From positions 1 through 58,552 of the forward strand of contig DASXUJ010000085.1 in assembly GCA_036504895.1 (NCBI GenBank): a stretch of DNA of 58,552 nt, given 5' to 3'. Position 1 is the stretch's first letter, and the number at the start of each line of letters is the position of its first letter. A program made the position numbers and the translations under genes. Below, piece by piece: positions 1 to 58,552 of the stretch. This stretch comes from Syntrophorhabdaceae bacterium. GTDB lineage: Bacteria > Desulfobacterota > Syntrophorhabdia > Syntrophorhabdales > Syntrophorhabdaceae. The notes under the pieces were generated by a model. The model was not told the origin of the DNA, made no database searches, and was given only the letters and a program-made list of their open reading frames with translations.

Positions 1-12
1 TTTCGATTTCCA
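1..12 (-). CDS. Possible start of a gene leaving the window
   Basis: On the minus strand an ATG at 12-10 is preceded by AAAGGGG at 5-6 bases spacing, a good ribosome binding site. Only four codons (MEIE) lie inside the window. It follows the acetyltransferase gene by about 90 bases on the same strand, so it would be the next member of the recN operon. Nothing can be said about its function. Confidence 0.3.
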
Positions 13-100
13 TAAAAACCCCTTTGTTATCGACTTTCCCGATAACCGGCTCGTGAGGCCTTTCTCTTTTCTTTCCCCGGGCTAAAGGAGAGCGAGGATT

Positions 101-565
101 TCACGGCAACCTTTCCTTGATAGTCATGATCATGGCGAGCTCATCGCACTCGGGAAATTTGGGACACCTGATGCAATCGGACCAGATCTTCTGGGGGAGC
201 TCTTTCTTATCGGCGCTATGAAAGCCGCACCTCTTAAAGAATTCTTCCTGATAGGTGAGAAGGAAGATCCTCTTTATAGAGAATGATTTTGCCTCTTCGA
301 TGCAGGCTTCCACGAGCTTCCTCCCGATGCCTTTCATTCGTGCGCCTTCGACCACGCACAGCGACCTGATCTCCGCCAGGTCCTCCCAGCAGATATGGAG
401 GGCGGAGGTCCCGAGGAGGGTCCCGTCCTCAATATATACAATATAATCCCTCATGTTGTCGTAGAGCTCACCGAGCGACCTGGGCAGCATCTCTCCGGTC
501 GTTGCGGACCGGTTTATAAGGGCATGGATCTTTTTTATATCTTTAAGCGACGCCTTTCTCAGCAT
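101..565 (-). CDS. GNAT-family N-acetyltransferase, ArgA-like
   Basis: A 154-residue single-domain GNAT protein that would transfer an acetyl group from acetyl-CoA to an amine. The acetyl-CoA pyrophosphate loop is visible as RMKGIG at residues 76-81, followed by the usual helix, and the C-terminal part has the FFKRCGF strand typical of the N-acetylglutamate synthase-like subgroup. A Cys-rich stretch (CIRCPKFPEC, about 131-140) near the end could bind metal and is common in ArgA-like anaerobe proteins. The start overlaps the end of recN by 23 bases, and its ribosome site GGAGGAG lies inside recN, so the two are translationally linked. A role in arginine synthesis is plausible but the substrate is not shown by the sequence. 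Confidence 0.8.
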   Translation of the reverse strand: MLRKASLKDIKKIHALINRSATTGEMLPRSLGELYDNMRDYIVYIEDGTLLGTSALHICWEDLAEIRSLCVVEGARMKGIGRKLVEACIEEAKSFSIKRIFLLTYQEEFFKRCGFHSADKKELPQKIWSDCIRCPKFPECDELAMIMTIKERLP

Positions 566-2162
566 TGCACAACATCTCCTCCGCCCTTTGAAGGGCTTTC
601 TCCGTCACGCTGGCCCCGCCCATCATGCGTGCAATCTCCGGGACCCTCTCTTCCTTCGAGAGCCTTCGGATACCCGTTTTGGTGCCGTTCCCCTGATGGC
701 TTTTCTCCACCAGGTAATGGTGCTCGCCATAGGCGGCGATCTGGGGAAGGTGGGTGATGCATATGACCTGATGCTCTTTCGCGAGGCTCCGGAGCCGTTT
801 CCCGACCATATCGGCCACCCGGCCTCCGATTCCCGCATCCACCTCATCGAAAATCAGCACCTTCTCCTTTTCCCCGCCGATCACCCTCTTCATGGCGAGC
901 ATGATCCGCGAAAGCTCTCCCCCTGAAGCGACTCTTCGTAAGGGTTTCAAGGGTTCGCCGGGGTTGGTGCTGATCAGTAGTTCTATCTCATCCGAACCTT
1001 CCTCGTCAATATTGCCTTTATCGGATAGGGCGATGCGGAAAAGGGCATCTTTAATGGAAAGGAGGCCCAGCTCGCGGACAATCGCCTCCTCGATGGGCGG
1101 CACTCCCCTGGCCCGCCTGTCCGAGATGGTACGGGCAAGGTCCGTCACTTCCTTTTCCAGCCGTTCCTTCTCCTTGCTAAGGTCGGCGATATTTTCCGAC
1201 AAGGTGGAGAGGTAGGCGAGCCTTCGACGCGCCGAATCCTCGAAACTCATTATCTCGTCATAAGTCTTTCCGTATTTGTTTTTTAACTGGAATATCTGGG
1301 AAATCCGTGCTTCCAGGGTTTCGAGCTCCCTGGGGTCGAAGGCCGCGGTTTTCTCCAGTCTCTTCACGTCAGACATGATGTCCTCCACCTCGAAGGAGAG
1401 GGACTCCATGCGGTCCTTCAGCTTATTCACGTCCTCAATCGCGGAAAAAGGCTTGAGAAGCCCCATAAGAGTCTTCAATGTCACCTGTATCGATTGGTCG
1501 CTTTCGTAAAAATTATCGGAAATCGTTTCGAGGGCGCTCGTTATTTTTTCCCCATCCTTGAGGAGTTTGAGGCGCTCCCGGATCTCCTCCTCCTCGCCTT
1601 CTCGTATCCCCGCTTTTTCAATCTCATCGATCTGGAATTCAAGAAGGTATATCTCCTTCTCCCGCCCCGACCTTTCTCCTTTCTTCACCTCGAGCTCGGC
1701 CTTGAGGCGCTTCAGGAGAGTCACTTTTTCCGAAAGCCTTTCCCGCTCGGACGTGAGGCCGAGCATGGTGTCGATAATGGCGATATAGCTCTCCTTATCG
1801 AGGAGGTGCTGAAATTCATTCTGGCCGTAGATATTGACGAGCCGTCCGGCCATCTCCTCGAGCCTGCCCAGGGTGACGGGCTCGTCGTTGAGAAAACCCC
1901 TGGACCTGCCGGCCCGGCTGATGATCCTCTTGACGATATATTCTTCCCTGCCTGCGAAAAAATGGGCCGAGACTTCGGCCTGGGCGGTGTTGCTCCTTAC
2001 CATATCGGAGGGGTTTTTGGGATTGGTGAGGGTAGAGAGGGCGTTTATGATGATCGATTTTCCCGCCCCGGTCTCGCCGGTGATTACATTAAGCCCTTCT
2101 CCGAATTCTATGCCCAGCTCATCGATGATCGCAAAGTCCTTTACCCGGAGGTAAGTGAGCAT
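543..2162 (-). CDS. recN: DNA repair protein RecN
   Basis: SMC-like ATPase acting in recombinational repair of double-strand breaks. Walker A (GETGAGKS) is at residues 29-36, a long charged coiled-coil fills the centre, the ABC signature SGGELS is near 413-418 and Walker B (VLIFDEVDAG) near 435-444. Its 539 residues are about the usual RecN length and both ATPase halves are intact. It starts 3 bases after the nadK stop, so nadK-recN-acetyltransferase form one transcription unit; nadK-recN adjacency is widespread in bacteria. Confidence 0.96.
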   Translation of the reverse strand: MLTYLRVKDFAIIDELGIEFGEGLNVITGETGAGKSIIINALSTLTNPKNPSDMVRSNTAQAEVSAHFFAGREEYIVKRIISRAGRSRGFLNDEPVTLGRLEEMAGRLVNIYGQNEFQHLLDKESYIAIIDTMLGLTSERERLSEKVTLLKRLKAELEVKKGERSGREKEIYLLEFQIDEIEKAGIREGEEEEIRERLKLLKDGEKITSALETISDNFYESDQSIQVTLKTLMGLLKPFSAIEDVNKLKDRMESLSFEVEDIMSDVKRLEKTAAFDPRELETLEARISQIFQLKNKYGKTYDEIMSFEDSARRRLAYLSTLSENIADLSKEKERLEKEVTDLARTISDRRARGVPPIEEAIVRELGLLSIKDALFRIALSDKGNIDEEGSDEIELLISTNPGEPLKPLRRVASGGELSRIMLAMKRVIGGEKEKVLIFDEVDAGIGGRVADMVGKRLRSLAKEHQVICITHLPQIAAYGEHHYLVEKSHQGNGTKTGIRRLSKEERVPEIARMMGGASVTEKALQRAEEMLCNAEKGVA

Positions 2163-2165
2163 TCT

Positions 2166-3026
2166 CTACCTTTCCCCCCACTTGAGCTTCGTTCTCAGGA
2201 TCTCGAAATAACCCTTTGAAGAGGATTTTATGAGCTTTACCGAATGGCGCGATTCCTTGATGATCACATCATCCCCATATTCGAGGGGGAATCCGATCTG
2301 GCCGTCGAGAGTGAGCACTACCCGCTCGTCCTTCGATTTCAGCGCGGCCTTGATCACCACATCCTTAGGCAAAATAATGGGCCGGTTCGTGAGCATATGG
2401 GGCGATATGGGGGTGATAATGATATTCTCCAGAGACGGGTAGAGTATGGGTCCTCCCGCTGCCAGGGAATAACCCGTCGAGCCGGTGGCCGTGGAGAGGA
2501 TGAGGCCGTCCGCCTTATAGGTGGTGAGGTACTCGCCGTCCACATAGGTCTCTATATCGATAATTCGGGCAATGGCATCCTTGGTGATGACCGCGTCATT
2601 GAGCACGGACAGCTCGAAAACCTCGTTGCCCCCCCGCCTGACGCTCACGTCGAGCATGATCCTTCTCGACATTTTATATTCGCCTTTCGCGACACGCGCG
2701 ATCATGAAGGGCAGCTCGTCGGAGCGTATCTCCGTGAGATACCCGAGGCTTCCGAGATTCACGCCGAGGATGGGGACGTTCTTTCCCTTGAGGCTGCGCG
2801 ACACGGAGAGGAGGGTGCCGTCTCCCCCCAGGACCATTATATAGGATGCCCCTTCGCCGACATGCTCCCGCTCGATCTGTTTGTCATAACCGATGGCCCG
2901 GGCGGATTCTTCGTCAAGGACGATGTCGTTCTCCGTGCCAAAGGTCCCGATAATCTCGGAGGCCATTTTTATCGCATCTTCGTTACGCCGCTTGCAGACG
3001 ATATGGATCGTGGTCTTCTTTTCCAT
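2166..3026 (-). CDS. nadK: NAD kinase
   Basis: Phosphorylates NAD to NADP in the cytosol using ATP or polyphosphate. The diagnostic GGDGTLL lies at about residues 67-73, followed by NLGSLGYL, a LNDAVI segment and the substrate loop ATGSTGYSLAAGGP. The length of 286 residues is normal. ATG at 3026 is preferred over the GTG one codon earlier. The gene is separated by about 160 bases from the gene upstream, so a promoter for nadK-recN probably lies there, although no clear boxes are visible. Confidence 0.95.
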   Translation of the reverse strand: MEKKTTIHIVCKRRNEDAIKMASEIIGTFGTENDIVLDEESARAIGYDKQIEREHVGEGASYIMVLGGDGTLLSVSRSLKGKNVPILGVNLGSLGYLTEIRSDELPFMIARVAKGEYKMSRRIMLDVSVRRGGNEVFELSVLNDAVITKDAIARIIDIETYVDGEYLTTYKADGLILSTATGSTGYSLAAGGPILYPSLENIIITPISPHMLTNRPIILPKDVVIKAALKSKDERVVLTLDGQIGFPLEYGDDVIIKESRHSVKLIKSSSKGYFEILRTKLKWGER

Positions 3027-3185
3027 CACCTTTTCTTCCGGACTGCCCCTCGATTTTATAACCCCCGGCGGGGCCTGTCGGGCCCCTCGATTCTCACTGG
3101 TAAACCATATAGAATCATTAACAGATCAGGGGGCATAAAGTCAAACCAATACGGGGGAAAGGGGTGAAGGTTATGAAAAGAAACC

Positions 3186-4208
3186 CTATTTTTCTTTCAG
3201 ACGTCGCGACAGTTCCGTGAGCAGTTTAAAGGCATTTTCCACGGTCGTGCTCTTATCCGCGTTGAGGAGGTTGCAGGTGGCGGGGGCGAGGATCGATTGG
3301 CCTTCGATCGTTGCCCTGTCGAGGCCTTTTTCCTCCAGAAGGAGCCACATTTTTCGAAGCCTTTCTGCCAGGCTGTCCACGCTTTCCAGACATAGCTCTT
3401 CGTGCCAGGTGGGCACGATGCCCCAGCTTATGATGCCTCCTCTCTTCATGAAATCAATTACCCGGTCATAGGTCACGAACACGTCTCCGAAGGCATAGGC
3501 ATTGAAAGAGAGGACCTCTATGTTGAGGGCAAGGAGAAAGTCCCAATCGGGCCGGCCGCAAAGGTGGAGTCCCCGCGGCCCTTCGATGGCGTCGAAGAAT
3601 TCCGTCAGCTCCCGGCGCGCTTTGAGATTATCGTATCCACACATAGCGCTGAATATGAATTCGAGCCCGGGATCGTCGATCCAGACGAAGGCATGGGGGT
3701 TTTTCCCCGCCAACTCCCTGTACTGCACGTTCGCCTTGTTCCTGATAAAGGAAAAGGCGACGCCGCGCATCTCATCGTTATAGACGATGGGCATGCCCTT
3801 CTGGTCCGTGATTTTCAATGCGAGGCTTACGGGGCTTATAATCTGACCCCGAATGGAGCGATATGAGGACAGATCGGTCTCGAGAAATTTCCTGTAGACA
3901 AGGGAGTACGGGTCGGACAGGGCAAGGAACTCCGGGTCGTCCTCCTTTTCCAGATATTCCGGTATGGCGTCAATAAAAGCGTCCCCGTCCACATAAAGCC
4001 GGCCCGCGGCCTCATCCATCACAAGTCCCGGAAAGCCCTCCAGGGCCTGCACGTACATATCCTCGCGAAAGGACACCCGGGGAAGCTGGGGCCAGAAAGG
4101 GATATCCATGGTGAAGGCGAGCCTGAGCGCCTCTTCCGGATCCTCATGGGGCATGATCCCCATGGCGGTAGTGGCCAGGTCGCCGGAGAAGCTGAGGTGG
4201 TGGAACAT
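3186..4208 (-). CDS. MetE/uroporphyrinogen decarboxylase-like barrel protein
   Basis: A 340-residue protein of the superfamily that contains uroporphyrinogen decarboxylase, the catalytic half of cobalamin-independent methionine synthase and corrinoid methyltransferases. It has the family opening (ATTAMGIMPHEDPEEAL, then DIPFWPQLP). A likely zinc site is H215-x-C217 in HLCGRPDW with C312 in the C-terminal APATCNL. This resembles the His-Cys-Cys arrangement of MetE-type enzymes, so a methyl-transfer reaction is likely. The methyl donor and acceptor cannot be read. Homologues of this size are frequent in anaerobes. No strong ribosome site is seen before the chosen ATG, so the start is uncertain by a few codons. 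Confidence 0.75.
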   Translation of the reverse strand: MFHHLSFSGDLATTAMGIMPHEDPEEALRLAFTMDIPFWPQLPRVSFREDMYVQALEGFPGLVMDEAAGRLYVDGDAFIDAIPEYLEKEDDPEFLALSDPYSLVYRKFLETDLSSYRSIRGQIISPVSLALKITDQKGMPIVYNDEMRGVAFSFIRNKANVQYRELAGKNPHAFVWIDDPGLEFIFSAMCGYDNLKARRELTEFFDAIEGPRGLHLCGRPDWDFLLALNIEVLSFNAYAFGDVFVTYDRVIDFMKRGGIISWGIVPTWHEELCLESVDSLAERLRKMWLLLEEKGLDRATIEGQSILAPATCNLLNADKSTTVENAFKLLTELSRRLKEK

Positions 4209-4259
4209 TTAAGATCAGTACCAGATGGGGGGAGGTAAAGTCAATGGCATCGGCTGTTC

Positions 4260-4883
4260 TTAGCGAGCGCCCTTGTGCACCTTTTCCAGCGCCTCGATCA
4301 GGTCTTCCAAGGGTGGTCTCTTGTTTATGTTGTGGATATCGATATAGCGGATGATGCCTTTCTTGTCTATTATGAATATGGCACGCTCGCTGGTGCCGTT
4401 GTCCCGGAGGACGCCGTATTTCAGCGCCACCTGACCATGAGGGTAGAAGTCGGAGAGTACCGGGAACCATAGTCTCCCCTCTTTGGACATCAGTTTTGTC
4501 CAGGCATAGAGGGTGGGGATGTTATCTACCGTAATGCCGATTAAAGTGGCCTCGTTCTTATCGAACACATCCTCCATGAGGTTGTATCCGGGCCACTGGG
4601 CGGAGCAGACGGGGGTCCAGGCCGCCGGGACGAAGGAGATGACCACGTTTTTCTTTCCCTTGTACTGGAGCAGAGAGATAGTGCCTCCGCCCACGGCGGG
4701 GAGGATGAATTCAGGGGCCTCCTGGCCCACCTTCAGGACAGGGGTGCTCTCTTTTGGTTTTTGCGTACCCAGATCATAGACGTAATCATTGAGGTCCATG
4801 CACTGGCTGCCCGCCGTGGCGACCAGGGGCAATACGAGAAAAGCCACGCCCAGGAAGAAGGCGATGAATCGGGTCTCTCTCAT
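4260..4883 (-). CDS. Exported peroxiredoxin-like redoxin (AhpC/TSA fold)
   Basis: A 207-residue thioredoxin-fold protein with an N-terminal signal segment (hydrophobic residues 7-24, cleavage probably after VATAG). The peroxidatic-type cysteine is C93 in PAAWTPVCSAQWPGY, where the usual Pro-x-x-x-(T/S)-x-x-C pattern is kept. No clear resolving cysteine follows, so it would act as a 1-Cys enzyme or be reduced by its neighbour. Its ATG overlaps the stop of the upstream TlpA-like gene by 4 bases, which implies coupled translation and a shared function in periplasmic redox or peroxide defence. Confidence 0.85.
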   Translation of the reverse strand: MRETRFIAFFLGVAFLVLPLVATAGSQCMDLNDYVYDLGTQKPKESTPVLKVGQEAPEFILPAVGGGTISLLQYKGKKNVVISFVPAAWTPVCSAQWPGYNLMEDVFDKNEATLIGITVDNIPTLYAWTKLMSKEGRLWFPVLSDFYPHGQVALKYGVLRDNGTSERAIFIIDKKGIIRYIDIHNINKRPPLEDLIEALEKVHKGAR

Positions 4884-5503
4884 TTTTGCCCTCCTTTGAG
4901 ATCGGATGCCTCGATAATATCCGCCAGGAAACGGGCCGGGCTGTCAAACGCCCCTGCTTCGAAATAGAAGATCTCCTCGGAGCCTTTGCCGTCGACCTTC
5001 ACTCCGATAAAAGTGGGTGTGCCCTTCACCTTCAGAAGCCTTGCAATACCCATATCCTCATCGGAAAAGAGGGGGAAGGGGACACGGAACTTTTCTTTGA
5101 AGGTCCTGACTTCATACGCGCCGTCGCCCATGCCGATGCCGATCATGGTAACCCTCGCCTTCAGGTCCGGCCTTGCCTCTATCTTCCGGTATACCTGCTC
5201 CACCCCCGGTGCCGCTTGCTGGCAAAAGGGGCAGTAGAAGCTGAAAACCTCGATGATCACTATACCCGGTTTAATGTGCCCCACCCGGAACTGCCCTGAG
5301 CCGGAGAGGCCGAGATAGCTTCTTTCCTGCTCGTTCAAAGGCACGGGAAGCTTAAAAAGGGGGAAAGAGTTGTTTGGAGGCGCCGGTTTCGCTGTTTTTA
5401 TCAACGGACCGGCGGAATCCGCCCGGGGGGCTGCACACAGAATCAAGAGGAGTGCCGAAAAAATGCAAAAAAGAATACCTGCTTTTCGTGTAAAGCCAGT
5501 CAT
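4880..5503 (-). CDS. Exported TlpA/thioredoxin-like protein
   Basis: A 207-residue protein with a signal peptide (residues 1-31, hydrophobic core LFCIFSALLLILCA) and a thioredoxin fold carrying C91-P-F-C94. A cis-proline strand is present in KGTPTFIGV. It is probably a periplasmic thiol-disulfide reductase and an obvious candidate reductant for the peroxiredoxin encoded immediately downstream (4-base overlap). A good ribosome site (GGAGG, 5 bases before the ATG) fixes the start. The C91-P-F-C94 motif resembles TlpA/ResA rather than DsbA, but the direction of electron flow is inferred. Confidence 0.85.
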   Translation of the reverse strand: MTGFTRKAGILFCIFSALLLILCAAPRADSAGPLIKTAKPAPPNNSFPLFKLPVPLNEQERSYLGLSGSGQFRVGHIKPGIVIIEVFSFYCPFCQQAAPGVEQVYRKIEARPDLKARVTMIGIGMGDGAYEVRTFKEKFRVPFPLFSDEDMGIARLLKVKGTPTFIGVKVDGKGSEEIFYFEAGAFDSPARFLADIIEASDLKGGQK

Positions 5504-5658
5504 GGAGCCTCCGGGGTGCTGCCTTGGTTGCCCTTAAGGGACGCGAAGCCTGTATATTATCAGTATAGTATCTTAAGCATTGCGCTCCTGACGGTCAACC
5601 GCGATCTATCGACATGGGGATTAGCGTGAATTATAGCGGGGGGAATGCAAAACTCCCG

Positions 5659-5907
5659 TTATTTATTGTAGTTTCTGATAGTATTGATATCGAGGAGCTG
5701 GTAATGGAGGGCTGAGCCTTTGCTCGCTTTTCCTCCCTTCACGCCCATTATCCTGATCTGAATCTCCTGAGGGGTGCAGTTCATCTCTTGAGCGAGCCGC
5801 TCTTTTGTCTCCTTTATATCCCCCGGCTCATACACGTCGAGTGATACCTCGCAGATTACATTATCTTCGTCAAGCATGAATATGATGCGTCGGTCTTCAG
5901 TTTTCAT
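5659..5907 (-). CDS. Small conserved-looking protein of unknown function
   Basis: An 82-residue acidic, soluble protein with no signal peptide or membrane segment. Predicted secondary structure alternates beta strands (RRIIFMLD, VICEVSLDVY) and a helix (IKETKERLAQEMN), ending in a basic tail. I do not recognise a family. It is separated by about 155 bases from the redox pair downstream and faces away from amtB1, so it marks the left edge of the nitrogen island. The ribosome site is weak, and the gene is called on its codon structure and isolated position. Confidence 0.6.
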   Translation of the reverse strand: MKTEDRRIIFMLDEDNVICEVSLDVYEPGDIKETKERLAQEMNCTPQEIQIRIMGVKGGKASKGSALHYQLLDINTIRNYNK

Positions 5908-6227
5908 CCCAATTGTCGTTTCCTCTCACCCTGACGATAGCTCCGAGTGCTTTCCCTGTTATGAGTTTATCGCGGCGCGGTGCTAATACTTAATACTTTT
6001 GGCATTCGAAAATCAGGCCTTCTCATCGGGCGCTCTATCCCTTTAAGCACCGGAGCCGCGAAAGGGCGGGAGGAGCACCTCTTTTGCCCCGGAAAATATA
6101 CGGGTTACCAGGAAGGTCTTTCTTTTACTTGTACACAGGTAAGGCAGTAGAGGGCACACTGATGTGCATGCAACAACGGCGTTCCGGTACCCGCGTGCGG
6201 TACTCGAGCGCTTTTTTTGTGATGTCG

Positions 6228-6279
6228 AGACGGAGGCGTCTTTATCCAGAGTTGGTGAAAAGACGCCTTCTTTTTATTT
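6228..6279 (+). terminator. Attenuator in the amtB1 leader
   Basis: The stretch 5908-6297 has no gene. Just before amtB1, GGCGTCTTT (6235-6243) pairs with AAAGACGCC (6259-6267) and is followed by a T-rich run, giving an intrinsic terminator 18 bases before the start codon. AGACG (6228-6232) can instead pair with CGTCT (6237-6241) around a GAGG loop, which would consume the terminator's left arm and act as an antiterminator. Two further small hairpins lie upstream (6156-6169 and near 6187-6203). The gene upstream is on the other strand, so this terminator can only govern amtB1 transcription. The signal sensed is unknown. Confidence 0.75.
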
Positions 6280-6297
6280 AAAAACAGGAGGTATTCA

Positions 6298-7683
6298 ATG
6301 AAACGACTTACTGCTCTTCTCTTGGTTCTTTTGTGTATCGGATGTGCGGGGATTCTCAGTGCGGAAGAACGGTCGGCGCCCCAGATCCCGGCGGTACAGG
6401 CAGGGGCAGCGGCTCCCGCGCCCCAGGCAACAGCGCCCGCTCCGGCGGCGCTGAAAATCGACTCGGGCGACACGGCATGGGTGCTCATATGCTCCGCCCT
6501 CGTCATGCTCATGACCCCGGGTCTCGCATTCTTTTACGGAGGAATGGTGGGTCGAAAGAATGTACTCGGTATCCTCATGCAGTGTATGATCCTCCTCTGT
6601 ATCGTGAGCGTCCAGTGGGTACTCTATGGCTATAGCCTCGCCTTCGGCCCTGAAAAGGGTTTCTGGGGAGGTTTTGCCTGGGCCGGGCTCTCGGGGGTGG
6701 GGCTCGAGCCGTATAAGGATTATGCGGCCACTATCCCTCACCAGGCATTCATGATCTTTCAGGCCATGTTCGCCATAATCACCCCTGCCCTTATCATCGG
6801 CGCCTTTGCCGAGAGAATGAAGTTCTCCGCCTTCGTGGTCATCATGATCCTCTGGGCCACCTTCGTCTATGACCCTGTCTGCCATTGGGTCTGGGGCGTG
6901 GGAGGCTGGCTCAGGGAGATGGGCGCCCTCGACTTTGCAGGCGGCACGGTAGTCCATATCAACGCAGGTATCGCGGCCCTCATGACCGCCATCTTCATCA
7001 AAAAAAGGAAAGGCTCGAACCACAAGGCGATTTTGCCCCATAACCTCCCCTTTACCGTCCTCGGCACCGCGCTACTCTGGTTCGGCTGGTTCGGCTTTAA
7101 CGCGGGAAGCGCCCTGGCGGCCAACGGACTCTCGGTAAACGCATTCGTCGTCACCAATACGGCGGCAGCGGCAGCAGGCCTCACATGGGCGATTATAGAC
7201 TGGATCTTCAATGAAAAGCCTACCATGCTCGGCACTGCTACCGGCGCGGTGGCGGGTCTTGTGGCGATCACTCCCGCGGCAGGATACGTGAGCGCCCTTT
7301 CGGCACTCATGATCGGCGCACTGGTGAGCATCTTCTGTTTCTTCGCCGTAGCCTGGATCAAACCGAAATTCGGGTACGACGACGCCCTCGACGTCTTCGG
7401 CGTCCACTGCGTGGGCGGGATATGGGGAGCCCTCGCCACGGGACTCTTTGCCTCCAAGGCCATAAACCCGGATGGAGCGAACGGCCTCTTCTTCGGTAAC
7501 CCGAAGCAATTCGTGGTCCAGCTCGTGGCGGTCCTCGTGACCGTGGCATACAGCTTCGTCGTGAGCTACCTCATTTATAAAGTAGTCGACATGGTCATGA
7601 AAGTGAGGGTAACGGAAAAAGACGAAACCCTGGGCCTCGACCTGAGCCAGCACCACGAGAATGCGTATACGGTGTTGGAGTAA
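6298..7683 (+). CDS. amtB: Ammonium transporter AmtB (copy 1)
   Basis: A 461-residue trimeric-type ammonium channel of the inner membrane. There is a cleavable signal peptide (1-21), then a 30-residue Ala/Pro-rich periplasmic spacer and 11 membrane segments beginning at DTAWVLICSALVMLMTP. The twin pore histidines are present: H220 in GTVVHINAG and H370 in FGVHCVGG. The cytosolic tail ends with LDLSQHHENAYTVLE, nearly identical to copy 2. The start has a strong AGGAGG site. It is followed by a PII gene, the usual partner that blocks the channel when nitrogen is plentiful. The two amtB-PII cassettes are paralogous. Confidence 0.96.
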   Translation: MKRLTALLLVLLCIGCAGILSAEERSAPQIPAVQAGAAAPAPQATAPAPAALKIDSGDTAWVLICSALVMLMTPGLAFFYGGMVGRKNVLGILMQCMILLCIVSVQWVLYGYSLAFGPEKGFWGGFAWAGLSGVGLEPYKDYAATIPHQAFMIFQAMFAIITPALIIGAFAERMKFSAFVVIMILWATFVYDPVCHWVWGVGGWLREMGALDFAGGTVVHINAGIAALMTAIFIKKRKGSNHKAILPHNLPFTVLGTALLWFGWFGFNAGSALAANGLSVNAFVVTNTAAAAAGLTWAIIDWIFNEKPTMLGTATGAVAGLVAITPAAGYVSALSALMIGALVSIFCFFAVAWIKPKFGYDDALDVFGVHCVGGIWGALATGLFASKAINPDGANGLFFGNPKQFVVQLVAVLVTVAYSFVVSYLIYKVVDMVMKVRVTEKDETLGLDLSQHHENAYTVLE

Positions 7684-7760
7684 CGTGTGATGCGTGTAAA
7701 ACGGGAAGGCGTTAGAAGAGAAATCGGAAAACGTGTAATCGGAAAACGGGGAAATGCGAA
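7684..7760. repeat. Degenerate octamer array after amtB1
   Basis: Directly after the amtB1 stop there is low-complexity sequence built from the words GTGTAAA/GTGTAATC and TCGGAAAACG, which alternate with a spacing of 8-9 bases (for example 7721-7747). The same words fill a longer stretch after amtB2. No coding potential is credible here. Confidence 0.7.
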
Positions 7761-7782
7761 AAAACCTAAAAGCCCTTTGAAG

Positions 7783-7890
7783 TTGTAGCTCGCACGGCGA
7801 GCGAGAAGGGGAGGCTCCACGGGCTTGGCCCGTGGACCAACAGTAGGCGCTTTAAGCGGGGGGCGACGCGAGCCCCAATAATTGACTGCA
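7783..7890. repeat. Mosaic palindromic element, copy 1 (A-C-B-D)
   Basis: Four hairpin modules lie end to end between amtB1 and the PII gene. A is GCTCGC-ACG-GCGAGC. C is TCCACGGGC-TTG-GCCCGTGGA. B is ACCAACAG followed by a CGCTT/AAGCG stem and a G run. D is a GGGC...GCCC stem around GACGCGA. Copies 2 and 3 contain the same modules with changed, mostly still pairing, bases. The element ends about 15 bases before the PII start, so it is transcribed if the cassette is one operon. Confidence 0.8.
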
Positions 7891-7904
7891 AAAGGAGGAA
7901 AATA

Positions 7905-8246
7905 ATGAAACTTATCATAGCCATTATAAAACCGGATAGGCTGGAAGCGGTAAAACAGGAATTATACAAGGCTGATATAAACCTCATCACCGTAAACGAA
8001 GTACTCGGCCACGGCAGGCAGATGGGGGTGACCGAAGTCTACAGGGGCGCCCGGGAAATGGGCAACCTCCTCAGGAAGATCCGTCTCGAAATTGCCGTGA
8101 ACGACAACTTCCTGGAGCCCACGATCGCGGCCATCGTAAAAGGAGCCCAAACCGGAGAGGTAGGAGACGGCAAAATCTTCGTCCTCGACCTCGCCGACTG
8201 CGTCCGAATCCGAACCCAGGAGCGGGGAGGAAAGGCGATAGGATGA
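7905..8246 (+). CDS. glnK: PII nitrogen-regulatory protein (copy 1)
   Basis: A 113-residue PII protein that senses ATP/ADP and 2-oxoglutarate and docks on AmtB. It begins KLIIAIIKPDRLEAVKQEL, has the B-loop TGEVGDGKIFVL and the C-loop RIRTQERG, and its T-loop reads TEVYRGAREMGNLLRK. Tyr46 is present, but the position of the Tyr51 uridylylation site in enterobacterial GlnB/GlnK is Glu51, so this PII should not be regulated by GlnD in the classical way. The start has a strong AAGGAGG. It lies 221 bases after amtB1, separated by repeats. Confidence 0.95.
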   Translation: MKLIIAIIKPDRLEAVKQELYKADINLITVNEVLGHGRQMGVTEVYRGAREMGNLLRKIRLEIAVNDNFLEPTIAAIVKGAQTGEVGDGKIFVLDLADCVRIRTQERGGKAIG

Positions 8247-8250
8247 AGCA

Positions 8251-8390
8251 GTCGCTAGTCGCTAGTCTCTAGTCGCTAGTAAAAGAGAAAAGCCGTAGTG
8301 AACTCAATGAGGATGGCTGCCGGCGCTGAAAAGCGTCCGGCAGCCATTTCTGTTCACTAACGACTAGATACTAGATACTAGAGACTAATT
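8251..8390. repeat. Inverted heptad array after PII copy 1
   Basis: Just after the PII stop, the heptad TAGTCGC/TAGTCTC is repeated four to five times (8254-8280). About 75 bases later the same words return in inverted orientation as GACTAGATACTAGATACTAG with flanks (8356-8388). The two arms could pair into a long imperfect stem enclosing a perfect inner hairpin at 8313-8347. The same arrangement with different words (TAGTATA) follows PII copy 2, and a one-armed version lies at 32463-32541. Confidence 0.75.
8313..8352 (+). terminator. Hairpin terminator after PII copy 1
   Basis: ATGGCTGCCGG (8313-8323) pairs perfectly with CCGGCAGCCAT (8337-8347), with an inner GCGCT/AGCGT stem, and is followed by the T-rich TTTCTGTT. 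It sits inside the inverted heptad array and probably ends the first amtB-PII transcript. Confidence 0.65.
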
Positions 8391-8394
8391 ATCA

Positions 8395-8654
8395 CTTTTT
8401 GGGTTAACAAAAAGCGATAATTGTTACTCGTACCTACCAAGGTCTCACGCAGACGTGGCGACCGTAACTTACCCTCATCGACCCCGAGGGAAACTCAACA
8501 GCGTAGTTCAAATCAGTCAAAGAGATTATAGACTGGGGGGCTGAACATTCAGCCCCGGAGATAAGGGTGTGCCGCTCATCATGAGGCGATCCTGTGCCGT
8601 AGAGGCGAGGGGACCACACTTTTATCCTCCACAAAATTACCCGGAGGTGACTTG
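8395..8654 (+). promoter_or_regulatory. Structured leader of amtB2
   Basis: This gene-free stretch holds a CCCTC/GAGGG hairpin (8472-8490), the 15-mer GTTCAAATCAGTCAA (8506-8520) and a perfect 8-bp hairpin GGGGCTGA-ACAT-TCAGCCCC (8537-8556), then a further imperfect stem before the ribosome site. The motif ACTTACC, the CCCTC/GAGGG hairpin and GTTCAAA-x-CAGTCAA recur in the same order before glnN, which suggests a shared cis-regulatory RNA or operator. I match it to no riboswitch family. Confidence 0.5.
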
Positions 8655-10007
8655 GTGAGGAAGGTCGTATTTGTGTTGGTGCTGGTGATGGGTCTCCTGA
8701 TCGCAGGGGTCTCGCTCGCTCAGAATTCGGAAGTAGTGCCCCCTATGCAGACAGTGGCGGCGGGTGCGGCGTCATCCCCTATCGATACGGGGGATACTGC
8801 CTGGATGCTCGTATCCATAGCTCTGGTGATGCTCATGACGCCTGGGCTCGCATTTTTTTATGGGGGTATGGTGCGGCGCAAGAACGTGCTCGGGGTCCTG
8901 ATGCAATGCTTTATTGCCCTGGGCCTGATTACGGCGCAGTGGATCCTCTTCGGGTACAGTCTCTCCTTTGCGCCCGCGAAAGGTTTCTGGGGCGGCCTTC
9001 AGTGGATGGGTCTGAGCGGGGTCGGCTCCATGCCGTTTAAAGAGTATGCCCCCACCATTCCCCACGAAGCCTTCATGATGTTTCAGGCCATGTTTGCCAT
9101 AATCACACCGGCCCTTATCATCGGCGCCTTTGCGGAGAGGATGAGGTTCGCGGCCTTCGTGATCTTCAGCATCCTCTGGGCGACCTTTATCTACGACCCA
9201 ATCTGCCATTGGATGTGGGGCGTGGGGGGATGGCTCAGGGAGATGGGCGCCCTCGATTTCGCGGGTGGAACGGTGGTGCATATCAACGCGGGCATGGCGG
9301 CCCTGGTGGCTGCCCTCGTAATAGGAAAACGGGACGGGTATATGAACAGACCGGTCCCGCCCCATAACCTGCCCTTTACCGTCCTCGGCACCGCGCTCCT
9401 CTGGTTCGGCTGGTTCGGGTTCAACGCGGGAAGCGCCCTCGGCGCGAACGGGCTTGCGGTCCACACCCTTGTCGTGACCCACACGGCCGCGGCAATCGCG
9501 GGGATCACCTGGGCATGCCTCGAATGGGTATTCAACGAAAAGCCGACCATATTCGGCACGGTCACCGGATCGATCGCGGGACTCGCCACCATTACACCCG
9601 CATCGGGATTCGTGACAATCGCCGCGGCGGCGCTTATCGGATTCGCCGCGAGCGTGGTCTGTTATGTCTGCGTGGCCCTCGTAAAGCCGAAGTTCGGATA
9701 TGACGATTCTCTTGACGCCTTCGGCGTCCATGGAGTAGGCGGCATCCTCGGCACTCTCGCGGTAGGCATTTTCGCCTCGAAAGCGGTCAACCCCGCGGGA
9801 GCGGACGGGCTGCTCTACGGAAACCCGAAGCAGCTTCTCATCCAGCTCATAGCCGTGGCAGTGACCATGGGATACAGTTTTATCGGAAGTTACATTATAC
9901 TTAAAGTAATCGACCTGTTCTTAAAGGTAAGAGTGGGCGAGAGAGACGAAATAATAGGCCTCGACCTCACCCAGCACCATGAGAATGCCTATACAGTGCT
10001 CGAGTAA
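8655..10007 (+). CDS. amtB: Ammonium transporter AmtB (copy 2)
   Basis: A 450-residue AmtB paralogue of the upstream copy: signal peptide, 11 membrane segments, and both pore histidines (VVHINAG and FGVHGVGG). The tail (LDLTQHHENAYTVLE) is almost the same as that of copy 1, whereas the N-terminal spacer is shorter and differs. GTG at 8655 is preferred over the TTG at 8652 because it lies 7 bases from GGAGG. The duplicated cassette suggests differential expression of two channels with two PII proteins; the leaders in front of them differ completely. Confidence 0.95.
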   Translation: MRKVVFVLVLVMGLLIAGVSLAQNSEVVPPMQTVAAGAASSPIDTGDTAWMLVSIALVMLMTPGLAFFYGGMVRRKNVLGVLMQCFIALGLITAQWILFGYSLSFAPAKGFWGGLQWMGLSGVGSMPFKEYAPTIPHEAFMMFQAMFAIITPALIIGAFAERMRFAAFVIFSILWATFIYDPICHWMWGVGGWLREMGALDFAGGTVVHINAGMAALVAALVIGKRDGYMNRPVPPHNLPFTVLGTALLWFGWFGFNAGSALGANGLAVHTLVVTHTAAAIAGITWACLEWVFNEKPTIFGTVTGSIAGLATITPASGFVTIAAAALIGFAASVVCYVCVALVKPKFGYDDSLDAFGVHGVGGILGTLAVGIFASKAVNPAGADGLLYGNPKQLLIQLIAVAVTMGYSFIGSYIILKVIDLFLKVRVGERDEIIGLDLTQHHENAYTVLE

Positions 10008-10155
10008 GGCGTTAAGGCGGGTGATGTGGGTGAAGCGTGTAAAGCGTGTAAAGAGGAAATCGGAAAAGGTGTAATGGGAAAACGAGATGCGTGTAATGCG
10101 TTAAAAGCGAAAATCGGAAAACGTGTAATCGGAAAACGAGGATGCGTGTGAAATG
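10008..10155. repeat. Degenerate octamer array after amtB2
   Basis: A longer version of the array after amtB1. GCGTGTAA is repeated around 10034-10051, and GTGTAAT alternates with GGAAAACG through 10062-10140. The words are the same as after amtB1, but their number and order differ, so this is not a simple copy of the first intergenic region. Confidence 0.7.
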
Positions 10156-10193
10156 TTGAGTGAAAGGACTGAAGAGACATTTTGTCCCACGTG

Positions 10194-10317
10194 CCGTAGC
10201 TCGCACAGCGAGCGAGAAGGGGAGGCTCCACGGGCTTGGCCCGTGGAGGGGGCGACGCAAGCCCCATTGATAGTGCGACGTGAGCCCCAATAATTGTGGA
10301 CGCGAGCCCCATTAAAT
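10194..10317. repeat. Mosaic palindromic element, copy 2 (A-C-D-D-D)
   Basis: Module A (GCTCGC-ACA-GCGAGC) and module C (TCCACGGGC-TTG-GCCCGTGGA) are followed by three successive versions of module D (GCGACGCAAGCCCC, GCGACGTGAGCCCC, GACGCGAGCCCC). Module B is absent. It occupies the same place as copy 1, between amtB and the PII gene. Confidence 0.8.
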
Positions 10318-10335
10318 TGTGCAAGGAGGAAAATA

Positions 10336-10677
10336 ATGAAACTGATCATTGCCATAATAAAACCGGACAGGCTTGAAGCGGTAAAACAGGAGCTTTATAA
10401 GCGGGATATAAACCTCATGACCGTGAGCGAGGTTCTGGGTCATGGTCGGCAGATGGGTGTGACTGAAATTTACAGAGGGGCAAGGGAGATGGGGAACCTC
10501 CTCCGGAAAATCCGTCTCGAGATCGCGGTAAACGAGGATTACATGGAGACTACCATCGAAGCGATTGTAAAAGGCGCACAAACGGGCGAAGTGGGAGACG
10601 GCAAGATATTCGTCCTCGAACTCGCCGAATGCGTCCGGATCCGAACGGAAGAAAGGGGTCGGAAGGCAATCGGGTAG
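10336..10677 (+). CDS. glnK: PII nitrogen-regulatory protein (copy 2)
   Basis: A 113-residue PII protein very close to copy 1 (same start KLIIAIIKPDRLEAVKQEL, same T-loop RGAREMGNLLRK, B-loop TGEVGDGKIFVL). Glu again replaces Tyr51, so both paralogues lack the classical uridylylation site. Differences cluster around residues 22-32 and 74-80. ATG at 10336 follows a strong AAGGAGG; an in-frame extension upstream runs into the repeat element and is rejected. Confidence 0.95.
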   Translation: MKLIIAIIKPDRLEAVKQELYKRDINLMTVSEVLGHGRQMGVTEIYRGAREMGNLLRKIRLEIAVNEDYMETTIEAIVKGAQTGEVGDGKIFVLELAECVRIRTEERGRKAIG

Positions 10678-10803
10678 AAGCAGTCGTTAGTATATAGTAT
10701 ATAGTCGTTAGTAAAAGACATACTGACTCATGGAAGTGGCCACGTGGCGGAAAGCGCCCGACAGACACCTTTGTTTCGACTATAGACTATATACTGGTTA
10801 ATG
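10678..10803. repeat. Inverted heptad array after PII copy 2
   Basis: Right after the PII stop: CAGTCGT, TAGTATA, TAGTATA, TAGTCGT (10680-10712), then after a GC-rich hairpin-like centre the inverted words CGACTATAGACTATATACTGG (10777-10797, given here as one 21-base arm with its last base optional). The layout matches that after PII copy 1, but the words are mostly TAGTATA instead of TAGTCGC. Confidence 0.7.
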
Positions 10804-10844
10804 GAAGGCGGTTAACGTATTGAAAGATTTTTTTACTTGTAGTA

Positions 10845-10950
10845 TGGTACTTACCATAACCCGCACAAAGAAGTGCGTGAACGTCATGACCCTCGCCGGC
10901 CTTAGAGGGTTGTTCAGGCAGATCGAACGACGCCGTTCAAAGCAGTCAAC
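10845..10950 (+). promoter_or_regulatory. Structured leader of glnN
   Basis: The 490 bases between PII copy 2 and glnN carry no credible gene. ACTTACC (10849-10855) is followed by CGCAC-AAAGAA-GTGCG (10862-10877), a 5-bp stem with a six-base loop having A at position 1 and G at position 4. Next come a CCCTC/GAGGG hairpin (10890-10909), a GAACG/CGTTC hairpin (10925-10938) and GTTCAAAGCAGTCAA (10935-10949). The hexaloop matches the A1/G4 pattern of ANTAR-bound antiterminator RNAs, but the second hexaloop and a downstream terminator are not evident. No -24/-12 promoter is seen. Confidence 0.4.
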
Positions 10951-11172
10951 GTCTTATGACTCGTACGAATTAATTTTTATCGAGGTGAAAGAGGATAAGA
11001 TTTTTGTTCCCCAAGCCTTGAAAGGAAAGACCTTGCGGTCCGGCATCAGTCCCTCGGTTTTCAGGGATGGTCCCGGGTACGCGAAAAAGGAATCAATGTT
11101 CCGTATTGTATCCTTTCCCATTCAAGGGAGAGGTAAGATATAGGGGTACATATTCCACACATGGAGGAAAGT

Positions 11173-13269
11173 ATGGAGCTTACAGAAGTCTTCGGTTCTA
11201 ATGTATTTAATGACAAGGTGATGAAAGAGCGGCTGCCCAAGCAGATATATAAGGCGCTGAAAGAGACGATCGACAAGGACATACCTCTTAGGCCTGAAGT
11301 CGCCGATGTCGTGGCGAATGCGATGAAAGATTGGGCTATCGAGAAGGGGGCCACCCATTACACCCATTGGTTCCAACCCCTCACAGGGATTACTGCTGAA
11401 AAGCATGATTCTTTCATATCTCCTGCCCCGGACGGCAGTGTAATCCTCGAGTTTTCCGGAAAACAGCTCATCCAGGGCGAGCCGGATGCCTCTTCCTTCC
11501 CGAGCGGCGGCCTGCGAGCCACCTTCGAGGCCAGGGGATATACCGCATGGGACTGCACGTCGCCGGCATTTCTCAAGACCGATGAAGCGGGCAATGTGAC
11601 CTTCACCATCCCCACCGCCTTCTATTCTTATAACGGCGAAGCCCTCGACAAGAAGACTCCTCTGCTGAGGTCCATGACGGCGGTCTCCAAGCAGGCATTG
11701 CGCGTTCTCAGGGCACTCGGAAATAAGGCCTCCGCCAAGGTCACCGCTACCGTAGGCCCGGAGCAGGAATATTTTCTGGTCGATAAGAAGTTCTACCTCG
11801 ACAGGCTCGATCTCATGCTTGCGGGAAGGACCATCTTCGGCGCTCCCGCCCCTAAGGGTCAGGAGCTCGAGGACCAGTATTTCGGCTCCATCAAGGACAG
11901 GGTCTCCGATTATATGAACGACCTCAATATGGAGTTGTGGAAGATGGGTATTACTTCGAAGACCCAGCATAACGAAGTGGCCCCTGCCCAGTATGAGATG
12001 GCCCCTATTTTCGGCACCACCAACATTGCGACGGACCACAACCAGCTCGTGATGGAGACCATGCAGAAAGTGGCGCTGCGCCATGACCTCGTGTGCCTTC
12101 TCCATGAAAAACCGTATGCAGGCATTAACGGCTCCGGTAAGCATAACAACTGGTCTCTTTCCACCGACGACGGCCTCAATCTTCTCGAGCCCGGCAACAC
12201 TCCCGGCGAGAACGTCCAGTTCCTTCTTTTCGTGAGCGGCCTCATCAAAGCCGTCGATCTCCACGCGGACATCCTGAGGGCGACCTGCGCAACCGCGGGC
12301 AACGATCACCGTCTCGGCGCAAATGAGGCGCCTCCCGCCATTATCTCCATTTTTATGGGCGAGGAGCTGACGGGAATCCTGGAAAAAATCGCAAAAGGCG
12401 AAAAGATCACCACGAAAGACGCCCAGTTCGTAAAGGTGGGCGTGGATACGCTGCCCCCCATCCCCAAGGACAATACGGACCGGAACAGGACCTCTCCTTT
12501 CGCCTTTACAGGTAATAAATTCGAATTCAGGATGGTCGGCTCGGCCCAGTCGGTCGCGGGATCGAATGTGGCGCTCAACACGATCGCGGCAGAGGCCTTC
12601 GATGAAATCGCCACCCGCCTCGAAAAAGCAAAAGACAAGAATGCCGAGGCAGCGGCTATCATCAGGGATATCTATAAGAAACATAACCGCATCATCTTCA
12701 ACGGCAACAACTATTCCGACGCCTGGGTAGTCGAAGCCGAGAAGAGGGGGCTTCCCAATGTGAGGAATTCCGTGGATGCCCTCAAGGCCTTCGTCACCAC
12801 CAAGGCACTTAAACTTTTCGAAAAATATGAGGTCTTTATCCCGAAGGAACTCCATTCCCGTTATGATGTGTATGTGGATGCCTATTCAAAACAGATCAAT
12901 ATCGAGGCCATGGTGGCAATCGACATGACGAAGCGGCAGTTCCTGCCCTCAGGCCTCGAATATGCCACCTTTCTGGCAGATTCCATCGCCACTTTCAAGA
13001 GTCTGGCGGTCAGCGCGTCCGTGCAGGCGGATATATTGAAGAAGCTCAACGGCGTGCTCTCATCGGCCTACAAGAACATGGCGAAGCTCGAAGGCGCCGT
13101 CGCCAAGGCTCAGGCAACCGGGGACGTGGCAAAGCAGGGCGAGGCTTACCGCGACAAGGTATTCCCCGCCATGCAGACCCTCAGGGCAGACGTGGATGCC
13201 ATGGAGCTGATGGTGCCGAAGGACATGTGGCCGGTACCGACCTACGCCGACCTCCTGTTTAAACTGTAA
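11173..13269 (+). CDS. glnN: Type III glutamine synthetase
   Basis: A 698-residue GSIII-family enzyme (much longer than the roughly 470 residues of GSI) that condenses glutamate and ammonium with ATP. Recognisable segments are [10 protein letters not shown], the PIFGTTN region, [18 protein letters not shown] with the ammonium/glutamate site, and [10 protein letters not shown] near the middle, followed by the long C-terminal helical region of GSIII. ATG at 11173 follows GGAGG by 5 bases; the ATG four codons earlier overlaps that site. It completes the nitrogen island with amtB and PII. No adenylylation-type regulation is expected for this family. Confidence 0.96.
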
Positions 13270-13312
13270 TAGCCGCAAAGCCCCTTGAGGGGCAGAGTAG
13301 AATAGTCACCAC

Positions 13313-13369
13313 GGCCGCCCGATAAGGAAGAGATTCATGAACCCCCGCCTTATCGGGCGGCCTTTTGTT
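13313..13369 (+). terminator. Terminator after glnN
   Basis: GGCCGCCCGATAAGG (13313-13327) pairs perfectly with CCTTATCGGGCGGCC (13348-13362) and is followed by TTTTGTT. A second small hairpin GCCCC/GGGGC lies upstream near 13279-13292. Confidence 0.9.
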
Positions 13370-13503
13370 CCCATTAACGGCGGTTTCTCGGGGCCGCAGC
13401 AAATCATTTCAGGAAAGGATGCCATGAACCCCGGTAAGGGTGGTTGTGAAACGTCCCCGGACTGATTACATTCTTTTCATTATCCATGATTACGGAGGAA
13501 TAG

Positions 13504-13986
13504 ATGGGCCAGAAAGATATCCTCATCGCCTTTGACGGCTCGGAACACGCTCTCAGAGCGGTGACATACGCGGCAACCCGGTTCGCGCTCAAAGACGTCA
13601 AAATAACGCTCCTTTACGTGCTCCCCAATATACCCCCGGAATTCTGGGATGACGGGCATATATTGAGCACGGCAGAGAAAGAAGAGAGACAAAGGGTAGT
13701 CGACCGCTGGTTCGCAAATCAGAAAGCGGTGCTTTTGCCCCTTTTCGGGAAGGCCCGCGGGATATTCAATGAAAACGGTATCGGCAACGAGCAGGTCGAA
13801 GCCAAAATGGTGAGCGATGTGACGGACGTAGCCGAGGCTGTTCTTGAAGTGGCGACGGCAGGGGGATACGGGACTGTCGTAATCGGGCGGCGACCCGCGA
13901 CACACAAGGCGCGGGGCTTTGCGGGCAGCGTAGTGACGGCCCTGCTCAACAGGGCGCACGGGCTCGCCGTCTGCGTGGTGGAATAA
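13504..13986 (+). CDS. Universal stress protein (UspA family)
   Basis: A 160-residue single-domain USP: opening ILIAFDGSEHALRAVTYAA, a central helix region and a C-terminal nucleotide loop in VVIGRRPATHKARGFAGSV. The loop departs somewhat from the ATP-binding G-2X-G-9X-G(S/T) pattern but keeps the terminal GS. GGAGG lies 6 bases before the ATG. It is monocistronic, bounded by the glnN terminator and the bidirectional terminator at 13988-14017. Its role in stress survival is family knowledge, not visible here. Confidence 0.9.
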   Translation: MGQKDILIAFDGSEHALRAVTYAATRFALKDVKITLLYVLPNIPPEFWDDGHILSTAEKEERQRVVDRWFANQKAVLLPLFGKARGIFNENGIGNEQVEAKMVSDVTDVAEAVLEVATAGGYGTVVIGRRPATHKARGFAGSVVTALLNRAHGLAVCVVE

Positions 13987-13987
13987 A

Positions 13988-14017
13988 AAGGGCGCGGGAG
14001 ACCACCCCCGCGCCCTT
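13988..14017. terminator. Bidirectional terminator between convergent genes
   Basis: AAGGGCGCGGG (13988-13998) pairs with CCCGCGCCCTT (14007-14017), with A-rich sequence on the left and TATA on the right. It lies between the convergent usp and DUF2950 genes and can serve both strands. Confidence 0.85.
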
Positions 14018-14031
14018 ATAGAATTAAATCT

Positions 14032-15000
14032 TTATTCGATCTTCTGCCACGTCTTATCGGGGTCGAATTTCTCGATCTTCGTGGCGATCTTTCCCGTATT
14101 TTTCCCGAGATTTTTCTGATAGACCACTCCATTCTGGTTGACCATAAAGGTCATGATCCCCGAGGAGCCATACCTTGCCGGATATGCCACCATGGCAAAT
14201 CCACCGAGCATATTACCATCGAGTATGTAACTGAAGGTCCCTCCCGATGCGTTCTTCCCCTGGGCGAACAGTATTTTGTAATAGTAGCCGTGGTAGGGCA
14301 CGCTCTTCTCTCCCGGCTTCGGGGATGAGTAGCCTTCGGCCCTCGCGGCTGCCATAAGGGGGCCGAGGGGGCTCGGTTCTTCGCCTTCCTTTGCATCCCA
14401 GTAGAGTCCGTCCTTTTTTCCCGGATCGCTCAGGAACTTTTGGGCGTATTCAAAAAGCCCGTCCCGGTCGAGGTCCCTGAGGGCAAATTCCCTCTGGGCA
14501 TCCACGTAGGCGAGGCACACCTGGATCACGTTAAGCTCGTTGCGGCCTATCCTCCTGTCGATCATCTCCCGGCGGCCGGCCCTGGTGTCGAAGACCCATG
14601 AATTACCTCTCTTCACCACGGGGATGGCGAAAGGCCAATCTTCACTCCCTACGTAAAGCAGGGCCTTTCGGTCGCCCACTTTTTCTATACGGTTTTTTTC
14701 ATCGTATCCCTTCAGGAACCGCTCGCGCTGGAGCCGGTCGTCCACCTCGTCGCCTGAATTGATGAGATCGGCATTTCCCCGGCCGTATATGGCGACAAGG
14801 GTTTTCCGGTCATGGGCCTTCAGGGCTTCCACCATCGCCTTGACCGCCTCCTCGGGAGAGGAGAAATGTCTCTGTTTTGTTTCCTTCCCATAAGCGGCCG
14901 AAGTATGAAGAAGGGAAAAGGCCAGGATAAAAGAGAAGAGAAAAGCGAAACTGACAAGGAGCGCGAGTCCCCGATTTCCATGTCGAACCGTACGAATCAT
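14032..15000 (-). CDS. DUF2950 exported protein
   Basis: A 322-residue protein with an N-terminal signal/anchor (hydrophobic ALLVSFAFLFSFILAFSLL) followed by the DUF2950 domain: FSSPEEAVKAMVEALKAHD, RERFLKGYDEKNRI, and the late motif YHGYYYKILFAQG. ATG at 15000 follows GGAGGAATTGCCAT; an in-frame extension of 11 residues is possible. It lies just downstream of a DUF3300 gene, and the two families are very often neighbours, so they probably act together in the envelope. The biochemical function is unknown. Confidence 0.85.
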   Translation of the reverse strand: MIRTVRHGNRGLALLVSFAFLFSFILAFSLLHTSAAYGKETKQRHFSSPEEAVKAMVEALKAHDRKTLVAIYGRGNADLINSGDEVDDRLQRERFLKGYDEKNRIEKVGDRKALLYVGSEDWPFAIPVVKRGNSWVFDTRAGRREMIDRRIGRNELNVIQVCLAYVDAQREFALRDLDRDGLFEYAQKFLSDPGKKDGLYWDAKEGEEPSPLGPLMAAARAEGYSSPKPGEKSVPYHGYYYKILFAQGKNASGGTFSYILDGNMLGGFAMVAYPARYGSSGIMTFMVNQNGVVYQKNLGKNTGKIATKIEKFDPDKTWQKIE

Positions 15001-15048
15001 ATGGCAATTCCTCCTACCGTTATTTGAGACCAATCTTTTGAATATCTT

Positions 15049-16416
15049 TTAGCGGTGTCCCCCGCCGCCTCCGCCGCCGACGTGACCTCCGCCGCTGTGA
15101 CCTCCACCGCCTCCGGCAGGTGATCCTCCGCTACCCGCGGGTCTTCCGCCGCCTCCGCCGCCTCCGGGGGCACGACCCATGCCGCCTCCTCCTCCGCCTG
15201 GAGGACGACCGACGGCACCTCCGCCACCTCCGCCCATGCCGGGCGGACGGCTCATGCCCGGGCCTCCGGGTCTTGCCGCACCGGCCGGCGGACGGCTCAT
15301 GCCGGGCTGACCGGGTTGGCCCATCCGTCCCGTTCCCGAGGGACGACCGGGGCTCATGCCCGTTCTCGGCGAAGTCACTGCTTCCCGGCTCTGACGGCCC
15401 CGCTCACTCTGGATCTGCGCGTTACGGCCGCTCACACCCGGAGCGCCGGGTCTGCCCGGCGCGGACGGACGTCCTCTGAAGTCTGCGGTATGTCCCGGCA
15501 CGCCTCTCGGTCCCTGACCGTATCTTTGAGCGGTCCCCATGTCTCTGTATGCGACTCCGCGCCTGTGAACCGCGTCGTGGTGCCACGCGCCACGTCCTCC
15601 GCCTCCATAGCGATTGACGTAGACATTGCGGTTTATGCGATGATTAAATCCCACGTTCTGATATACGTTCAGGCCAACGTGATGGTGCCGCCATCCGAAG
15701 CCTCCCCAGGCCCATCCCCAGGCAGCCCCCAGGGCGACCCCTATGCCGAAAGAGATGATACCGCCCACTATCACGGCCCCGACAGGGTAGTACGGGTAAG
15801 GGGGATAGTCCGGATACCACCACGGACCGTAGACGACCATGGGGTCATAGACAGGCACGTACACCACCTGGGGCTCTACGGGTTCAATCACGATGGCCGG
15901 CCCCTCGGTGATCACCCTCTGTTGGGCCGTGTTGGTGAGCGTACCCTGTGCCTGCGCCGCGGCCCTTAGTTTTTGCACCGTATCCATGACCTGGTCCTTC
16001 TGGCTCAGGAATGCATCACCAAGTCTTTGGGTCCAGTCCAGCCTCTGGTCCATCATGGCCAGGACGGAGGGGAAATTCGCCAGCGACTTTACGCTGGGGT
16101 CCCACGGCTGCTGGTCCAGGGCGGTTGCAAAGGCGTCTCCCTGAAGCTGCCTGTTGGCGCCGAGCCAGCGGTTCGCCTCCACAATCTCGATGGGATAGGT
16201 AGCGGCCATAAACACCTGGACGAGGAGCGAATCGGGATAGAGTGCGATCGGTGCGAGCATCTGATCGAGCTCTTCCTGCCTGAAAAGCGGCGGGGGAGAT
16301 GTTTCTCCCTGTGGGGGAGGAGGAATCTCGGAAGGCTGAGAGAATACCCCCTGGGGAACCGCGATGAGTAGCACAAGGAGCCACACGAGTGTTCTGACAC
16401 ATATTTTTAGGGTCAT
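15049..16416 (-). CDS. DUF3300 exported protein with Gly/Pro/Arg-rich tail
   Basis: A 455-residue protein with a signal peptide (LVWLLVLLIAVPQGVFS) and a DUF3300 domain: LDQMLAPIALYPDSLLVQVFMAATYP, then NRWLG and QQPWDPSVKSL. A Gly/Ala-rich hydrophobic stretch follows (VGAVIVGGIISFGIGVALG), then a long low-complexity tail of Gly runs with Pro, Arg and Met (about 310-455). The tail is disordered and probably surface or periplasmic. A ribosome site AGAGGAGAG precedes the ATG, and it is cotranscribed with the DUF2950 gene 48 bases downstream. Function unknown. Confidence 0.87.
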   Translation of the reverse strand: MTLKICVRTLVWLLVLLIAVPQGVFSQPSEIPPPPQGETSPPPLFRQEELDQMLAPIALYPDSLLVQVFMAATYPIEIVEANRWLGANRQLQGDAFATALDQQPWDPSVKSLANFPSVLAMMDQRLDWTQRLGDAFLSQKDQVMDTVQKLRAAAQAQGTLTNTAQQRVITEGPAIVIEPVEPQVVYVPVYDPMVVYGPWWYPDYPPYPYYPVGAVIVGGIISFGIGVALGAAWGWAWGGFGWRHHHVGLNVYQNVGFNHRINRNVYVNRYGGGGRGAWHHDAVHRRGVAYRDMGTAQRYGQGPRGVPGHTADFRGRPSAPGRPGAPGVSGRNAQIQSERGRQSREAVTSPRTGMSPGRPSGTGRMGQPGQPGMSRPPAGAARPGGPGMSRPPGMGGGGGGAVGRPPGGGGGGMGRAPGGGGGGGRPAGSGGSPAGGGGGHSGGGHVGGGGGGGHR

Positions 16417-16794
16417 AGTCTCTCCTCTTTACAGAATATTGCCCTGTTTCAGGATTGTCCATCCTTCTGCGGAGGATATTGATGAGTGGTCGATGGTCGA
16501 TGTTTTCCCGTTTCCGATCATACCAAAGCATAATCCTCCGAAGAGAGGTCGGTCAAGGCTTTCTTTCCGGTCGACCGGCCATGGGCCGACGTGGGGACCG
16601 CGCGGTTACCACGTCCAAAGGTCACATAACTTGTAAGAATATAGGAGCGGAAATAAGTAACGACGAGTGGGTCCGCTATTTCCGTTCCGGGCTTTGAACC
16701 GAAGTCCGGTGGACATGTTCGGCACGGGGCGTCATCCCCGATAGATGCACAAATAGTCCCTTTAAGGGACATGGGGCGGCAAAGGAGGTTGAAG
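16417..16794. other. Divergent intergenic region
   Basis: These 378 bases separate the DUF3300 gene (minus) from the amidotransferase gene (plus) and should hold both promoters. A good hairpin pairs GGAGCGGAAATA (16644-16655) with TATTTCCGTTCC (16677-16688) with one mismatch. No clear -35/-10 pair or gene is seen. Confidence 0.5.
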
Positions 16795-17562
16795 ATGAAG
16801 AGGAAGATACTTATCACCAAGCACATAGAAAAAGAAGGGGGAGGTCTTATTGAGGACTTCTTCAGAGAGGACGGCTGGGATGTGGCCGTTGTCGAGTTGG
16901 GGAAGGGGGAGGAGCTGCCGGACTCGATCGACGAATATGGGGCGGTTTTTGTCATGGGCGGTCCCATGAATGTCTACGAAACATCGCCTTATCCCTTTCT
17001 TGAGAAAGAAGAACGTGTGATCCGGAAGTGCCTTATCGCGGAAATCCCTCTTCTGGGCATCTGTCTGGGAGCTCAGCTGCTCGCGAAGACATGCGGGGCG
17101 AGAGTGAGGAAGGCGAATCATAAGGAGATCGGCTGGTACAGGCTTTCCCTTACCGAAGAGGGCACGGAGGACGAGCTGTTCAAGGGGCTGTCCCGCACAC
17201 TGAATGTGTTTCAATGGCACGAGGACACCTTCGAGATACCCCACGGAGGAACTCTGCTGGTCCACGGAAGAATCTGCAGAAATCAGGCATTCAGGGTCGG
17301 CCGGAACGCCTACGGCCTCCAGTTCCACCTTGAAGTCACCGCTGCGATGATCGAGGAATGGCTGAAGGACGAGCCCGATAAGGTCATGGGGCAACAAATT
17401 CTGAGCGACGGGGCCATGGGGTATGGGGAATTCGAGGCCCAGGCCCGTAAATTTCTCTCCAATTTTAAGGACCTTATCGAGTCCTCGCTGAGGAAGAGAA
17501 ATATCATGGACATATTTACGGAGGATGAGTTGGGGAAGAAACAAGAGTCCTTCGCCGGTTAA
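16795..17562 (+). CDS. Class I glutamine amidotransferase (GuaA-N-like)
   Basis: A 255-residue stand-alone amidotransferase domain resembling the N-terminal half of GMP synthase. The nucleophile is Cys90 in LLGICLGAQLLAK, the oxyanion region is VMGGPMNVYE, and the catalytic His-x-Glu is in QFHLEVT. FQWHEDTFEIPHG matches the family. ATG at 16795 follows AAAGGAGG by 7 bases. There is no synthetase domain, so it either hydrolyses gamma-glutamyl compounds or supplies ammonia to an unlinked partner. It precedes the mvhD-metVF promoter, so it is likely a separate transcript. Confidence 0.85.
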   Translation: MKRKILITKHIEKEGGGLIEDFFREDGWDVAVVELGKGEELPDSIDEYGAVFVMGGPMNVYETSPYPFLEKEERVIRKCLIAEIPLLGICLGAQLLAKTCGARVRKANHKEIGWYRLSLTEEGTEDELFKGLSRTLNVFQWHEDTFEIPHGGTLLVHGRICRNQAFRVGRNAYGLQFHLEVTAAMIEEWLKDEPDKVMGQQILSDGAMGYGEFEAQARKFLSNFKDLIESSLRKRNIMDIFTEDELGKKQESFAG

Positions 17563-17629
17563 AAAAATACCCCACGCCGGCCCTGACGCGGGGCAAACAA
17601 CCGGGGGACTTTTATGGTTAACGAAATCA

Positions 17630-17659
17630 TTGACATAGGTCATAATATGCTGTTACAAT
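17630..17659 (+). promoter_or_regulatory. Sigma-70-type promoter for mvhD-metVF
   Basis: TTGACA (17630-17635) and TACAAT (17654-17659) are spaced by 18 bases, a near-consensus promoter. Transcription would begin near 17666 and meet the attenuator within 40 bases. Confidence 0.7.
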
Positions 17660-17702
17660 AATAGCCGATTCGGCACAACGGGGTGCATGATCAGAAGAGA
17701 CG

Positions 17703-17730
17703 AAGGCGTCCGGGAAGGGACGCCTTTTTT
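17703..17730 (+). terminator. Terminator/attenuator in the mvhD leader
   Basis: AAGGCGTCC (17703-17711) pairs with GGACGCCTT (17718-17726) around GGGAAG, followed directly by TTTT. It lies between the promoter and the first gene of the operon, so most transcripts would stop unless something prevents folding. An ATG at 17687 with a short frame running through the hairpin could be a leader peptide. Confidence 0.75.
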
Positions 17731-17763
17731 CATCAAGGACGAAAAATTAAGAAGGGACGATTT

Positions 17764-18183
17764 ATGGATCAAAAGAGCGCCGGACTTAACATTTCCATCT
17801 TTTTCTGCCAGCAGTTGGACCCGGAGCAGGACACGCACAGGCGAAGTCTTGAAAAGGAGCTGGGAGGGGGGATAAAATTTTTTCCCCTGCCCTGCAGCGG
17901 CCGGATCGACCCGCTTCACCTTATGAGGGCCCTGGAGGCGGGGGCGGACATGGTCTACCTTGTCACATGCCCGGAAGGGGCCTGTCGTTATCGTGAAGGT
18001 AATACCCGCGCTGCCAAGCGCCTCGCCTATACCCAGGGTCTTATCGAGGAGATCGGGCTTGAGCGGCAGCGCCTCGAGCTGGTCGTAACTACGGCGGACT
18101 CACCGACCACGGTAGACGCCCTCGCCAAAGCATTTCTCGCCCGGGAAGCGTGCGTCGGGCCTTCTCCTGTGAGGGGAAAATAG
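17764..18183 (+). CDS. MvhD/FlpD-type electron-transfer (hydrogenase iron-sulfur) subunit
   Basis: A 139-residue member of the MvhD/FlpD family, small [2Fe-2S]-type proteins that pass electrons between a dehydrogenase or hydrogenase and HdrA-like flavoproteins. The conserved cysteines are visible in IFFCQQ, PLPCSGRID and the VTCPEGACRYREGN motif. ATG at 17764 follows AGGGA; the longer frame from 17683 runs through the terminator hairpin and is rejected. It is the first gene of the mvhD-metV-metF set. No hdrA occurs in the window, so its flavoprotein partner may be one of the glutamate-synthase-like proteins downstream (inference). Confidence 0.88.
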   Translation: MDQKSAGLNISIFFCQQLDPEQDTHRRSLEKELGGGIKFFPLPCSGRIDPLHLMRALEAGADMVYLVTCPEGACRYREGNTRAAKRLAYTQGLIEEIGLERQRLELVVTTADSPTTVDALAKAFLAREACVGPSPVRGK

Positions 18184-18224
18184 ATTTTGGAGGAAAAAGT
18201 GGCTAATTACGAAGGAGTAAGAGC

Positions 18225-18893
18225 ATGATAACAGCCGAAAGAAAGCCTTTAACAGAGATCAAGGAGATGATCGCGCCTTACAAGAAGATCCTGGTGGTCG
18301 GGTGCGGAAGCTGCGTGGCCGAATGCGCAGCGGGAGGAGAGAAAGAGACGGGGCTGCTTGCTTCGGCGCTTCGCATGGACGCCAAGGCATCAGGCCGCGA
18401 GATCGAAGTGAAAGAGATGACCCTCGACCGTCAGTGTGTCTATGAATTTATAGATCAGCTGACCGAGGTGATCGATCAGTTCGATGCCGTCCTCTCCTTA
18501 GGGTGCGGCGCGGGCGTGCAGGCGGTTGCCCGGGTTTTCCCCAAGGTGCATATCGTCCCCGCCCTCAATACCACTTTTATCGGAGAAACCAGGGAAGCCG
18601 GTGAATGGGTGGAAAATTGCCGGGCCTGCGGCGACTGTAAGCTCGGCTTCTTTGCCGCCGTATGTCCCGTCACGCGTTGCGCAAAAGGACTTTTCAACGG
18701 TCCCTGCGGCGGGTCGAAAACCGATCGCTGCGAGGTCGATCCTGATACCGAATGCGCGTGGCAGCTCATCATCACGAGACTCGATGAAATGGGCCGCCTT
18801 GACCTCCTCCGAAAGGTTCATCCCCCTGCGGATTGGTCGAAACAGCAGGGAAAGGGACCGAGGAAAATCCATAGGGAGGACCAGAACACGTGA
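18225..18893 (+). CDS. metV: MetV-type zinc/iron-sulfur partner of methylene-THF reductase
   Basis: A 222-residue protein of the methylenetetrahydrofolate-reductase C-terminal (MetV) family. The cysteine pattern is C27-G-S-C30-x3-C34 at the start, then CRACGDC and CPVTRCAKGLFNGPCGG in the C-terminal part, consistent with metal or FeS binding. In acetogens MetV forms a complex with MetF and is needed for electron delivery to it. The 4-base overlap with metF and the mvhD gene 41 bases upstream support a three-subunit enzyme. Confidence 0.9.
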   Translation: MITAERKPLTEIKEMIAPYKKILVVGCGSCVAECAAGGEKETGLLASALRMDAKASGREIEVKEMTLDRQCVYEFIDQLTEVIDQFDAVLSLGCGAGVQAVARVFPKVHIVPALNTTFIGETREAGEWVENCRACGDCKLGFFAAVCPVTRCAKGLFNGPCGGSKTDRCEVDPDTECAWQLIITRLDEMGRLDLLRKVHPPADWSKQQGKGPRKIHREDQNT

Positions 18894-19813
18894 AAACTGA
18901 AAGCCAGCTCAAAAAGGTTCTTATGGGAGGACATTTCGCCGTTACCGCCGAGTGCGGTCCCCCCAAAGGAGCCGATCCCGAGGCAATAATAAATAAAGGA
19001 AAGGTCCTCAAGGGCCATGTGGACAGCGTCAATGTCACCGATAACCAGACGGGAGTGGTGCGTCTTTGCAGTCTGGCCGCCTGCGCGATACTGAGGGCGG
19101 AAGGGCTCGATCCCGTGCTCCAGATGGTCACCCGTGACCGTAATCGCATTGCCCTTCAGTCGGACGTGCTCGGGGCATCGTCCCTGGGAATCCGCAATAT
19201 CCTTTGCCTTTCCGGCGACCATCAGTCTTTCGGCAACCAGCCCCATGCAAAGGGAGTCTTTGATATCGATTCGATTCAATTAGTCCAGACGGTCCGCAGG
19301 ATGAGGGACTTAGGCGAGATCATCGGCGGCGATAAACTCTCCGACGGGCCGGACCTGTTTGTGGGCGCCGTGGCGAACCCCTTTGCGGACCCGTTTAAAT
19401 ACAGGGTAACGAGATTGGCAAAAAAGGTGGACGCGGGAGCGGAGTTCGTTCAGACCCAGTGCGTCTACAACCTCGCGCGGTTCAAGGAGTGGATGGGCCT
19501 CGTGAAGGATTACGGTCTCGAGAAAGAGGTCTTTATCCTGGCAGGCATTACTCCGTTGAAATCAGCCCGCATGGCCGAGTACATGGCAAAGCAGGTGGCG
19601 GGCATGGACGTGCCCGAGGCGATCATCGACCGCATGAAAGGGGTGGCCGCAAAAGAGCAGCGCGCGGAAGGCGTGAAAATTGCGGTGGAGACCATCGAGG
19701 CCCTGAAGCAGATGGAAGGGGTGAGCGGGGTCCATATTATGGCAATCGAGTGGGAGGACGTGGTTCCCGGGCTTGTCGAGAAGTCCGGCCTTCATCCCAG
19801 ACCCCTGATCTAA
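18890..19813 (+). CDS. metF: 5,10-methylenetetrahydrofolate reductase
   Basis: A 307-residue FAD-dependent TIM barrel that reduces methylene-THF to methyl-THF, or the reverse in methyl oxidation (Wood-Ljungdahl direction is undecided). It shows VTAECGPPKGADP, DSVNVTDNQ, LCLSGDHQSFGN and the late FILAGITPLKSARM. The start is GTG overlapping the metV stop. The NADH-binding eukaryotic extension is absent, and the MetV/MvhD neighbours imply ferredoxin or another low-potential carrier as electron partner. Confidence 0.95.
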   Translation: MKTESQLKKVLMGGHFAVTAECGPPKGADPEAIINKGKVLKGHVDSVNVTDNQTGVVRLCSLAACAILRAEGLDPVLQMVTRDRNRIALQSDVLGASSLGIRNILCLSGDHQSFGNQPHAKGVFDIDSIQLVQTVRRMRDLGEIIGGDKLSDGPDLFVGAVANPFADPFKYRVTRLAKKVDAGAEFVQTQCVYNLARFKEWMGLVKDYGLEKEVFILAGITPLKSARMAEYMAKQVAGMDVPEAIIDRMKGVAAKEQRAEGVKIAVETIEALKQMEGVSGVHIMAIEWEDVVPGLVEKSGLHPRPLI

Positions 19814-19850
19814 AGAATTTGCGAGAGGAAATACCGTAAGGAGTAACAAC

Positions 19851-21233
19851 ATGCCCCTTAAATATCATATCCAAACCGGCCAGGCGCCGAACAGGTTTCA
19901 ATCGATCACCCGGTCGGGTGTTATCGCATGGGAAGAAGGGTGCCTCAAGTGCGCCCGTTGCGTAAAGAAAGAATGCGTCTACAAGGTATACGAGAAGCGC
20001 GGTATCGATTCACGCCAGATGCTCGAATCCCTGGACAGCATGTGCAAGGACTGCTTCCGCTGTGTGCAGAACTGTCCCAACAGGTTGATCCAGAAAGGGC
20101 TCAACCCCAGCTTCAAGGTCTTGGGCGACGCCTATTGGACGCCGGAGATCATTGCCGCTCTCTGGTCTCAGGCGGAGGCGGGGAAAATACCCGTTTCCGG
20201 CGGAGGATACGGCGGGGCCTTCTCCGGCCCCGGCTACGATTCAATGTGGACCGACATGTCCGAGATCGTCCGCCCCACGAGAGATGGAATACACGGCCGT
20301 GAATATATCAGCACCACCGTCGATCTGGGACGCAAGGTGATGGCCCTTCAATTCGACGAAGCAGGGGCGCTCCTCACCGAGACGCCGCCCCTGGTGGAGA
20401 TACCGCTGCCGCTCATCTTCGATATACTCCCCTGGTCACCGCCGAGGGCGCGCATCACCATGGCCTTCCTCGAGGGGGCGAAAAGCCTCGGCACCTTTGC
20501 CGTAGTCCGTCAGACCGATTTCAAGGACGATATGGCGGGCTACCTTTCCCACATCATGCTCCTTCTTGACGGGAATTTGGATGACCTCGACCCCGCAATG
20601 GTTAAAAAACTGCGCCTGATAGAGGTCCCTTATACGGGAAAAGCCCTGGAAATCCAGGCGAAACTGAAGGAAATAAATCCGGATATCGTCGTCGCCATAA
20701 GGCTCGCGCTGGGGCCCGACGCCTCCGAGACCGTCTATCGCCTCACTGTGGACGGGGCGGAAATAATTCATCTCATGGCAGACGAATTTGGCAGGGAAAG
20801 GGGCGAAAACCCTCTTTTTGTAAAAGACCGGACCAAGGAGATTCACCTCAGCCTCGTGGAGCGGGGCGTGAGGGACCGGATCACGCTTATCGTGGGTGGA
20901 GGGATCGCCATGGCCGAGCACGTGGCAAAACAGATCATCTGCGGCGCCGATGCGCTTACCGTCGATATACCTCTGCTCGTGGCCATGGAATGCAGGGTGT
21001 GCCGGCGCTGCAAGGAAGGCATCGACTGCCCCGTCGATCTTCACGAGGTGAATCCCGCGTGGGGCGCAGCCCGGATCCGCAACCTCATCTCGGGGTGGCA
21101 CAGTCAGCTCCTCGAGACATTGGGGGCCATGGGTATCCGCGAGGTAAGGCGGCTTCGTGGGGAAATGGGCAGAGCCATGTTTTTCGAAGATCTTGAAAAA
21201 GAAATTTTCGCCGGAATGGGCAAAAGGGGTTGA
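19851..21233 (+). CDS. Ferredoxin plus degenerate glutamate-synthase-like protein
   Basis: 460 residues. The N-terminus binds two likely [4Fe-4S] clusters: C31, C34, C37, C42 and C65, C68, C71, C75 (CKDCFRCVQNCPN). The rest has the outline of the glutamate synthase FMN barrel (ITLIVGGGIAMAEHVAKQII, ALTVDIPLLVAMECRVCRRC). It lacks the barrel motifs present in the next gene: GGMSFGS, TGEGG, QGAKPG and GGTGAAP have no counterparts. It therefore looks like a non-catalytic paralogue that may have an electron-wiring or structural role. A good ribosome site (AAGGAG) and a 37-base gap from metF put it in the same operon. Confidence 0.8.
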   Translation: MPLKYHIQTGQAPNRFQSITRSGVIAWEEGCLKCARCVKKECVYKVYEKRGIDSRQMLESLDSMCKDCFRCVQNCPNRLIQKGLNPSFKVLGDAYWTPEIIAALWSQAEAGKIPVSGGGYGGAFSGPGYDSMWTDMSEIVRPTRDGIHGREYISTTVDLGRKVMALQFDEAGALLTETPPLVEIPLPLIFDILPWSPPRARITMAFLEGAKSLGTFAVVRQTDFKDDMAGYLSHIMLLLDGNLDDLDPAMVKKLRLIEVPYTGKALEIQAKLKEINPDIVVAIRLALGPDASETVYRLTVDGAEIIHLMADEFGRERGENPLFVKDRTKEIHLSLVERGVRDRITLIVGGGIAMAEHVAKQIICGADALTVDIPLLVAMECRVCRRCKEGIDCPVDLHEVNPAWGAARIRNLISGWHSQLLETLGAMGIREVRRLRGEMGRAMFFEDLEKEIFAGMGKRG

Positions 21234-21237
21234 TGTA

Positions 21238-22758
21238 ATGGCAAGCGAATCACAAAAATACACATTTCCTGAAACTAAACCGGTGCCGAGCCGCTTCCGC
21301 AATGCCCTCGGCAAATATAAGGTCCGCATAAGCAAGGCGTGCACCAACTGCGGGATCTGCATAGAGACCTGCCCCCACGGGGTCTATAAACCGGGCGTAA
21401 AGAGGCCGAGACCCCTGAGGGACCATCTCTGCCTTGGCTTTTCCTGTAATAAATATGAATATTGCTGCGTGGGCAAGTGCCCCGAAAAGGCCATAGAGGT
21501 AACCGTCAACCCCTCTTTCGAGATCCTCGGCGATAAGCGGTGGCCGGCCGACCTTCTCGCCGGCACCTGGCATATGGCGGAGACCGGAGGTCTTCCCCAC
21601 CAGGATTTGAATTATAAGACAGGGGAATCCGGAGGAGGGTTCGACAAGCTCCGTTTTGTCTTTCCCAAAGGCAAGGTTCGGGAGCCGGCCGATGAAGAGG
21701 TCTCTACCGCCATCGAGTTGAACCGCTCCGGCGATTCGAGGCCGAAGATCACCATTCCCGTCCCCTTCTACCTTGGGGGCATGTCCTTCGGCTCCGTAAG
21801 CATCGTGACCATGCTCTCCCGCGTCAGGGCTGCGAGCGCCCTCAACACCTTCTGCTGCACGGGCGAGGGCGGGTACCCGGAAGAGCTCATCCCTTATGAC
21901 GACCATATTATTACCCAGGTTGCCACCGGCCTCTTCGGGGTGAGGGAGGAGACCATAAAGCGTGTGAGGATCGTGGAGTTTAAATACGCCCAGGGCGCCA
22001 AGCCCGGTCTCGGCGGCCACCTCCTCGGAGACAAGGTGACCCCCCGTGTCGCGGCGATGCGAGAGGCCGTGACGGGAAGCGCGCTCTTTTCGCCTTTTCC
22101 CTTCCACAGCGTCTATTCCGTTGAAGACCATAAGAAGCACGTGGACTGGATCAAGGAGATGAACCACCACGCCCTCGTGTCCGTCAAAGTATCCACCCCC
22201 ACGGACGTGGACATGGTAACGGTGGGCAGCTACTTTGCGGGCGCCCATATCGTTCAGCTCGATGGAAGTTACGGCGGTACGGGTGCGGCGCCCGATATCG
22301 CCAAAAAGAATATCGCCATGCCCATAGAGTATGCCCTGCCCAAGGTACATAAGTTCCTGAGCGAGGAAGGCATCAGGGATAAGATCACGATTATCGCCAG
22401 TGGGGGCATACGCTCCGCCTACGATGTGGCTAAGGCGATCGCCATGGGCGCCGACGGCGTCTGTCTGGGTACGGCCGATCTCGTGGCCCTTGAATGCATC
22501 CGCTGCCACCATTGTGAATCGGGTCGGGGCTGCGCGCGGGGCATTGCCACCACGGACCCCGAGCTGACGGGTCTTATGGAGCTTGACTGGGCGACCCAAC
22601 GTATCGTCAACATGTACCTCGTGTGGCGTAGGCAGCTCGTATCGATCCTCAAGCGGTTCGGGATGAAAAGTATTACGGAATTGACCGGGCGCTTCGATGC
22701 CATCGCACACCTCGATTATTTGAAAGAGGGAGAGATAGACGGAGTATTGGATTTATAA
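21238..22758 (+). CDS. Ferredoxin-containing glutamate synthase FMN-domain protein
   Basis: 506 residues. The N-terminal ferredoxin part has CTNCGICIETCP and a second set in CLGFSC...CCVGKCP. The FMN barrel is complete with FYLGGMSFGS, CTGEGGYPEEL, QGAKPGLGGHL, QLDGSYGGTGAAP and IIASGGIRSAYDVAKAIAMG, as in archaeal-type split glutamate synthases. It would convert glutamine-derived ammonia and 2-oxoglutarate to glutamate. ATG at 21238 begins 5 bases after the upstream stop; a longer in-frame version would overlap that gene by 77 bases and is not favoured. The partner amidotransferase is encoded next. Confidence 0.88.
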   Translation: MASESQKYTFPETKPVPSRFRNALGKYKVRISKACTNCGICIETCPHGVYKPGVKRPRPLRDHLCLGFSCNKYEYCCVGKCPEKAIEVTVNPSFEILGDKRWPADLLAGTWHMAETGGLPHQDLNYKTGESGGGFDKLRFVFPKGKVREPADEEVSTAIELNRSGDSRPKITIPVPFYLGGMSFGSVSIVTMLSRVRAASALNTFCCTGEGGYPEELIPYDDHIITQVATGLFGVREETIKRVRIVEFKYAQGAKPGLGGHLLGDKVTPRVAAMREAVTGSALFSPFPFHSVYSVEDHKKHVDWIKEMNHHALVSVKVSTPTDVDMVTVGSYFAGAHIVQLDGSYGGTGAAPDIAKKNIAMPIEYALPKVHKFLSEEGIRDKITIIASGGIRSAYDVAKAIAMGADGVCLGTADLVALECIRCHHCESGRGCARGIATTDPELTGLMELDWATQRIVNMYLVWRRQLVSILKRFGMKSITELTGRFDAIAHLDYLKEGEIDGVLDL

Positions 22759-22837
22759 TTACGACTCGCGAACGGAAAAGAACGGGCTGGAGGAAATGGC
22801 CCGCGGCTCAGACCGTCCGCTTATATGAGGTTTTGAT

Positions 22838-25507
22838 ATGAAAGAGAGAAACAGAGGTGAATCCATACTGAATGCGCGCGCCCATCTCCGGGGTCCCGCA
22901 AACCGGGCCGACGCGGGTATCGAGGCGGAGGAAGGCGGCTGCGGCGTTACCGGGTTCGCCTGTAATATTCCCGTGAGCGGCCGTCATATCTTCGAGCCTT
23001 CCGTGCAGATGCATAACAGGGGCAACGGCAAAGGGGGCGGCCTTGCCGCGGTAGGACTCGTCCCGGAGAAACTGGGCGTCTCCAGGGAGATCCTGGACAG
23101 CGATTTTCTCCTCCAGGTGGCGCTCCTCGACGAAACCGTGCTGCCCGAGGTGGAGGCGCGATTCGTGAGGCCCTTCTTCCGCGTCGACCACGAATCTTTC
23201 ATCGATTCGATAGACGACTACCGGGACATTCCAGGCCTCGAAGTGAAGCCGCCCCAGGTAAAGAGGTATTTCGTGCGGGTGAAGCCGGAAGTGATCGAGA
23301 TTTTCCGGAAGGAGCGGGGGCTCACATCGATCCCCCTCCACAAGGTGGAAGAGGAGTTCATTTATCAGAACACCTATCAGCTCAACCGCACCTTTTACAG
23401 CTCCCTGGGTGAGAAGAGGGCTTTTGTTCTCTCCCACGGCAGGGATATGATGATCCTGAAGATCGTCGGGTATGCCGAGACCGTGGCCCAGTATTATAAG
23501 CTGGAGAATTTCAACTCCCATATCTGGATCGCCCATCAGCGCTATCCGACGAAAGGCCGGGTATGGCACCCGGGCGGGGCCCATCCTTTTATAGGGCTCG
23601 ACGAAGCCCTGGTCCATAACGGGGATTTCGCCAATTACTATTCCGTCTCCGAATACCTCAAACAGCGGAACGTCTATCCCCTGTTCCTTACGGACACGGA
23701 AGTTTCGGTCCAGGTTTTTGACCTCCTGAACAGGGTATACGGCTACCCCCTCGAATATATCATCGAAGCCCTCGCCCCTACGGGAGAGATGGATTTCGAT
23801 CACCTGCCAGAAGAGAAGCAGCGCATTTACCGGCAGATCCAGGCGGCCCACATTCACGGGAGCCCCGACGGACCATGGTTCTTCATCATTGCCCGGACCG
23901 ACGTGGAGAAGAAGCAGTACCAGCTTATCGGCATCACCGATACGGCCATGCTCCGGCCCCAGGTTTTTGCCCTTCAGAAAGGGGACGTGGAGATCGGGCT
24001 CATCTGCTCCGAAAAACAGGCCATAGACGCGACCCTCGTGAGCCTCGCGAAAGAGGACCAGAGGTTCGGCACCGTGGCGGACCGTTACTGGAATGCCCGG
24101 GGAGGGAGCTACACCGACGGCGGCGCCTTTATATTCACCGTAAAAGAGTCGGAGCCGGGGAAAATGGACCTGACGTGCACCGATAAATTCGGGCGAGTGA
24201 TAGATGTGCCCGCGGACCGGCCCCACCTCGATTTCCGTGCAAAATTACCCCGCACCCCCACGTGTCACGTGGACCACCTGAGGAGCATCGTCAGGGACCT
24301 CTCGAAGAAAAACGTGGAGGAGCTTTTCTTTACCCTTAAGCCGGGATTGGCCAAGTGGGATTATGCGCGCTTTTATACCTTCCTTGACCTCCTCACCGCA
24401 CTGGCCGAGGAAGACGACCTGAAAGGTCCGGTTCTGGGGCTCCTGAGCCGCCTTCTCGACAGGCATTATCCGATCGGCGCCAAGAGACGCCGGTCCGTGC
24501 TCCAGATGATCTCCCAGACCATCGACTCCATCCTGAGGGCCATCCCGCTCCTCAATGCCAAAGGCAACGTACTCTACGGCCGCAGGATTGACTGGGAGAA
24601 CCGCGCTACCCTGCGCGCGCCCGAAAAAGGGGAGCGTGTACTGGTGGCCGATGCGGGCGGGTTCCCGCCCGAGGGCGATGAGTCTTATTCAAGCCTCATA
24701 TCGAGCGCATACAATCTGGGCTGGAAGCGGTTCATCTGCTTCGGTCACCGGGGCCAGCGCTTTCTGGGCTGCGGCTTCGGGCCCGATTCGAAAGGCGTGC
24801 GTATCGACGCCTTCGATTCAACGGGCGATTATCTCGGCTCAGGTATGGACGGTCTCGAGATACACGTACACGGCAACGCCCAGGACCAGCTGGGCCAGAT
24901 ACTTAAATCAGGCAAGCTCGTGGTCTACGGCGACGTGGGCCAGACGTTCATGTATGGGGCTAAAGGCGGAGAGGTATACGTCCTCGGCAATGCAGCGGGA
25001 AGGCCCCTTATTAACGCGGTAGGTAAGCCGAGGGTCGTGATCAACGGCACCGCCCTCGACTTTCTTGCCGAATCTTTTATGGCCGGCGATCCCTACAACG
25101 GCGGAGGCTTCGTGGTTTTGAACGGCCTCGCCTTCGACGAGGAAGAACGGGTGGTCTCCCTGAAGACGCCCTATCCGGGGTCGAACCTCTTCTCCCTCGC
25201 ATCGGGGGGCGCCATATTCGTGAGAGACCCTTATAAGACTATTGTTCCCGAGCAGTTGAACGGGGGACAGATCCTTCCTTTCGAGGAGAGGGATTGGGAG
25301 CTTATCCTGCCCTATCTCAAAGAAAACGAGCGCCTCTTCGCGGTCTCGATAGAAGAGGACCTGCTTATGGTGGATGGGGTGAAGAGGAGTCCGGCGGAAG
25401 TCTACCGGACCATCACCGCGGTCAAGCTGTCCGTGCTCTCCGGCGCGGCCGCAGCCCTCGCCATGAACGAAGAGTGGGAGGAAGAGGACGAGGAAGAGAT
25501 AGATTAG
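22838..25507 (+). CDS. Fused GATase class II and GXGXG glutamate-synthase protein
   Basis: 889 residues. The N-terminal class II amidotransferase carries a GGCGVTGF motif with Cys35 as candidate nucleophile, which requires removal of a propeptide of about 34 residues as in GltB. Substrate-site segments MHNRGNGKGGG, QRYPTKGRVWHPGGAHPF and LVHNGDFANYY follow. After a helical linker (about 470-600), the GXGXG beta-helix domain occupies about 640-800 (GYLGSGMDG-like region, GAKGGEVYVLGNAAGRP). Archaea usually encode these two parts separately, so this is a fusion. The C-terminus is strongly acidic. It completes a glutamate synthase with the preceding protein. Confidence 0.87.
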   Translation: MKERNRGESILNARAHLRGPANRADAGIEAEEGGCGVTGFACNIPVSGRHIFEPSVQMHNRGNGKGGGLAAVGLVPEKLGVSREILDSDFLLQVALLDETVLPEVEARFVRPFFRVDHESFIDSIDDYRDIPGLEVKPPQVKRYFVRVKPEVIEIFRKERGLTSIPLHKVEEEFIYQNTYQLNRTFYSSLGEKRAFVLSHGRDMMILKIVGYAETVAQYYKLENFNSHIWIAHQRYPTKGRVWHPGGAHPFIGLDEALVHNGDFANYYSVSEYLKQRNVYPLFLTDTEVSVQVFDLLNRVYGYPLEYIIEALAPTGEMDFDHLPEEKQRIYRQIQAAHIHGSPDGPWFFIIARTDVEKKQYQLIGITDTAMLRPQVFALQKGDVEIGLICSEKQAIDATLVSLAKEDQRFGTVADRYWNARGGSYTDGGAFIFTVKESEPGKMDLTCTDKFGRVIDVPADRPHLDFRAKLPRTPTCHVDHLRSIVRDLSKKNVEELFFTLKPGLAKWDYARFYTFLDLLTALAEEDDLKGPVLGLLSRLLDRHYPIGAKRRRSVLQMISQTIDSILRAIPLLNAKGNVLYGRRIDWENRATLRAPEKGERVLVADAGGFPPEGDESYSSLISSAYNLGWKRFICFGHRGQRFLGCGFGPDSKGVRIDAFDSTGDYLGSGMDGLEIHVHGNAQDQLGQILKSGKLVVYGDVGQTFMYGAKGGEVYVLGNAAGRPLINAVGKPRVVINGTALDFLAESFMAGDPYNGGGFVVLNGLAFDEEERVVSLKTPYPGSNLFSLASGGAIFVRDPYKTIVPEQLNGGQILPFEERDWELILPYLKENERLFAVSIEEDLLMVDGVKRSPAEVYRTITAVKLSVLSGAAAALAMNEEWEEEDEEEID

Positions 25508-25515
25508 TATGATGC

Positions 25516-25562
25516 CACAGGGCTGAAAGGCGGGGAATGGCCCCTTCAGCCCTGTGTTGTTT
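25516..25562 (+). terminator. Terminator after the glutamate synthase cluster
   Basis: CACAGGGCTGAAAGG (25516-25530) pairs with CCTTCAGCCCTGTG (25543-25556), followed by TTGTTTT. This ends the mvhD-metVF-glutamate-synthase operon. Confidence 0.85.
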
Positions 25563-25659
25563 TGCCTCCATGTCCCGATGAGGCTGCAGGAGCCTTATCG
25601 TCAGCGCGCCCCGGGACATGGCGCTCCATGCAAGACTCCCATTGCCGGCCGCCCCTCAC

Positions 25660-25720
25660 CCGGGACAATCCCGGTCCCCGTTGCGGCCGCCCCGCGGCCG
25701 GGACAATCCCGGTCCCCGTT
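25660..25720. repeat. Two direct repeats of a 23-base palindromic unit
   Basis: The unit beginning CCGGGACAATCCCGG and continuing to TCCCCGTT occurs identically at 25660-25682 and 25698-25720, separated by a GC-rich spacer. Each copy holds a CCGGGA/TCCCGG palindrome around CAA. It lies about 75-135 bases before lpxK; it could be an operator or a GC-rich repeat. Confidence 0.7.
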
Positions 25721-25793
25721 TCAGTCTCCAAAGCCTCTCTGTAAATGAAGCTTTGATTTTTCGCTCTATTTTTGGTATAACTGTGCTAATTAA

Positions 25794-26873
25794 ATGAGGA
25801 ATGCCATAATACGCGTATGGAACGGAGAGGCAAAGTATCTGAGATGGCTGCTTTATGCGCCCCTTTTTCTTCTTTCGAAGGTATACGGATTTTGTCTCCA
25901 CGTCAGAACAAAATTATATGAGAAGGGTCGGCTGACCGTAGAAGGGGTTTCCGTCCCCGTGATAAGCGTCGGCAATATTACCCTTGGCGGGACAGGGAAA
26001 ACTCCGGTGGTGGAGAAGCTCTCGGCGATGCTCGTGGAGGCGGGGTTCCATCCCGCCATCGCAACCAGGGGCTACAAGAGGAAGAGACAAGGGACATTTA
26101 TGGTGGACCCTAAGACGGACCGTGCGGAAGATGTGGGAGACGAGGCCCTGATGATCGCCAGGAAATCGGGAGTGCCCGTGCTCGTGGGGAGCAACAGGGC
26201 AGAGGCCATAGCCATGGGAATGGAGGCGGTCCCCATCGACGTCGTAATCCTCGATGATGGTTTTCAGTTGAAGAATATCGAGAAAGACCTGGAAATCCTG
26301 GTCCTCAACGGGAATGACGGGAAAGGGGGAGACGGGTTATTCCCTCTCGGCCCTTTTCGGGAGTCCCTCGAAAGGATAAAAGATGCAGATATCATCCTGG
26401 TGAATAAAGGTGATCTGGACGAGGCGATGGAATCGGTCACGGAAGGGATGAGCCGTTACAGGATCCGGTATAAACCGGCCTACCTGTATAATATGAAAGC
26501 TCACGGAATGGTGCATTACCGTTTCCTTGAGGGCAAACGTGTTGCCGCCTTTTCCGGCCTCGGAGATAACCGCTCCTTTTTCAATCTTCTGCGGGAACTG
26601 GGCGCCCGGGTGGTCCGGGAGACATCTTATCCCGATCATCACGGATACAGTGAAAAGGAGTTAAAGCGCATCACGTCTTACGGCGCCGTAGATTTAATCG
26701 TGACTACGGAAAAGGACGCCGTTAAAATGGCGGCCATGGACGTGCCCGACAATCTTTTCTACCTTGCGGTGACGATTGAGATAGAAAAGGGGCAAGAGCT
26801 TTTCGATGCAATCCAGAATAAACTGAAGAGGGAGATATGGCAGAGAGAGTCTTTATATTCGATACGACACTAA
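25794..26873 (+). CDS. lpxK: Tetraacyldisaccharide 4'-kinase
   Basis: 359 residues. Phosphorylates the 4' position of the lipid A precursor at the inner membrane. The N-terminal membrane-associated helix (YLRWLLYAPLFLLSKVYGF) precedes the P-loop GNITLGGTGKTP at about 60-71, and DVVILDDGFQ and TTEKDAVKM are family motifs. Its presence shows the organism makes lipid A. The end overlaps leuA by 37 bases in another frame, so lipid A and leucine genes are cotranscribed here. No ribosome site of note is seen before the ATG. Confidence 0.95.
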   Translation: MRNAIIRVWNGEAKYLRWLLYAPLFLLSKVYGFCLHVRTKLYEKGRLTVEGVSVPVISVGNITLGGTGKTPVVEKLSAMLVEAGFHPAIATRGYKRKRQGTFMVDPKTDRAEDVGDEALMIARKSGVPVLVGSNRAEAIAMGMEAVPIDVVILDDGFQLKNIEKDLEILVLNGNDGKGGDGLFPLGPFRESLERIKDADIILVNKGDLDEAMESVTEGMSRYRIRYKPAYLYNMKAHGMVHYRFLEGKRVAAFSGLGDNRSFFNLLRELGARVVRETSYPDHHGYSEKELKRITSYGAVDLIVTTEKDAVKMAAMDVPDNLFYLAVTIEIEKGQELFDAIQNKLKREIWQRESLYSIRH

Positions 26874-28366
26874 GGGATGGGGAGCAGTCCCCGGGCAACA
26901 CCATGAATACGCCGGAGAAGCTGAGGGTCGCCCGACAGCTCGAGATCCTCGGGGTCGATATTATCGAAGCAGGTTTTCCCATCGCATCGGAAGGAGATTT
27001 CGAGGCGGTCAAGCTGATTGCGGAGACCATAAAGAACTGTGAGATCGCCGGTCTTGCCCGGGCCAATAACGAAGATATAGACCGGGCCTGGGAAGCGATC
27101 AAAAATGCGCAGACGCCCCGTATCCACACCTTTATCTCCACGTCCGACATCCATCTCAAGCACCAGTTCAAAAAGACGAAGGATGAGGTTCTGAAAATCG
27201 CCGTCGATGCGGTGAAAAGGGCGAAATCCCATACGCCTAACGTGGAATTTTCCGCCATGGACGCCACGAGAAGCGATTGGGATTACCTCTGCAAGGTCCT
27301 CGCCGAAGTCATAGAGGCAGGGGCCACCACGGTCAATGTGCCCGACACCGTCGGTTATGCGGTGCCGGCAGAATTCGGAGAGTTGATCCGATATATCACC
27401 GCCCATGTCCCCAATATCTCCCGGGCCATCATCAGCGTCCACTGCCATAACGACCTGGGTCTTGCCGTGGCGAATTCCGTATCCGCTATCCAGAACGGGG
27501 CGCGCCAGGTGGAATGCACGGTGAACGGCATAGGCGAGAGGGCGGGAAACGCGGCAGTGGAGGAGATCGCCATGATCCTCCGCACGAGAAAGAGCCTCTT
27601 TGCCGTCGATACGAAGATCGTGAGCGAAAAGATATACCCCACGAGCAGACTTATCACCTCCATCACGGGCGGGTCGGTTCAGCCCAATAAGGCGATCGTG
27701 GGCTCCAACGCCTTTGCCCACGAATCGGGAATCCACCAGGACGGCCTGCTCAAATCGAAACTTACTTATGAGATCATGAAGCCTGAATCGGTAGGCATCA
27801 CGAAAAGCTCCCTCATCCTCGGCAAACACTCGGGCAGGCATGCATTCCGGGACAGGATAGAGGAGATGGGATACAACTTTACCGATTCCGAGATCAACCT
27901 CGCCTTCCAGCGCTTCAAGACCCTCTCGGACATGAAAAAGAACGTCTATGACGAGGATATCGAGATGATCATCATGGACGAGATTTACAAGATCCCCGAG
28001 AAATATAAGATGGCCTATCTCCACGTCACCTGCGGGAACAATACGGTGCCTACCGCCACGGTCAAGCTCGAAATCGACGGCGCCCTCTTGCAGGACGTGG
28101 GGTTCGGGGACGGTCCGGTGGACGCGGCATTCAAGACCATCAAGAAGATGGTGAAGACGGCGAGCAAGCTCCTCAAATTTTCAGTGAACTCCATCACCCG
28201 CGATATGGATGCCCAGGGCGAAGTCTTCGTGAAGATAGAGGAAAAGGGCTCGACGGTTATCGGGAAAGGGACGGATACGGATATTATCGTGGCGAGCGCC
28301 AAGGCCTATATCAATGCGTTGAATAAGCTTGAATACGTGAAAAAAAGAAAAGTTGAGGGTCGTTAA
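26837..28366 (+). CDS. leuA: 2-isopropylmalate synthase
   Basis: 509 residues. First committed step of leucine synthesis: acetyl-CoA plus 2-oxoisovalerate. FDTTLRDGEQSPGNTM opens the catalytic barrel, metal ligands are in SVHCHNDLGLAVAN, and GSNAFAHESGIHQDGLLK and the C-terminal LeuA regulatory domain (about 390-505) are complete, so leucine feedback is expected. ATG at 26837 has GAGGGAGAT upstream, inside lpxK. The leuC start follows the stop directly. Confidence 0.95.
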   Translation: MAERVFIFDTTLRDGEQSPGNTMNTPEKLRVARQLEILGVDIIEAGFPIASEGDFEAVKLIAETIKNCEIAGLARANNEDIDRAWEAIKNAQTPRIHTFISTSDIHLKHQFKKTKDEVLKIAVDAVKRAKSHTPNVEFSAMDATRSDWDYLCKVLAEVIEAGATTVNVPDTVGYAVPAEFGELIRYITAHVPNISRAIISVHCHNDLGLAVANSVSAIQNGARQVECTVNGIGERAGNAAVEEIAMILRTRKSLFAVDTKIVSEKIYPTSRLITSITGGSVQPNKAIVGSNAFAHESGIHQDGLLKSKLTYEIMKPESVGITKSSLILGKHSGRHAFRDRIEEMGYNFTDSEINLAFQRFKTLSDMKKNVYDEDIEMIIMDEIYKIPEKYKMAYLHVTCGNNTVPTATVKLEIDGALLQDVGFGDGPVDAAFKTIKKMVKTASKLLKFSVNSITRDMDAQGEVFVKIEEKGSTVIGKGTDTDIIVASAKAYINALNKLEYVKKRKVEGR

Positions 28367-29629
28367 ATGGGAATGACAATTACGGAAAAAATACTTGCTG
28401 CCCACTCGGAAAGAGAAAGGGTGGAACCGGGTGAGATCATCGAGGCGCGCATCGATCTCGCATTGGCGAACGACATTACCGCTCCCCTCTCCCTGGAGGA
28501 GTTCCACAAAGTAGGCGCGAGCCGGGTTTTCGACGAGGAGAAAGTCGTCTTTGTCCTCGATCATTTCACGCCGAACAAGGATATCCTCTCCGCGGAGAAC
28601 TGCAAGATCATCAGGGAATTTTCAAAAAAATACGGGATCAAGCACATCTATGAAGGCGGAGAGTGCGGCGTCGAGCATGCCCTCCTTCCCGAAAAAGGGC
28701 TGGTCGTGCCCGGCGATGTGGTGATCGGAGCGGACAGCCATACCTGTACCTACGGCGCTCTCGGCGCCTTCTCGACCGGGGTCGGCAGCACCGACCTGAC
28801 CTACGGGATGGTGACCGGACGTATTTGGCTCAAGGTCCCGGAGAGCATCAAATTCCATTGCCACGGTCAGTGGCGGGAATGGGTCTCCGGAAAGGACCTC
28901 ATCCTCCATATTATCGGGATGATCGGCGTTGACGGGGCGCTTTATTCGTCCATGGAGTTCGACGGCGATGCCATCTCGGCACTGTCCATGGAATCGAGGT
29001 TCACCATTGCAAATATGGCTATCGAGGCGGGTGGAAAGAACGGCATATTCAAGGTGGATGAAAAGACACTCGCCTACGTAAAAGACCGGGGGCAAAGGCC
29101 GCCGAGAGTATATGAAAGCGATCCCGATGCCCGCTACCGACAGGTTATAGATATCGACGTGGCCGCGCTCGCGCCCAAGGTGGCCCTCCCTTCCCTTCCT
29201 TCCAATGTGACGGACGCGGAAAAGGTATCCCACCTTGAGATCGACCAGGTGGTGATAGGATCGTGCACGAACGGCAGAATAGAAGACCTCGAAGTTGCGG
29301 CCCGTATTCTGAAGGGCCATAAAGTCGCCCCTTACGTGCGGTGCATCATCATCCCCGCAACGCCCGCCGTGTACCGGGAGGCCATGGATCGCGGGTATTT
29401 CAGTATTTTCCTCGATGCGGGCTGCATCATCTCCCCTCCCACGTGCGGTCCCTGCCTGGGCGGACATATGGGAATTCTCGCAAAGGGGGAGAGGGCGGTT
29501 GCCACCACGAACAGGAATTTCATAGGAAGGATGGGCCATCCGGAAAGCGAAGTCTGCCTCGCGGGACCGGCGGTTGCCGCGGCGAGCGCCATCAAGGGGA
29601 GGATTGCGGTCCCGGGCGAGGTAATGTAA
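28367..29629 (+). CDS. leuC: 3-isopropylmalate dehydratase large subunit
   Basis: 420 residues, the shorter archaeal/anaerobe type of LeuC. The three [4Fe-4S] cysteines are in [13 protein letters not shown] and [21 protein letters not shown] and [21 protein letters not shown] match the aconitase superfamily. It isomerises 2- to 3-isopropylmalate with LeuD. This subfamily also includes homoaconitase-like and citramalate-pathway enzymes, but the leuA neighbour supports leucine (or isoleucine via citramalate). Confidence 0.93.
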
Positions 29630-29722
29630 GAGCGGCAGATATGAGCCGGTCGCAAGAGAGCCGCCCGAAGGTCGCGGCCTGAAAAAGAAAGGCCTTTCGC
29701 AACATGCGAAGAAGGAGTAAGG

Positions 29723-30214
29723 ATGAAGACCAATTTAAAAGGAAGAATCTGGAAGTTTGGAGACAACATAGATACGGATATCATCATTCCCGCCATATAC
29801 CTTGCAAATACGGACCCCCAGGTCCTTGGCGCGCATTGCATGGAGCCCCTCGACCCCGATTTCCCGAAGAAGGCCAAAGAGGGCGACATTATTGTGGCGG
29901 GTCTCAATTTCGGGTGCGGCTCTTCCCGTGAGCACGCACCCATCGCCATCTCCGCCCTGGGCATCCCGCTGGTCATTGCGAAGAGCTTCGCGAGGATCTT
30001 CTACCGGAACGCCTTCAATAAGGGCCTCGCGCTGCTCGAGGCCGATCTTGCGGATTATGCGGAAGAAGGCGAGGAGATCGAGGTGGACCTCGGCACGGGT
30101 ATCATTAAATGCAAAAGGGCCGAGATCCAGGCAAAGCCGATCCCGCCCTTTATGGTCGAATTAATTAATGAGGGCGGCCTCATTAAGTACCTGAAGAAGA
30201 AATTGGAGGATTAA
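29723..30214 (+). CDS. leuD: 3-isopropylmalate dehydratase small subunit
   Basis: 163 residues. It has DNIDTDIIIPAIYL at the start and the swivel-domain loop NFGCGSSREHAP, which contacts substrate in complex with LeuC. AAGGAGTAAGG precedes the ATG. The gap of 93 bases after leuC contains no obvious element. The asd start follows the stop codon directly. Confidence 0.95.
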   Translation: MKTNLKGRIWKFGDNIDTDIIIPAIYLANTDPQVLGAHCMEPLDPDFPKKAKEGDIIVAGLNFGCGSSREHAPIAISALGIPLVIAKSFARIFYRNAFNKGLALLEADLADYAEEGEEIEVDLGTGIIKCKRAEIQAKPIPPFMVELINEGGLIKYLKKKLED

Positions 30215-31231
30215 ATGAAAGAGTACAATGTAGCGGTGGTGGGCGCCACGGGAGCCGTGGGAAACGAAATGGTGGAGACCCTGGAACAGAGGAAGTTCCC
30301 GGTGAAGAAACTGACGCTCCTCGCGTCTTCCCGAAGCGCGGGCAAGACGATGAGTTATAAGGGTAAGGCAGTGGTGGTCGAGGAGCTGAAGGAGGATTCA
30401 TTCAAGGATATCCAGATCGGCCTTTTCTCCGCGGGCGGATCGATCAGTGAGAAATTCGCACCCATCGCGGCGGCAGCCGGATGCGTGGTCGTCGACAACA
30501 CGAACGCATGGCGGATGGACCCGGACGTTCCGCTGGTGGTGCCCGAGGTCAACGAGCACGCAATCAAAGACTATACGAAGAAGGGGATTATCGCCAACCC
30601 GAACTGCTCGACCATCCAGATGGTGGTTGCCCTGAAGCCGCTCCATGATGCGGCAAAAATAAAGAGAATTGTCGTATCCACCTATCAGGCCGTATCAGGC
30701 ACGGGCAAAAAGGCCATACACGAGCTGGAGCAGCAGGTGCTCTCCATTTACAATAACAAACCCATGGAAAAAAAGGTATATCCTTACCAGATCGCGTTCA
30801 ATTGTCTTCCTCAGATAGACGTCTTCCTTGACAACGGCTATACGAAAGAAGAGATGAAAATGGTAAGAGAAACGAAGAAGATCATGGAGGACGAGGGTAT
30901 CCAGGTGACGGCCACGACCGTGAGGGTGCCTGTGTTCTACAGCCATTCCGAATCGATAAATGTCGAGTTCGAGACCGACCTTACTCCGGAGGAGGCAAGA
31001 AAAATCCTCAAGAAAGCCCCGGGCGTAAAGGTGGTTGACGATCCGGCAAAGAAGCTTTATCCCATGGCCATTAATGCAGCGGGAAAAGACGAGACTTTCG
31101 TGGGAAGGATAAGAAGGGACGAATCGGTTCCCCATGGACTCAACCTGTGGGTGGTGGCGGACAACATCAGGAAAGGGGCTGCCCTCAATGCGGTCCAGAT
31201 TGCCGAAATCCTGATAAGGAAATATATTTGA
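30215..31231 (+). CDS. asd: Aspartate-semialdehyde dehydrogenase
   Basis: 338 residues. Makes aspartate semialdehyde from aspartyl phosphate using NADPH, feeding lysine, threonine, methionine and diaminopimelate. NADP loop AVVGATGAVGNEMVE at the N-terminus, catalytic cysteine in NPNCSTIQMV, and the substrate-binding FYSHSESINVEF. Its position after leuD takes the place where leuB often sits; leuB is not in this window. Confidence 0.95.
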   Translation: MKEYNVAVVGATGAVGNEMVETLEQRKFPVKKLTLLASSRSAGKTMSYKGKAVVVEELKEDSFKDIQIGLFSAGGSISEKFAPIAAAAGCVVVDNTNAWRMDPDVPLVVPEVNEHAIKDYTKKGIIANPNCSTIQMVVALKPLHDAAKIKRIVVSTYQAVSGTGKKAIHELEQQVLSIYNNKPMEKKVYPYQIAFNCLPQIDVFLDNGYTKEEMKMVRETKKIMEDEGIQVTATTVRVPVFYSHSESINVEFETDLTPEEARKILKKAPGVKVVDDPAKKLYPMAINAAGKDETFVGRIRRDESVPHGLNLWVVADNIRKGAALNAVQIAEILIRKYI

Positions 31232-31238
31232 TCCATCC

Positions 31239-31329
31239 CTAAAGGGGAGTAGTTAGGAAGGCTTGGTCAACACACTGGCGAAAAAAGCCTGGCCTTGCCA
31301 TTGGTGATACGCCAATTAACGAGACCTTT
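31239..31329 (+). promoter_or_regulatory. yybP-ykoY manganese riboswitch
   Basis: The leader contains AAAGGGGAGTAG (31241-31252), GTCAACACACTGG and, at the 3' side, ACGAGACCTTT (31319-31329), the hallmarks of the Mn-sensing yybP-ykoY aptamer. AAAGG at 31241-31245 pairs with CCTTT at 31325-31329 to close P1. The downstream gene is a TMEM165/GDT1 exporter, a known target of this riboswitch class. The 3' strand of P1 is also the left arm of the terminator, so Mn binding should favour readthrough. Confidence 0.92.
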
Positions 31330-31370
31330 AGTATGGCTCTTCGAGCCATTACTAGAGGTCTTCTTTTTTT
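31321..31370 (+). terminator. Expression-platform terminator of the Mn riboswitch
   Basis: GAGACCTTTAGTATGGCTC (31321-31339) pairs with GAGCCATTACTAGAGGTCTTC (31343-31363; ends optional) and is followed by TTTTTTT. It overlaps P1 of the riboswitch, so the two folds are mutually exclusive. Confidence 0.93.
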
Positions 31371-31385
31371 AAGGAGGTAACGGAC

Positions 31386-32051
31386 ATGACGGCTTATGTT
31401 GCATCTCTTCTTTTTGTGGTTCTCGCCGAGATGGGAGACAAGACACAGCTTCTCGCCATGGCCTTCGCCACGAGGTATCGATGGCAGACGGTCATGTGGG
31501 GGGTTTTCGCGGCCACCCTGGTGAACCACCTGCTCGCCGTGTTGCTGGGCCACTATATGACGAATATCGTGCCCCTCCATTACGTGCAGATCGCCGCCGC
31601 CGCATCATTTATCCTTTTCGGCCTCTGGACCCTGCGGGGCGATACCCTCGACAATGAGGACAGGCGGTTCAATTTCAGCCCCTTCTGGACCGTGGCGGTC
31701 GCCTTCTTTTTCGCCGAGATGGGAGACAAGACACAGCTCGCCACCGTTGCCCTCGCGACAAAATATTCGAGTATCATTCCTATATGGCTCGGCACCACAT
31801 CCGGCATGCTGGTGGCCGACGCGATCGGCATCATAGTCGGGATCGTGCTGGGGAAGAAGATACCTGAAAGGGCGATCAAATGGTTCGCTGCAGTGGTCTT
31901 TATAATTTTTGGAATTCTCGGTCTCTATGAGGCATTGCCGAAAAGCATATGGAGTCCCGGAATCGTGATAGGAGGCGGGATTCTCCTTCTGCTCCTCATC
32001 TACGGAGTGAGCCGCATAGGGGGAGGCAGGAAAGAAGCAAGCAGCGACTAG
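31386..32051 (+). CDS. TMEM165/GDT1-family manganese exporter
   Basis: 221 residues with six membrane segments and the two family motifs EMGDKT at residues 15-20 and 111-116, one per three-helix half. These acidic motifs bind the transported cation; bacterial members export Mn(II). AAGGAGG lies 7 bases before the ATG. The Mn riboswitch in front fixes the likely substrate. The 3' end overlaps the convergent gene by 4 bases. Confidence 0.93.
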   Translation: MTAYVASLLFVVLAEMGDKTQLLAMAFATRYRWQTVMWGVFAATLVNHLLAVLLGHYMTNIVPLHYVQIAAAASFILFGLWTLRGDTLDNEDRRFNFSPFWTVAVAFFFAEMGDKTQLATVALATKYSSIIPIWLGTTSGMLVADAIGIIVGIVLGKKIPERAIKWFAAVVFIIFGILGLYEALPKSIWSPGIVIGGGILLLLLIYGVSRIGGGRKEASSD

Positions 32052-32395
32052 GGTTTTTCAGGGTCCCTTTTCGGCGGCGGGGTCTGCTGAATCTCGTTTA
32101 TCTCGTCTTCCAGGGCGTCTATCTCGTACCTGATCCGGGTGATCCGGTCCGTCCTCTCGAGCACGAAAAGGTCGGCGCACGAGACCGCCCTGCCCGAGGT
32201 GACCTCGTCGTACACGTATTGACCCAGTTCAGTGTAGAGACCCTGCATGCTCTTCTGGAGCCGCGTGATATCGACATACCTCATCTTGCCGATTTTCGCC
32301 TGTTTCTCCACATTAAAAGCGAAATCCTGGGCCGTCTCCCGAAGGGTCTTGAGGCCCTCCTCGGTCTTCTTCATTATATCGTCCATCAAAGCCAT
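32048..32395 (-). CDS. Small coiled-coil protein of unknown function
   Basis: 115 residues, soluble. An N-terminal amphipathic helix (DDIMKKTEEGLKTLRETAQDF), a middle helix (DITRLQKSMQGLYTELGQYVYDEV) and a C-terminal helix (ITRIRYEIDALEDEINEI) suggest an antiparallel coiled-coil bundle, with a Pro/Lys-rich tail. GGGAGG lies before the ATG. It converges on the exporter gene with a 4-base overlap. I recognise no family; such proteins occur widely in Desulfobacterota. Confidence 0.75.
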   Translation of the reverse strand: MALMDDIMKKTEEGLKTLRETAQDFAFNVEKQAKIGKMRYVDITRLQKSMQGLYTELGQYVYDEVTSGRAVSCADLFVLERTDRITRIRYEIDALEDEINEIQQTPPPKRDPEKP

Positions 32396-32462
32396 AAGAA
32401 CCTCCCTCCCGTGATATCAAGTAAGTATAGGTAATAATCGGCTCTTATGCAAGATTTGAAAA

Positions 32463-32541
32463 GGGCAGTCGCTAGTCTCTAGTCGTTAACCGTTAGTCGA
32501 TGGCAGATAGTCGTCAGTATATAATATATAGTATATAGTAA
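32463..32541. repeat. Heptad array, one-armed copy
   Basis: The 459-base gap 32396-32854 has no gene. It starts with GCAGTCGCTAGTCTCTAGTC and further TAGTCGT/AGTATATA words through 32541, then AAAA, as in the left arms after both PII genes. No inverted right arm is seen here. Module-type palindromes follow at 32661. Confidence 0.7.
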
Positions 32542-32660
32542 AAACCAAAAGGTTCTTTAGACACTTCCGGAATACTTGCCGGGCGCGTCAAAGTCAGCGA
32601 GTTCCCTCCAATACCCAAGCGGATATCCTATCGATGCCTTAACAGGTAAGTATTGCGTGA

Positions 32661-32757
32661 TGTAGCCCGCACAGCGGGCGAGACCAACAGCAGGCGCCCT
32701 TAGGCGGGGGGGAGGCTCCGACGGCTTTGCCGCCGGAGGGGGTGACGTGACCTCCTT
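32661..32757. repeat. Mosaic palindromic element, copy 3 (A-B-C-D)
   Basis: Module A is GCCCGC-ACA-GCGGGC, with T-A pairs of copies 1 and 2 replaced by C-G. Module B is ACCAACAGCAGGCGCC-CTTA-GGCG, where CGCTT/AAGCG became CGCC/GGCG. Module C is CTCCGACGGC-TTT-GCCGCCGGAG. Module D is GGTGACGTGACCTCC. The order B-C is reversed relative to copy 1. It ends about 100 bases before dgt. Confidence 0.8.
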
Positions 32758-32854
32758 TAACTGTGTTGAAATAGCTGTATGATTATGATAAATTAGCCCT
32801 TATTAGAGGGAGTTTCAGAGATCGGCCCCACGCATTGTTGATCCGGATTGAGAT

Positions 32855-33898
32855 ATGAATATCAGAGAAAGATTGGAGAAAAGAGAAGAATTGATACTCT
32901 CTCCCTTTGCCCAGAGGAGCAGTCGGTCGAGGGGCAGGCTTAAGGCGGAGAAGGAGTGCGACATCAGGCCCGCGTTTCAGCACGACAGGGACCGGATCAC
33001 CCATTGCAAGGCCTTCCGGCGGCTGAAGCATAAGAGCCAGGTATTCCTCTCTCCTGCGAGCGATCATTACAGGACAAGACTTACCCATACGATTGAAGTG
33101 TCCCAAATTGCGCGGACCGTTGCAAAGGCCCTGGACCTGAACGAGGATCTGGTAGAGGCCATAGCCCTTGGGCATGACCTGGGCCATACCCCTTTCGGTC
33201 ACGCAGGTGAAGACGCATTGAGCAAGATTCACGCCGGCGGTTTCCACCATTACGAGCAGAGCCTGAGGGTGGTCGATCTCTTGGAAAAAGACGGACAAGG
33301 TCTCAACCTGACATTGGAGGTGCGGGACGGCATACTCAAGCATTCCAAGGGAAAAGGGGAGATTGTCCTCAAAGGCGATCAGGACCGGCCCCTCACGCAG
33401 GAAGCCGAGGTCGTGAGATTTGCCGATATCATCGCCTATATCAACCATGATATCGATGACGCGACCAGAGGGGGGATCATCACCCGTGAGGATGTTCCGC
33501 GGGATTGCGTTGAGTACCTCGGTAATACGAGCTCCGAAAGGATCGACACCATGGTGAGGGGCGTGCTTGCCGCCTCGGCTCACGATGGGGCCATAGAGCT
33601 CACCATGGACGAGGAGCTCGAACATCATATAAAGAAGCTGAGGAGCTTTCTCTACGAGAGGGTCTACGATAACACCCTGATTCACGGAGATTTCATAAAA
33701 TGCACGAAGATAATCAAGGAGCTCTATCACTACTTTCTCGAAAATCACGATACCTTCCTGCGGGAGGTAGAGCGGCAGGATTTTTACGACGATCCGGCGG
33801 TCTGCGTCTGTGACTTCGTGGCAAGTATGACCGACCGCTATGCATTCAATCTTTTCGAGCGAATTTTTCTTCCCATGCCGTGGAAGATACCGATATAG
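32855..33898 (+). CDS. dgt: dGTPase-like HD-domain triphosphohydrolase
   Basis: 347 residues of the dGTP triphosphohydrolase family (short, type 2-like). HD metal ligands are H78 (LTHTIEV), H107-D108 (ALGHDLGHTPFGH) and a late Asp (DIIAYINHDIDD). The CKAFRRLKHKSQVF opening is typical. It would release triphosphate from dNTPs; the strict dGTP specificity of E. coli Dgt cannot be assumed. It lies 87 bases before valS. Confidence 0.92.
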   Translation: MNIRERLEKREELILSPFAQRSSRSRGRLKAEKECDIRPAFQHDRDRITHCKAFRRLKHKSQVFLSPASDHYRTRLTHTIEVSQIARTVAKALDLNEDLVEAIALGHDLGHTPFGHAGEDALSKIHAGGFHHYEQSLRVVDLLEKDGQGLNLTLEVRDGILKHSKGKGEIVLKGDQDRPLTQEAEVVRFADIIAYINHDIDDATRGGIITREDVPRDCVEYLGNTSSERIDTMVRGVLAASAHDGAIELTMDEELEHHIKKLRSFLYERVYDNTLIHGDFIKCTKIIKELYHYFLENHDTFLREVERQDFYDDPAVCVCDFVASMTDRYAFNLFERIFLPMPWKIPI

Positions 33899-33985
33899 CC
33901 GAGTCAGACTTTATTCCCTACAGATTCAATTTGTGGCAGGAATAAAGGTGGGCTTCGATCATGAAAGGAAAGGGAGTCTGAAGAA

Positions 33986-36622
33986 ATGATGGAAAAGGTT
34001 TACGATCCGCACAAAATCGAGCAGGAATGGTACCGCACATGGACGGAGAAGGGATATTTCAAGGGGGAGGGTGTGTCGGAAAAGCCCCCCTTTTCAATGG
34101 TCATACCTCCACCCAATGTCACCGGCTCGCTCCATATGGGTCATGCGCTGAATAACACCCTCCAGGATATAGTAACCCGTTTTAAAAGGATGGCGGGGTT
34201 TAATGCCCTCTGGGTATTCGGGATGGACCATGCCGGTATTGCCACCCAAAACGTGGTGGAGAGGGAGCTTGCCAAAGAGGGCATGACCCGGGACATGGTG
34301 GGAAGAGAAAAGTTCATCGAGCGGGTCTGGGAGTGGAAGCAGCAGTCCGGCGGGACTATCATCGAGCAGCTCAAAAGGCTCGGGGCTTCATGTGACTGGT
34401 CGCGGGAGCGCTTTACCATGGATGCGGGCCTGTCGAAGGCAGTGCGTGAGGTATTTGTAAGGCTCTACAACGAGGGCCTTATCTACCGGGGCGATTATAT
34501 CGTCAACTGGTGCCCCCGCTGCGAGACGGCGCTTTCCGATATAGAATCGGAACACGAAGAGACCAAGGGTTTTCTTTACCATATCAAGTACCCCTTTGCC
34601 GACGGTGAAGGCGCCCTTACCGTGGCGACCACCAGACCGGAAACAATGCTGGGCGACACAGCGGTGGCGGTAAATCCCGCGGACGAGCGGTACGGAAAAT
34701 ATGTGGGAAAATATTTGATCGTACCCATCGTCAACAGGAAGGTCCCTGTGATAGGGGATGCCTATGTGGATACCTCCTTCGGCACCGGGGTGCTCAAGGT
34801 TACCCCTGCCCATGACCTGAATGACTTCGAAATCGGCAGGCGGTGCGACCTCGAAATAGTGAAAGTTATCGACGAGAAGGGCAGGATGAACGACGCCGCC
34901 CTCCATTACAAGGGCATGGACCGTTTCGAATGCAGGGAGAAAATCGTGGAGGAGTTGAAGGGGATGGGCCTCCTCGAAAAGATGGAACCCTATGACCTCG
35001 GCGTGGGTAAGTGCTACCGCTGCAAGACCGTGGTAGAGCCCACCCTTTCACTCCAGTGGTTTCTCAGGATGAAACCCCTGGCTATCCCCGCCATCGAGGC
35101 GGTGAGGAGCCACAAGGTGAGGATTATCCCCGACATGTGGGAAAAAGTCTACTTTGAATGGATGGAGAATATCAGGGATTGGTGCATCTCCCGGCAGATC
35201 TGGTGGGGCCACCGGATACCTGTCTGGTACTGCGACCAGTGCGGCGCAATGCATGTATCAGTGGAGGATATGACGCTCTGCCCCGGGTGCAACGGGACCC
35301 TGCGCCAGGAATCGGACGTCCTGGATACATGGTTTTCCTCGGGGTTGTGGCCCTTCAGCACCCTCGGCTGGCCCGAAGAGACGGACGAGCTCAAGACCTT
35401 CTACCCCACTTCCCTGCTTGTTACCGGATTCGACATCCTCTTCTTCTGGGTCGCCAGGATGATTATGATGGGGCTCAAGTTTATGGGAGACGTGCCTTTC
35501 AGGGAAGTCTATATCCACGCCCTCGTCCGGGATGCGGAAGGGAAGAAGATGAGCAAGTCGAAGGGGAACGTGATCGACCCCCTCATTATGATAGACCAGT
35601 ACGGCACCGATGCCTTCAGGTTCTCCCTCACCATGCTCGCCGCCCAGGGGAGGGACATTCTTCTCTCGGAAGAGAGGATCGAAGGATCGAGAAATTTCGT
35701 CAATAAAATATGGAACGCCTCGAAACTCGCCTTTTCCTTTATGGAGGGCCTCACCCCCGACGCTCAAAAGGGGAAATCCGGCTATCTTCCCGACAGGTGG
35801 ATACGCTCGAGGGCGCAGAAGGTAATAGGAGAAGTGAAATCGAGCATCGACACTTACAGGTTTAACGATGCCGCAACGGCTCTCTATACCTTTGTGTGGC
35901 GCGAATTCTGCGACTGGTACCTTGAGCTGATAAAGCCGAATCTCTATGGAAAAGCAGGGGGCTTCGACAACGAAGCCACGAAGAACATTCTCTTCAGGAC
36001 CCTGACCGATATCCTGAAACTCCTTCACCCCATCATGCCCTTTCTCACGGAAGAGCTGTACCAACGGCTCCCGGCCCGGGAACGGGAGAGCATCATGATC
36101 GCCCCTTTCCCTGTATTTGATGAAGACGAGGTCGATTCAGAGGCGGAAGAGGGGATGAATATGCTTATGGGAATCGTCGATTCAATCCGGAATATCAGGG
36201 GCGAGACGGGTATCGCCCCGCACGTGAAGATCGCCGCGATAATAAAGGCCCATGAATACAGGCCTTTGCTCGAACAATATGGCTATTATATAAAAGAGCT
36301 GGCAAAAATCGAGGACCTGAGCTTCACGGAGGGAGATGCCCCGGATCAGGCGGCCATCGGTCTGTACAAAGGAGTCGAGGTCTTTGTCCCTCTCAAGGGG
36401 GTAATCGATATCGATAAAGAACTGGGAAGAATCAGGAAAGAGCTCTCCAAGATGGAAACCGATATGGAAAGACTTTTCAACAAGCTCAATAACGAATCTT
36501 TCAGGCAGAAAGCGCCCGAGGACGTAATTGTCAAGAGCGAGGGCCAGTATAAGGAGCTCGAGGAAAAGAGGGAGAAGCTTCTCGTGAGCAAGAAAGTCCT
36601 GGAAGGGTTGGCCGGGGGCTAG
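33986..36622 (+). CDS. valS: Valine--tRNA ligase
   Basis: 878 residues, normal for ValS. HMGH signature in GSLHMGHALN (about 48-56), editing domain with ATTRPETMLGDTAVAV, a zinc knuckle CDQCG...CPGC near 411-433, KMSKS in KKMSKSKGN near 520 and the C-terminal coiled-coil tRNA arm (about 815-875). No T-box is visible in the 87-base leader. It runs directly into the DUF294 gene, whose ATG follows the stop. Confidence 0.96.
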   Translation: MMEKVYDPHKIEQEWYRTWTEKGYFKGEGVSEKPPFSMVIPPPNVTGSLHMGHALNNTLQDIVTRFKRMAGFNALWVFGMDHAGIATQNVVERELAKEGMTRDMVGREKFIERVWEWKQQSGGTIIEQLKRLGASCDWSRERFTMDAGLSKAVREVFVRLYNEGLIYRGDYIVNWCPRCETALSDIESEHEETKGFLYHIKYPFADGEGALTVATTRPETMLGDTAVAVNPADERYGKYVGKYLIVPIVNRKVPVIGDAYVDTSFGTGVLKVTPAHDLNDFEIGRRCDLEIVKVIDEKGRMNDAALHYKGMDRFECREKIVEELKGMGLLEKMEPYDLGVGKCYRCKTVVEPTLSLQWFLRMKPLAIPAIEAVRSHKVRIIPDMWEKVYFEWMENIRDWCISRQIWWGHRIPVWYCDQCGAMHVSVEDMTLCPGCNGTLRQESDVLDTWFSSGLWPFSTLGWPEETDELKTFYPTSLLVTGFDILFFWVARMIMMGLKFMGDVPFREVYIHALVRDAEGKKMSKSKGNVIDPLIMIDQYGTDAFRFSLTMLAAQGRDILLSEERIEGSRNFVNKIWNASKLAFSFMEGLTPDAQKGKSGYLPDRWIRSRAQKVIGEVKSSIDTYRFNDAATALYTFVWREFCDWYLELIKPNLYGKAGGFDNEATKNILFRTLTDILKLLHPIMPFLTEELYQRLPARERESIMIAPFPVFDEDEVDSEAEEGMNMLMGIVDSIRNIRGETGIAPHVKIAAIIKAHEYRPLLEQYGYYIKELAKIEDLSFTEGDAPDQAAIGLYKGVEVFVPLKGVIDIDKELGRIRKELSKMETDMERLFNKLNNESFRQKAPEDVIVKSEGQYKELEEKREKLLVSKKVLEGLAGG

Positions 36623-37942
36623 ATGCCGCTCAATTTCGCCATCGTAGACTCCTTTCTCAAAGAAAAAGGCGAAGTGATGAGAGACAAGACATTACTCCGC
36701 CATGAGAGGAGCCGGATCCTTGGCGAGCTCCGGGACAGGCTGGAAGGTTCCCTCCGGGAACAGGAGGCTTTCGAGGCGGAATTCAACTCCCTCGTGGCTG
36801 AAAGGATCAGGAAAGCCGCGGGAGTGGAGGATCTTTTCACTCTCCATCAAAAGGCCATTGCAGGGGTAGGGAAATATTTTCTGGAAGAGGATAACGTGGT
36901 GGATGTCCATGACCTCTTTCGCATCGTGCGGGACCGGATAACCGAAAGGGTGCTTCTTCTCGTGGAAGAGGAGATGGAGCTCCAGGGATACGGACCCCGG
37001 CCGTGCCCTTATGGGTGGATAGGTCTTGGGAGCGAGGGCAGGGATGAGCAGACCCTGGTCACGGACCAGGACAACATGCTCATCTATGGTGAAGAGGCCG
37101 ACGAAGAGGGGCCACTTCAGCCGCACCTCGTGGAACGGTTCCATGAATACCGAAAGGACATGGGTATCGATGACGGGTTCGAGAAGAAAGAGACCTCCAA
37201 GGCCGTTATCGATTTCTATTATAAGATCTTCTCCGAAAAGGCCGTGGAGAGGCTCCATGAGGTGGGTTTCGAAAAGTGCTCCGGAAACGTGATGCCCTCG
37301 AATCCGAAATGGAGAGGCTCCTTAAAAGACTGGCGGCAGAGACTGGACCAGAGGCTCACCTTCGAGAGAGGTGATTTTGACGGACTCGATGTAATAATCC
37401 TTACCGATGCCCGCTATCTGGCGGGTGACAGAGCCCTTCTTCACGAGCTTCTCGGAGGCTTTTTCCCCCGTCTTACCGGCAATAAGCATATGATGAAGGA
37501 CTTCATAGAATCGGCGGTCCTTATGCCTACGGCGCTCAGCTTCTTCGGAAAATTCAAGGTGCAGAATACAGGGGACCATAAAGATATGCTCAATCTCAAG
37601 CTTCACGGATGGGCGCCCCTCATTCTCGCAGTCAGGATGCTCGCTCTGTCCAATAGTATTTTTGAGCCCAATACGTTAAAGCGCATCCGGGGGCTTCGGG
37701 CGGGCAATATGATAAAGAAAGAGATGGAGAGCGATCTGATCGAGGCATATCTTACGTTCGTAAAGTTCCGGATAATGAATCAGCTGACCTCCGGTAAAAG
37801 GGAAAATCACATGGACCTGAGCTTCATGAGACCGGATATGCTGGGGCCTCATGAGCAGGAGAAGCTGCGGAAGGCCATGAGGGCGGTCGAGGCATTGCAG
37901 AAATATATTCAATCCGTTCTGCTTTTCGGGCAGGCAATCTAG
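36623..37942 (+). CDS. DUF294 nucleotidyltransferase-like protein
   Basis: 439 residues. The N-terminal helices are followed by the nucleotidyltransferase motif GSEGRDEQTLVTDQDN at 136-151, with the Gly-Ser and two Asp ligands intact, and then by a DUF294 C-terminal helical domain. The fold is related to GlnD. In most DUF294 proteins CBS domains are fused; here a separate CBS protein is encoded next, so the pair looks like a split version. The substrate is unknown. It is joined to valS without a gap. Confidence 0.87.
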   Translation: MPLNFAIVDSFLKEKGEVMRDKTLLRHERSRILGELRDRLEGSLREQEAFEAEFNSLVAERIRKAAGVEDLFTLHQKAIAGVGKYFLEEDNVVDVHDLFRIVRDRITERVLLLVEEEMELQGYGPRPCPYGWIGLGSEGRDEQTLVTDQDNMLIYGEEADEEGPLQPHLVERFHEYRKDMGIDDGFEKKETSKAVIDFYYKIFSEKAVERLHEVGFEKCSGNVMPSNPKWRGSLKDWRQRLDQRLTFERGDFDGLDVIILTDARYLAGDRALLHELLGGFFPRLTGNKHMMKDFIESAVLMPTALSFFGKFKVQNTGDHKDMLNLKLHGWAPLILAVRMLALSNSIFEPNTLKRIRGLRAGNMIKKEMESDLIEAYLTFVKFRIMNQLTSGKRENHMDLSFMRPDMLGPHEQEKLRKAMRAVEALQKYIQSVLLFGQAI

Positions 37943-37951
37943 GGGGTGTTC

Positions 37952-38323
37952 ATGAAAGTGGTAGAGCTTATGAACAAGGACGTGGTGACGTGCCACGCCT
38001 CTGAGACGCTGGCGGTTATCGTGAATAAATTCGAGCTTTTCGGCATCGCCGGCATGCCGGTCGTGGAGAAGGGGAAGCTCGTAGGCATCATATGCCAGAG
38101 TGATGTACTTCGGGGGCTCAAGTCCGGGGAGATGCAGAAGCTTACGGTCCGCGATGTCATGGTGTCGGACGTAATCACTGCGCCGTCAACGGAATCTGTG
38201 GTAAATCTGGCCAAGATTATGATAGAAAAAGGGGTCAACAGGGTGCCGATCGTCGAGAGCGACAGCCTCGTGGGCATCGTGACGAGGGGAGATATCATTA
38301 AAGCAGTCGCTGAATCCGGTTAA
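37952..38323 (+). CDS. Two-CBS-domain protein
   Basis: 123 residues comprising just two CBS motifs: VVELMNKDVVTCHASETLAVIVNKF to KLVGIICQSDVLRGL (segments), and VRDVMVSDVITAPSTESV to SLVGIVTRGDIIKAV. Such pairs bind adenine nucleotides. ATG at 37952 follows AGGGGGTG. The 9-base gap from the DUF294 gene makes it the likely sensory half of that protein. Confidence 0.92.
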   Translation: MKVVELMNKDVVTCHASETLAVIVNKFELFGIAGMPVVEKGKLVGIICQSDVLRGLKSGEMQKLTVRDVMVSDVITAPSTESVVNLAKIMIEKGVNRVPIVESDSLVGIVTRGDIIKAVAESG

Positions 38324-38342
38324 AGGATAAGGAGAAGAGGAT

Positions 38343-38636
38343 ATGAAGATCAACAAAGACGTGGTGGAATATGTAGCCCACCTGGGCAGGCTTGAGCTCG
38401 AGCCCCACGAGGCAGAGCTCTACACTTCTCAGCTTGACCGGATACTCGAGCATATGGATACCCTGAACGCCCTCGATACGGAAGGCATCGAGCCGACGAG
38501 TCACGCGGTACCGGTCTCGTGCGTGTTGAGAGAGGACATAAGCAGGGAATCGCTGAGCGTCGAAGGCTCGGTCAGTAATGCGCCGGACCGGAAGGGCAGC
38601 TTCTTTAAAGTCCCTCCCGTCATAGAGGTAGATTAG
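38343..38636 (+). CDS. gatC: Asp/Glu-tRNA amidotransferase subunit C
   Basis: 97 residues. Shows the conserved YVAHLGRLELEPHEAELYTSQLDRIL and the C-terminal NAPDRKGSFFKVPPVIE that wraps around GatA. Needed for Gln-tRNA(Gln) and/or Asn-tRNA(Asn) formation. gatA follows after about 80 bases; gatB is not in this window. Confidence 0.95.
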   Translation: MKINKDVVEYVAHLGRLELEPHEAELYTSQLDRILEHMDTLNALDTEGIEPTSHAVPVSCVLREDISRESLSVEGSVSNAPDRKGSFFKVPPVIEVD

Positions 38637-38717
38637 AAGAGGCAACCCCGGGGACGGCGTGAAGCCGGTCATCAGAGAAATCGGCGAGCGGGGACTATGC
38701 CTTTGAAAGGAGATAGG

Positions 38718-40181
38718 GTGGAAAATATTCTTGACATGAATATAATGGAGCTGAGAGGGCTCCTGAAGAACGGTAAGATCTCTTCCGTCGAGTTGACGCG
38801 ATTTTATCTCGACAGGGTGAAGAAACACGACCAGGCGGTGCAGGCATATCTGCGCCTCACGGAGGAGGCGGCCATGGAGATGGCCCGAGAGGCGGACCGG
38901 AGGATAAAGGAGGGTGAGGAAGGGCCTCTCCTCGGCATTCCCTTCGGCATCAAGGACATCTTTTGCGCCAAAGGGCTGGAGACCACGTGCGGCTCCCAAA
39001 TACTGAAAGGTTTTGTGGCGCCCTACGACGGGACCGTGATAAAGAAGCTGAAAGAAAGACATTATGTCCACCTTGGAAGAGTCAATATGGATGAATTCGC
39101 CATGGGCTCTTCAACGGAAAACTCCTCATACCAGACCACCAGGAATCCCTGGGACCTGGAGCGGATCCCCGGCGGGTCGAGCGGCGGCTCCGCGGCTGCC
39201 GTGGCCGCGGGTCTATGCGTGGCGAGTCTCGGTACGGATACGGGCGGGTCGATACGGCAGCCTGCGAGCCTCTGCGGTGTGGTAGGCATGAAGCCTACCT
39301 ACGGGAGAGTGTCGAGGTACGGCCTCGTGGCCTTCGCGTCATCCCTTGACCAGATCGGGCCTCTCGCGCGAAATGTCACCGACTGCGCCGTGGTGCTCGA
39401 AGCCATTGCAGGATATGATCCCATGGATTCCACCTCAATTCCTCAACCGGTGCCCGATTACACGCAATATTTGGGAAAAGAGATAAAAGGGATGAAGATC
39501 GGTATCCCGAAAGAGTATATGATCGAAGGCATCGAGCCCGACGTAAAGCAGGCGGTCGCCGAATCCCTTTCCTGCCTGGAAGGCCTGGGGGCCACCCTCG
39601 TCGACATCTCCCTTCCCCATACGGAGTACGCAGTCGCAACCTATTATATCATCTGCACCGCCGAAGCCTCTTCAAACCTCGCCCGTTACGACGGGGTCAA
39701 ATACGGCATGAGGGTCGAGGGGAAAGATATTATCGACATGTATAAGAAGACGCGCATGAAAGGCTTCGGCAAGGAGGTCAAGCGGCGGATCATTCTGGGC
39801 ACGTACGTGCTTTCTTCCGGGTATTACGATGCCTATTACGGAAAAGCAGGCAAGGTGAGGACCCTTATCAGGAAAGATTTTGAGGATGCTTTTGCACAAT
39901 GCGATATTATCGCCACTCCCGTCTCCCCTACCACGGCGTTCAAAATAGGAGAGAAAGTGGAGGACCCGCTGCAGATGTATCTCTCCGACATATTCACCAT
40001 TCCCGTGAATTTGGCCGGTCTTCCGGGTATGTCGGTTCCCTGCGGGCTCGATCGCGCCGGCCTCCCTGTGGGACTTCAGATAATCGGCAAGCCCCTCGAT
40101 GAAGGACGCATGCTTCAGACCGCCTTTGCCCTCGAAAAGGAGCGGAAGGTGAAGAGCGTGCCGGACAGATTCAGAAGCTGA
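38718..40181 (+). CDS. gatA: Asp/Glu-tRNA amidotransferase subunit A
   Basis: 487 residues. Amidase signature [14 protein letters not shown] with the Ser-cisSer-Lys triad (K in PFGIKDIF, Ser in [12 protein letters not shown]). Releases ammonia from glutamine for transamidation of misacylated tRNA. GTG at 38718 is preferred because AAAGGAGATAGG lies directly before it; an ATG 21 bases upstream would place that site inside the coding sequence. The TGA overlaps the next ATG. Confidence 0.95.
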
Positions 40182-40807
40182 TGGATCGTAGGGAAGCACA
40201 TAAATTTCTCGTTGCCCTCAAAGGTATGGGCATAGACTCCTATGCTTTTGAAAAAACGCCCAGACTTTCCCTTTCCTCGATCCAGAGGCAAGCCAGGGAC
40301 TGCACGAAATGTTCTCTCGCCGGAACCAGGAAACATGTAGTCTTCGGCGAAGGAGACGCCAACGCCCGATTGCTCTTTATAGGGGAAGCTCCCGGCGAGG
40401 AAGAAGACATCCAGGGAAGACCTTTTGTGGGCAGGGCAGGAAAACTTCTCGATCAGCTTATCGAGAGGACGGGGCTCAGGAGGAAAGAGGTCTACATATG
40501 CAATCTGCTCAAATGCAGGCCGCCGCAAAACCGCGACCCGGAGCCGTCGGAGATAGCACTCTGCAAGGAGTACCTCTTTTCCCAGCTCGAGATCGTGAAC
40601 CCCCGCGTCATCTGTACCTTGGGCAGGCATGCCTACAATGCCCTGTTCGGAACCGATGAACGGATCACACGCATCAGAGGAGCACTCACGAAGTATAGGG
40701 GCGCCCTTCTCCTGCCCACCTATCACCCCTCGTTCCTCCTGCGTAACAACGAAAAAATAAAAGAGGCATGGGAAGACATGGAGAGGCTCAGGCAGTTGCT
40801 CCATTAA
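40181..40807 (+). CDS. Family 4 uracil-DNA glycosylase
   Basis: 208 residues. Removes uracil from DNA. The four FeS cysteines lie in CTKC, KCRPP and ICTLG-region positions (CxxC near 41-44, C near 114, C near 130), and the catalytic motif GEAPGEEEDIQGRPFVGRAG and late TYHPSFLLR are intact. An N-terminal extension of about 35 residues precedes the domain. The start overlaps the gatA stop by one base. Confidence 0.92.
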   Translation: MDRREAHKFLVALKGMGIDSYAFEKTPRLSLSSIQRQARDCTKCSLAGTRKHVVFGEGDANARLLFIGEAPGEEEDIQGRPFVGRAGKLLDQLIERTGLRRKEVYICNLLKCRPPQNRDPEPSEIALCKEYLFSQLEIVNPRVICTLGRHAYNALFGTDERITRIRGALTKYRGALLLPTYHPSFLLRNNEKIKEAWEDMERLRQLLH

Positions 40808-40889
40808 CGGACGGTCTCGGAGGCTGCCCTAACTTCGCGTCGGAGAGAGATCACAAATTGAATTATGCAGGCTGAAAGGATAGACCAGA

Positions 40890-41759
40890 CTACCCGCTCT
40901 TTTTTGCCGCCCGCAGTTTTTCGAGGAATTCCGCGGCTTTTTGAAATCCAAGGGAAGCGGAGATCCCGAGGTTTTCGAATGCCTCTGCCTCATTTCCCGA
41001 TTCCAGATGGACATTTCCGAGATAATAGTAGGCCTCGGCAAACTCCGGATTCAACTCGAGGGCTTTCTTGAAGTCTTTCGTAGCCTCCTTGAGAGTCCCC
41101 ATCCTGGCATGGAGGGAGCCCCGTGCGCAAAAAATTTCGGGGTTTTCGAAGCCCAAAGCTATTGCGGTCGAGTAGTCGCTCATTGCCTTCTCCAAATCGA
41201 GGACCCGGTAAAAAGCAGTGCCCCGATTATAATAGGCCCGGGAAAATTTTGAATCGAGATTGATGGCGCTCGTGAAATTCCCGATTGCCTCGGAATACCT
41301 GTTCAGGCCCATGAGCGCAAGTCCCCGGTTATGATAAAGCCCTATGTCGTCCGGAGTGAGCTCCAGGGCCTTCCCGTAATCGTCGACTGCCCCCTCGGGA
41401 TTTTGAAGGACGAGCTTTGCGTTGCCCCGGATCACATATGCCTTTGCCTCGCCGGGAATGAGCTCCAGCGCACTGGTGCAATCTTCTATGACTCTTTCAT
41501 ACTCGCCCATCAGATAGAGGGTAACCGCCCTGTTTATATATATTTCGCTGTCTTTTCCATTTAAGAGAAGGGCTTCATCGAAATCTTTCAATGCTTCGGG
41601 CAGATTGCCCATGGCTGCATGGGCATTACCGCGATTATAATATATTACCCCTTTCTTAGGTTCCAGCTCTATGGCGGAAGTATATGCCTCGATTGCTTCA
41701 TTGAGCCTTGCTGACTGAAAAAACAGATTTCCCTTTTCGAACCACTCTTGAGCTGTCAT
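40890..41759 (-). CDS. TPR-repeat protein
   Basis: 289 residues made almost entirely of about eight 34-residue tetratricopeptide repeats (for example GVIYYNRGNAHAAMGNLPEA, DIGLYHNRGLALMGLNRY). There is no signal peptide or membrane segment, so it is cytosolic or peripheral. It is probably a protein-interaction scaffold; no partner is indicated by the neighbours. It converges on the glycosylase gene. A short basic tail follows the repeats. Confidence 0.9.
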   Translation of the reverse strand: MTAQEWFEKGNLFFQSARLNEAIEAYTSAIELEPKKGVIYYNRGNAHAAMGNLPEALKDFDEALLLNGKDSEIYINRAVTLYLMGEYERVIEDCTSALELIPGEAKAYVIRGNAKLVLQNPEGAVDDYGKALELTPDDIGLYHNRGLALMGLNRYSEAIGNFTSAINLDSKFSRAYYNRGTAFYRVLDLEKAMSDYSTAIALGFENPEIFCARGSLHARMGTLKEATKDFKKALELNPEFAEAYYYLGNVHLESGNEAEAFENLGISASLGFQKAAEFLEKLRAAKKSG

Positions 41760-42522
41760 CTATTTTCCTCTCACGTAATAAGGAACGTGCCGGCAAAACA
41801 GATATTGCGAAAAATATCGGAGTTGCCGCATGTCGATCTTTTTTTGCCCGGCAAAATCGGCGTGAAAGTCCGGTGATTTCTGATTTCGTCAGGAAGGACC
41901 GGGGCCGTACCGGAACAGGGGTCCATTATATCATATAAGAGGCTCTTTTACCACGTTCTGAAACAGCCTGGAAACGCAATTGGGAGAACTATCGGAGGGG
42001 TAAGGTTTTGCAGGCAAACCCGTGTTATTAATTCACTTGACAAACCCCTTGCACCCATGGAAATATTTAGGCAAAGTAAGACAATCTGGTTGAGAAGATA
42101 ACCGACTCCTGCGCCGGAAAAGCAGGAAATGCGGTTTTAATCACCGGAGCCGAGAGCGCGGTAGCCGTTGAAAGGCACGACGATCAAGGTGCTTCAACCT
42201 GTACTGTATACATCGTAAGCGTACACCGGGGCGTGAGAGGCACACTCAAAGCGTCGGAATCGCCGGGTTCCGTATAAGATCCGGGATGATCCAGCCGGTT
42301 TCGCCTTGCGACGAGGGAATCACAATAATATTAGTGCAAGGAGGGTTGCCATGATAAAACGAATTCTTTACAACTGAGGATTCAACAGAAAAGGCATATG
42401 GGGCCTGGGGAAAAAAGGTGCGGGGGATGCGGAAAGCATCGGAGAAATCCAGGTCTTCCAGGTTCGGTACGTGTGGTAACCCGCAGCAGTGGCTGCCGGG
42501 AGTTCATGCAATAGGGGGTTTT
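41760..42522 (+). promoter_or_regulatory. Long structured leader of dctQ-dctM
   Basis: These 763 bases separate the divergent TPR and dctQ genes. AACCG (42100-42104) pairs with CGGTT (42132-42136), and inside it TCCTGC (42107-42112) pairs with GCAGGA (42122-42127), followed by TTTTAA. An 8-codon frame (MIKRILYN, 42351-42377) has a very good AAGGAGG site. The frame of dctQ is open upstream of its start but codes nothing recognisable. A TRAP binding-protein gene would be expected here and is absent. Confidence 0.45.
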
Positions 42523-43005
42523 ATGGAAGGAGTATTTGGAACTATAGAAAGATTGAGCAAGTGGATGCAGGCCGTCTCCTGCGTAGCGCTCACATTTATC
42601 ATGCTTCTCACGTGCGCCGACGTGCTGCTGAGGCTTTTCGGGGCCCCCATCGTAGGCACCTTCGAGATGGTCGGTCTTGGCGGAGCCATAGCGATCGGTT
42701 TTGCGATTCCCATCACCTCGTGGATGAGGGGCCATATTTTTGTTGATTTCTTTTATCAGAAATGTCCGAAGGGCGTCCAGAATATCTTGAATACGATCAC
42801 GCGTCTCATGGGAATAGTGCTCTTCTACCTGATTGGCTGGAACCTTTTCAAGGTAGCCTTTGAGCTTTTCAAATCGGGAGAGGTCACGCTCACCCGTCAG
42901 CTTCCCTTTTATCCGATTGCATACGGGTTGGGGGTCTGCTGCTTTATCCAGTGTCTCGTGTTGATATGTGATATTTTCAAGATAATTGGAGGCAAATATG
43001 AATGA
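42523..43005 (+). CDS. dctQ: TRAP transporter small permease (DctQ)
   Basis: 160 residues with four membrane segments and the DctQ pattern: CVALTFIMLLTCADVLLRLF, then IVGTFEMVGLGGAIAIGFAIP, and a WMRGHIFVDFF motif. Forms the membrane part of a Na+-driven TRAP carrier with DctM. ATG at 42523 is chosen on its AGGGGG site; an upstream GTG is unlikely. The stop overlaps the dctM start by 8 bases. Confidence 0.9.
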   Translation: MEGVFGTIERLSKWMQAVSCVALTFIMLLTCADVLLRLFGAPIVGTFEMVGLGGAIAIGFAIPITSWMRGHIFVDFFYQKCPKGVQNILNTITRLMGIVLFYLIGWNLFKVAFELFKSGEVTLTRQLPFYPIAYGLGVCCFIQCLVLICDIFKIIGGKYE

Positions 43006-44302
43006 GGTGGTCGTCGGCATCATAGGTTTGGCCGTAGTGTTGATCTTGTTTCTCACGGGGATAGAACTGGCGTTTGCCATGATCGTGATCGGTTTTCTGG
43101 GGTTCGGCTACCTGATCTCCTGGAATGCCGCATTCAATCTCCTTGCAAAAGATTTCTTCGATGTACTCAATACGTATGGGTTTACGGTTATACCCTTATT
43201 CATATTGATGGGTCAGGTTGCATTCAATTCGGGTATTGCAAAGAGGCTCTTCGATGCGGCATATAAATTTATCGGTCATATTCCCGGTGGTCTCGCAATG
43301 GCCACGGTGGCCGGGGCAACGGCATTCAAGTCAATTTGCGGGTCTTCACCCGCCACGGCGGCAACCTTCGCCAGCGTCGCAGTGCCTGAGATGGACCGGT
43401 ACGGCTACGACAAAAGGCTCTCCACAGGTATCGTCTCAAGCGTGGGAACCCTGGGCGTTCTTCTTCCGCCGAGCGTGACCCTCATTATTTTCGGCATTAT
43501 CACCGATCAGTCCATTGGTAGGCTTTTTCTTGCAGGCATCTTTCCCGGTCTTCTCATTGCCTGCTTCTTTGTCTGCATCATTTACGGATGGTGCAAGATG
43601 AATCCCAAGATAGGACCGAAGGGGCCCAAGTCATCGTGGGGTGAAAGAATGAAATCGATTCCCGAGGTAGGGTGGGTCGTGCTTATCTTCATCCTCGTCA
43701 TCGGCGGAATTCTGAAGGGTTTCTTCACACCTACCGAGGCAGGCAGCGTCGGCACCTTTCTCGTGCTCTTTCTCACCTTCAGCAAGAGAGACCTCAACCT
43801 CAGGGGCTATATAAAATCAGTGATGGAGTCGGTGAGGACGGCATGCATGGTTCTCATGCTTATCGCGGGCTCCACAGTGCTCGGTCACTTTATCGCCGTC
43901 ACCAAAATCCCCATGATCGCTGCGGACTGGATTACAAGTCTTCCCCTCCATCCTGCGATCATTCTTATCTTCATATCTCTCATCTATCTGGTCGGCGGGT
44001 CATTCATCGACGACCTTGCCTTTATGATCCTTGCAACACCCATATTCTTTCCGGCGATCCAGAAGCTCGGGTATAACCCGCTCTGGTTCGGAATGATGAT
44101 AGGCATCACGGTCATGATAGGCGTGGTGGTGCCTCCGGTTGCAATAAACGTCTTCGTGGTGAAGCAGATCACGAAGACGCCCTTCAGCGTGATCTATGCC
44201 GGGGTTTACCCATTCCTCATAAGTCTTGTGGTAGGCGGCATAGTGCTCTTCGTCTTTCCCCAGCTCGCCACCTGGCTGCCGGGCGTATTGATGCCGAGTT
44301 AA
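42998..44302 (+). CDS. dctM: TRAP transporter large permease (DctM)
   Basis: 434 residues, about 12 membrane segments, with family stretches FILMGQVAFNSGIAKRLFDA, GATAFKSICGSSPATAATFASVAVPEM and GTLGVLLPPSVTLIIFG. Moves organic acids with sodium. ATG at 42998 follows GGAGG. No periplasmic DctP is encoded beside it, so substrate specificity cannot be assigned and the receptor must lie elsewhere. Confidence 0.95.
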   Translation: MNEVVVGIIGLAVVLILFLTGIELAFAMIVIGFLGFGYLISWNAAFNLLAKDFFDVLNTYGFTVIPLFILMGQVAFNSGIAKRLFDAAYKFIGHIPGGLAMATVAGATAFKSICGSSPATAATFASVAVPEMDRYGYDKRLSTGIVSSVGTLGVLLPPSVTLIIFGIITDQSIGRLFLAGIFPGLLIACFFVCIIYGWCKMNPKIGPKGPKSSWGERMKSIPEVGWVVLIFILVIGGILKGFFTPTEAGSVGTFLVLFLTFSKRDLNLRGYIKSVMESVRTACMVLMLIAGSTVLGHFIAVTKIPMIAADWITSLPLHPAIILIFISLIYLVGGSFIDDLAFMILATPIFFPAIQKLGYNPLWFGMMIGITVMIGVVVPPVAINVFVVKQITKTPFSVIYAGVYPFLISLVVGGIVLFVFPQLATWLPGVLMPS

Positions 44303-44330
44303 GGCATATCTGAAATCAAGAAACGCATAA

Positions 44331-44364
44331 AAGAAGGGGTCTCTCGTGAGAGACCCCTTCTTTT
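44331..44364 (+). terminator. Terminator after dctM
   Basis: AAGAAGGGGTCTCT pairs with AGAGACCCCTTCTT around CGTG and is followed by TTAT. Confidence 0.9.
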
Positions 44365-44469
44365 ATGCACCCTTCTTCAATAAAGCGCCAGAATCGATGC
44401 CGGAAGGGGGAGGTTGTGATTTCCGCAGCGCTCACGATAAAATTTAGAGACCCGGAATGCATTAAACGT

Positions 44470-44499
44470 TTGACATAAGCCGCGGTTATGTATTATAAA
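44470..44499 (+). promoter_or_regulatory. Promoter of tRNA-Gly
   Basis: TTGACA (44470-44475) and TATAAA (44494-44499) with 18-base spacing, placing the transcript start a few bases before the tRNA. Confidence 0.75.
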
Positions 44500-44509
44500 G
44501 AAGCACTAC

Positions 44510-44584
<75 letters not shown>

Positions 44585-44598
44585 TTTACGAAGGTGAA

Positions 44599-44634
44599 AG
44601 CGAATAGCCGTGAACAGCGGCTATCGCTTTTGTT
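44599..44634 (+). terminator. Hairpin between the two tRNAs
   Basis: AGCGAATAGCCG (44599-44610) pairs with CGGCTATCGCT (44618-44628) with one bulged A, followed by TTTTGTT. It looks like a terminator, yet tRNA-Cys begins 22 bases later without room for a clear promoter, so partial readthrough is likely. Confidence 0.6.
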
Positions 44635-44655
44635 CCCTCGCTTACCAGTGTGCAT

Positions 44656-44730
44656 GGCGGCATAGCCAAGTGGTAAGGCAGCGGTCTGCAAAACCGTTAT
44701 TCTCCGGTTCAAATCCGGATGCCGCCTCCA
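44656..44730 (+). tRNA. tRNA-Cys (GCA)
   Basis: 75 bases with encoded CCA. The acceptor pairs GGCGGCA with TGCCGCC, the anticodon is GCA at 44688-44690 in GGTCTGCAAAACC, and the T-arm is CCGGTTCAAATCCGG. All stems are complete. Confidence 0.97.
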
Positions 44731-44945
44731 ATTTATCCGTTACAATCGAAACATATTCCGCATTTATGGGTCCCGGCTTTCCGACGGGAAGATTTTGACC
44801 TCCCCGCGCCGCGAGTGCAGGCCGGTTTTCCAAATAGGATAATCAGGAATAAATTCAGGTTCTTGAAGTTGCGGCCAATCGGACCGTGGTCGGTCTTTCG
44901 CCCAGCCGATGAAACCGGTCCTCTTATTCAGGAAAACTCATCGTT

Positions 44946-45410
44946 TTATTCAATTACGAAATCCCAGGCCGTATCCTCTATCCACAGACAATAATACCCT
45001 CTGCCCAGGAGTCCTTTCGGTTTAATGACGTGGAGATTGTTTCCCCTGTCCTGAACTGTTATGTCGACGTTCTTGCCGAATATAAAACGCGGTTTGCCGA
45101 GAGCAGATGCCTGGACAAAGAGGAGGGGATTCATGGTGAGAACTTCCATGTTGCGGGGGCCGTAAATCAGGAAATATTCAAGGTCCTTGAGGGGGAACCG
45201 CGCAGGGTTGTTGCTCTCGATGAAGAGCATCCCCTGTTCGTCAAAGACCACATTGGGAATAAGTCTTTTAAGGCCCGCAGCGGTCTTGATATAAGTCCCG
45301 AATTCTTTCGGCGCCTGAATTTTGACTTCTTTCGCATAGAGAGGGGAAAGAAGGAGAAAGGCAACAACAACGCCCATGAGGATGCGGCCCAATCGACAAT
45401 ATATGTGCAT
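44946..45410 (-). CDS. Small exported protein of unknown function
   Basis: 154 residues with a signal peptide (hydrophobic ILMGVVVAFLLLSPLYA, cleavage likely after LYA). The mature part is mostly beta: KVKIQ-like opening, FGTYIKTAAGLKRLIP, FDEQGMLFIES, and the C-terminal YYCLWIEDTAWDFVIE. No cysteine pair or known motif stands out. It lies alone between the tRNA genes and the YjbQ gene, on the same strand as the latter, 35 bases downstream of its stop. Function unknown; periplasmic location is inferred. Confidence 0.75.
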   Translation of the reverse strand: MHIYCRLGRILMGVVVAFLLLSPLYAKEVKIQAPKEFGTYIKTAAGLKRLIPNVVFDEQGMLFIESNNPARFPLKDLEYFLIYGPRNMEVLTMNPLLFVQASALGKPRFIFGKNVDITVQDRGNNLHVIKPKGLLGRGYYCLWIEDTAWDFVIE

Positions 45411-45445
45411 TTATAATTCCTCCGTATAAAGATCGTTTGTTTTGT

Positions 45446-45850
45446 TCATATGACGGTAACTATCACCTTTCGTTCCCGGGGACCGTCAAACTCCATCAGG
45501 AATATACCCTGCCATGTACCCAGATGGAGGCGGCCCTCGGAAAAAGGTATCGTCACCGAGGTTCCTACAAGGGCGGCCCTGATATGGGCGTGGGAGTTGC
45601 CTTCCCTGTGCCTGTAGTGAAAGTCCCTCGGCGCCAGCCGTTCCAGCCCGTCGAGGAGGTCTCTCATTACGTCAGGGTCTGCGTGCTCGTTGATCGTGAG
45701 CCCGCAGGTGGTGTGGGGCGTGTAGACATGGACAATTCGTCCCTCCCGCCTTCCTCTCACCAGGCCGGCGACCTCCGCCGTAATATCCTTCCCTTCCACG
45801 TCTCGCGACGTCCTCACCTTCAATTCGAGCATATCGACCATCGGGCCCAT
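45446..45850 (-). CDS. YjbQ/UPF0047 family protein
   Basis: 134 residues. Family signature VHVYTPHTTCGLTINEHADPDV, with later NSHAHIRAALVGTSVTIP and GTWQGIFLMEFDGPR. The conserved His and Cys line a putative active site; YjbQ members have been described as having weak thiamine phosphate synthase activity, but the true role is unsettled. ATG at 45850 is used; a second ATG three codons on is possible. It is upstream of the exported protein gene on the same strand. Confidence 0.88.
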   Translation of the reverse strand: MGPMVDMLELKVRTSRDVEGKDITAEVAGLVRGRREGRIVHVYTPHTTCGLTINEHADPDVMRDLLDGLERLAPRDFHYRHREGNSHAHIRAALVGTSVTIPFSEGRLHLGTWQGIFLMEFDGPRERKVIVTVI

Positions 45851-46569
45851 CTATTTCCCGCAACCTTTAAGCGCCATAAAATTGAGTCTCCCTATGACGA
45901 GAATATATCACAACCCCCTTGAAATTGCATGGGGCAAAAAAATAGATGCATCCATAGCCTTCCTTCCGGTCCATTCCCGCATTATCCCTGCCGCAGCCGA
46001 ATTTTGCGGTGAATTTCGCGAAAAGATCATTGTGGCAGGGGTGAAGAGGGCCTTCCTCCCCTCTCTTCGATAAGAGAAGCAGGAAACAGGAGATCTGCGG
46101 GCATGGAATTACCTTGACAAAGGACTTCGACTTTGTTACCGTAGCTTCTGTGGGGGGAGGTAAGTCTCTAAGATCACAGACAAAACGCCAAAAGTTTGAC
46201 ACTAGTCCATGTAGCTGAAACTCGATGCGAGGTATGGTCGCATCAAATTTTGGTTCGCGAGTCGCATCATTGATTCTTTCCTTGGAAAGCACACCGGAAT
46301 AGCTGTCAGCAGATAAAAGTTCCCTCCATGCCCCGGAAACCGCCGTGCTTCCGGCTAATTATAGAGGCAGTCCGGAGGAGCATTCCTCTCGATAGAGATG
46401 CTTCGTGCCGAAAGGCACCGACATTTTCCGTTCTCCTTAAGAAATTTGCCGGCAGGCCGATCAATAACACGGAACCCCGAGAGTCGGTCGCTACCGCGTG
46501 TCGCGCGCGGAGCAGGTCCCGACCGACATGTAATTAAATTTAAGCAGATACCGCGAGTGGTGGAGAGAT
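45851..46569. other. Divergent intergenic region with a nested palindrome
   Basis: 719 bases between the YjbQ gene and the response regulator, with no convincing gene. CCAAAAGTTTGA (46188-46199) and TCAAATTTTGG (46243-46253) are inverted copies with one extra base, enclosing a perfect hairpin GATGCGA/TCGCATC (46224-46244). This may be a small relic element or a regulatory structure; the last 150 bases should hold the regulator's promoter, but no clear boxes are visible. Confidence 0.5.
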
Positions 46570-47235
46570 ATGATCAGAGTTTTTCTCGCCGACGACCATC
46601 CCATTGTCCGGACGGGAGTCCAACTGATGTTGGACGGGCAGGCGGACATGAATGTAATAGGAGTGGCGGGGAACGGCCGGGCCGCGGTGCGGGAAGTAAT
46701 GAAACTCCGTCCGGATGTGGCGGTTATGGACATCACGATGCCGGAGCTTAACGGGATCGATGCAACGGAACAGATTTGCGAAAAAAACCCTTCGACAAGG
46801 GTGATAATCCTCTCTATGCACTCCGATATGCCCCATGTATTCCGTGCTTTAAGGGCAGGCGCCTCAGGATATGTAATGAAGGAGTCGGAGGCGGAAGAGC
46901 TTATTTCGGCGGTCCGCGCCGTCCATAACGGCGGCAGGCATTTGAGCGAGCCGATCGCGGAGAAGCTGATCGATGACTACATACTCCACTACCGCTACAT
47001 CGAACAGGGCGATCCGCTCTCAAAATTGAGCTCCAGGGAAAAGGAGATCCTCCTCTACGTGGTGCAGGGAAAAACGAGCAAAGAGATAGGTTCCGCCCTC
47101 GGACTTTCAAAGAAAACCGTAAATACCTACCGTTACAGAGTGATGGAGAAGCTCTCCATCACGGATATACCGGGTCTCGTAAGGTTTGGAATGCAAAATG
47201 GGTTAACTCCGGAAAACATACCTTATCAGCCATGA
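46570..47235 (+). CDS. NarL/FixJ-family response regulator
   Basis: 221 residues. A complete receiver (D8, D9, phospho-acceptor D54 in PDVAVMDITMPE, Ser in ILSMHSD, Lys in GYVMKESEA) is followed by a LuxR-type helix-turn-helix (about 150-212: LSSREKEILLYVVQGKTSKE, then GLSKKTVNTYRYRVMEKL). It should bind DNA when phosphorylated. No sensor kinase is encoded nearby. A paralogue follows 500 bases downstream. Confidence 0.95.
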   Translation: MIRVFLADDHPIVRTGVQLMLDGQADMNVIGVAGNGRAAVREVMKLRPDVAVMDITMPELNGIDATEQICEKNPSTRVIILSMHSDMPHVFRALRAGASGYVMKESEAEELISAVRAVHNGGRHLSEPIAEKLIDDYILHYRYIEQGDPLSKLSSREKEILLYVVQGKTSKEIGSALGLSKKTVNTYRYRVMEKLSITDIPGLVRFGMQNGLTPENIPYQP

Positions 47236-47739
47236 AGCGATATACGAAAGGCTTACAACATTTGTCAAAAGAATCCTACAACATTGTAATATGGTTTTGT
47301 CACAACCTTCCCGGGCCGCTCATTATCTCCGGAGTGGATCAAAAAACGGACGCAACTGACCGAGTGCTCGGAGGGCATCTGTCACAACACAACATAAACT
47401 ATCAAAATGGTATATCCCGGGATAATTGGTATCGAATAGGGATATCACGGACTATGGACCGGATATTTTTTAAAACCTTAGGGGAAGATGGGGAGGAATA
47501 AGGTAATCTGCCGGCGTACATAAAGAGTCCAAGGTGTCCTACATACAAAAACATACAATTATTACAAAATACTACTTCATTATCTTACTCTCGCACATGG
47601 GGATTGCGACTACAAAAGGGGTGGGACCGGAGCTGTCTTCAGACGGCAATGGCGGTAGCCTGTTTTGGAATAGACTCTGTGAAAGCGGTATTCCCGTAGA
47701 TCGATAGAGATCTCTTCCCGGTGATGCAATAACACTCAC
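47236..47739. other. Region between paralogous regulators with direct repeats
   Basis: 504 bases without a credible gene. TACAACATT occurs at 47254-47262 and 47277-47285 (23 bases apart, about two helical turns), and TGTCACAAC at 47298-47306 and 47380-47388. These could be operators of the upstream or downstream LuxR-type regulator. AT-rich sequence near 47541-47590 may hold the promoter of the next gene. Confidence 0.4.
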
Positions 47740-48453
47740 ATGAACCGAACCAATCCTTTAAATTCTTCCACCGATATTCGAATCGCAGTCTATCTGATCG
47801 ATGACAACGCCCTCTCCAGGGAAGGGCTGAGGAATTTTCTCGAGGGGGAACCCGGTATCGAGGTGAAAGGGCATGCCGCCCTTGGACCCAAAACCGTCGA
47901 ACAAATGGCTCTTGCGCCTCCGGACGTGGTGATTTTGGCGCCTCACCACCATGTGGAGGCGGCGAAGGATGTGATCAGGGATATCCTGAAACTGGGCCCG
48001 CCGGTTCAACTGATGGTAATCTCCGAGAGAATGGTTTTTGAGGAACTCTGCCGGTTGCTTCAGGCCGGCGTCAAAGGCTGCGTGCTTTATGATTCGGTCG
48101 ACAGCGAGATCATCAGGGCTATACGCGCGGTCCATGCCGGCAAACGCTACCTGAGCTCGGCCGTCTCCCACGCCCTCGTTGACGATTATATAAAAAAGGG
48201 CGTCCTGTCGGTCCATGCCAAGGACCCGCTCTTATCTCTGAACATGCGTGAGAAGGAAGTCCTGCAGCTCGTAGTGGAAGGAAAGGGCAGCGGGACCATC
48301 GCGGATATCCTCAATCTCTCGGTCAGCACGGTCAATACCTACCGCTCCAGGGTAATGAAGAAACTGGGGCTTCGGGACCTTCCGGGCCTCGTGCGATTCG
48401 CGATTCAGAATAAAATAACCCCCTCTCATCCTGACCTTCGACGTCCCACATGA
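47740..48453 (+). CDS. LuxR-type regulator with degenerate receiver
   Basis: 237 residues, clearly paralogous to the previous regulator (shared HAGKRYLS and VDDYI segments and the LuxR helix-turn-helix MREKEVLQLVVEGKGSGTI...STVNTYRSRVMKKLGL in separate parts). D21 and D22 are kept, but the phospho-acceptor is Ala67 (VVILAPHHH) and the conserved Lys is Tyr (GCVLYDSVD). It therefore cannot be switched by aspartyl phosphorylation and would be constitutive, ligand-driven or controlled by dimerising with its paralogue. It lies 24 bases upstream of the PilZ-like gene. Confidence 0.92.
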   Translation: MNRTNPLNSSTDIRIAVYLIDDNALSREGLRNFLEGEPGIEVKGHAALGPKTVEQMALAPPDVVILAPHHHVEAAKDVIRDILKLGPPVQLMVISERMVFEELCRLLQAGVKGCVLYDSVDSEIIRAIRAVHAGKRYLSSAVSHALVDDYIKKGVLSVHAKDPLLSLNMREKEVLQLVVEGKGSGTIADILNLSVSTVNTYRSRVMKKLGLRDLPGLVRFAIQNKITPSHPDLRRPT

Positions 48454-48477
48454 AAAACATGAAACCAGGTGAAATCA

Positions 48478-49326
48478 ATGCCCGCCGGTGAGCGCCGTGA
48501 AGGAGCCCGCACCAATCTCGATATCAGGGACCTTTCCTATACGGGATGCCGTCTCGACGATCTCGCGATCCTTTCCTATAACCTCCTGGATCTGAGCTCC
48601 AATGGGGCCCAGATGGATGTCCGTACGGGCGAGGCGGATGACATGAGGCCTCTCGATAAGGGCGACGTCATCGATCTGCTCCTCTCTCTCAGGTCCGATA
48701 CCCCCGAGGGCGCGTCCTTTGACCGGGGAAGGATCATGTGGGCCGGGAAGGCAGACACTGCCGCTATCGTCTCCTGCGGTATTCATCTGGAAAATGCGCC
48801 TGATACGGCTTGGGAAGACGCCCCGTTATGGTCGCGCCTTTCCCTGTCCCTCGAAACCTCGAATATAATTCTGGAGGACCCTGACCTCGGCTCGGCGGAT
48901 GAGTTCTATCACGCCCTTGTCGACCATGCCATATCATTGAAAAAGAGTATGGCGAAGGAACTCGAACGCCTGTCCGCCCTCCCGGAATTTTCCGACGATG
49001 ACGCACGGGATATCCTGACCATGTCTAAGACAGGGTGCCTGGACGATATAGGACAATTGCAATCACGCGTGAAACCTGCAAAAGCTGCCCCGGACATCGG
49101 GCCGACTGAGGTCATGGGGCTCACCTACGAGGAGATTTGCGCCATCGTGAAGGGTGCCTCGAAGCGGCTCGATTTTTCCCTCGGGCCTTATTGCCGCGAC
49201 GGGAACGAGCCACTTCACCGGATTACCTCTCTTCACCGGGAGCTCCTTGCGGACCATAATGCCCTGGTGCTCCTGAGAACGGGTTACCTCGCCTATGTGT
49301 ACCAGAATTCTGAAAGTTCCCTTTAA
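48478..49326 (+). CDS. PilZ-like domain protein
   Basis: 282 residues. RxxxR occurs near the start (RREGAR, residues 8-13) and two candidate (D/N)xSxxG motifs follow: DLSYTG and DLSSNG. These are the two halves of the c-di-GMP site of PilZ domains, though the spacing and duplication are unusual. The region to about 115 is beta-rich; the remainder is helical and not recognised. It follows the degenerate regulator closely and precedes the exopolysaccharide genes, where c-di-GMP control would make sense. The assignment is tentative. ATG at 48478 is chosen over a GTG three codons earlier. Confidence 0.55.
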   Translation: MPAGERREGARTNLDIRDLSYTGCRLDDLAILSYNLLDLSSNGAQMDVRTGEADDMRPLDKGDVIDLLLSLRSDTPEGASFDRGRIMWAGKADTAAIVSCGIHLENAPDTAWEDAPLWSRLSLSLETSNIILEDPDLGSADEFYHALVDHAISLKKSMAKELERLSALPEFSDDDARDILTMSKTGCLDDIGQLQSRVKPAKAAPDIGPTEVMGLTYEEICAIVKGASKRLDFSLGPYCRDGNEPLHRITSLHRELLADHNALVLLRTGYLAYVYQNSESSL

Positions 49327-49386
49327 ACTTTCTATTAAGTTGCAGCCTTTCCTGCCCGATAAGTCATTAAGAGGTATATGGCTTAA

Positions 49387-50457
49387 GTGGAGTCTATCAA
49401 AGACATCGGACGGAGAGATTTCTTCAGGAGTTTCGCAAAAGTGGCCGGTATCGCCGCCATGGCGGCAGGAGGGGTTACCATGAAACCCGCCGCGGCCGAC
49501 GCCTTCTTCTTCGGACCGAAGATTGACCCCAGGTGGAAGGGCCTGGTCGCCAATCTCAAGGAATATATCACCCGCACCTATGTGAAATATGACATGACGA
49601 AGGCATCGGCAGCCCTGCAGAATCTCGCGCCTTACGGGATTACGGAGCAGGATGTGACACCCCTGCAGAACGTGAACCGCTGCCTGCTGCCAAGGGACAT
49701 GTTCCTCACCCACTATTATGTGGGCTCCACCGCGGCGGTCCCTTCCATAAAACTCTTCAATATCTCGTCCAGAGGCAGCTTCGACGGTTTTATGGTAGAC
49801 GGCTACAGGAGGACCACCCTCTTCGGAAAAAAGCTCGATCCTTACGAACGGGTGCTCCTGGGGGAGGAGATCTTCTCCACTCTCGATATCCCACCGGTCG
49901 CAATGCCCTATAATCTCGCCGCCCCCGGATCCACCCGGCCCGAATGGGTGATCGCCATCCCCTACGGCTGGATACACGACCTTTACGGCAGGCAATCTTC
50001 CGGCATCGAAGAGCGCCTCGTAGAGGAGTTGACCATTCACGAGATCACCCACATCGTCCATCAGACACGAGAAGAGCTCCTTCCTTTCCTCGCCCAATTC
50101 GGGTACAGGATGGATGAAGAGCAGCCCGTGGGGAGCATAAGCGACATCGTGGCCTATCTCAGGGTCAAGCCCGTCACTTTTCACCAGGCCGAGCGCCTGA
50201 TCCTCGAGCGGATCTATGACGTCGATTCCTACTACGGCGATACGGGAAACGTGGCCCACCTCATCGCGCTCCGTCAGATAAGGGACGGGATTTTGAGGCT
50301 CGCGGTCGAGATGAACAGGACCGACCCGAAATATCCTTCCAATATCCTGAAATTCTCCGACCAGCAATGCTACGCATGCATGGCCTATCTTTACAACAGG
50401 GCCGCCGACCAGTTCGCCCTGAGGAAGAACCAATTCTCCGAACCCTTTGCAGCCTGA
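49387..50457 (+). CDS. Tat-exported HExxH putative metalloprotein
   Basis: 356 residues. The N-terminus GRRDFFRSFAKVAGIAAMAAGG is a twin-arginine signal (segment spans residues 8-29; arginines 9-10), so the folded protein is exported. H218-E219-x-x-H222 in ELTIHEITHIVHQ is a zincin-type zinc site; candidates for a third ligand lie downstream (for example the Glu-rich stretch EEQPVG or DIVAYLR region). The start is GTG because an ATG just upstream is followed at once by a stop. I recognise no family. Its location before the exopolysaccharide export genes suggests an envelope or matrix processing role (inference). Confidence 0.75.
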   Translation: MESIKDIGRRDFFRSFAKVAGIAAMAAGGVTMKPAAADAFFFGPKIDPRWKGLVANLKEYITRTYVKYDMTKASAALQNLAPYGITEQDVTPLQNVNRCLLPRDMFLTHYYVGSTAAVPSIKLFNISSRGSFDGFMVDGYRRTTLFGKKLDPYERVLLGEEIFSTLDIPPVAMPYNLAAPGSTRPEWVIAIPYGWIHDLYGRQSSGIEERLVEELTIHEITHIVHQTREELLPFLAQFGYRMDEEQPVGSISDIVAYLRVKPVTFHQAERLILERIYDVDSYYGDTGNVAHLIALRQIRDGILRLAVEMNRTDPKYPSNILKFSDQQCYACMAYLYNRAADQFALRKNQFSEPFAA

Positions 50458-50654
50458 CAGGTTGCGTTTCCAATTACACAATGTGAAGCGGGCCCCGGCC
50501 GCGCTTCCTACCCCTCGAAGCTGACACTGATACCAACCTTTTTTCTGATCGTAAAAGGACGCGAAATGCCGTCCCCGCAATAATAGGATTGCGTACGTAG
50601 TCGATTTACAGGAATTGTGTGACAGAGTTTCAATACCCTAACGGAGGTGCTGGT

Positions 50655-51428
50655 ATGAAGAGGATATTTGGCATTGGATTCGTTCTTCTATGCCTGTTGG
50701 TTGCAGCCGTGCCGTCACACGCAACGGTTGCGTCCGACGTGAACGCAGGCAAACCCATGAACAACATATTTCAGGACGCATTAAAATCAGGGCTCAATAA
50801 CGATCAGATCGTGCAGCAGGCGATTCAGGCAGGGGCGGCCCCGAGTGCCGTCGTAAAAGCGGCGCTCCAGGCAGGCGCACCCGCCGCGGCCGTAACCACG
50901 GCAGCAATCAGAGTAGGGGCCCCGCCCGCGATAGTTGCCTGTGAGGCCGTAATGGCCCAGGCAGGCGCCGCCGCCCAGGTCGTGACCGCCGCGCTCCAGG
51001 CAAGGCCCGACGCAGGGTCTTTCATCGTCGGCGCGGCAGTGCGCTGCGCTCCCACTCAGGCAGGCCCGATCGTCACCGCGGCGATTAAAGCCGGGATGCC
51101 GGCCGCTTCAGTGGTAACGGCTGCGATAGGCTCCGGCGGATCGCCCATGATCGTCGTCCAGGCGGCAATCGCGGCAGACAAGACCTATGCGAGAATGATC
51201 GTCAAGGCTGCCATCGAGTCAGGCGGCGCTCCCCAGATGGTGAGTGACGCGGCTCTCAGGGCAGGCGCATCGGAAGCGGACGTAAAGCAGGGCACTTCTG
51301 AAGCAGTAGCCCCCACGGCTCCTGCCGGTGCAGTAGCCGGCGCTTTTGCAGCACCCGCGCCTCCTCCTCCCCCCGGAACAGGCGGCGGCGGTGGTGGTGG
51401 CGGCGGTACGGCGAGCAGGTCCCGCTAA
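50655..51428 (+). CDS. Secreted Ala/Gly-rich helical-repeat protein
   Basis: 257 residues with a signal peptide (FGIGFVLLCLLVAAVPSHA). The mature protein contains about ten repeats of 14-16 residues with consensus xAGAPxxxVVxAA[IL], from residue about 48 to 205, probably paired short helices. A Pro-rich segment and a run of nine Gly lead to the end TASRSR. Three or so isolated Cys are present. GGAGG lies before ATG 50655. It may be a matrix or surface component of the exopolysaccharide system whose genes follow. I recognise no named family. Confidence 0.75.
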   Translation: MKRIFGIGFVLLCLLVAAVPSHATVASDVNAGKPMNNIFQDALKSGLNNDQIVQQAIQAGAAPSAVVKAALQAGAPAAAVTTAAIRVGAPPAIVACEAVMAQAGAAAQVVTAALQARPDAGSFIVGAAVRCAPTQAGPIVTAAIKAGMPAASVVTAAIGSGGSPMIVVQAAIAADKTYARMIVKAAIESGGAPQMVSDAALRAGASEADVKQGTSEAVAPTAPAGAVAGAFAAPAPPPPPGTGGGGGGGGGTASRSR

Positions 51429-51568
51429 GGGCCCGCTTCACCGAAGAGTAAGGCAGCAACAAATGGGAAAGGCGGATGGCTGCCCGGAGAGTGTCGCGCC
51501 ACGCGGCAGGGCAGCCATTCATGAAAAGGAACATTCCGAACATTCGTGACAGAGGAAGGGAGTCCATT

Positions 51569-52768
51569 ATGCGGAAGGGGCACAGAATTGAAATTGCAGG
51601 TATCACGGGAGCTCTGGCGTGTCTCGTGATGATTATTTTTTGCGGCAGCGCCAGGGCCGAATGGGGCATGGGGAATCTCAAGATATACCCAGAATTCTCC
51701 GTGGCGGAGACCTACAGGTCGAATATCTATCAGACCCAATCGGACAGGAAGTCTGACTGGATCACCACCACCCGCGCGGGTGCCAGAATGGAGTACAAGT
51801 TCGGCGCAAAGCACATGCTCACCATGGGGTATAACGCCGGTTTTCTCAATTACACTCATAATACGACCAACAACTATTGGGATCATGTCGCCCACAGTCT
51901 TCTCAGCCTCAACTTTCCCGGAGGCCTCGAGGTAAATCTCGGCACCAGGTTCTTAAAGAGCACCATCGAGCAGACGGCGACGGTAGCCCACACAAGGCCC
52001 TATGAGCGGTCCTTCACGGATTTCTCGACCGCCTATAGGTTTGCGGATAGGTGGAAGGCCGAGGCAAAGTACAACAGGGAGCAGCTCTCTTTCGACCATA
52101 CCGTCGACAAGGGGCAGAACTTCTGGCAGAACCTCTACGGCGGCGTCATGTACTACCGGTTCACGGCCAGGACATCGGCTCTCACCGAATATAACTACGT
52201 GCAGAAGACCTTCCCCAACAACCGGGTTGCAAACAGCTCGAGCAACAACATGTATTTCGGTGTTGCCTTCGATCCCGCGGGAAAATTGAGGGGAGACTTC
52301 AAGGCAGGCTACGGGTGGAAACAATTCGACCACGACCTTGCGACTCGCGACAACAGCCCCAAGAACTGGATCATGGCGGCAAACCTGATCCAGGACTTCA
52401 CGAAATACACCTCCGTCTCGTTCAACGCCGCGAGGTCCTTCTACGATGATACGGACTTCGGGAATGCATCGTACATCGGCACCGGCGCAGGGGCCACGTT
52501 CCAGCACTTCTTCACCCAGAAGATCGGAAGCACCGCGACCGCGATCTATCGCTATAACGAATATCTCGATTACAATGCCGACCCGGTGACGGCCCAGCAG
52601 AAGAAACGCGTGGATAAGAGATGGGATTTTGGAGTGGGCGCCATCTATAGAATGAACAGGTGGATTGAGGGCAGGCTCGAATACCAGTACATTACCAAGA
52701 ATTCCAATTTCGAGACCTATTCTTTCGATGAAAACAGGGTCATGCTGAAGATCATAGTGACCCCATAG
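51569..52768 (+). CDS. Outer-membrane beta-barrel protein of the EPS locus
   Basis: 399 residues. Signal peptide (ITGALACLVMIIFCGSARA) followed by alternating amphipathic strands rich in Tyr, Phe, Asn and Arg (for example MEYKFGAKHMLTMGYNAGFL, and RLEYQYITKNSNF near the end), ending in an aromatic/hydrophobic strand as outer-membrane barrels do. This kind of barrel is frequently encoded beside wza/wzc and may help polymer secretion. ATG at 51569 is used; a longer frame reaching 51476 has no signal-like start. Confidence 0.82.
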   Translation: MRKGHRIEIAGITGALACLVMIIFCGSARAEWGMGNLKIYPEFSVAETYRSNIYQTQSDRKSDWITTTRAGARMEYKFGAKHMLTMGYNAGFLNYTHNTTNNYWDHVAHSLLSLNFPGGLEVNLGTRFLKSTIEQTATVAHTRPYERSFTDFSTAYRFADRWKAEAKYNREQLSFDHTVDKGQNFWQNLYGGVMYYRFTARTSALTEYNYVQKTFPNNRVANSSSNNMYFGVAFDPAGKLRGDFKAGYGWKQFDHDLATRDNSPKNWIMAANLIQDFTKYTSVSFNAARSFYDDTDFGNASYIGTGAGATFQHFFTQKIGSTATAIYRYNEYLDYNADPVTAQQKKRVDKRWDFGVGAIYRMNRWIEGRLEYQYITKNSNFETYSFDENRVMLKIIVTP

Positions 52769-52790
52769 GAGACCGAAGGTAATAAATATC

Positions 52791-53663
52791 ATGAAATGTG
52801 TGCGTCTGGGTCTATCGTTACTCGCAGCAGTTGCAGTCTTTATCGTTTCCCTTTCACCCGGCATCTCGGACCGGTCCATTCTCATGCCCTCTGCCGCGCT
52901 CGCGGCTGAACAGAGCTACGTGGTCGGGCCCGAGGACGAGCTGGCCATCACCGTATGGGACCATCCCGATCTGGGCAGGAAGACGAGAGTGAACCTCGAG
53001 GGGATGATCAGTTTCCCCCTGATAGGCGAGGTAAGGGCAGCGGGAAAAAGCCTGATTCAACTGGAAACGGACATTAAGGCGAAGCTCGCGAACGGTTTTA
53101 TCGTAGACCCTCACGTGACCATTCAGATCACCGAATACAGGAGCCAGAAAATTTCCATCATCGGGGAAGTGAACCAGCCCGGTGCATATCCCCTCACCAA
53201 AAAGACGACCCTCGTCGAGGCAATCGCCATGGCAGGGGGCGTGAAGCAGGAAGCGGACCATGAAGTCATGATCGTGAGACCCAGGACGGGCAACCCGAAA
53301 GGCGGCGCCCTACTCCCCAACCAGGTCGACCCCAATGACGTGATCAAGGTGCCCATCAGGGATGTGCTCGAAGGGGAGAAAACCCATAATATAGAAGTAA
53401 TAAACGGCGACACCATATTCGTGCCGAAGATCAAGGTCTTCTACGTCACCGGCGAAGCGAAGCGGCCGGGACAGTATACCTACCTGAAAGGCATGACCGT
53501 CCTGAACGCCATCAGCACCGCAGGAGGCTTCACCGAAAAGGCGTCCAAGAGAAAAGTAAGGATCGTCCGCGAAAAGGGCGGCAAGAAAGAAGAATTAGCC
53601 GCCGCCCTCGAAAATCAGATAGAACCGGGAGACACGATAGTGGTGCCGGAGAGCTTCTGGTAA
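52791..53663 (+). CDS. Polysaccharide export protein, Wza/GumB-like
   Basis: 290 residues. Signal sequence, then the Poly_export domain (YVVGPEDELAITVWDHPDL...FPLIGEVRAAGKS) and two SLBB repeats (ISIIGEVNQPGAYPL; FYVTGEAKRPGQYTYLKG). The signal lacks an obvious lipobox, so anchoring may be by another route. Forms the outer-membrane exit channel working with the co-polymerase encoded next. Confidence 0.93.
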   Translation: MKCVRLGLSLLAAVAVFIVSLSPGISDRSILMPSAALAAEQSYVVGPEDELAITVWDHPDLGRKTRVNLEGMISFPLIGEVRAAGKSLIQLETDIKAKLANGFIVDPHVTIQITEYRSQKISIIGEVNQPGAYPLTKKTTLVEAIAMAGGVKQEADHEVMIVRPRTGNPKGGALLPNQVDPNDVIKVPIRDVLEGEKTHNIEVINGDTIFVPKIKVFYVTGEAKRPGQYTYLKGMTVLNAISTAGGFTEKASKRKVRIVREKGGKKEELAAALENQIEPGDTIVVPESFW

Positions 53664-53770
53664 GATCCGGTTCCGCGGCACCACCTTTACAGATTCGATT
53701 CGAAAATAAACAGCAGTACATGGAGCATCGGGGGGCCTTCGGCCGTCGATGATCTTCCGTTGGAGGTAAA

Positions 53771-56032
53771 ATGAACATCCCAGGGCAGGAAAAAGAGGTC
53801 CATATATACGATTATCTGCGGGTCCTCTACAAGTGGCGAAAGCAGGCAATCATCTTCCTCGCCGCGATCGTCTTCACCGTGACTGTCGCATCCTTCCTCA
53901 TGACCCCCATTTACAAGGGGAGCACGAGGATCCTGATAGAAAGGGAGGCGCCCAAGGTCCTCAATATGCAGGACGTTATGCCCATATCCTTGGATGCCGT
54001 AAGTACCGATTTCTACCAGACACAATATAAAATTCTGCAGTCGCGTACCGTGGCGCTTAGAGTGGTGAAAACGCTTAATCTTGCAGCGAACCCTTTATTT
54101 AACACTACAAAGTTTCCGAAAGGGAGAGAGCCAGACAAGAGGACTCTGGACCTGATATTGGCGGAGAGACTCTTGAAGCGCTATAAGGTCCAGCCCATAA
54201 GGAACAGCAGGCTCGTTGATTTAAGCTTCGAGAGTCCGAGTCCCCAATTTGCCGCCGATGTTACGAACGCCATCGCCCAGAGCTTTATCGTTAATGCCAT
54301 GGAATCCAAAACGAACACCTCCCAAGAAGCCAAGGAATTTCTCACCAAACAAATCGAGGACCAGAGAAGGCAGTTGGAAGAATCGGAGCAGGCACTTCAG
54401 AATTATAAAGAAAAATACGGAATTGTCCAACTTACCCAAGTTCCCGGCCAGAAAGAGAGCGAAAACATTGCTATGCAACGGCTCACGGGCCTAACCTCGA
54501 ATCTCATTCAGGCCCAGACGGTGCGACTGGAAACAGAGGCGCGATACAGGGAGGTTAAAGATCTTCTTGACAAAGGAGCCTCCTATGAAGCCATCCCTCC
54601 CATCAGCAACAACTATCTTATCCAACAGCTCAAGGTCCAGGAGGCCCAGTTTGAGGCCCAGATGTCCGAATTTTCACAGAAATTCGGAGAAAAACATCCA
54701 AAGATGATCCAGCTCAAGAAAGAGTTGGATGGAGTGCGCCAGAAAATAAAAACGGAAGCCCAACAGGTGATAATCTCCCTGAAAAATGAGTATCAGATAG
54801 CCAGGGCTAAAGAGGACTCAGCCCGGGGCGCGATGAATGCACAGAAGGCCGAGGCACAGAAACTGAGCGAGCACGGCATTCAATACGGTGTGTTATCGAG
54901 AGAAGTTGAAAAGAATAGGGAGCTTTATGAAAACCTGCTCAAGAGGCTCAAAGAGACGTCGGTAGTGAGAGAACTCGGTACAACCAACATCAGTATTGTG
55001 GACTATGCCGAACTTCCACGGGTCCCCGAGCGACCGAAGAAGGCCCAGTATATCCTTCTCTCTTTCTTGGTTGGGGTATTTCTCTCAGTAGGCCTAGCCT
55101 TCTTCCTCGAATACCTGGACAATACCGTGAAAGTTCCCCAAGATATAGAAACCATCATGGACATTCCCTGTGTTGCCCTAATACCCACCATCAATTTTGC
55201 CGAGGAATTGGGAGACACATCGGCAGCGAATCACGAGCTCATCGTCTTTCATAAACCTAAATCGACCGTATCGGAAGCCTTCCGTAGTCTCCGGACCGCG
55301 ATACTCTTCTCCTTCCCTGTCAATTCCCATAGAACACTTCTTCTTACGAGCTGTGTTCCGAGGGAAGGGAAAACCTTTATTACCGCAAATTTTGCCCTTG
55401 TCATGGCCTATTCCGGCGAATCGGTACTCTTGATAGACGCCGACATGCGTAAGCCCCAGACCCATGCGGTGTTCGGCCTGAGCAACGAAAAAGGATTAAG
55501 TAACGCCATCGTCGGTGAAGAACCGAGAATTCATAAATCGGTGCTCCATGAGAAGCTAGATATTATGACCTCCGGTCCTATACCACCGAATCCGGCGGAG
55601 CTTCTCGGCTCTAAGCATATGACCGACCTACTTGAGAGTCTGAAGCAAAAGTATGACAATATCATCATCGACTCACCGCCTTTAACCTCGGTTACCGATC
55701 CCATCATCCTCAGCAGGCTTGTCGATGGTGTCATTTCTATCGTTCACGGAGGCACTACTACCCGTGACATGGCAAGACGAGGCGCAGCCCAGCTTCGCGA
55801 CATAAATGCCCGGCTTATCGGCGCTGTGCTCAACAACATCGATATAGGGAAGGAGAATTATTATTACTCCCACTACTACAACTATTACTATTACCACGAC
55901 TACTATGGCGAGGACGGCACTAAGAAGAAGAAAGGCAGGCGAGGTGAACCACAGAACGGAAATTCATCTGTAGCATCCTTATTGAAACGGCCGATATTCG
56001 GGAGCAAGAAGAACGACAGAAAGAGCGCATAA
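53771..56032 (+). CDS. Wzc-like co-polymerase with tyrosine autokinase
   Basis: 753 residues. Wzz domain with membrane segments near residues 27-47 and 428-450, a long coiled coil between them, and a C-terminal BY-kinase. Walker A is a variant, CVPREGKTFITANFA; Walker A' is SVLLIDADMRKP and Walker B is IIIDSPP. The tail has an exceptional tyrosine cluster (YYYSHYYNYYYYHDYY, 697-712; 11 Tyr in 16 residues), then a basic region. Autophosphorylation of this cluster controls polymer length in the family. The phosphatase gene follows after 4 bases. Confidence 0.94.
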   Translation: MNIPGQEKEVHIYDYLRVLYKWRKQAIIFLAAIVFTVTVASFLMTPIYKGSTRILIEREAPKVLNMQDVMPISLDAVSTDFYQTQYKILQSRTVALRVVKTLNLAANPLFNTTKFPKGREPDKRTLDLILAERLLKRYKVQPIRNSRLVDLSFESPSPQFAADVTNAIAQSFIVNAMESKTNTSQEAKEFLTKQIEDQRRQLEESEQALQNYKEKYGIVQLTQVPGQKESENIAMQRLTGLTSNLIQAQTVRLETEARYREVKDLLDKGASYEAIPPISNNYLIQQLKVQEAQFEAQMSEFSQKFGEKHPKMIQLKKELDGVRQKIKTEAQQVIISLKNEYQIARAKEDSARGAMNAQKAEAQKLSEHGIQYGVLSREVEKNRELYENLLKRLKETSVVRELGTTNISIVDYAELPRVPERPKKAQYILLSFLVGVFLSVGLAFFLEYLDNTVKVPQDIETIMDIPCVALIPTINFAEELGDTSAANHELIVFHKPKSTVSEAFRSLRTAILFSFPVNSHRTLLLTSCVPREGKTFITANFALVMAYSGESVLLIDADMRKPQTHAVFGLSNEKGLSNAIVGEEPRIHKSVLHEKLDIMTSGPIPPNPAELLGSKHMTDLLESLKQKYDNIIIDSPPLTSVTDPIILSRLVDGVISIVHGGTTTRDMARRGAAQLRDINARLIGAVLNNIDIGKENYYYSHYYNYYYYHDYYGEDGTKKKKGRRGEPQNGNSSVASLLKRPIFGSKKNDRKSA

Positions 56033-56036
56033 CACA

Positions 56037-56813
56037 ATGACAGATATACATGTGCATGTATTGCCGGCTCTAGATGACGGCCCGGACAATATGGATGATG
56101 CTATCGCCATGTGCGCCATGGCGGCCGATGATGGAATCGATACAATGGTGGCGACCCCGCACATGGGAAATGGAACCTACGAGAACAGCAAAGAAATTGT
56201 TTTTGAAAATGTAAACCAGCTTAACACCGAACTTAGCGCTCGCAATATTCATCTCCGTGTCCTGCCGGGCGCAGACAACCACGTAAGCGAACAGCTCGAT
56301 AAACTCCTTCAGAATGGCGAGGCAATAGCAGTCAATGATAACGGCCGGTACGTGCTCGTAGAATTTCCAAAGCACATCATGCCGCCCCGCTATCTAGACT
56401 GGCTTTTTGAACTGAGGCTCAAGGGGTTGACTCCCATTTTTACTCATCCCGAAAGGCATACGGTAATCCAAAGCAATACGGACCTGCTAAGGGAATGGGT
56501 TCACGGAGGAGGCCTCGTCCAGGTAACCGCCATGAGTGTCACCGGAGAATTCGGCCGGAACACAAGAAAGTGCGCCGAAGCCCTTCTCAAACACCACCTT
56601 GTCCACGCAATAGCCTCAGACGCCCACTCTAAAAGCCACCGCCGCCCAATCCTGTCAAAAGCTTTAAAAGCAGCTAAAGATATTACGGACCCGGATTACG
56701 CGGAAAAGCTCGTGAATGATTTCCCTGAAGCGATCGTAAATGGGATAGATTTTGTAATACCCGAGCCGCTAGCGGAGAAGAGAACATTTTTTGATCGTGT
56801 CAGAGGAAGATAG
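56037..56813 (+). CDS. PHP-type protein-tyrosine phosphatase (CpsB/YwqE-like)
   Basis: 258 residues. PHP metal ligands are in TDIHVHVLPALDDG, VATPHMGNGTY, IFTHPERH and AIASDAHS. Such enzymes dephosphorylate the cognate BY-kinase, and the gene directly follows it, so kinase and phosphatase form a cycle that regulates exopolysaccharide assembly. The length and all motifs are normal. Confidence 0.94.
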   Translation: MTDIHVHVLPALDDGPDNMDDAIAMCAMAADDGIDTMVATPHMGNGTYENSKEIVFENVNQLNTELSARNIHLRVLPGADNHVSEQLDKLLQNGEAIAVNDNGRYVLVEFPKHIMPPRYLDWLFELRLKGLTPIFTHPERHTVIQSNTDLLREWVHGGGLVQVTAMSVTGEFGRNTRKCAEALLKHHLVHAIASDAHSKSHRRPILSKALKAAKDITDPDYAEKLVNDFPEAIVNGIDFVIPEPLAEKRTFFDRVRGR

Positions 56814-56878
56814 TAGGATCGTAATTGATGGTAGCTGGTAATTTGTAGCAACTCATTGTTAAAGCCTGAAGATGAGAA

Positions 56879-57228
56879 TTGACCGTGGAACTTGAGGAAC
56901 TTCAGATCTATGGAATCGCAAGAGAATTGAGCAGAATCGGTTGGAATGTATATCGAGAATTGAAAAACGAGTACAGATTTGGAATCGGAAGACAATATCT
57001 TGAAGCAGCTGATTCGGTCGGTGCGAATATTGCCGAAGGTTATGGAAGATATCACTATCTGGATTCGATTAAATTCTATTATAATGCCCGCGGATCACTC
57101 TGGGAATTCAAGCATTGGACCGATCTTCTCCACGAAAGGGATCTGATTTCAAAAGAAGTGCACGAAGAATCGGTGACGAAGTGAATAGATTGGGCTTAAA
57201 AATTAACAATTTCATAGCATCGATATAA
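56879..57228 (+). pseudogene. Four-helix-bundle (S23/IVP-like) gene with 3' frameshift
   Basis: The open frame (TTG start near 56879 or GTG at 56885) gives 101 residues: LQIYGIARELSRIGWNVYRE, RQYLEAADSVGANIAEGYGR, and the typical fourth helix up to ISKEVHEE, then a premature end SVTK. Shifting frame by one near 57166-57170 gives IGDEVNRLGLKINNFIASI and a stop at 57226-57228, which is the usual C-terminus. One missing base in the GAAGAATC stretch explains it. The family includes proteins encoded in 23S rRNA intervening sequences; the function is unknown. It interrupts the EPS gene order and is flanked by GGTAATTTG-like AT-rich repeats. Confidence 0.75.
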
Positions 57229-57349
57229 TCAAAGGTGAATAAATAATGTATAAGGGTAATTTGGGTTAACGATAGTAATTTGTTGTTCCAGTCCTTCTGG
57301 CAACGAATTACCATGAATTACTAAATTACTATTAATAACGATCTATCAC

Positions 57350-58552
57350 ATGGCATCTTATACAATACTAATTGGCCTAATAGTTCTCATAGTCGGTTGC
57401 CCGCTCGCCATCGGCTCGGTCTATATCATCACTTATTCGGCTATGGAGATCATTGTTTTCAGCTTACTACTCATACATATCTGGACTTTTAAGAGAGGAA
57501 ACCAGCCTTCCAATACCAATTCGGAATCCAAAACCAAGAGACCGGAGCTTCCCGACAACTATTACCGAAAGACCCTACTGCTCTCGTTGCCACTATTTCT
57601 CTTCTTATTAATTGCTCTTTTCCAGCTTGTTCCTCTGCCTTTCTGGTTGTTACAGAATCTTTCTCCCGGCACCGCTGCTATGTATACGAAGCTCGGTATG
57701 GGAACGGGATATCACTCGCTTACTTTGAGTGTCTACTCTACGACAATAATGGTACTCAAATATGGAGCTTATATTGGAATCTTTCTGTTAATAGCAACAT
57801 TTGAGCCTGCCAACGCCGGTCTTAGGCGAGGACGATGGATTAAGGCGCTTTTCGTGGCCCTTTTTGCTGTTGGGTTTGGCGAAGCCGTCTACGGGCTCTA
57901 TATTGGGCTAAACAAATCGGATAGCATCCTATGGTTTATGAGAACCGTTAATATCGGTATCGTATCTGGTACATTTATAAACCCGGATCATTTTGCTGGA
58001 TTATTAAACATGGTTCTATTCTGTTCGCTGGGTCTTTGCATGACACGTGTTGGACTCAAGAAGAGTAACTGGCGAAGGAAAAAGACAGTCTTATATTCCC
58101 TAACCTCAGAACAAGCGCTGGTCTTTTGGATGATTTTGGTAGGTATGCTATGCATGATGCTTGGTGTTACTTTTTCGCTGTCACGCATGGGACACATAAG
58201 TATGCTAGTAGGCCTTATTTTTTTAATTGTGATGCATTCTGTGAAAAAACCTAAGCTCGGTTCTCTAGCCATAATTGCTATAGTCACTGCAGGCGTTCTC
58301 TGGGGTACGTGGAAAGGATTGGAGCCGGTACTAGAAAAATGGAGACAGGCAGAGAATGCCTTGTACGATAACAGGTTCTTGGTGTGGAAGGGCACAATGA
58401 GATTATTTTCAAATTTTCAAACATTTGGAACGGGCTTGGGGACTTACGAACTGGTCTTTCCCCCATACAAGCCCATTGAGTTGGGTTCGCAAGTCTACGA
58501 ACATGCCCACAACGATTACCTTGAAATATTGTCCGAGACAGGTCTAGTGAGC
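57350..58552 (+). CDS. O-antigen ligase/Wzy-like membrane protein (partial)
   Basis: 401 codons from ATG 57350 remain open at the window end. There are about 8-10 membrane segments (MASYTILIGLIVLIVGCPLA at the start), a TFINPDHFAGLLNM stretch typical of the Wzy_C/O-antigen-ligase family, and DNRFLVWKGTMRLF leading to a periplasmic loop with HAHNDYLEILSETG. It would polymerise or ligate the exported polysaccharide. Sequence here is clearly richer in A+T than the genes up to 56 kb. No good ribosome site is seen. Confidence 0.88.
   Translation, partial: MASYTILIGLIVLIVGCPLAIGSVYIITYSAMEIIVFSLLLIHIWTFKRGNQPSNTNSESKTKRPELPDNYYRKTLLLSLPLFLFLLIALFQLVPLPFWLLQNLSPGTAAMYTKLGMGTGYHSLTLSVYSTTIMVLKYGAYIGIFLLIATFEPANAGLRRGRWIKALFVALFAVGFGEAVYGLYIGLNKSDSILWFMRTVNIGIVSGTFINPDHFAGLLNMVLFCSLGLCMTRVGLKKSNWRRKKTVLYSLTSEQALVFWMILVGMLCMMLGVTFSLSRMGHISMLVGLIFLIVMHSVKKPKLGSLAIIAIVTAGVLWGTWKGLEPVLEKWRQAENALYDNRFLVWKGTMRLFSNFQTFGTGLGTYELVFPPYKPIELGSQVYEHAHNDYLEILSETGLVS

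Follow-up and report, generated by a model that had tools for sequence, protein, structure and literature searches.

Organisation and surroundings of the operon

The window, that is, the whole stretch of DNA analysed, comprises 58,552 nucleotides of contig DASXUJ010000085.1 from a Syntrophorhabdaceae bacterium. Positions 17764-25507 encode an MvhD-like protein, MetV, MetF and all parts of a split glutamate synthase (GltS) in one apparent operon. The six genes named here in an earlier, sequence-only reading were all confirmed at these coordinates, with identities assigned using Pfam and NCBIfam. The features of the region are:

6298..10677, + strand: Amt-PII-Amt-PII (6298-7683, 7905-8246, 8652-10007, to 10677); Amt by PF00909 at 446.8 and 426.6 bits, PII assigned by visual inspection of the sequence
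11161..13269, + strand: glutamine synthetase type III; GSIII_N 265.8 bits, Gln-synt_C-ter 141 bits
16771..17562, + strand: class I glutamine amidotransferase; PF00117 77.7 bits
17630..17659, + strand: sigma-70-type promoter, TTGACA-18-TACAAT; 11/12 consensus matches
17672..17732, + strand: leader, putative ANTAR-type antitermination element; fold z -3.55
17764..18183, + strand: MvhD/FlpD-like protein (D*), proposed adaptor; PF02662 78.8 bits; Cys15, 44, 69 and 74
18225..18893, + strand: MetV; C-terminal domain PF12225, 122 bits
18890..19813, + strand: MetF; PF02219 (MTHFR) 133 bits; Glu21, Asp110 and Gln190 kept
19851..21233, + strand: X, two-cluster ferredoxin domain and GltS-type barrel without catalytic motifs; C-terminal part of PF01645 (Glu_synthase, 44.9 bits) and Fer4
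21238..22758, + strand: B, two-cluster ferredoxin domain and glutamate synthase FMN domain; PF01645 306.7 bits
22838..25507, + strand: G, class II glutamine amidotransferase and GXGXG beta-helix domain; PF01493 48 bits; GATase_6 24.8 bits, just under its Pfam cut-off
25516..25557, + strand: terminator hairpin with T-rich tail; fold -31.5 kcal/mol, z -3.5

The MetV and MetF reading frames share 4 bp, and the remaining intergenic gaps are 41, 37, 4 and 79 bp. Both the promoter and the terminator (25516-25562) proposed from sequence were recovered, the latter as a slightly shorter hairpin, and TTGACA-type promoters were also found 5' of the leader in three relatives (L015, L016 and L017). Separate transcription of the synthase would have broken the proposed link to MetF; in the window neither a promoter nor a terminator was found between MetF and the GltS genes. 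Long open frames such as V(347) and X(759) were considered as fusions and rejected, since they are overlapping ORFs with late true starts. A search of the PDB with MetV returned no relative.

Upstream of the operon lie two Amt genes, two PII genes and the type III glutamine synthetase, a nitrogen-assimilation region that the sequence-only reading had passed over. The operon is a nitrogen-assimilation unit, with glutamine synthetase, ammonium transporter and PII genes around it. GlnA was present within 12 kb at 33 of 74 loci, and in relatives the class I glutamine amidotransferase is often located between GlnA or Amt and MvhD.

A terminator-like hairpin (GGCGTCC/GGACGCC-TTTTTT) combined with an ANTAR-like element, likewise overlooked earlier, is situated downstream of the promoter and ahead of the first gene. 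Target RNAs of ANTAR proteins of the EutV and NasR type carry dual hexaloop hairpins with A at position 1 and G at position 4 of the loop, the second overlapping a terminator, and precede nitrogen genes (PMC3369931). In the window leader, hairpin 1 has the hexaloop AACGGG (A1, G4), and hairpin 2 (GAC-GAAGGC-GTC) is overlapped by the terminator-like hairpin; the dual-hairpin/terminator layout resembles theirs, but loop 2 starts with G rather than A. The layout is repeated before MvhD in seven relatives (L015, L016, L017, L087, L133, L150 and L170), in which both hexaloops carry A1 and G4 and the terminator overlaps the second hairpin. Hairpin 1 covaries, with 98% of cells paired and two-sided changes in all 5 pairs. 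A screen with the leader motif gave 12 matches in 220 upstream regions against approximately one expected, several of them being duplicate loci. The genome encodes two ANTAR proteins, and an Rfam search of the window reported two tRNAs only. The leader resembles an ANTAR antitermination element.

A glutamate synthase divided over three proteins

The eight ferredoxin cysteines of X are conserved at 99-100%, and its predicted fold matches the GltS FMN barrel (Z 24.1, 303 residues aligned, rmsd 3.3). The possibility that X is a bacterial oddity was rejected, as an alignment of 22 homologs, archaea included, shows it conserved and it has a GltS-type barrel fold; it is proposed to take the position that the central domain has in GltS. 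B retains AQGAKPGxGG, GGTGAAP and the Fe-S cysteines across 109 homologs, in keeping with a GltS FMN domain. G unites a GATase with a GXGXG domain and carries HxR...TxG, HNGD and GXGXG; its candidate nucleophile, Cys35, lies in a CGVTGF motif and would be an N-terminal-type cysteine assuming removal of a propeptide. Most GltS catalytic-motif positions are conserved at 98-100%. A model of X and B fused aligned with GltS alpha over 592 residues (Z 34.2, rmsd 4.0). These features predict that X-B-G works like a GltS, forming glutamate from glutamine and 2-oxoglutarate.

The GATase, the central-type barrel, the FMN domain with its Fe-S cysteines and the GXGXG domain, known from bacterial NADPH-dependent GltBD and from plant-type Fd-GltS, are all present in X-B-G. 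Unlike those enzymes, X-B-G is split over three proteins, one of which combines the GATase with GXGXG; ferredoxin domains lie within X and B, and MvhD-MetV-MetF stands upstream. No GltD is encoded in the operon and the split core has its own ferredoxin domains; it is therefore of neither the GltBD nor the single-chain Fd-GltS type, the two arrangements for electron input known for GltS. A split synthase of another kind (L019, 16758-19863) likewise consists of a ferredoxin and FMN domain protein and a separate GXGXG protein; it differs in having a GltD-like, NAD(P)-binding flavoprotein part and in lacking X, and both L019 and L027 carry it alongside the MetF-linked set.

The GltS-like core might instead perform other amidotransferase chemistry, for example an N-methylglutamate-type synthesis using one-carbon units derived from MetF. 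MetF is a one-carbon enzyme, and subunits of N-methylglutamate synthase are homologous to GltS domains. We regard this as very improbable, given the conservation of the GltS catalytic positions, the GlnA, Amt and PII neighbours and the occurrence of the same core without MetF beside a GlcD-like partner. The core is moreover the sole GltS found in the genome, a search for a second having returned none.

Conservation of the linkage and the possible role of HdrA

A survey of 108 loci, drawn evenly across the phylum, found MvhD-MetV-MetF immediately ahead of X-B-G at 47 loci representing 18 families. Reduced versions occurred in 26 further loci: MvhD-MetV in nine, MvhD-MetF in two and MvhD alone in 15. 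The linkage, whose conservation had been named as a check, is therefore shared by many families and not local, and a chance neighbourhood was rejected. A description of the arrangement was not found among the papers listed by searches of the open-licence literature.

The type IV (Hdr-type) MetVF-MTHFR of Moorella and Sporomusa, HdrCBA-MvhD-MetV-MetF, has MvhD, MetV and MetF adjacent and in the same order as here. Alignment to solved MTHFRs and conservation among homologs indicate that the catalytic Glu21, Asp110 and Gln190 of MetF are retained, as in type IV. The operon differs from type IV in having glutamate synthase in the place of HdrCBA. MvhD Cys15, 44, 69 and 74 are conserved at 88-100% across homologs, and the second cysteine of the canonical CxxC is missing in most GltS-linked copies, which is a further difference from type IV. 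The GltS-linked MetFs also fall in clades of their own, apart from HdrA-linked MetFs, one of these clades (SH-aLRT 93) holding 43 rows; the tree requires three changes of label between the two kinds against 27 for shuffles. The window genome holds both kinds: its GltS-linked MetF is 81% identical to a GltS-linked ortholog and 61% to its own HdrA-linked paralog.

The absence of HdrA noted from sequence holds for the operon only and not for the cell. Four other MvhD genes were found in the genome, of which three adjoin HdrA genes and the fourth (contig C99) belongs to an HdrCBA-MvhD-MetV-MetF cluster containing the 61% identical MetF. The HdrA-linked MetVF sets therefore have their own MvhD, which bears on the suggestion that the operon's MvhD might pair with an HdrA encoded elsewhere; for the same reason, its being a stray HdrA-type copy is not favoured.

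MvhD could nevertheless serve GltS as a socket for electrons drawn from an HdrA-containing complex (from NADH, H2 or ferredoxin), with MetVF a second consumer or an optional donor on the hub. HdrA is the known partner of MvhD (PMC9430772). Genes for HdrA, HdrB or HdrC lie downstream of G in 12 loci, three loci (L084, L081 and L143) combine Hdr genes, canonical MvhD, MetV and MetF with a second MvhD and X-B, and MvhD stands alone in 15; HdrA could thus also be a donor, and MetVF may not be the only one. We judge this reading unlikely, since HdrA is absent from the vicinity of most loci, that of the window among them, the HdrA-linked clusters possess their own MvhD, and the MetF linked to GltS forms a conserved lineage of its own.

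A GlcD-like FAD/Fe-S oxidoreductase takes the position before this GltS core in archaea and in some bacteria; in certain cases it is fused in-frame to the core as one chain of 2,528-2,570 aa (~2,530) located after GlnA. The presence of this protein before or within the core implies that the slot upstream of the core is an electron-input port. MvhD and FAD types lie on opposite sides of one branch of the X tree, so that the swap of input module was one deep event; several independent swaps were dropped as an explanation. In all 21 genomes checked in which MvhD precedes GltS with no local MetF, a MetVF-type MetF is encoded elsewhere, against five of 11 FAD-type genomes (Fisher p 0.0005, a value that ignores kinship).

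Co-regulation without electron transfer was also considered, nitrogen control tuning the supply of methyl-THF with glutamate synthesis and GltS running on soluble ferredoxin. Ferredoxin domains are present on both X and B, and the leader element would govern all six genes jointly. This reading leaves unexplained both the retention of MvhD directly before X where MetV or MetF is missing and the fact that a different oxidoreductase is joined in-frame to this core, and we judge it quite unlikely.

Proposed electron route and its significance

The proposal that MvhD-MetV-MetF has its electron partner in the GltS proteins is supported in part. The conserved linkage, the separate MvhD of HdrA sets, the unbroken run from MetF to GltS and the fusion of the core to another flavin/Fe-S oxidoreductase argue for it; the downstream Hdr genes and the loci with MvhD only argue against an exclusive partnership. 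On balance we favour, by a modest degree, one nitrogen-regulated glutamate synthase receiving electrons from a dedicated MetV-MetF and not from GltD/NADPH or free ferredoxin. The glutamate dehydrogenase also encoded in the genome counts against this, as does the X tree, in which the input module was swapped only once.

In the favoured complex, the MetF flavin would oxidise 5-methyl-THF to methylene-THF and electrons would pass through the Fe-S clusters of MetV and a putative [2Fe-2S] adaptor of the MvhD type to the ferredoxin domain of X, and onward into B by way of its ferredoxin domain, Fe-S cluster and FMN. Ammonia released by the amidotransferase of G would combine with 2-oxoglutarate to 2-iminoglutarate, which would be reduced to glutamate at B. 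The 2-oxoglutarate/glutamate couple has a potential of about -120 mV. That of methylene-/methyl-THF is lower, at -200 mV (PMC8760232), so that the proposed direction would be downhill. Pulldowns in Sporomusa have placed MvhD in contact with MetF (PMC9430772).

More tentatively, and with slightly less than even confidence, the operon may represent a further class of glutamate synthase, a 5-methyl-THF:glutamate synthase in which methyl-folate oxidation is coupled directly to ammonium assimilation via the MvhD adaptor. Such a class would be widespread in Desulfobacterota, extending to Nitrospirota and Fibrobacterota bins, with a sister class driven by a GlcD-like 2-hydroxyacid oxidoreductase and, at the extreme, consisting of one ~2,530-residue enzyme.

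Among the points at which nitrogen enters metabolism, glutamate synthase is a central one, and textbooks give NADPH, NADH and ferredoxin as its donors. The present data suggest that in many anaerobic bacteria glutamate synthesis at this operon draws electrons from one-carbon metabolism, and they bear on the question of which partners MetVF-type reductases use. If the proposal is correct, MetVF and MvhD would both acquire a new function, and energy-limited anaerobes would save NADPH or ferredoxin by running GltS on methyl-THF or a 2-hydroxyacid. The oxidation of methyl-THF, one of the difficult steps when acetate is oxidised, would thereby gain an electron sink.

Make-up and spread of the operon

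All six genes were found at the positions assigned to them by the sequence-only reading, on the same strand and separated by gaps of 79 bp or less.

Features of the operon and its upstream neighbour (window positions)
16771-17562: class I glutamine amidotransferase
17764-25507 (+): the operon, comprising in order
MvhD/FlpD-like protein, 139 aa, first gene
MetV and MetF, between MvhD and X
X, 460 aa, ferredoxin plus glutamate-synthase domain
B, 506 aa, ferredoxin plus glutamate-synthase domain
G, 889 aa, class II amidotransferase plus GXGXG domain

One promoter-like site ahead of the genes and one strong terminator hairpin behind them agree with the single operon proposed, and HdrA, the usual partner of MvhD, is indeed absent from the six-gene unit. 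The same genome encodes four further MvhD genes, each in an Hdr context; one contig (C99) holds a full HdrC-HdrB-HdrA-MvhD-MetV-MetF cluster, the MetF of which is 61% identical to that of the operon. Two of these four MvhD genes (G000:C99:32213-32581 and G000:C73:18576-18947; loci L002 and L003) each contain one in-frame TGA within the family match, probably encoding selenocysteine.

The linkage of MvhD-MetV-MetF to glutamate synthase (GltS) proteins is old and wide. Its predicted conservation in relatives was borne out by a survey of 108 fetched neighbourhoods, where MvhD-MetV-MetF-X was present in 47 loci from 18 families. The other loci exhibited the orders MvhD-X (15), MvhD-MetV-X (9) or MvhD-MetF-X (2), a GlcD-like FAD/Fe-S protein in place of MvhD (8), or a single chain joining such a protein to X, B and all or the greater part of G (11, from a single family); 14 were interrupted by contig ends and 2 had neither input type. 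Of 395 genomes sampled evenly across the window's phylum, 113 had a match to the X profile. A scan of named genomes yielded 23 loci, with MvhD and MetF beside X in bins labelled Syntrophus, other Deltaproteobacteria, Desulfarculus, Nitrospirota and Fibrobacterota, and X-B-G without MvhD and MetF in Methanomassiliicoccales and other Thermoplasmata. At L022 (9661-9975; G143:C105:17312-17626), which lacks MetV and MetF, the stretch between MvhD and X shows weak similarity to the MetF C-terminus and contains one stop, possibly a deletion remnant or an assembly fault. At L026 (6507-9997), MvhD and MetV are separated by an inserted HisH-like amidotransferase and HisF.

The glutamate synthase core and its proposed input slot

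Judged from sequence, X-B-G appears to form an intact glutamate synthase. B possesses the FMN-domain motifs AQGAKPGxGG and GGTGAAP and the Fe-S cysteines, conserved across 109 homologs, and G carries the Cys nucleophile motif together with the other motifs of an amidotransferase. X is a GltS-type barrel lacking the catalytic motifs and retaining eight ferredoxin cysteines. X and B form one protein in 11 surveyed loci. A fused X-B model (mean pLDDT 77, pTM 0.71) aligned with GltS alpha over 592 residues (Z 34.2, rmsd 4.0), placing B over the FMN domain and X near the central domain. X on its own fitted the GltS FMN domain best; with E allowed up to 1, 16 of the 22 X proteins had a hit to the Pfam GltS central domain as well, the strongest at 1.4e-5.

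A search of the window genome, which encodes glutamate dehydrogenase, found no second glutamate synthase; a third match of 25 bits, in an ORF beside the GMP synthase gene, is probably IMP dehydrogenase. Some genomes have glutamate synthases of two types: at L019 (16758-19863) and L027 (16114-21355) the MetF-linked enzyme is followed downstream by a second, split one.

The position directly ahead of X is a putative electron-input slot, occupied by MvhD(-MetV-MetF) or a flavin/Fe-S oxidoreductase, as indicated by the MvhD-type and FAD-type arrangements and the fusions. In the fused chain of L072 the domain order is FAD_binding_4, FAD-oxidase_C, Fer4_8, ferredoxin, Glu_synthase, GATase_6, GXGXG. 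A single change on the X tree suffices between the two types, making the division one deep split. The single chains of family f9 (L071, 6449-14035 after turning; L072:6888-14600; L173; others) are proteins of 2,528-2,570 aa that unite the GlcD-like oxidoreductase, X, B and the glutamate synthase amidotransferase; they are encoded directly after glutamine synthetase and lack the ferredoxin cysteines of B.

Nitrogen context and leader RNA

Upstream of the operon lie two Amt, two PII-like proteins, a type III glutamine synthetase and the class I amidotransferase, which relatives often retain between GlnA or Amt and MvhD. GlnA is often immediately upstream in relatives, and lies on the same strand within 12 kb in 33 of 74 loci. 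A further glutamate-synthase-domain protein, gb2 (~520-576 aa), occurs near GlnA in L107, L117, L121, L123, L126, L128 and L141.

The leader between promoter and first gene contains two small hairpins and an overlapping terminator. ANTAR loops carry A at position 1 and G at position 4, and ANTAR-type elements have been reported ahead of glutamate synthase genes (PMC3369931); both leader loops exhibit this signature in seven relatives. Hairpin 1 showed covariation in 5/5 pairs, in a set picked by a stem-loop screen that favours pairing. The window genome encodes two ANTAR proteins; the function of the window's leader is uncertain, since loop 2 there begins with G. In L107 and L117, gb2 has its own ANTAR-like dual-hexaloop leader.

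MetF and the proposed electron route

The operon MetF, which retains its catalytic residues, is a dedicated paralog as judged by phylogeny. In a tree of 94 MetFs, 43 GltS-linked sequences formed one clade (SH-aLRT 93) adjoining the HdrA-linked ones, and further, smaller GltS-linked clades lay in other parts of the tree. The linkage label required three changes, against ~27 with shuffled labels. A MetVF-type MetF was encoded elsewhere in all 21 genomes checked with MvhD but without MetF at the locus, and in only 5 of 11 FAD-type genomes (counts that ignore kinship).

MetVF reductases have been described as Type I-IV (PMC8760232), and the GltS-linked kind differs in not being among them. The GltS donors discussed in a review are pyridine nucleotides and ferredoxin (PMC8097209). 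No description of the MetVF-MvhD-GltS combination turned up in literature text searches; we rate the parts as already known and their wiring as unreported.

MetVF would oxidise methyl-tetrahydrofolate (methyl-THF), and MvhD would pass the electrons via the ferredoxin domain of X to B. The glutamate couple has a potential of about -120 mV. That of the methylene/methyl-THF couple is -200 mV (PMC8760232), so electron flow to glutamate would be downhill. In Sporomusa, MvhD binds MetF (PMC9430772). The main rival holds that GltS is plugged into HdrA complexes through MvhD, for which 12 loci with Hdr genes downstream speak, as does the grouping of Hdr genes, a canonical MvhD, MetV, MetF and the second MvhD ahead of X-B at L081, L084 and L143. 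The earlier suggestion that GltS is the electron partner of MvhD-MetV-MetF is upheld in its conserved linkage, while the electron direction and the complex are what we infer; a GltS fed by methyl-THF via MvhD is the most likely working reading of the operon.

Follow-up and report, generated by a model that had tools for sequence, protein, structure and literature searches.

The window analysed here is a stretch of 58,552 nucleotides from a Syntrophorhabdaceae genome (G000). It carries an operon in which a 460-residue protein, termed D in the following, stands directly in front of a glutamate synthase subunit. The features of the locus are:

6298-13269, plus strand: nitrogen island with two amtB ammonium transporter genes, each followed by a P-II gene (7905-8246 and 10294-10677), and a type III glutamine synthetase gene (GSIII, 11161-13269)
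16771-17562, plus strand: class I glutamine amidotransferase-like ORF upstream of MvhD, of uncertain membership in the system
17683-18183, plus strand: MvhD/FlpD electron-transfer subunit, listed with a GTG start, although translation may truly begin further in
18225-18893, plus strand: MetV (DUF5981), methylene-THF reductase subunit
18890-19813, plus strand: MetF, a methylene-THF reductase; two genes of the MTHFR family were found in G000, this one included
19851-21233, plus strand: D, a predicted non-catalytic GltB2-like subunit of 460 aa with a dicluster ferredoxin, a degenerate FMN-synthase barrel and a C-terminal CxxCxxC(5)C motif
19941-20075, plus strand: the two 4Fe-4S motifs of D (C31-C42 and C65-C75), invariant in every aligned D
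20190-20315, plus strand: D-specific segment (residues 114-155), highly conserved, partly of low model confidence, a possible docking loop
20991-21029, plus strand: C-terminal Cys motif of D (C381, C384, C387, C393), a probable 3Fe/4Fe-4S site
21238-22758, plus strand: B2, FMN-synthase subunit of 506 aa with intact GltS motifs
22838-25507, plus strand: B13, class II glutaminase fused to a GXGXG domain (C35, N261-G262, D286)

Genes for DUF2950 and DUF3300 proteins (14032-16416, minus strand) lie between GSIII and the glutamate synthase operon. ORFs like the one at 16771-17562 recur upstream of MvhD at other loci (L037, L039, L042, L044, L059, L061, L063, L064, L067, L068 and L138). A scan for promoters and terminators gave totals at chance level (5 vs 4.4 and 10 vs 10.5); a TTGACA-18-TACAAT site is located at 17630-17659, before MvhD.

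D starts with ATG and consists of an N-terminal dicluster ferredoxin (C31, C34, C37, C42 and C65, C68, C71, C75; Pfam Fer4_10, residues 28-76) followed by a barrel that Pfam Glu_synthase matches at residues 330-428 only (E 1.2e-11, profile positions 262-367 of 369). BLASTP aligned D with B2 nearly end to end at 25% identity, and in hhalign the D profile matched B2 with an E-value of 1.2e-47. Together with the GltS-like predicted fold, this match places the relationship between the two proteins far beyond chance level. The initial annotation had described D as a glutamate-synthase paralogue that kept its ferredoxin clusters and C-terminal cysteines and lost active-site motifs which are all present in the next gene. 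This description was correct: GGMSFGS, TGEGG, QGAKPG and GGTGAAP are missing from D and all four are kept in B2, while the eight ferredoxin cysteines and C381-C384-C387-C393 are found in D. Around QGAKPG, about 44 residues are deleted, and this stretch is missing from essentially all D proteins. A comparison of D with a phage family library gave no match.

The predicted structure of D, which had been proposed as a check on its identity, reached a pLDDT of 87.4 and a pTM of 0.86, with most of the barrel above 90. Its best fold matches are the FMN domains of GltS (Z 24-26): the top seven solved structures were all glutamate synthases (Z 24.0-26.2), led by 7mfm_G (Z 26.2, 320 residues, rmsd 3.6) and 1ea0 (Z 25.9, 312 residues, rmsd 3.4), and were followed by IMPDH and flavocytochrome b2 (Z of about 22). 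An origin of D from an unrelated barrel family is ruled out both by this ranking and by the PF01645 match of 69/69 D members. Within the segment 114-155, residues 116-119 and 137-148 fell below 50 in the model, and this stretch might become ordered only on a partner. The model of a natural D/B2 fusion was too poor to read its geometry (pLDDT 73, pTM 0.67).

To follow the losses across the family, we used a joint alignment of 79 D sequences (78 distinct) and 75 B2-type sequences, the latter including L077 and L078, both archaeal-type synthases of genomes without D. A D that is split into two ORFs (L057) was excluded from the 78. All eight N-terminal cysteines are present in 79/79 D sequences, and the active-site motifs are lost in 79/79. 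The columns that are invariant in B2, namely M182, S183, G209 to G212, K249, Q252 to G257, D342 and G346 to A351, are either substituted or missing in D, G347 (B2 numbering) being the only one that is mostly still Gly (63/79). In the late phosphate-type loop, which we take to be the FMN phosphate-binding loop, the position of B2 G411 is occupied by Asp in 67/79 and by Glu in 6/79 D sequences. An acidic residue at this place should repel the FMN phosphate, and FMN binding has presumably been lost in D. The C-terminal CxxCxxC(5)C motif is complete in 67/79 sequences, the D of the window among them, and incomplete in 12/79. The incomplete motifs are found in 10/16 rows with a GlcD-type upstream partner vs 2/59 rows with MvhD (L049 and L119).

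D is under purifying selection that is as strong as that on B2. For the pair L067/L068, counted substitutions gave a dN/dS of about 0.04 for D and about 0.05 for B2, and two other D pairs gave 0.06-0.07; these values are rough because synonymous change is so high.

D is also widespread. At E<=1e-30 it was detected in 107/395 genomes sampled from the phylum, among them seven genomes of family f10 in which the D sequence forms part of open frames of about 1,500-2,570 aa. Among 60 relatives it was found in 36, the genome of the window included; four more relatives matched the D search through ordinary synthases only. A contig scan yielded 23 D loci, including Methanomassiliicoccaceae, other archaea and Nitrospiria, as well as one Chitinivibrionales locus with a partial D. 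The phylum sample and the set of relatives gave at least 126 D-positive genomes, and the 78 distinct D proteins examined were spread over families rather than drawn at random. In a tree of 166 rows, calculated by a quick method with SH-aLRT supports and without bootstraps, the 78 D form one clade (support 100) and 70 cassette B2 form a separate one (support 100). D and B2 together are split from 16 further synthases together with L077 and L078 at a support of 97, over a branch so short (0.011) that the sister relation of D and B2 is not secure. As distinct, fully supported clades across bacteria and archaea, D and B2 go back to an ancient duplication. The proposal that a tandem duplicate had turned into a non-catalytic Fe-S subunit is therefore supported family-wide as far as the change of role is concerned, but the duplication is ancient and not local. 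Decay of a recent tandem copy is ruled out by conservation, tree and dN/dS. Two further synthase-like paralogues of about 565-576 aa (L040:15719-17413 and L048:16211-17938) fall outside the D and B2 clades of the tree, and the one from L040 has intact GSMS, GEGG, QGAKPG and GGTGAA-type motifs together with N-terminal ferredoxin sites.

The partners of D are constant: B2 and B13 downstream, and either MvhD or a GlcD-type dehydrogenase upstream. B2 follows D wherever the contig is long enough and B13 nearly always does, appearing as broken ORFs in some loci (L042, L130, L133). B2 matches Pfam Glu_synthase over profile positions 55-368 (E 3.2e-91), its FMN-synthase motif columns are conserved, and its top four matches among solved structures are the glutamate synthases 7mfm, 1ea0, 2vdc and 6s6s (about 315-322 residues, E 4e-48 to 1.3e-46). 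In B13, the glutaminase residues C35 and D286 are each present in 60/60 sequences, N261 and G262 lie in columns conserved at >=95%, and the GXGXG domain is matched by PF01493 (E 1.3e-12). D and B2 form a single chain of about 975-1,000 aa in 13 aligned sequences. The largest fusion, L127:4969-12567, is one chain of 2,533 aa that unites FAD_binding_4, Fer4_8, D, B2, GATase_6 and GXGXG; the L128 chain looks alike by its blastp labels, and L075 has a shorter fused chain with a separate B13. Both proteins of about 2,500 aa (L127, L128) and the L075 chain are encoded between glnA and carA. Gene fusion is strong evidence that D and B2 belong to one complex and that this complex can include the GlcD module.

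Upstream partners were counted on the same strand within 5.5 kb of D, or in the same protein, for the 78 distinct D. MvhD was found in 59/78, a GlcD-type partner in 16/78, both in 0/78 and neither in 3/78, two of the last being at contig edges (L126, L130) and one not (L135). On the D tree, MvhD and GlcD were exchanged in one change (SH-aLRT 98). The GlcD-type partner combines an FAD_binding_4 with a Fer4_8 domain; of the solved structures, the lactate dehydrogenase subunit LctD matches it best in sequence (7qh2, E 2e-23). The MvhD-type loci contain MetV in 45/59 and MetF in 41/59 cases and neither of them in 11/59; in the commonest gene order, MetV and MetF lie between MvhD and D. The initial annotation had placed D next to metF, and in the window MetF indeed ends 37 bases before the start of D, but across the family MetF is a frequent and not a constant partner (41/78).

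Cassette MetF proteins keep E21 in 46/46, Q190 in 45/46 and D110 in 40/46 sequences, positions which we take to be catalytic by analogy to E. coli MetF. Diverged cassette MetF proteins occur at L063:7201-8328, L064:8792-9700 and L103:8790-9740; the catalytic-type Glu is kept and the region around GDH varies. The cassettes of L063 and L064 have no MetV. Judged from these sequences, the three proteins may no longer reduce methylene-THF. At least one extra MTHFR-family match elsewhere in the genome was found in 24/27 relatives with a cassette MetF, G000 included, and was missing from G014, G033 and G045; four relatives with the GlcD-type partner (G005, G016, G026, G034) have one MTHFR-family match each. 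In G000 and G002, the other MetF is clustered with an HdrA-like protein of about 1,500 aa, MvhD and MetV. The G000 cluster (contig C99; L163:8552-15100, minus strand) encodes an HdrA-like protein of 1,492 aa with MvhD, MetV and MetF and resembles a type IV methylene-THF reductase cluster. With this second MvhD-MetV-MetF set beside HdrA, the set in the window looks dedicated, D-B2-B13 standing in place of Hdr.

A PF01645 scan of G000 returned B2 (E 1.2e-91), D, a weak partial match on contig C97 (25 bits) and nothing else, which leaves B2 as the sole strong Glu_synthase match of this genome. G000 further has two glutamine synthetase matches, of which GSIII of the window is one, and a single strong GDH-type match. 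Among the 60 relatives, a synthase match of canonical strength (E<1e-120) was found in 0/36 D-positive genomes, and the five relatives with such a match (G054, G055, G056, G058, G059) are all without D. Nine D-negative relatives have a distant type only (E of about 1e-60) and ten have none at 1e-30; the D-positive relatives G022, G030 and G036 have a distant synthase type as well. Outside the 60 relatives, G192 (L114) and G428 (L158) carry D plus a long canonical-type GltB, and a further synthase of archaeal type is present in 4/6 of the archaeal genomes with D that were tested. B2 shares about 30-36% identity with the archaeal-type and long canonical-type synthases used for comparison. Within 5.5 kb upstream of D, glnA was present in 23/78 loci.

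Like the NADPH-dependent GltBD, the D-B2-B13 set has glutaminase, FMN-synthase and GXGXG parts and an Fe-S chain to FMN; unlike GltBD, its genes are split and it includes a dead FMN-barrel subunit with a ferredoxin domain of its own. None of the seven operon proteins is a GltD-type NAD(P)H/FAD subunit (no Pyr_redox family match). The Fe-S wire of canonical GltS is described in PMC8097209; the N-terminal domain of GltD, which provides it there, would be the counterpart of D. The archaeal-type split synthase, with separate GATase, Fer4-FMN-synthase and GXGXG proteins, has the same domains, and like D its synthase subunit bears an N-terminal dicluster ferredoxin (D profile against L077, E 5e-37). 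The D cassette differs from it by the fusion of GATase to GXGXG, by the addition of D and by the donor, MvhD(-MetVF) or GlcD. With the type IV methylene-THF reductase (HdrCBA-MvhD-MetVF) the window shares MvhD-MetV-MetF in the same order, but D-B2-B13 is found where that enzyme has HdrCBA; none of the seven operon proteins is Hdr-like, and the Hdr-linked copy with HdrA lies elsewhere in G000 (G000:C99). F420-dependent glutamate synthases, which according to PMC9012536 join FrhB-like subunits to GltS parts, likewise combine such parts with a non-GltD donor; compared by description only, they differ in that this donor is an F420 oxidoreductase. D itself has the fold and the C-terminal cysteines of a GltB2/FMN-synthase subunit and lacks the FMN/2-oxoglutarate motifs, which makes it no catalytic member of that family.

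Taken together, D, which many anaerobic bacteria and some archaea carry, is an ancient, strongly conserved Fe-S part of a glutamate synthase. The reading that we favour, with a probability of roughly 65%, is that this glutamate synthase is modular and can exchange its donors, methyl-THF being the likely one here, and that D serves it as scaffold and as the subunit where electrons enter. The sequences show an intact glutaminase site in B13, an intact FMN/2-oxoglutarate synthase site in B2 and, in D, a barrel that bears Fe-S but has no active site. Glutamine would be hydrolysed by B13, and the ammonia would pass to B2 to form 2-iminoglutarate, which would be reduced to glutamate. The electrons would reach B2 via the two 4Fe-4S clusters of D (and the C-terminal cluster where it is kept), D taking the place of the GltD Fe-S domain, and the protein feeding D would be exchangeable between a GlcD-type FAD/Fe-S dehydrogenase and MvhD. 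The parts, the state of their sites, their fixed linkage and the exchange of partners are seen directly, whereas the contacts between the subunits, the path and direction of the electrons, the absence of FMN from D and methyl-THF as the donor are what we infer from these data. Since the window MvhD has its own MetVF beyond the HdrA-linked one, methyl-THF (about -200 mV) is the likely electron source for glutamate synthesis. Through D, the enzyme is probably connected to uncommon sources of electrons, the folate one-carbon pathway for example. A pull-down from Sporomusa ovata, in which tagged MvhD brought down HdrA and MetF (PMC9430772), counts in favour of this reading.

A bolder version of this proposal, which we put forward only tentatively, is a methyl-tetrahydrofolate:glutamate synthase, in which a dedicated MvhD-MetVF oxidises methyl-THF and the electrons run through D without NAD(P)H, so that the one-carbon pool would be coupled directly to nitrogen assimilation. 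It would belong to a wider class of enzymes in which D is a shared socket for donors near -200 mV, either methyl-THF or 2-hydroxyacids via GlcD. The methylene/methyl-THF couple is given as -200 mV in PMC8760232. Canonical GltS has its centres at about -190 mV or lower, and its [4Fe-4S] clusters are estimated at <= -360 mV (PMC8097209), so a donor at -200 mV would need retuned clusters.

Alternatively, D takes its electrons from MvhD and MetVF consumes them in parallel, in which case one low-potential source would supply both methyl-THF synthesis and glutamate synthase by way of MvhD, together with HdrA or a different donor. We consider this unlikely, although the 11/59 MvhD loci without MetV or MetF within 5.5 kb and the partly diverged MetF proteins indicate that MetVF may share MvhD rather than feed D. 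HdrA also lies near the cassette in several loci (e.g. L099, L103, L104), and type IV methylene-THF reductases have been proposed to use HdrCBA-MvhD (PMC8760232). However, the window operon has no HdrA, its MetVF is extra to the HdrA-linked copy, and the commonest arrangement has MetV-MetF separating MvhD from D.

It is distinctly improbable that D is mainly structural, lining the ammonia tunnel and positioning B2 like the central domain of GltS, with clusters that are architectural. In favour of such a role, the best Pfam matches of B2 and B13 include no central domain beyond weak barrel similarity, D is N-terminal to B2 in the fusions just as the central domain is to the FMN domain, and Glu_syn_central was detected at E<=1e-3 in 17/69 D members. 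PMC8097209 describes that domain as a truncated barrel whose origin is open and may lie in the FMN barrel. The similarity is weak and non-specific, however, as D matches the central domain at E 2e-5 and archaeal-type GltB2 does so at 3.5e-9, and the eight ferredoxin cysteines are invariant in D. Three central domains were compared, one of them partial, and orthology of D to this domain found no support in them beyond this weak, non-specific match.

There is little reason to expect a product other than glutamate, such as an N-substituted glutamate or the amination product of another oxo-acid. Relatives of this architecture make N-methylglutamate, which counts for such a product together with the modest identity of B2 to the synthases compared (only about 30-36%). 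Against it stand B2 as the only strong synthase match in G000, the context of glnA, carA, amtB and P-II, and the intact glutaminase site. That D is merely a degenerating gene can be dismissed: every catalytic motif is gone, but dN/dS is about 0.04-0.07 in close pairs, internal stops are missing, the losses are identical in every lineage and the cysteines are invariant.

The component pieces are of known kinds; what appears to be new is the dead GltB2 twin as the defining subunit and the exchange of donors. In the open-access literature, as far as its text was available, we found no description of a dead GltB2 paralogue or of a glutamate synthase joined to MvhD-MetVF. The same partial coverage yielded none of an exchange of GlcD for MvhD(-MetVF), the nearest case being the F420-dependent clusters (PMC9012536).

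If our preferred reading of D as an electron-entry subunit is true, this would be a type of glutamate synthase that uses a dead paralogue of its catalytic subunit as an electron socket, and one cassette would switch between two unrelated donor modules. In D, the truncated-barrel central domain of canonical GltS would have a parallel that is encoded by a gene of its own. The cassette would account for glutamate synthesis in anaerobes without canonical GltB. If MetVF is the donor, one-carbon oxidation would directly cover the cost of assimilating nitrogen, and at a potential cheaper than that of NADPH or ferredoxin; this would be relevant to energy-limited anaerobes.
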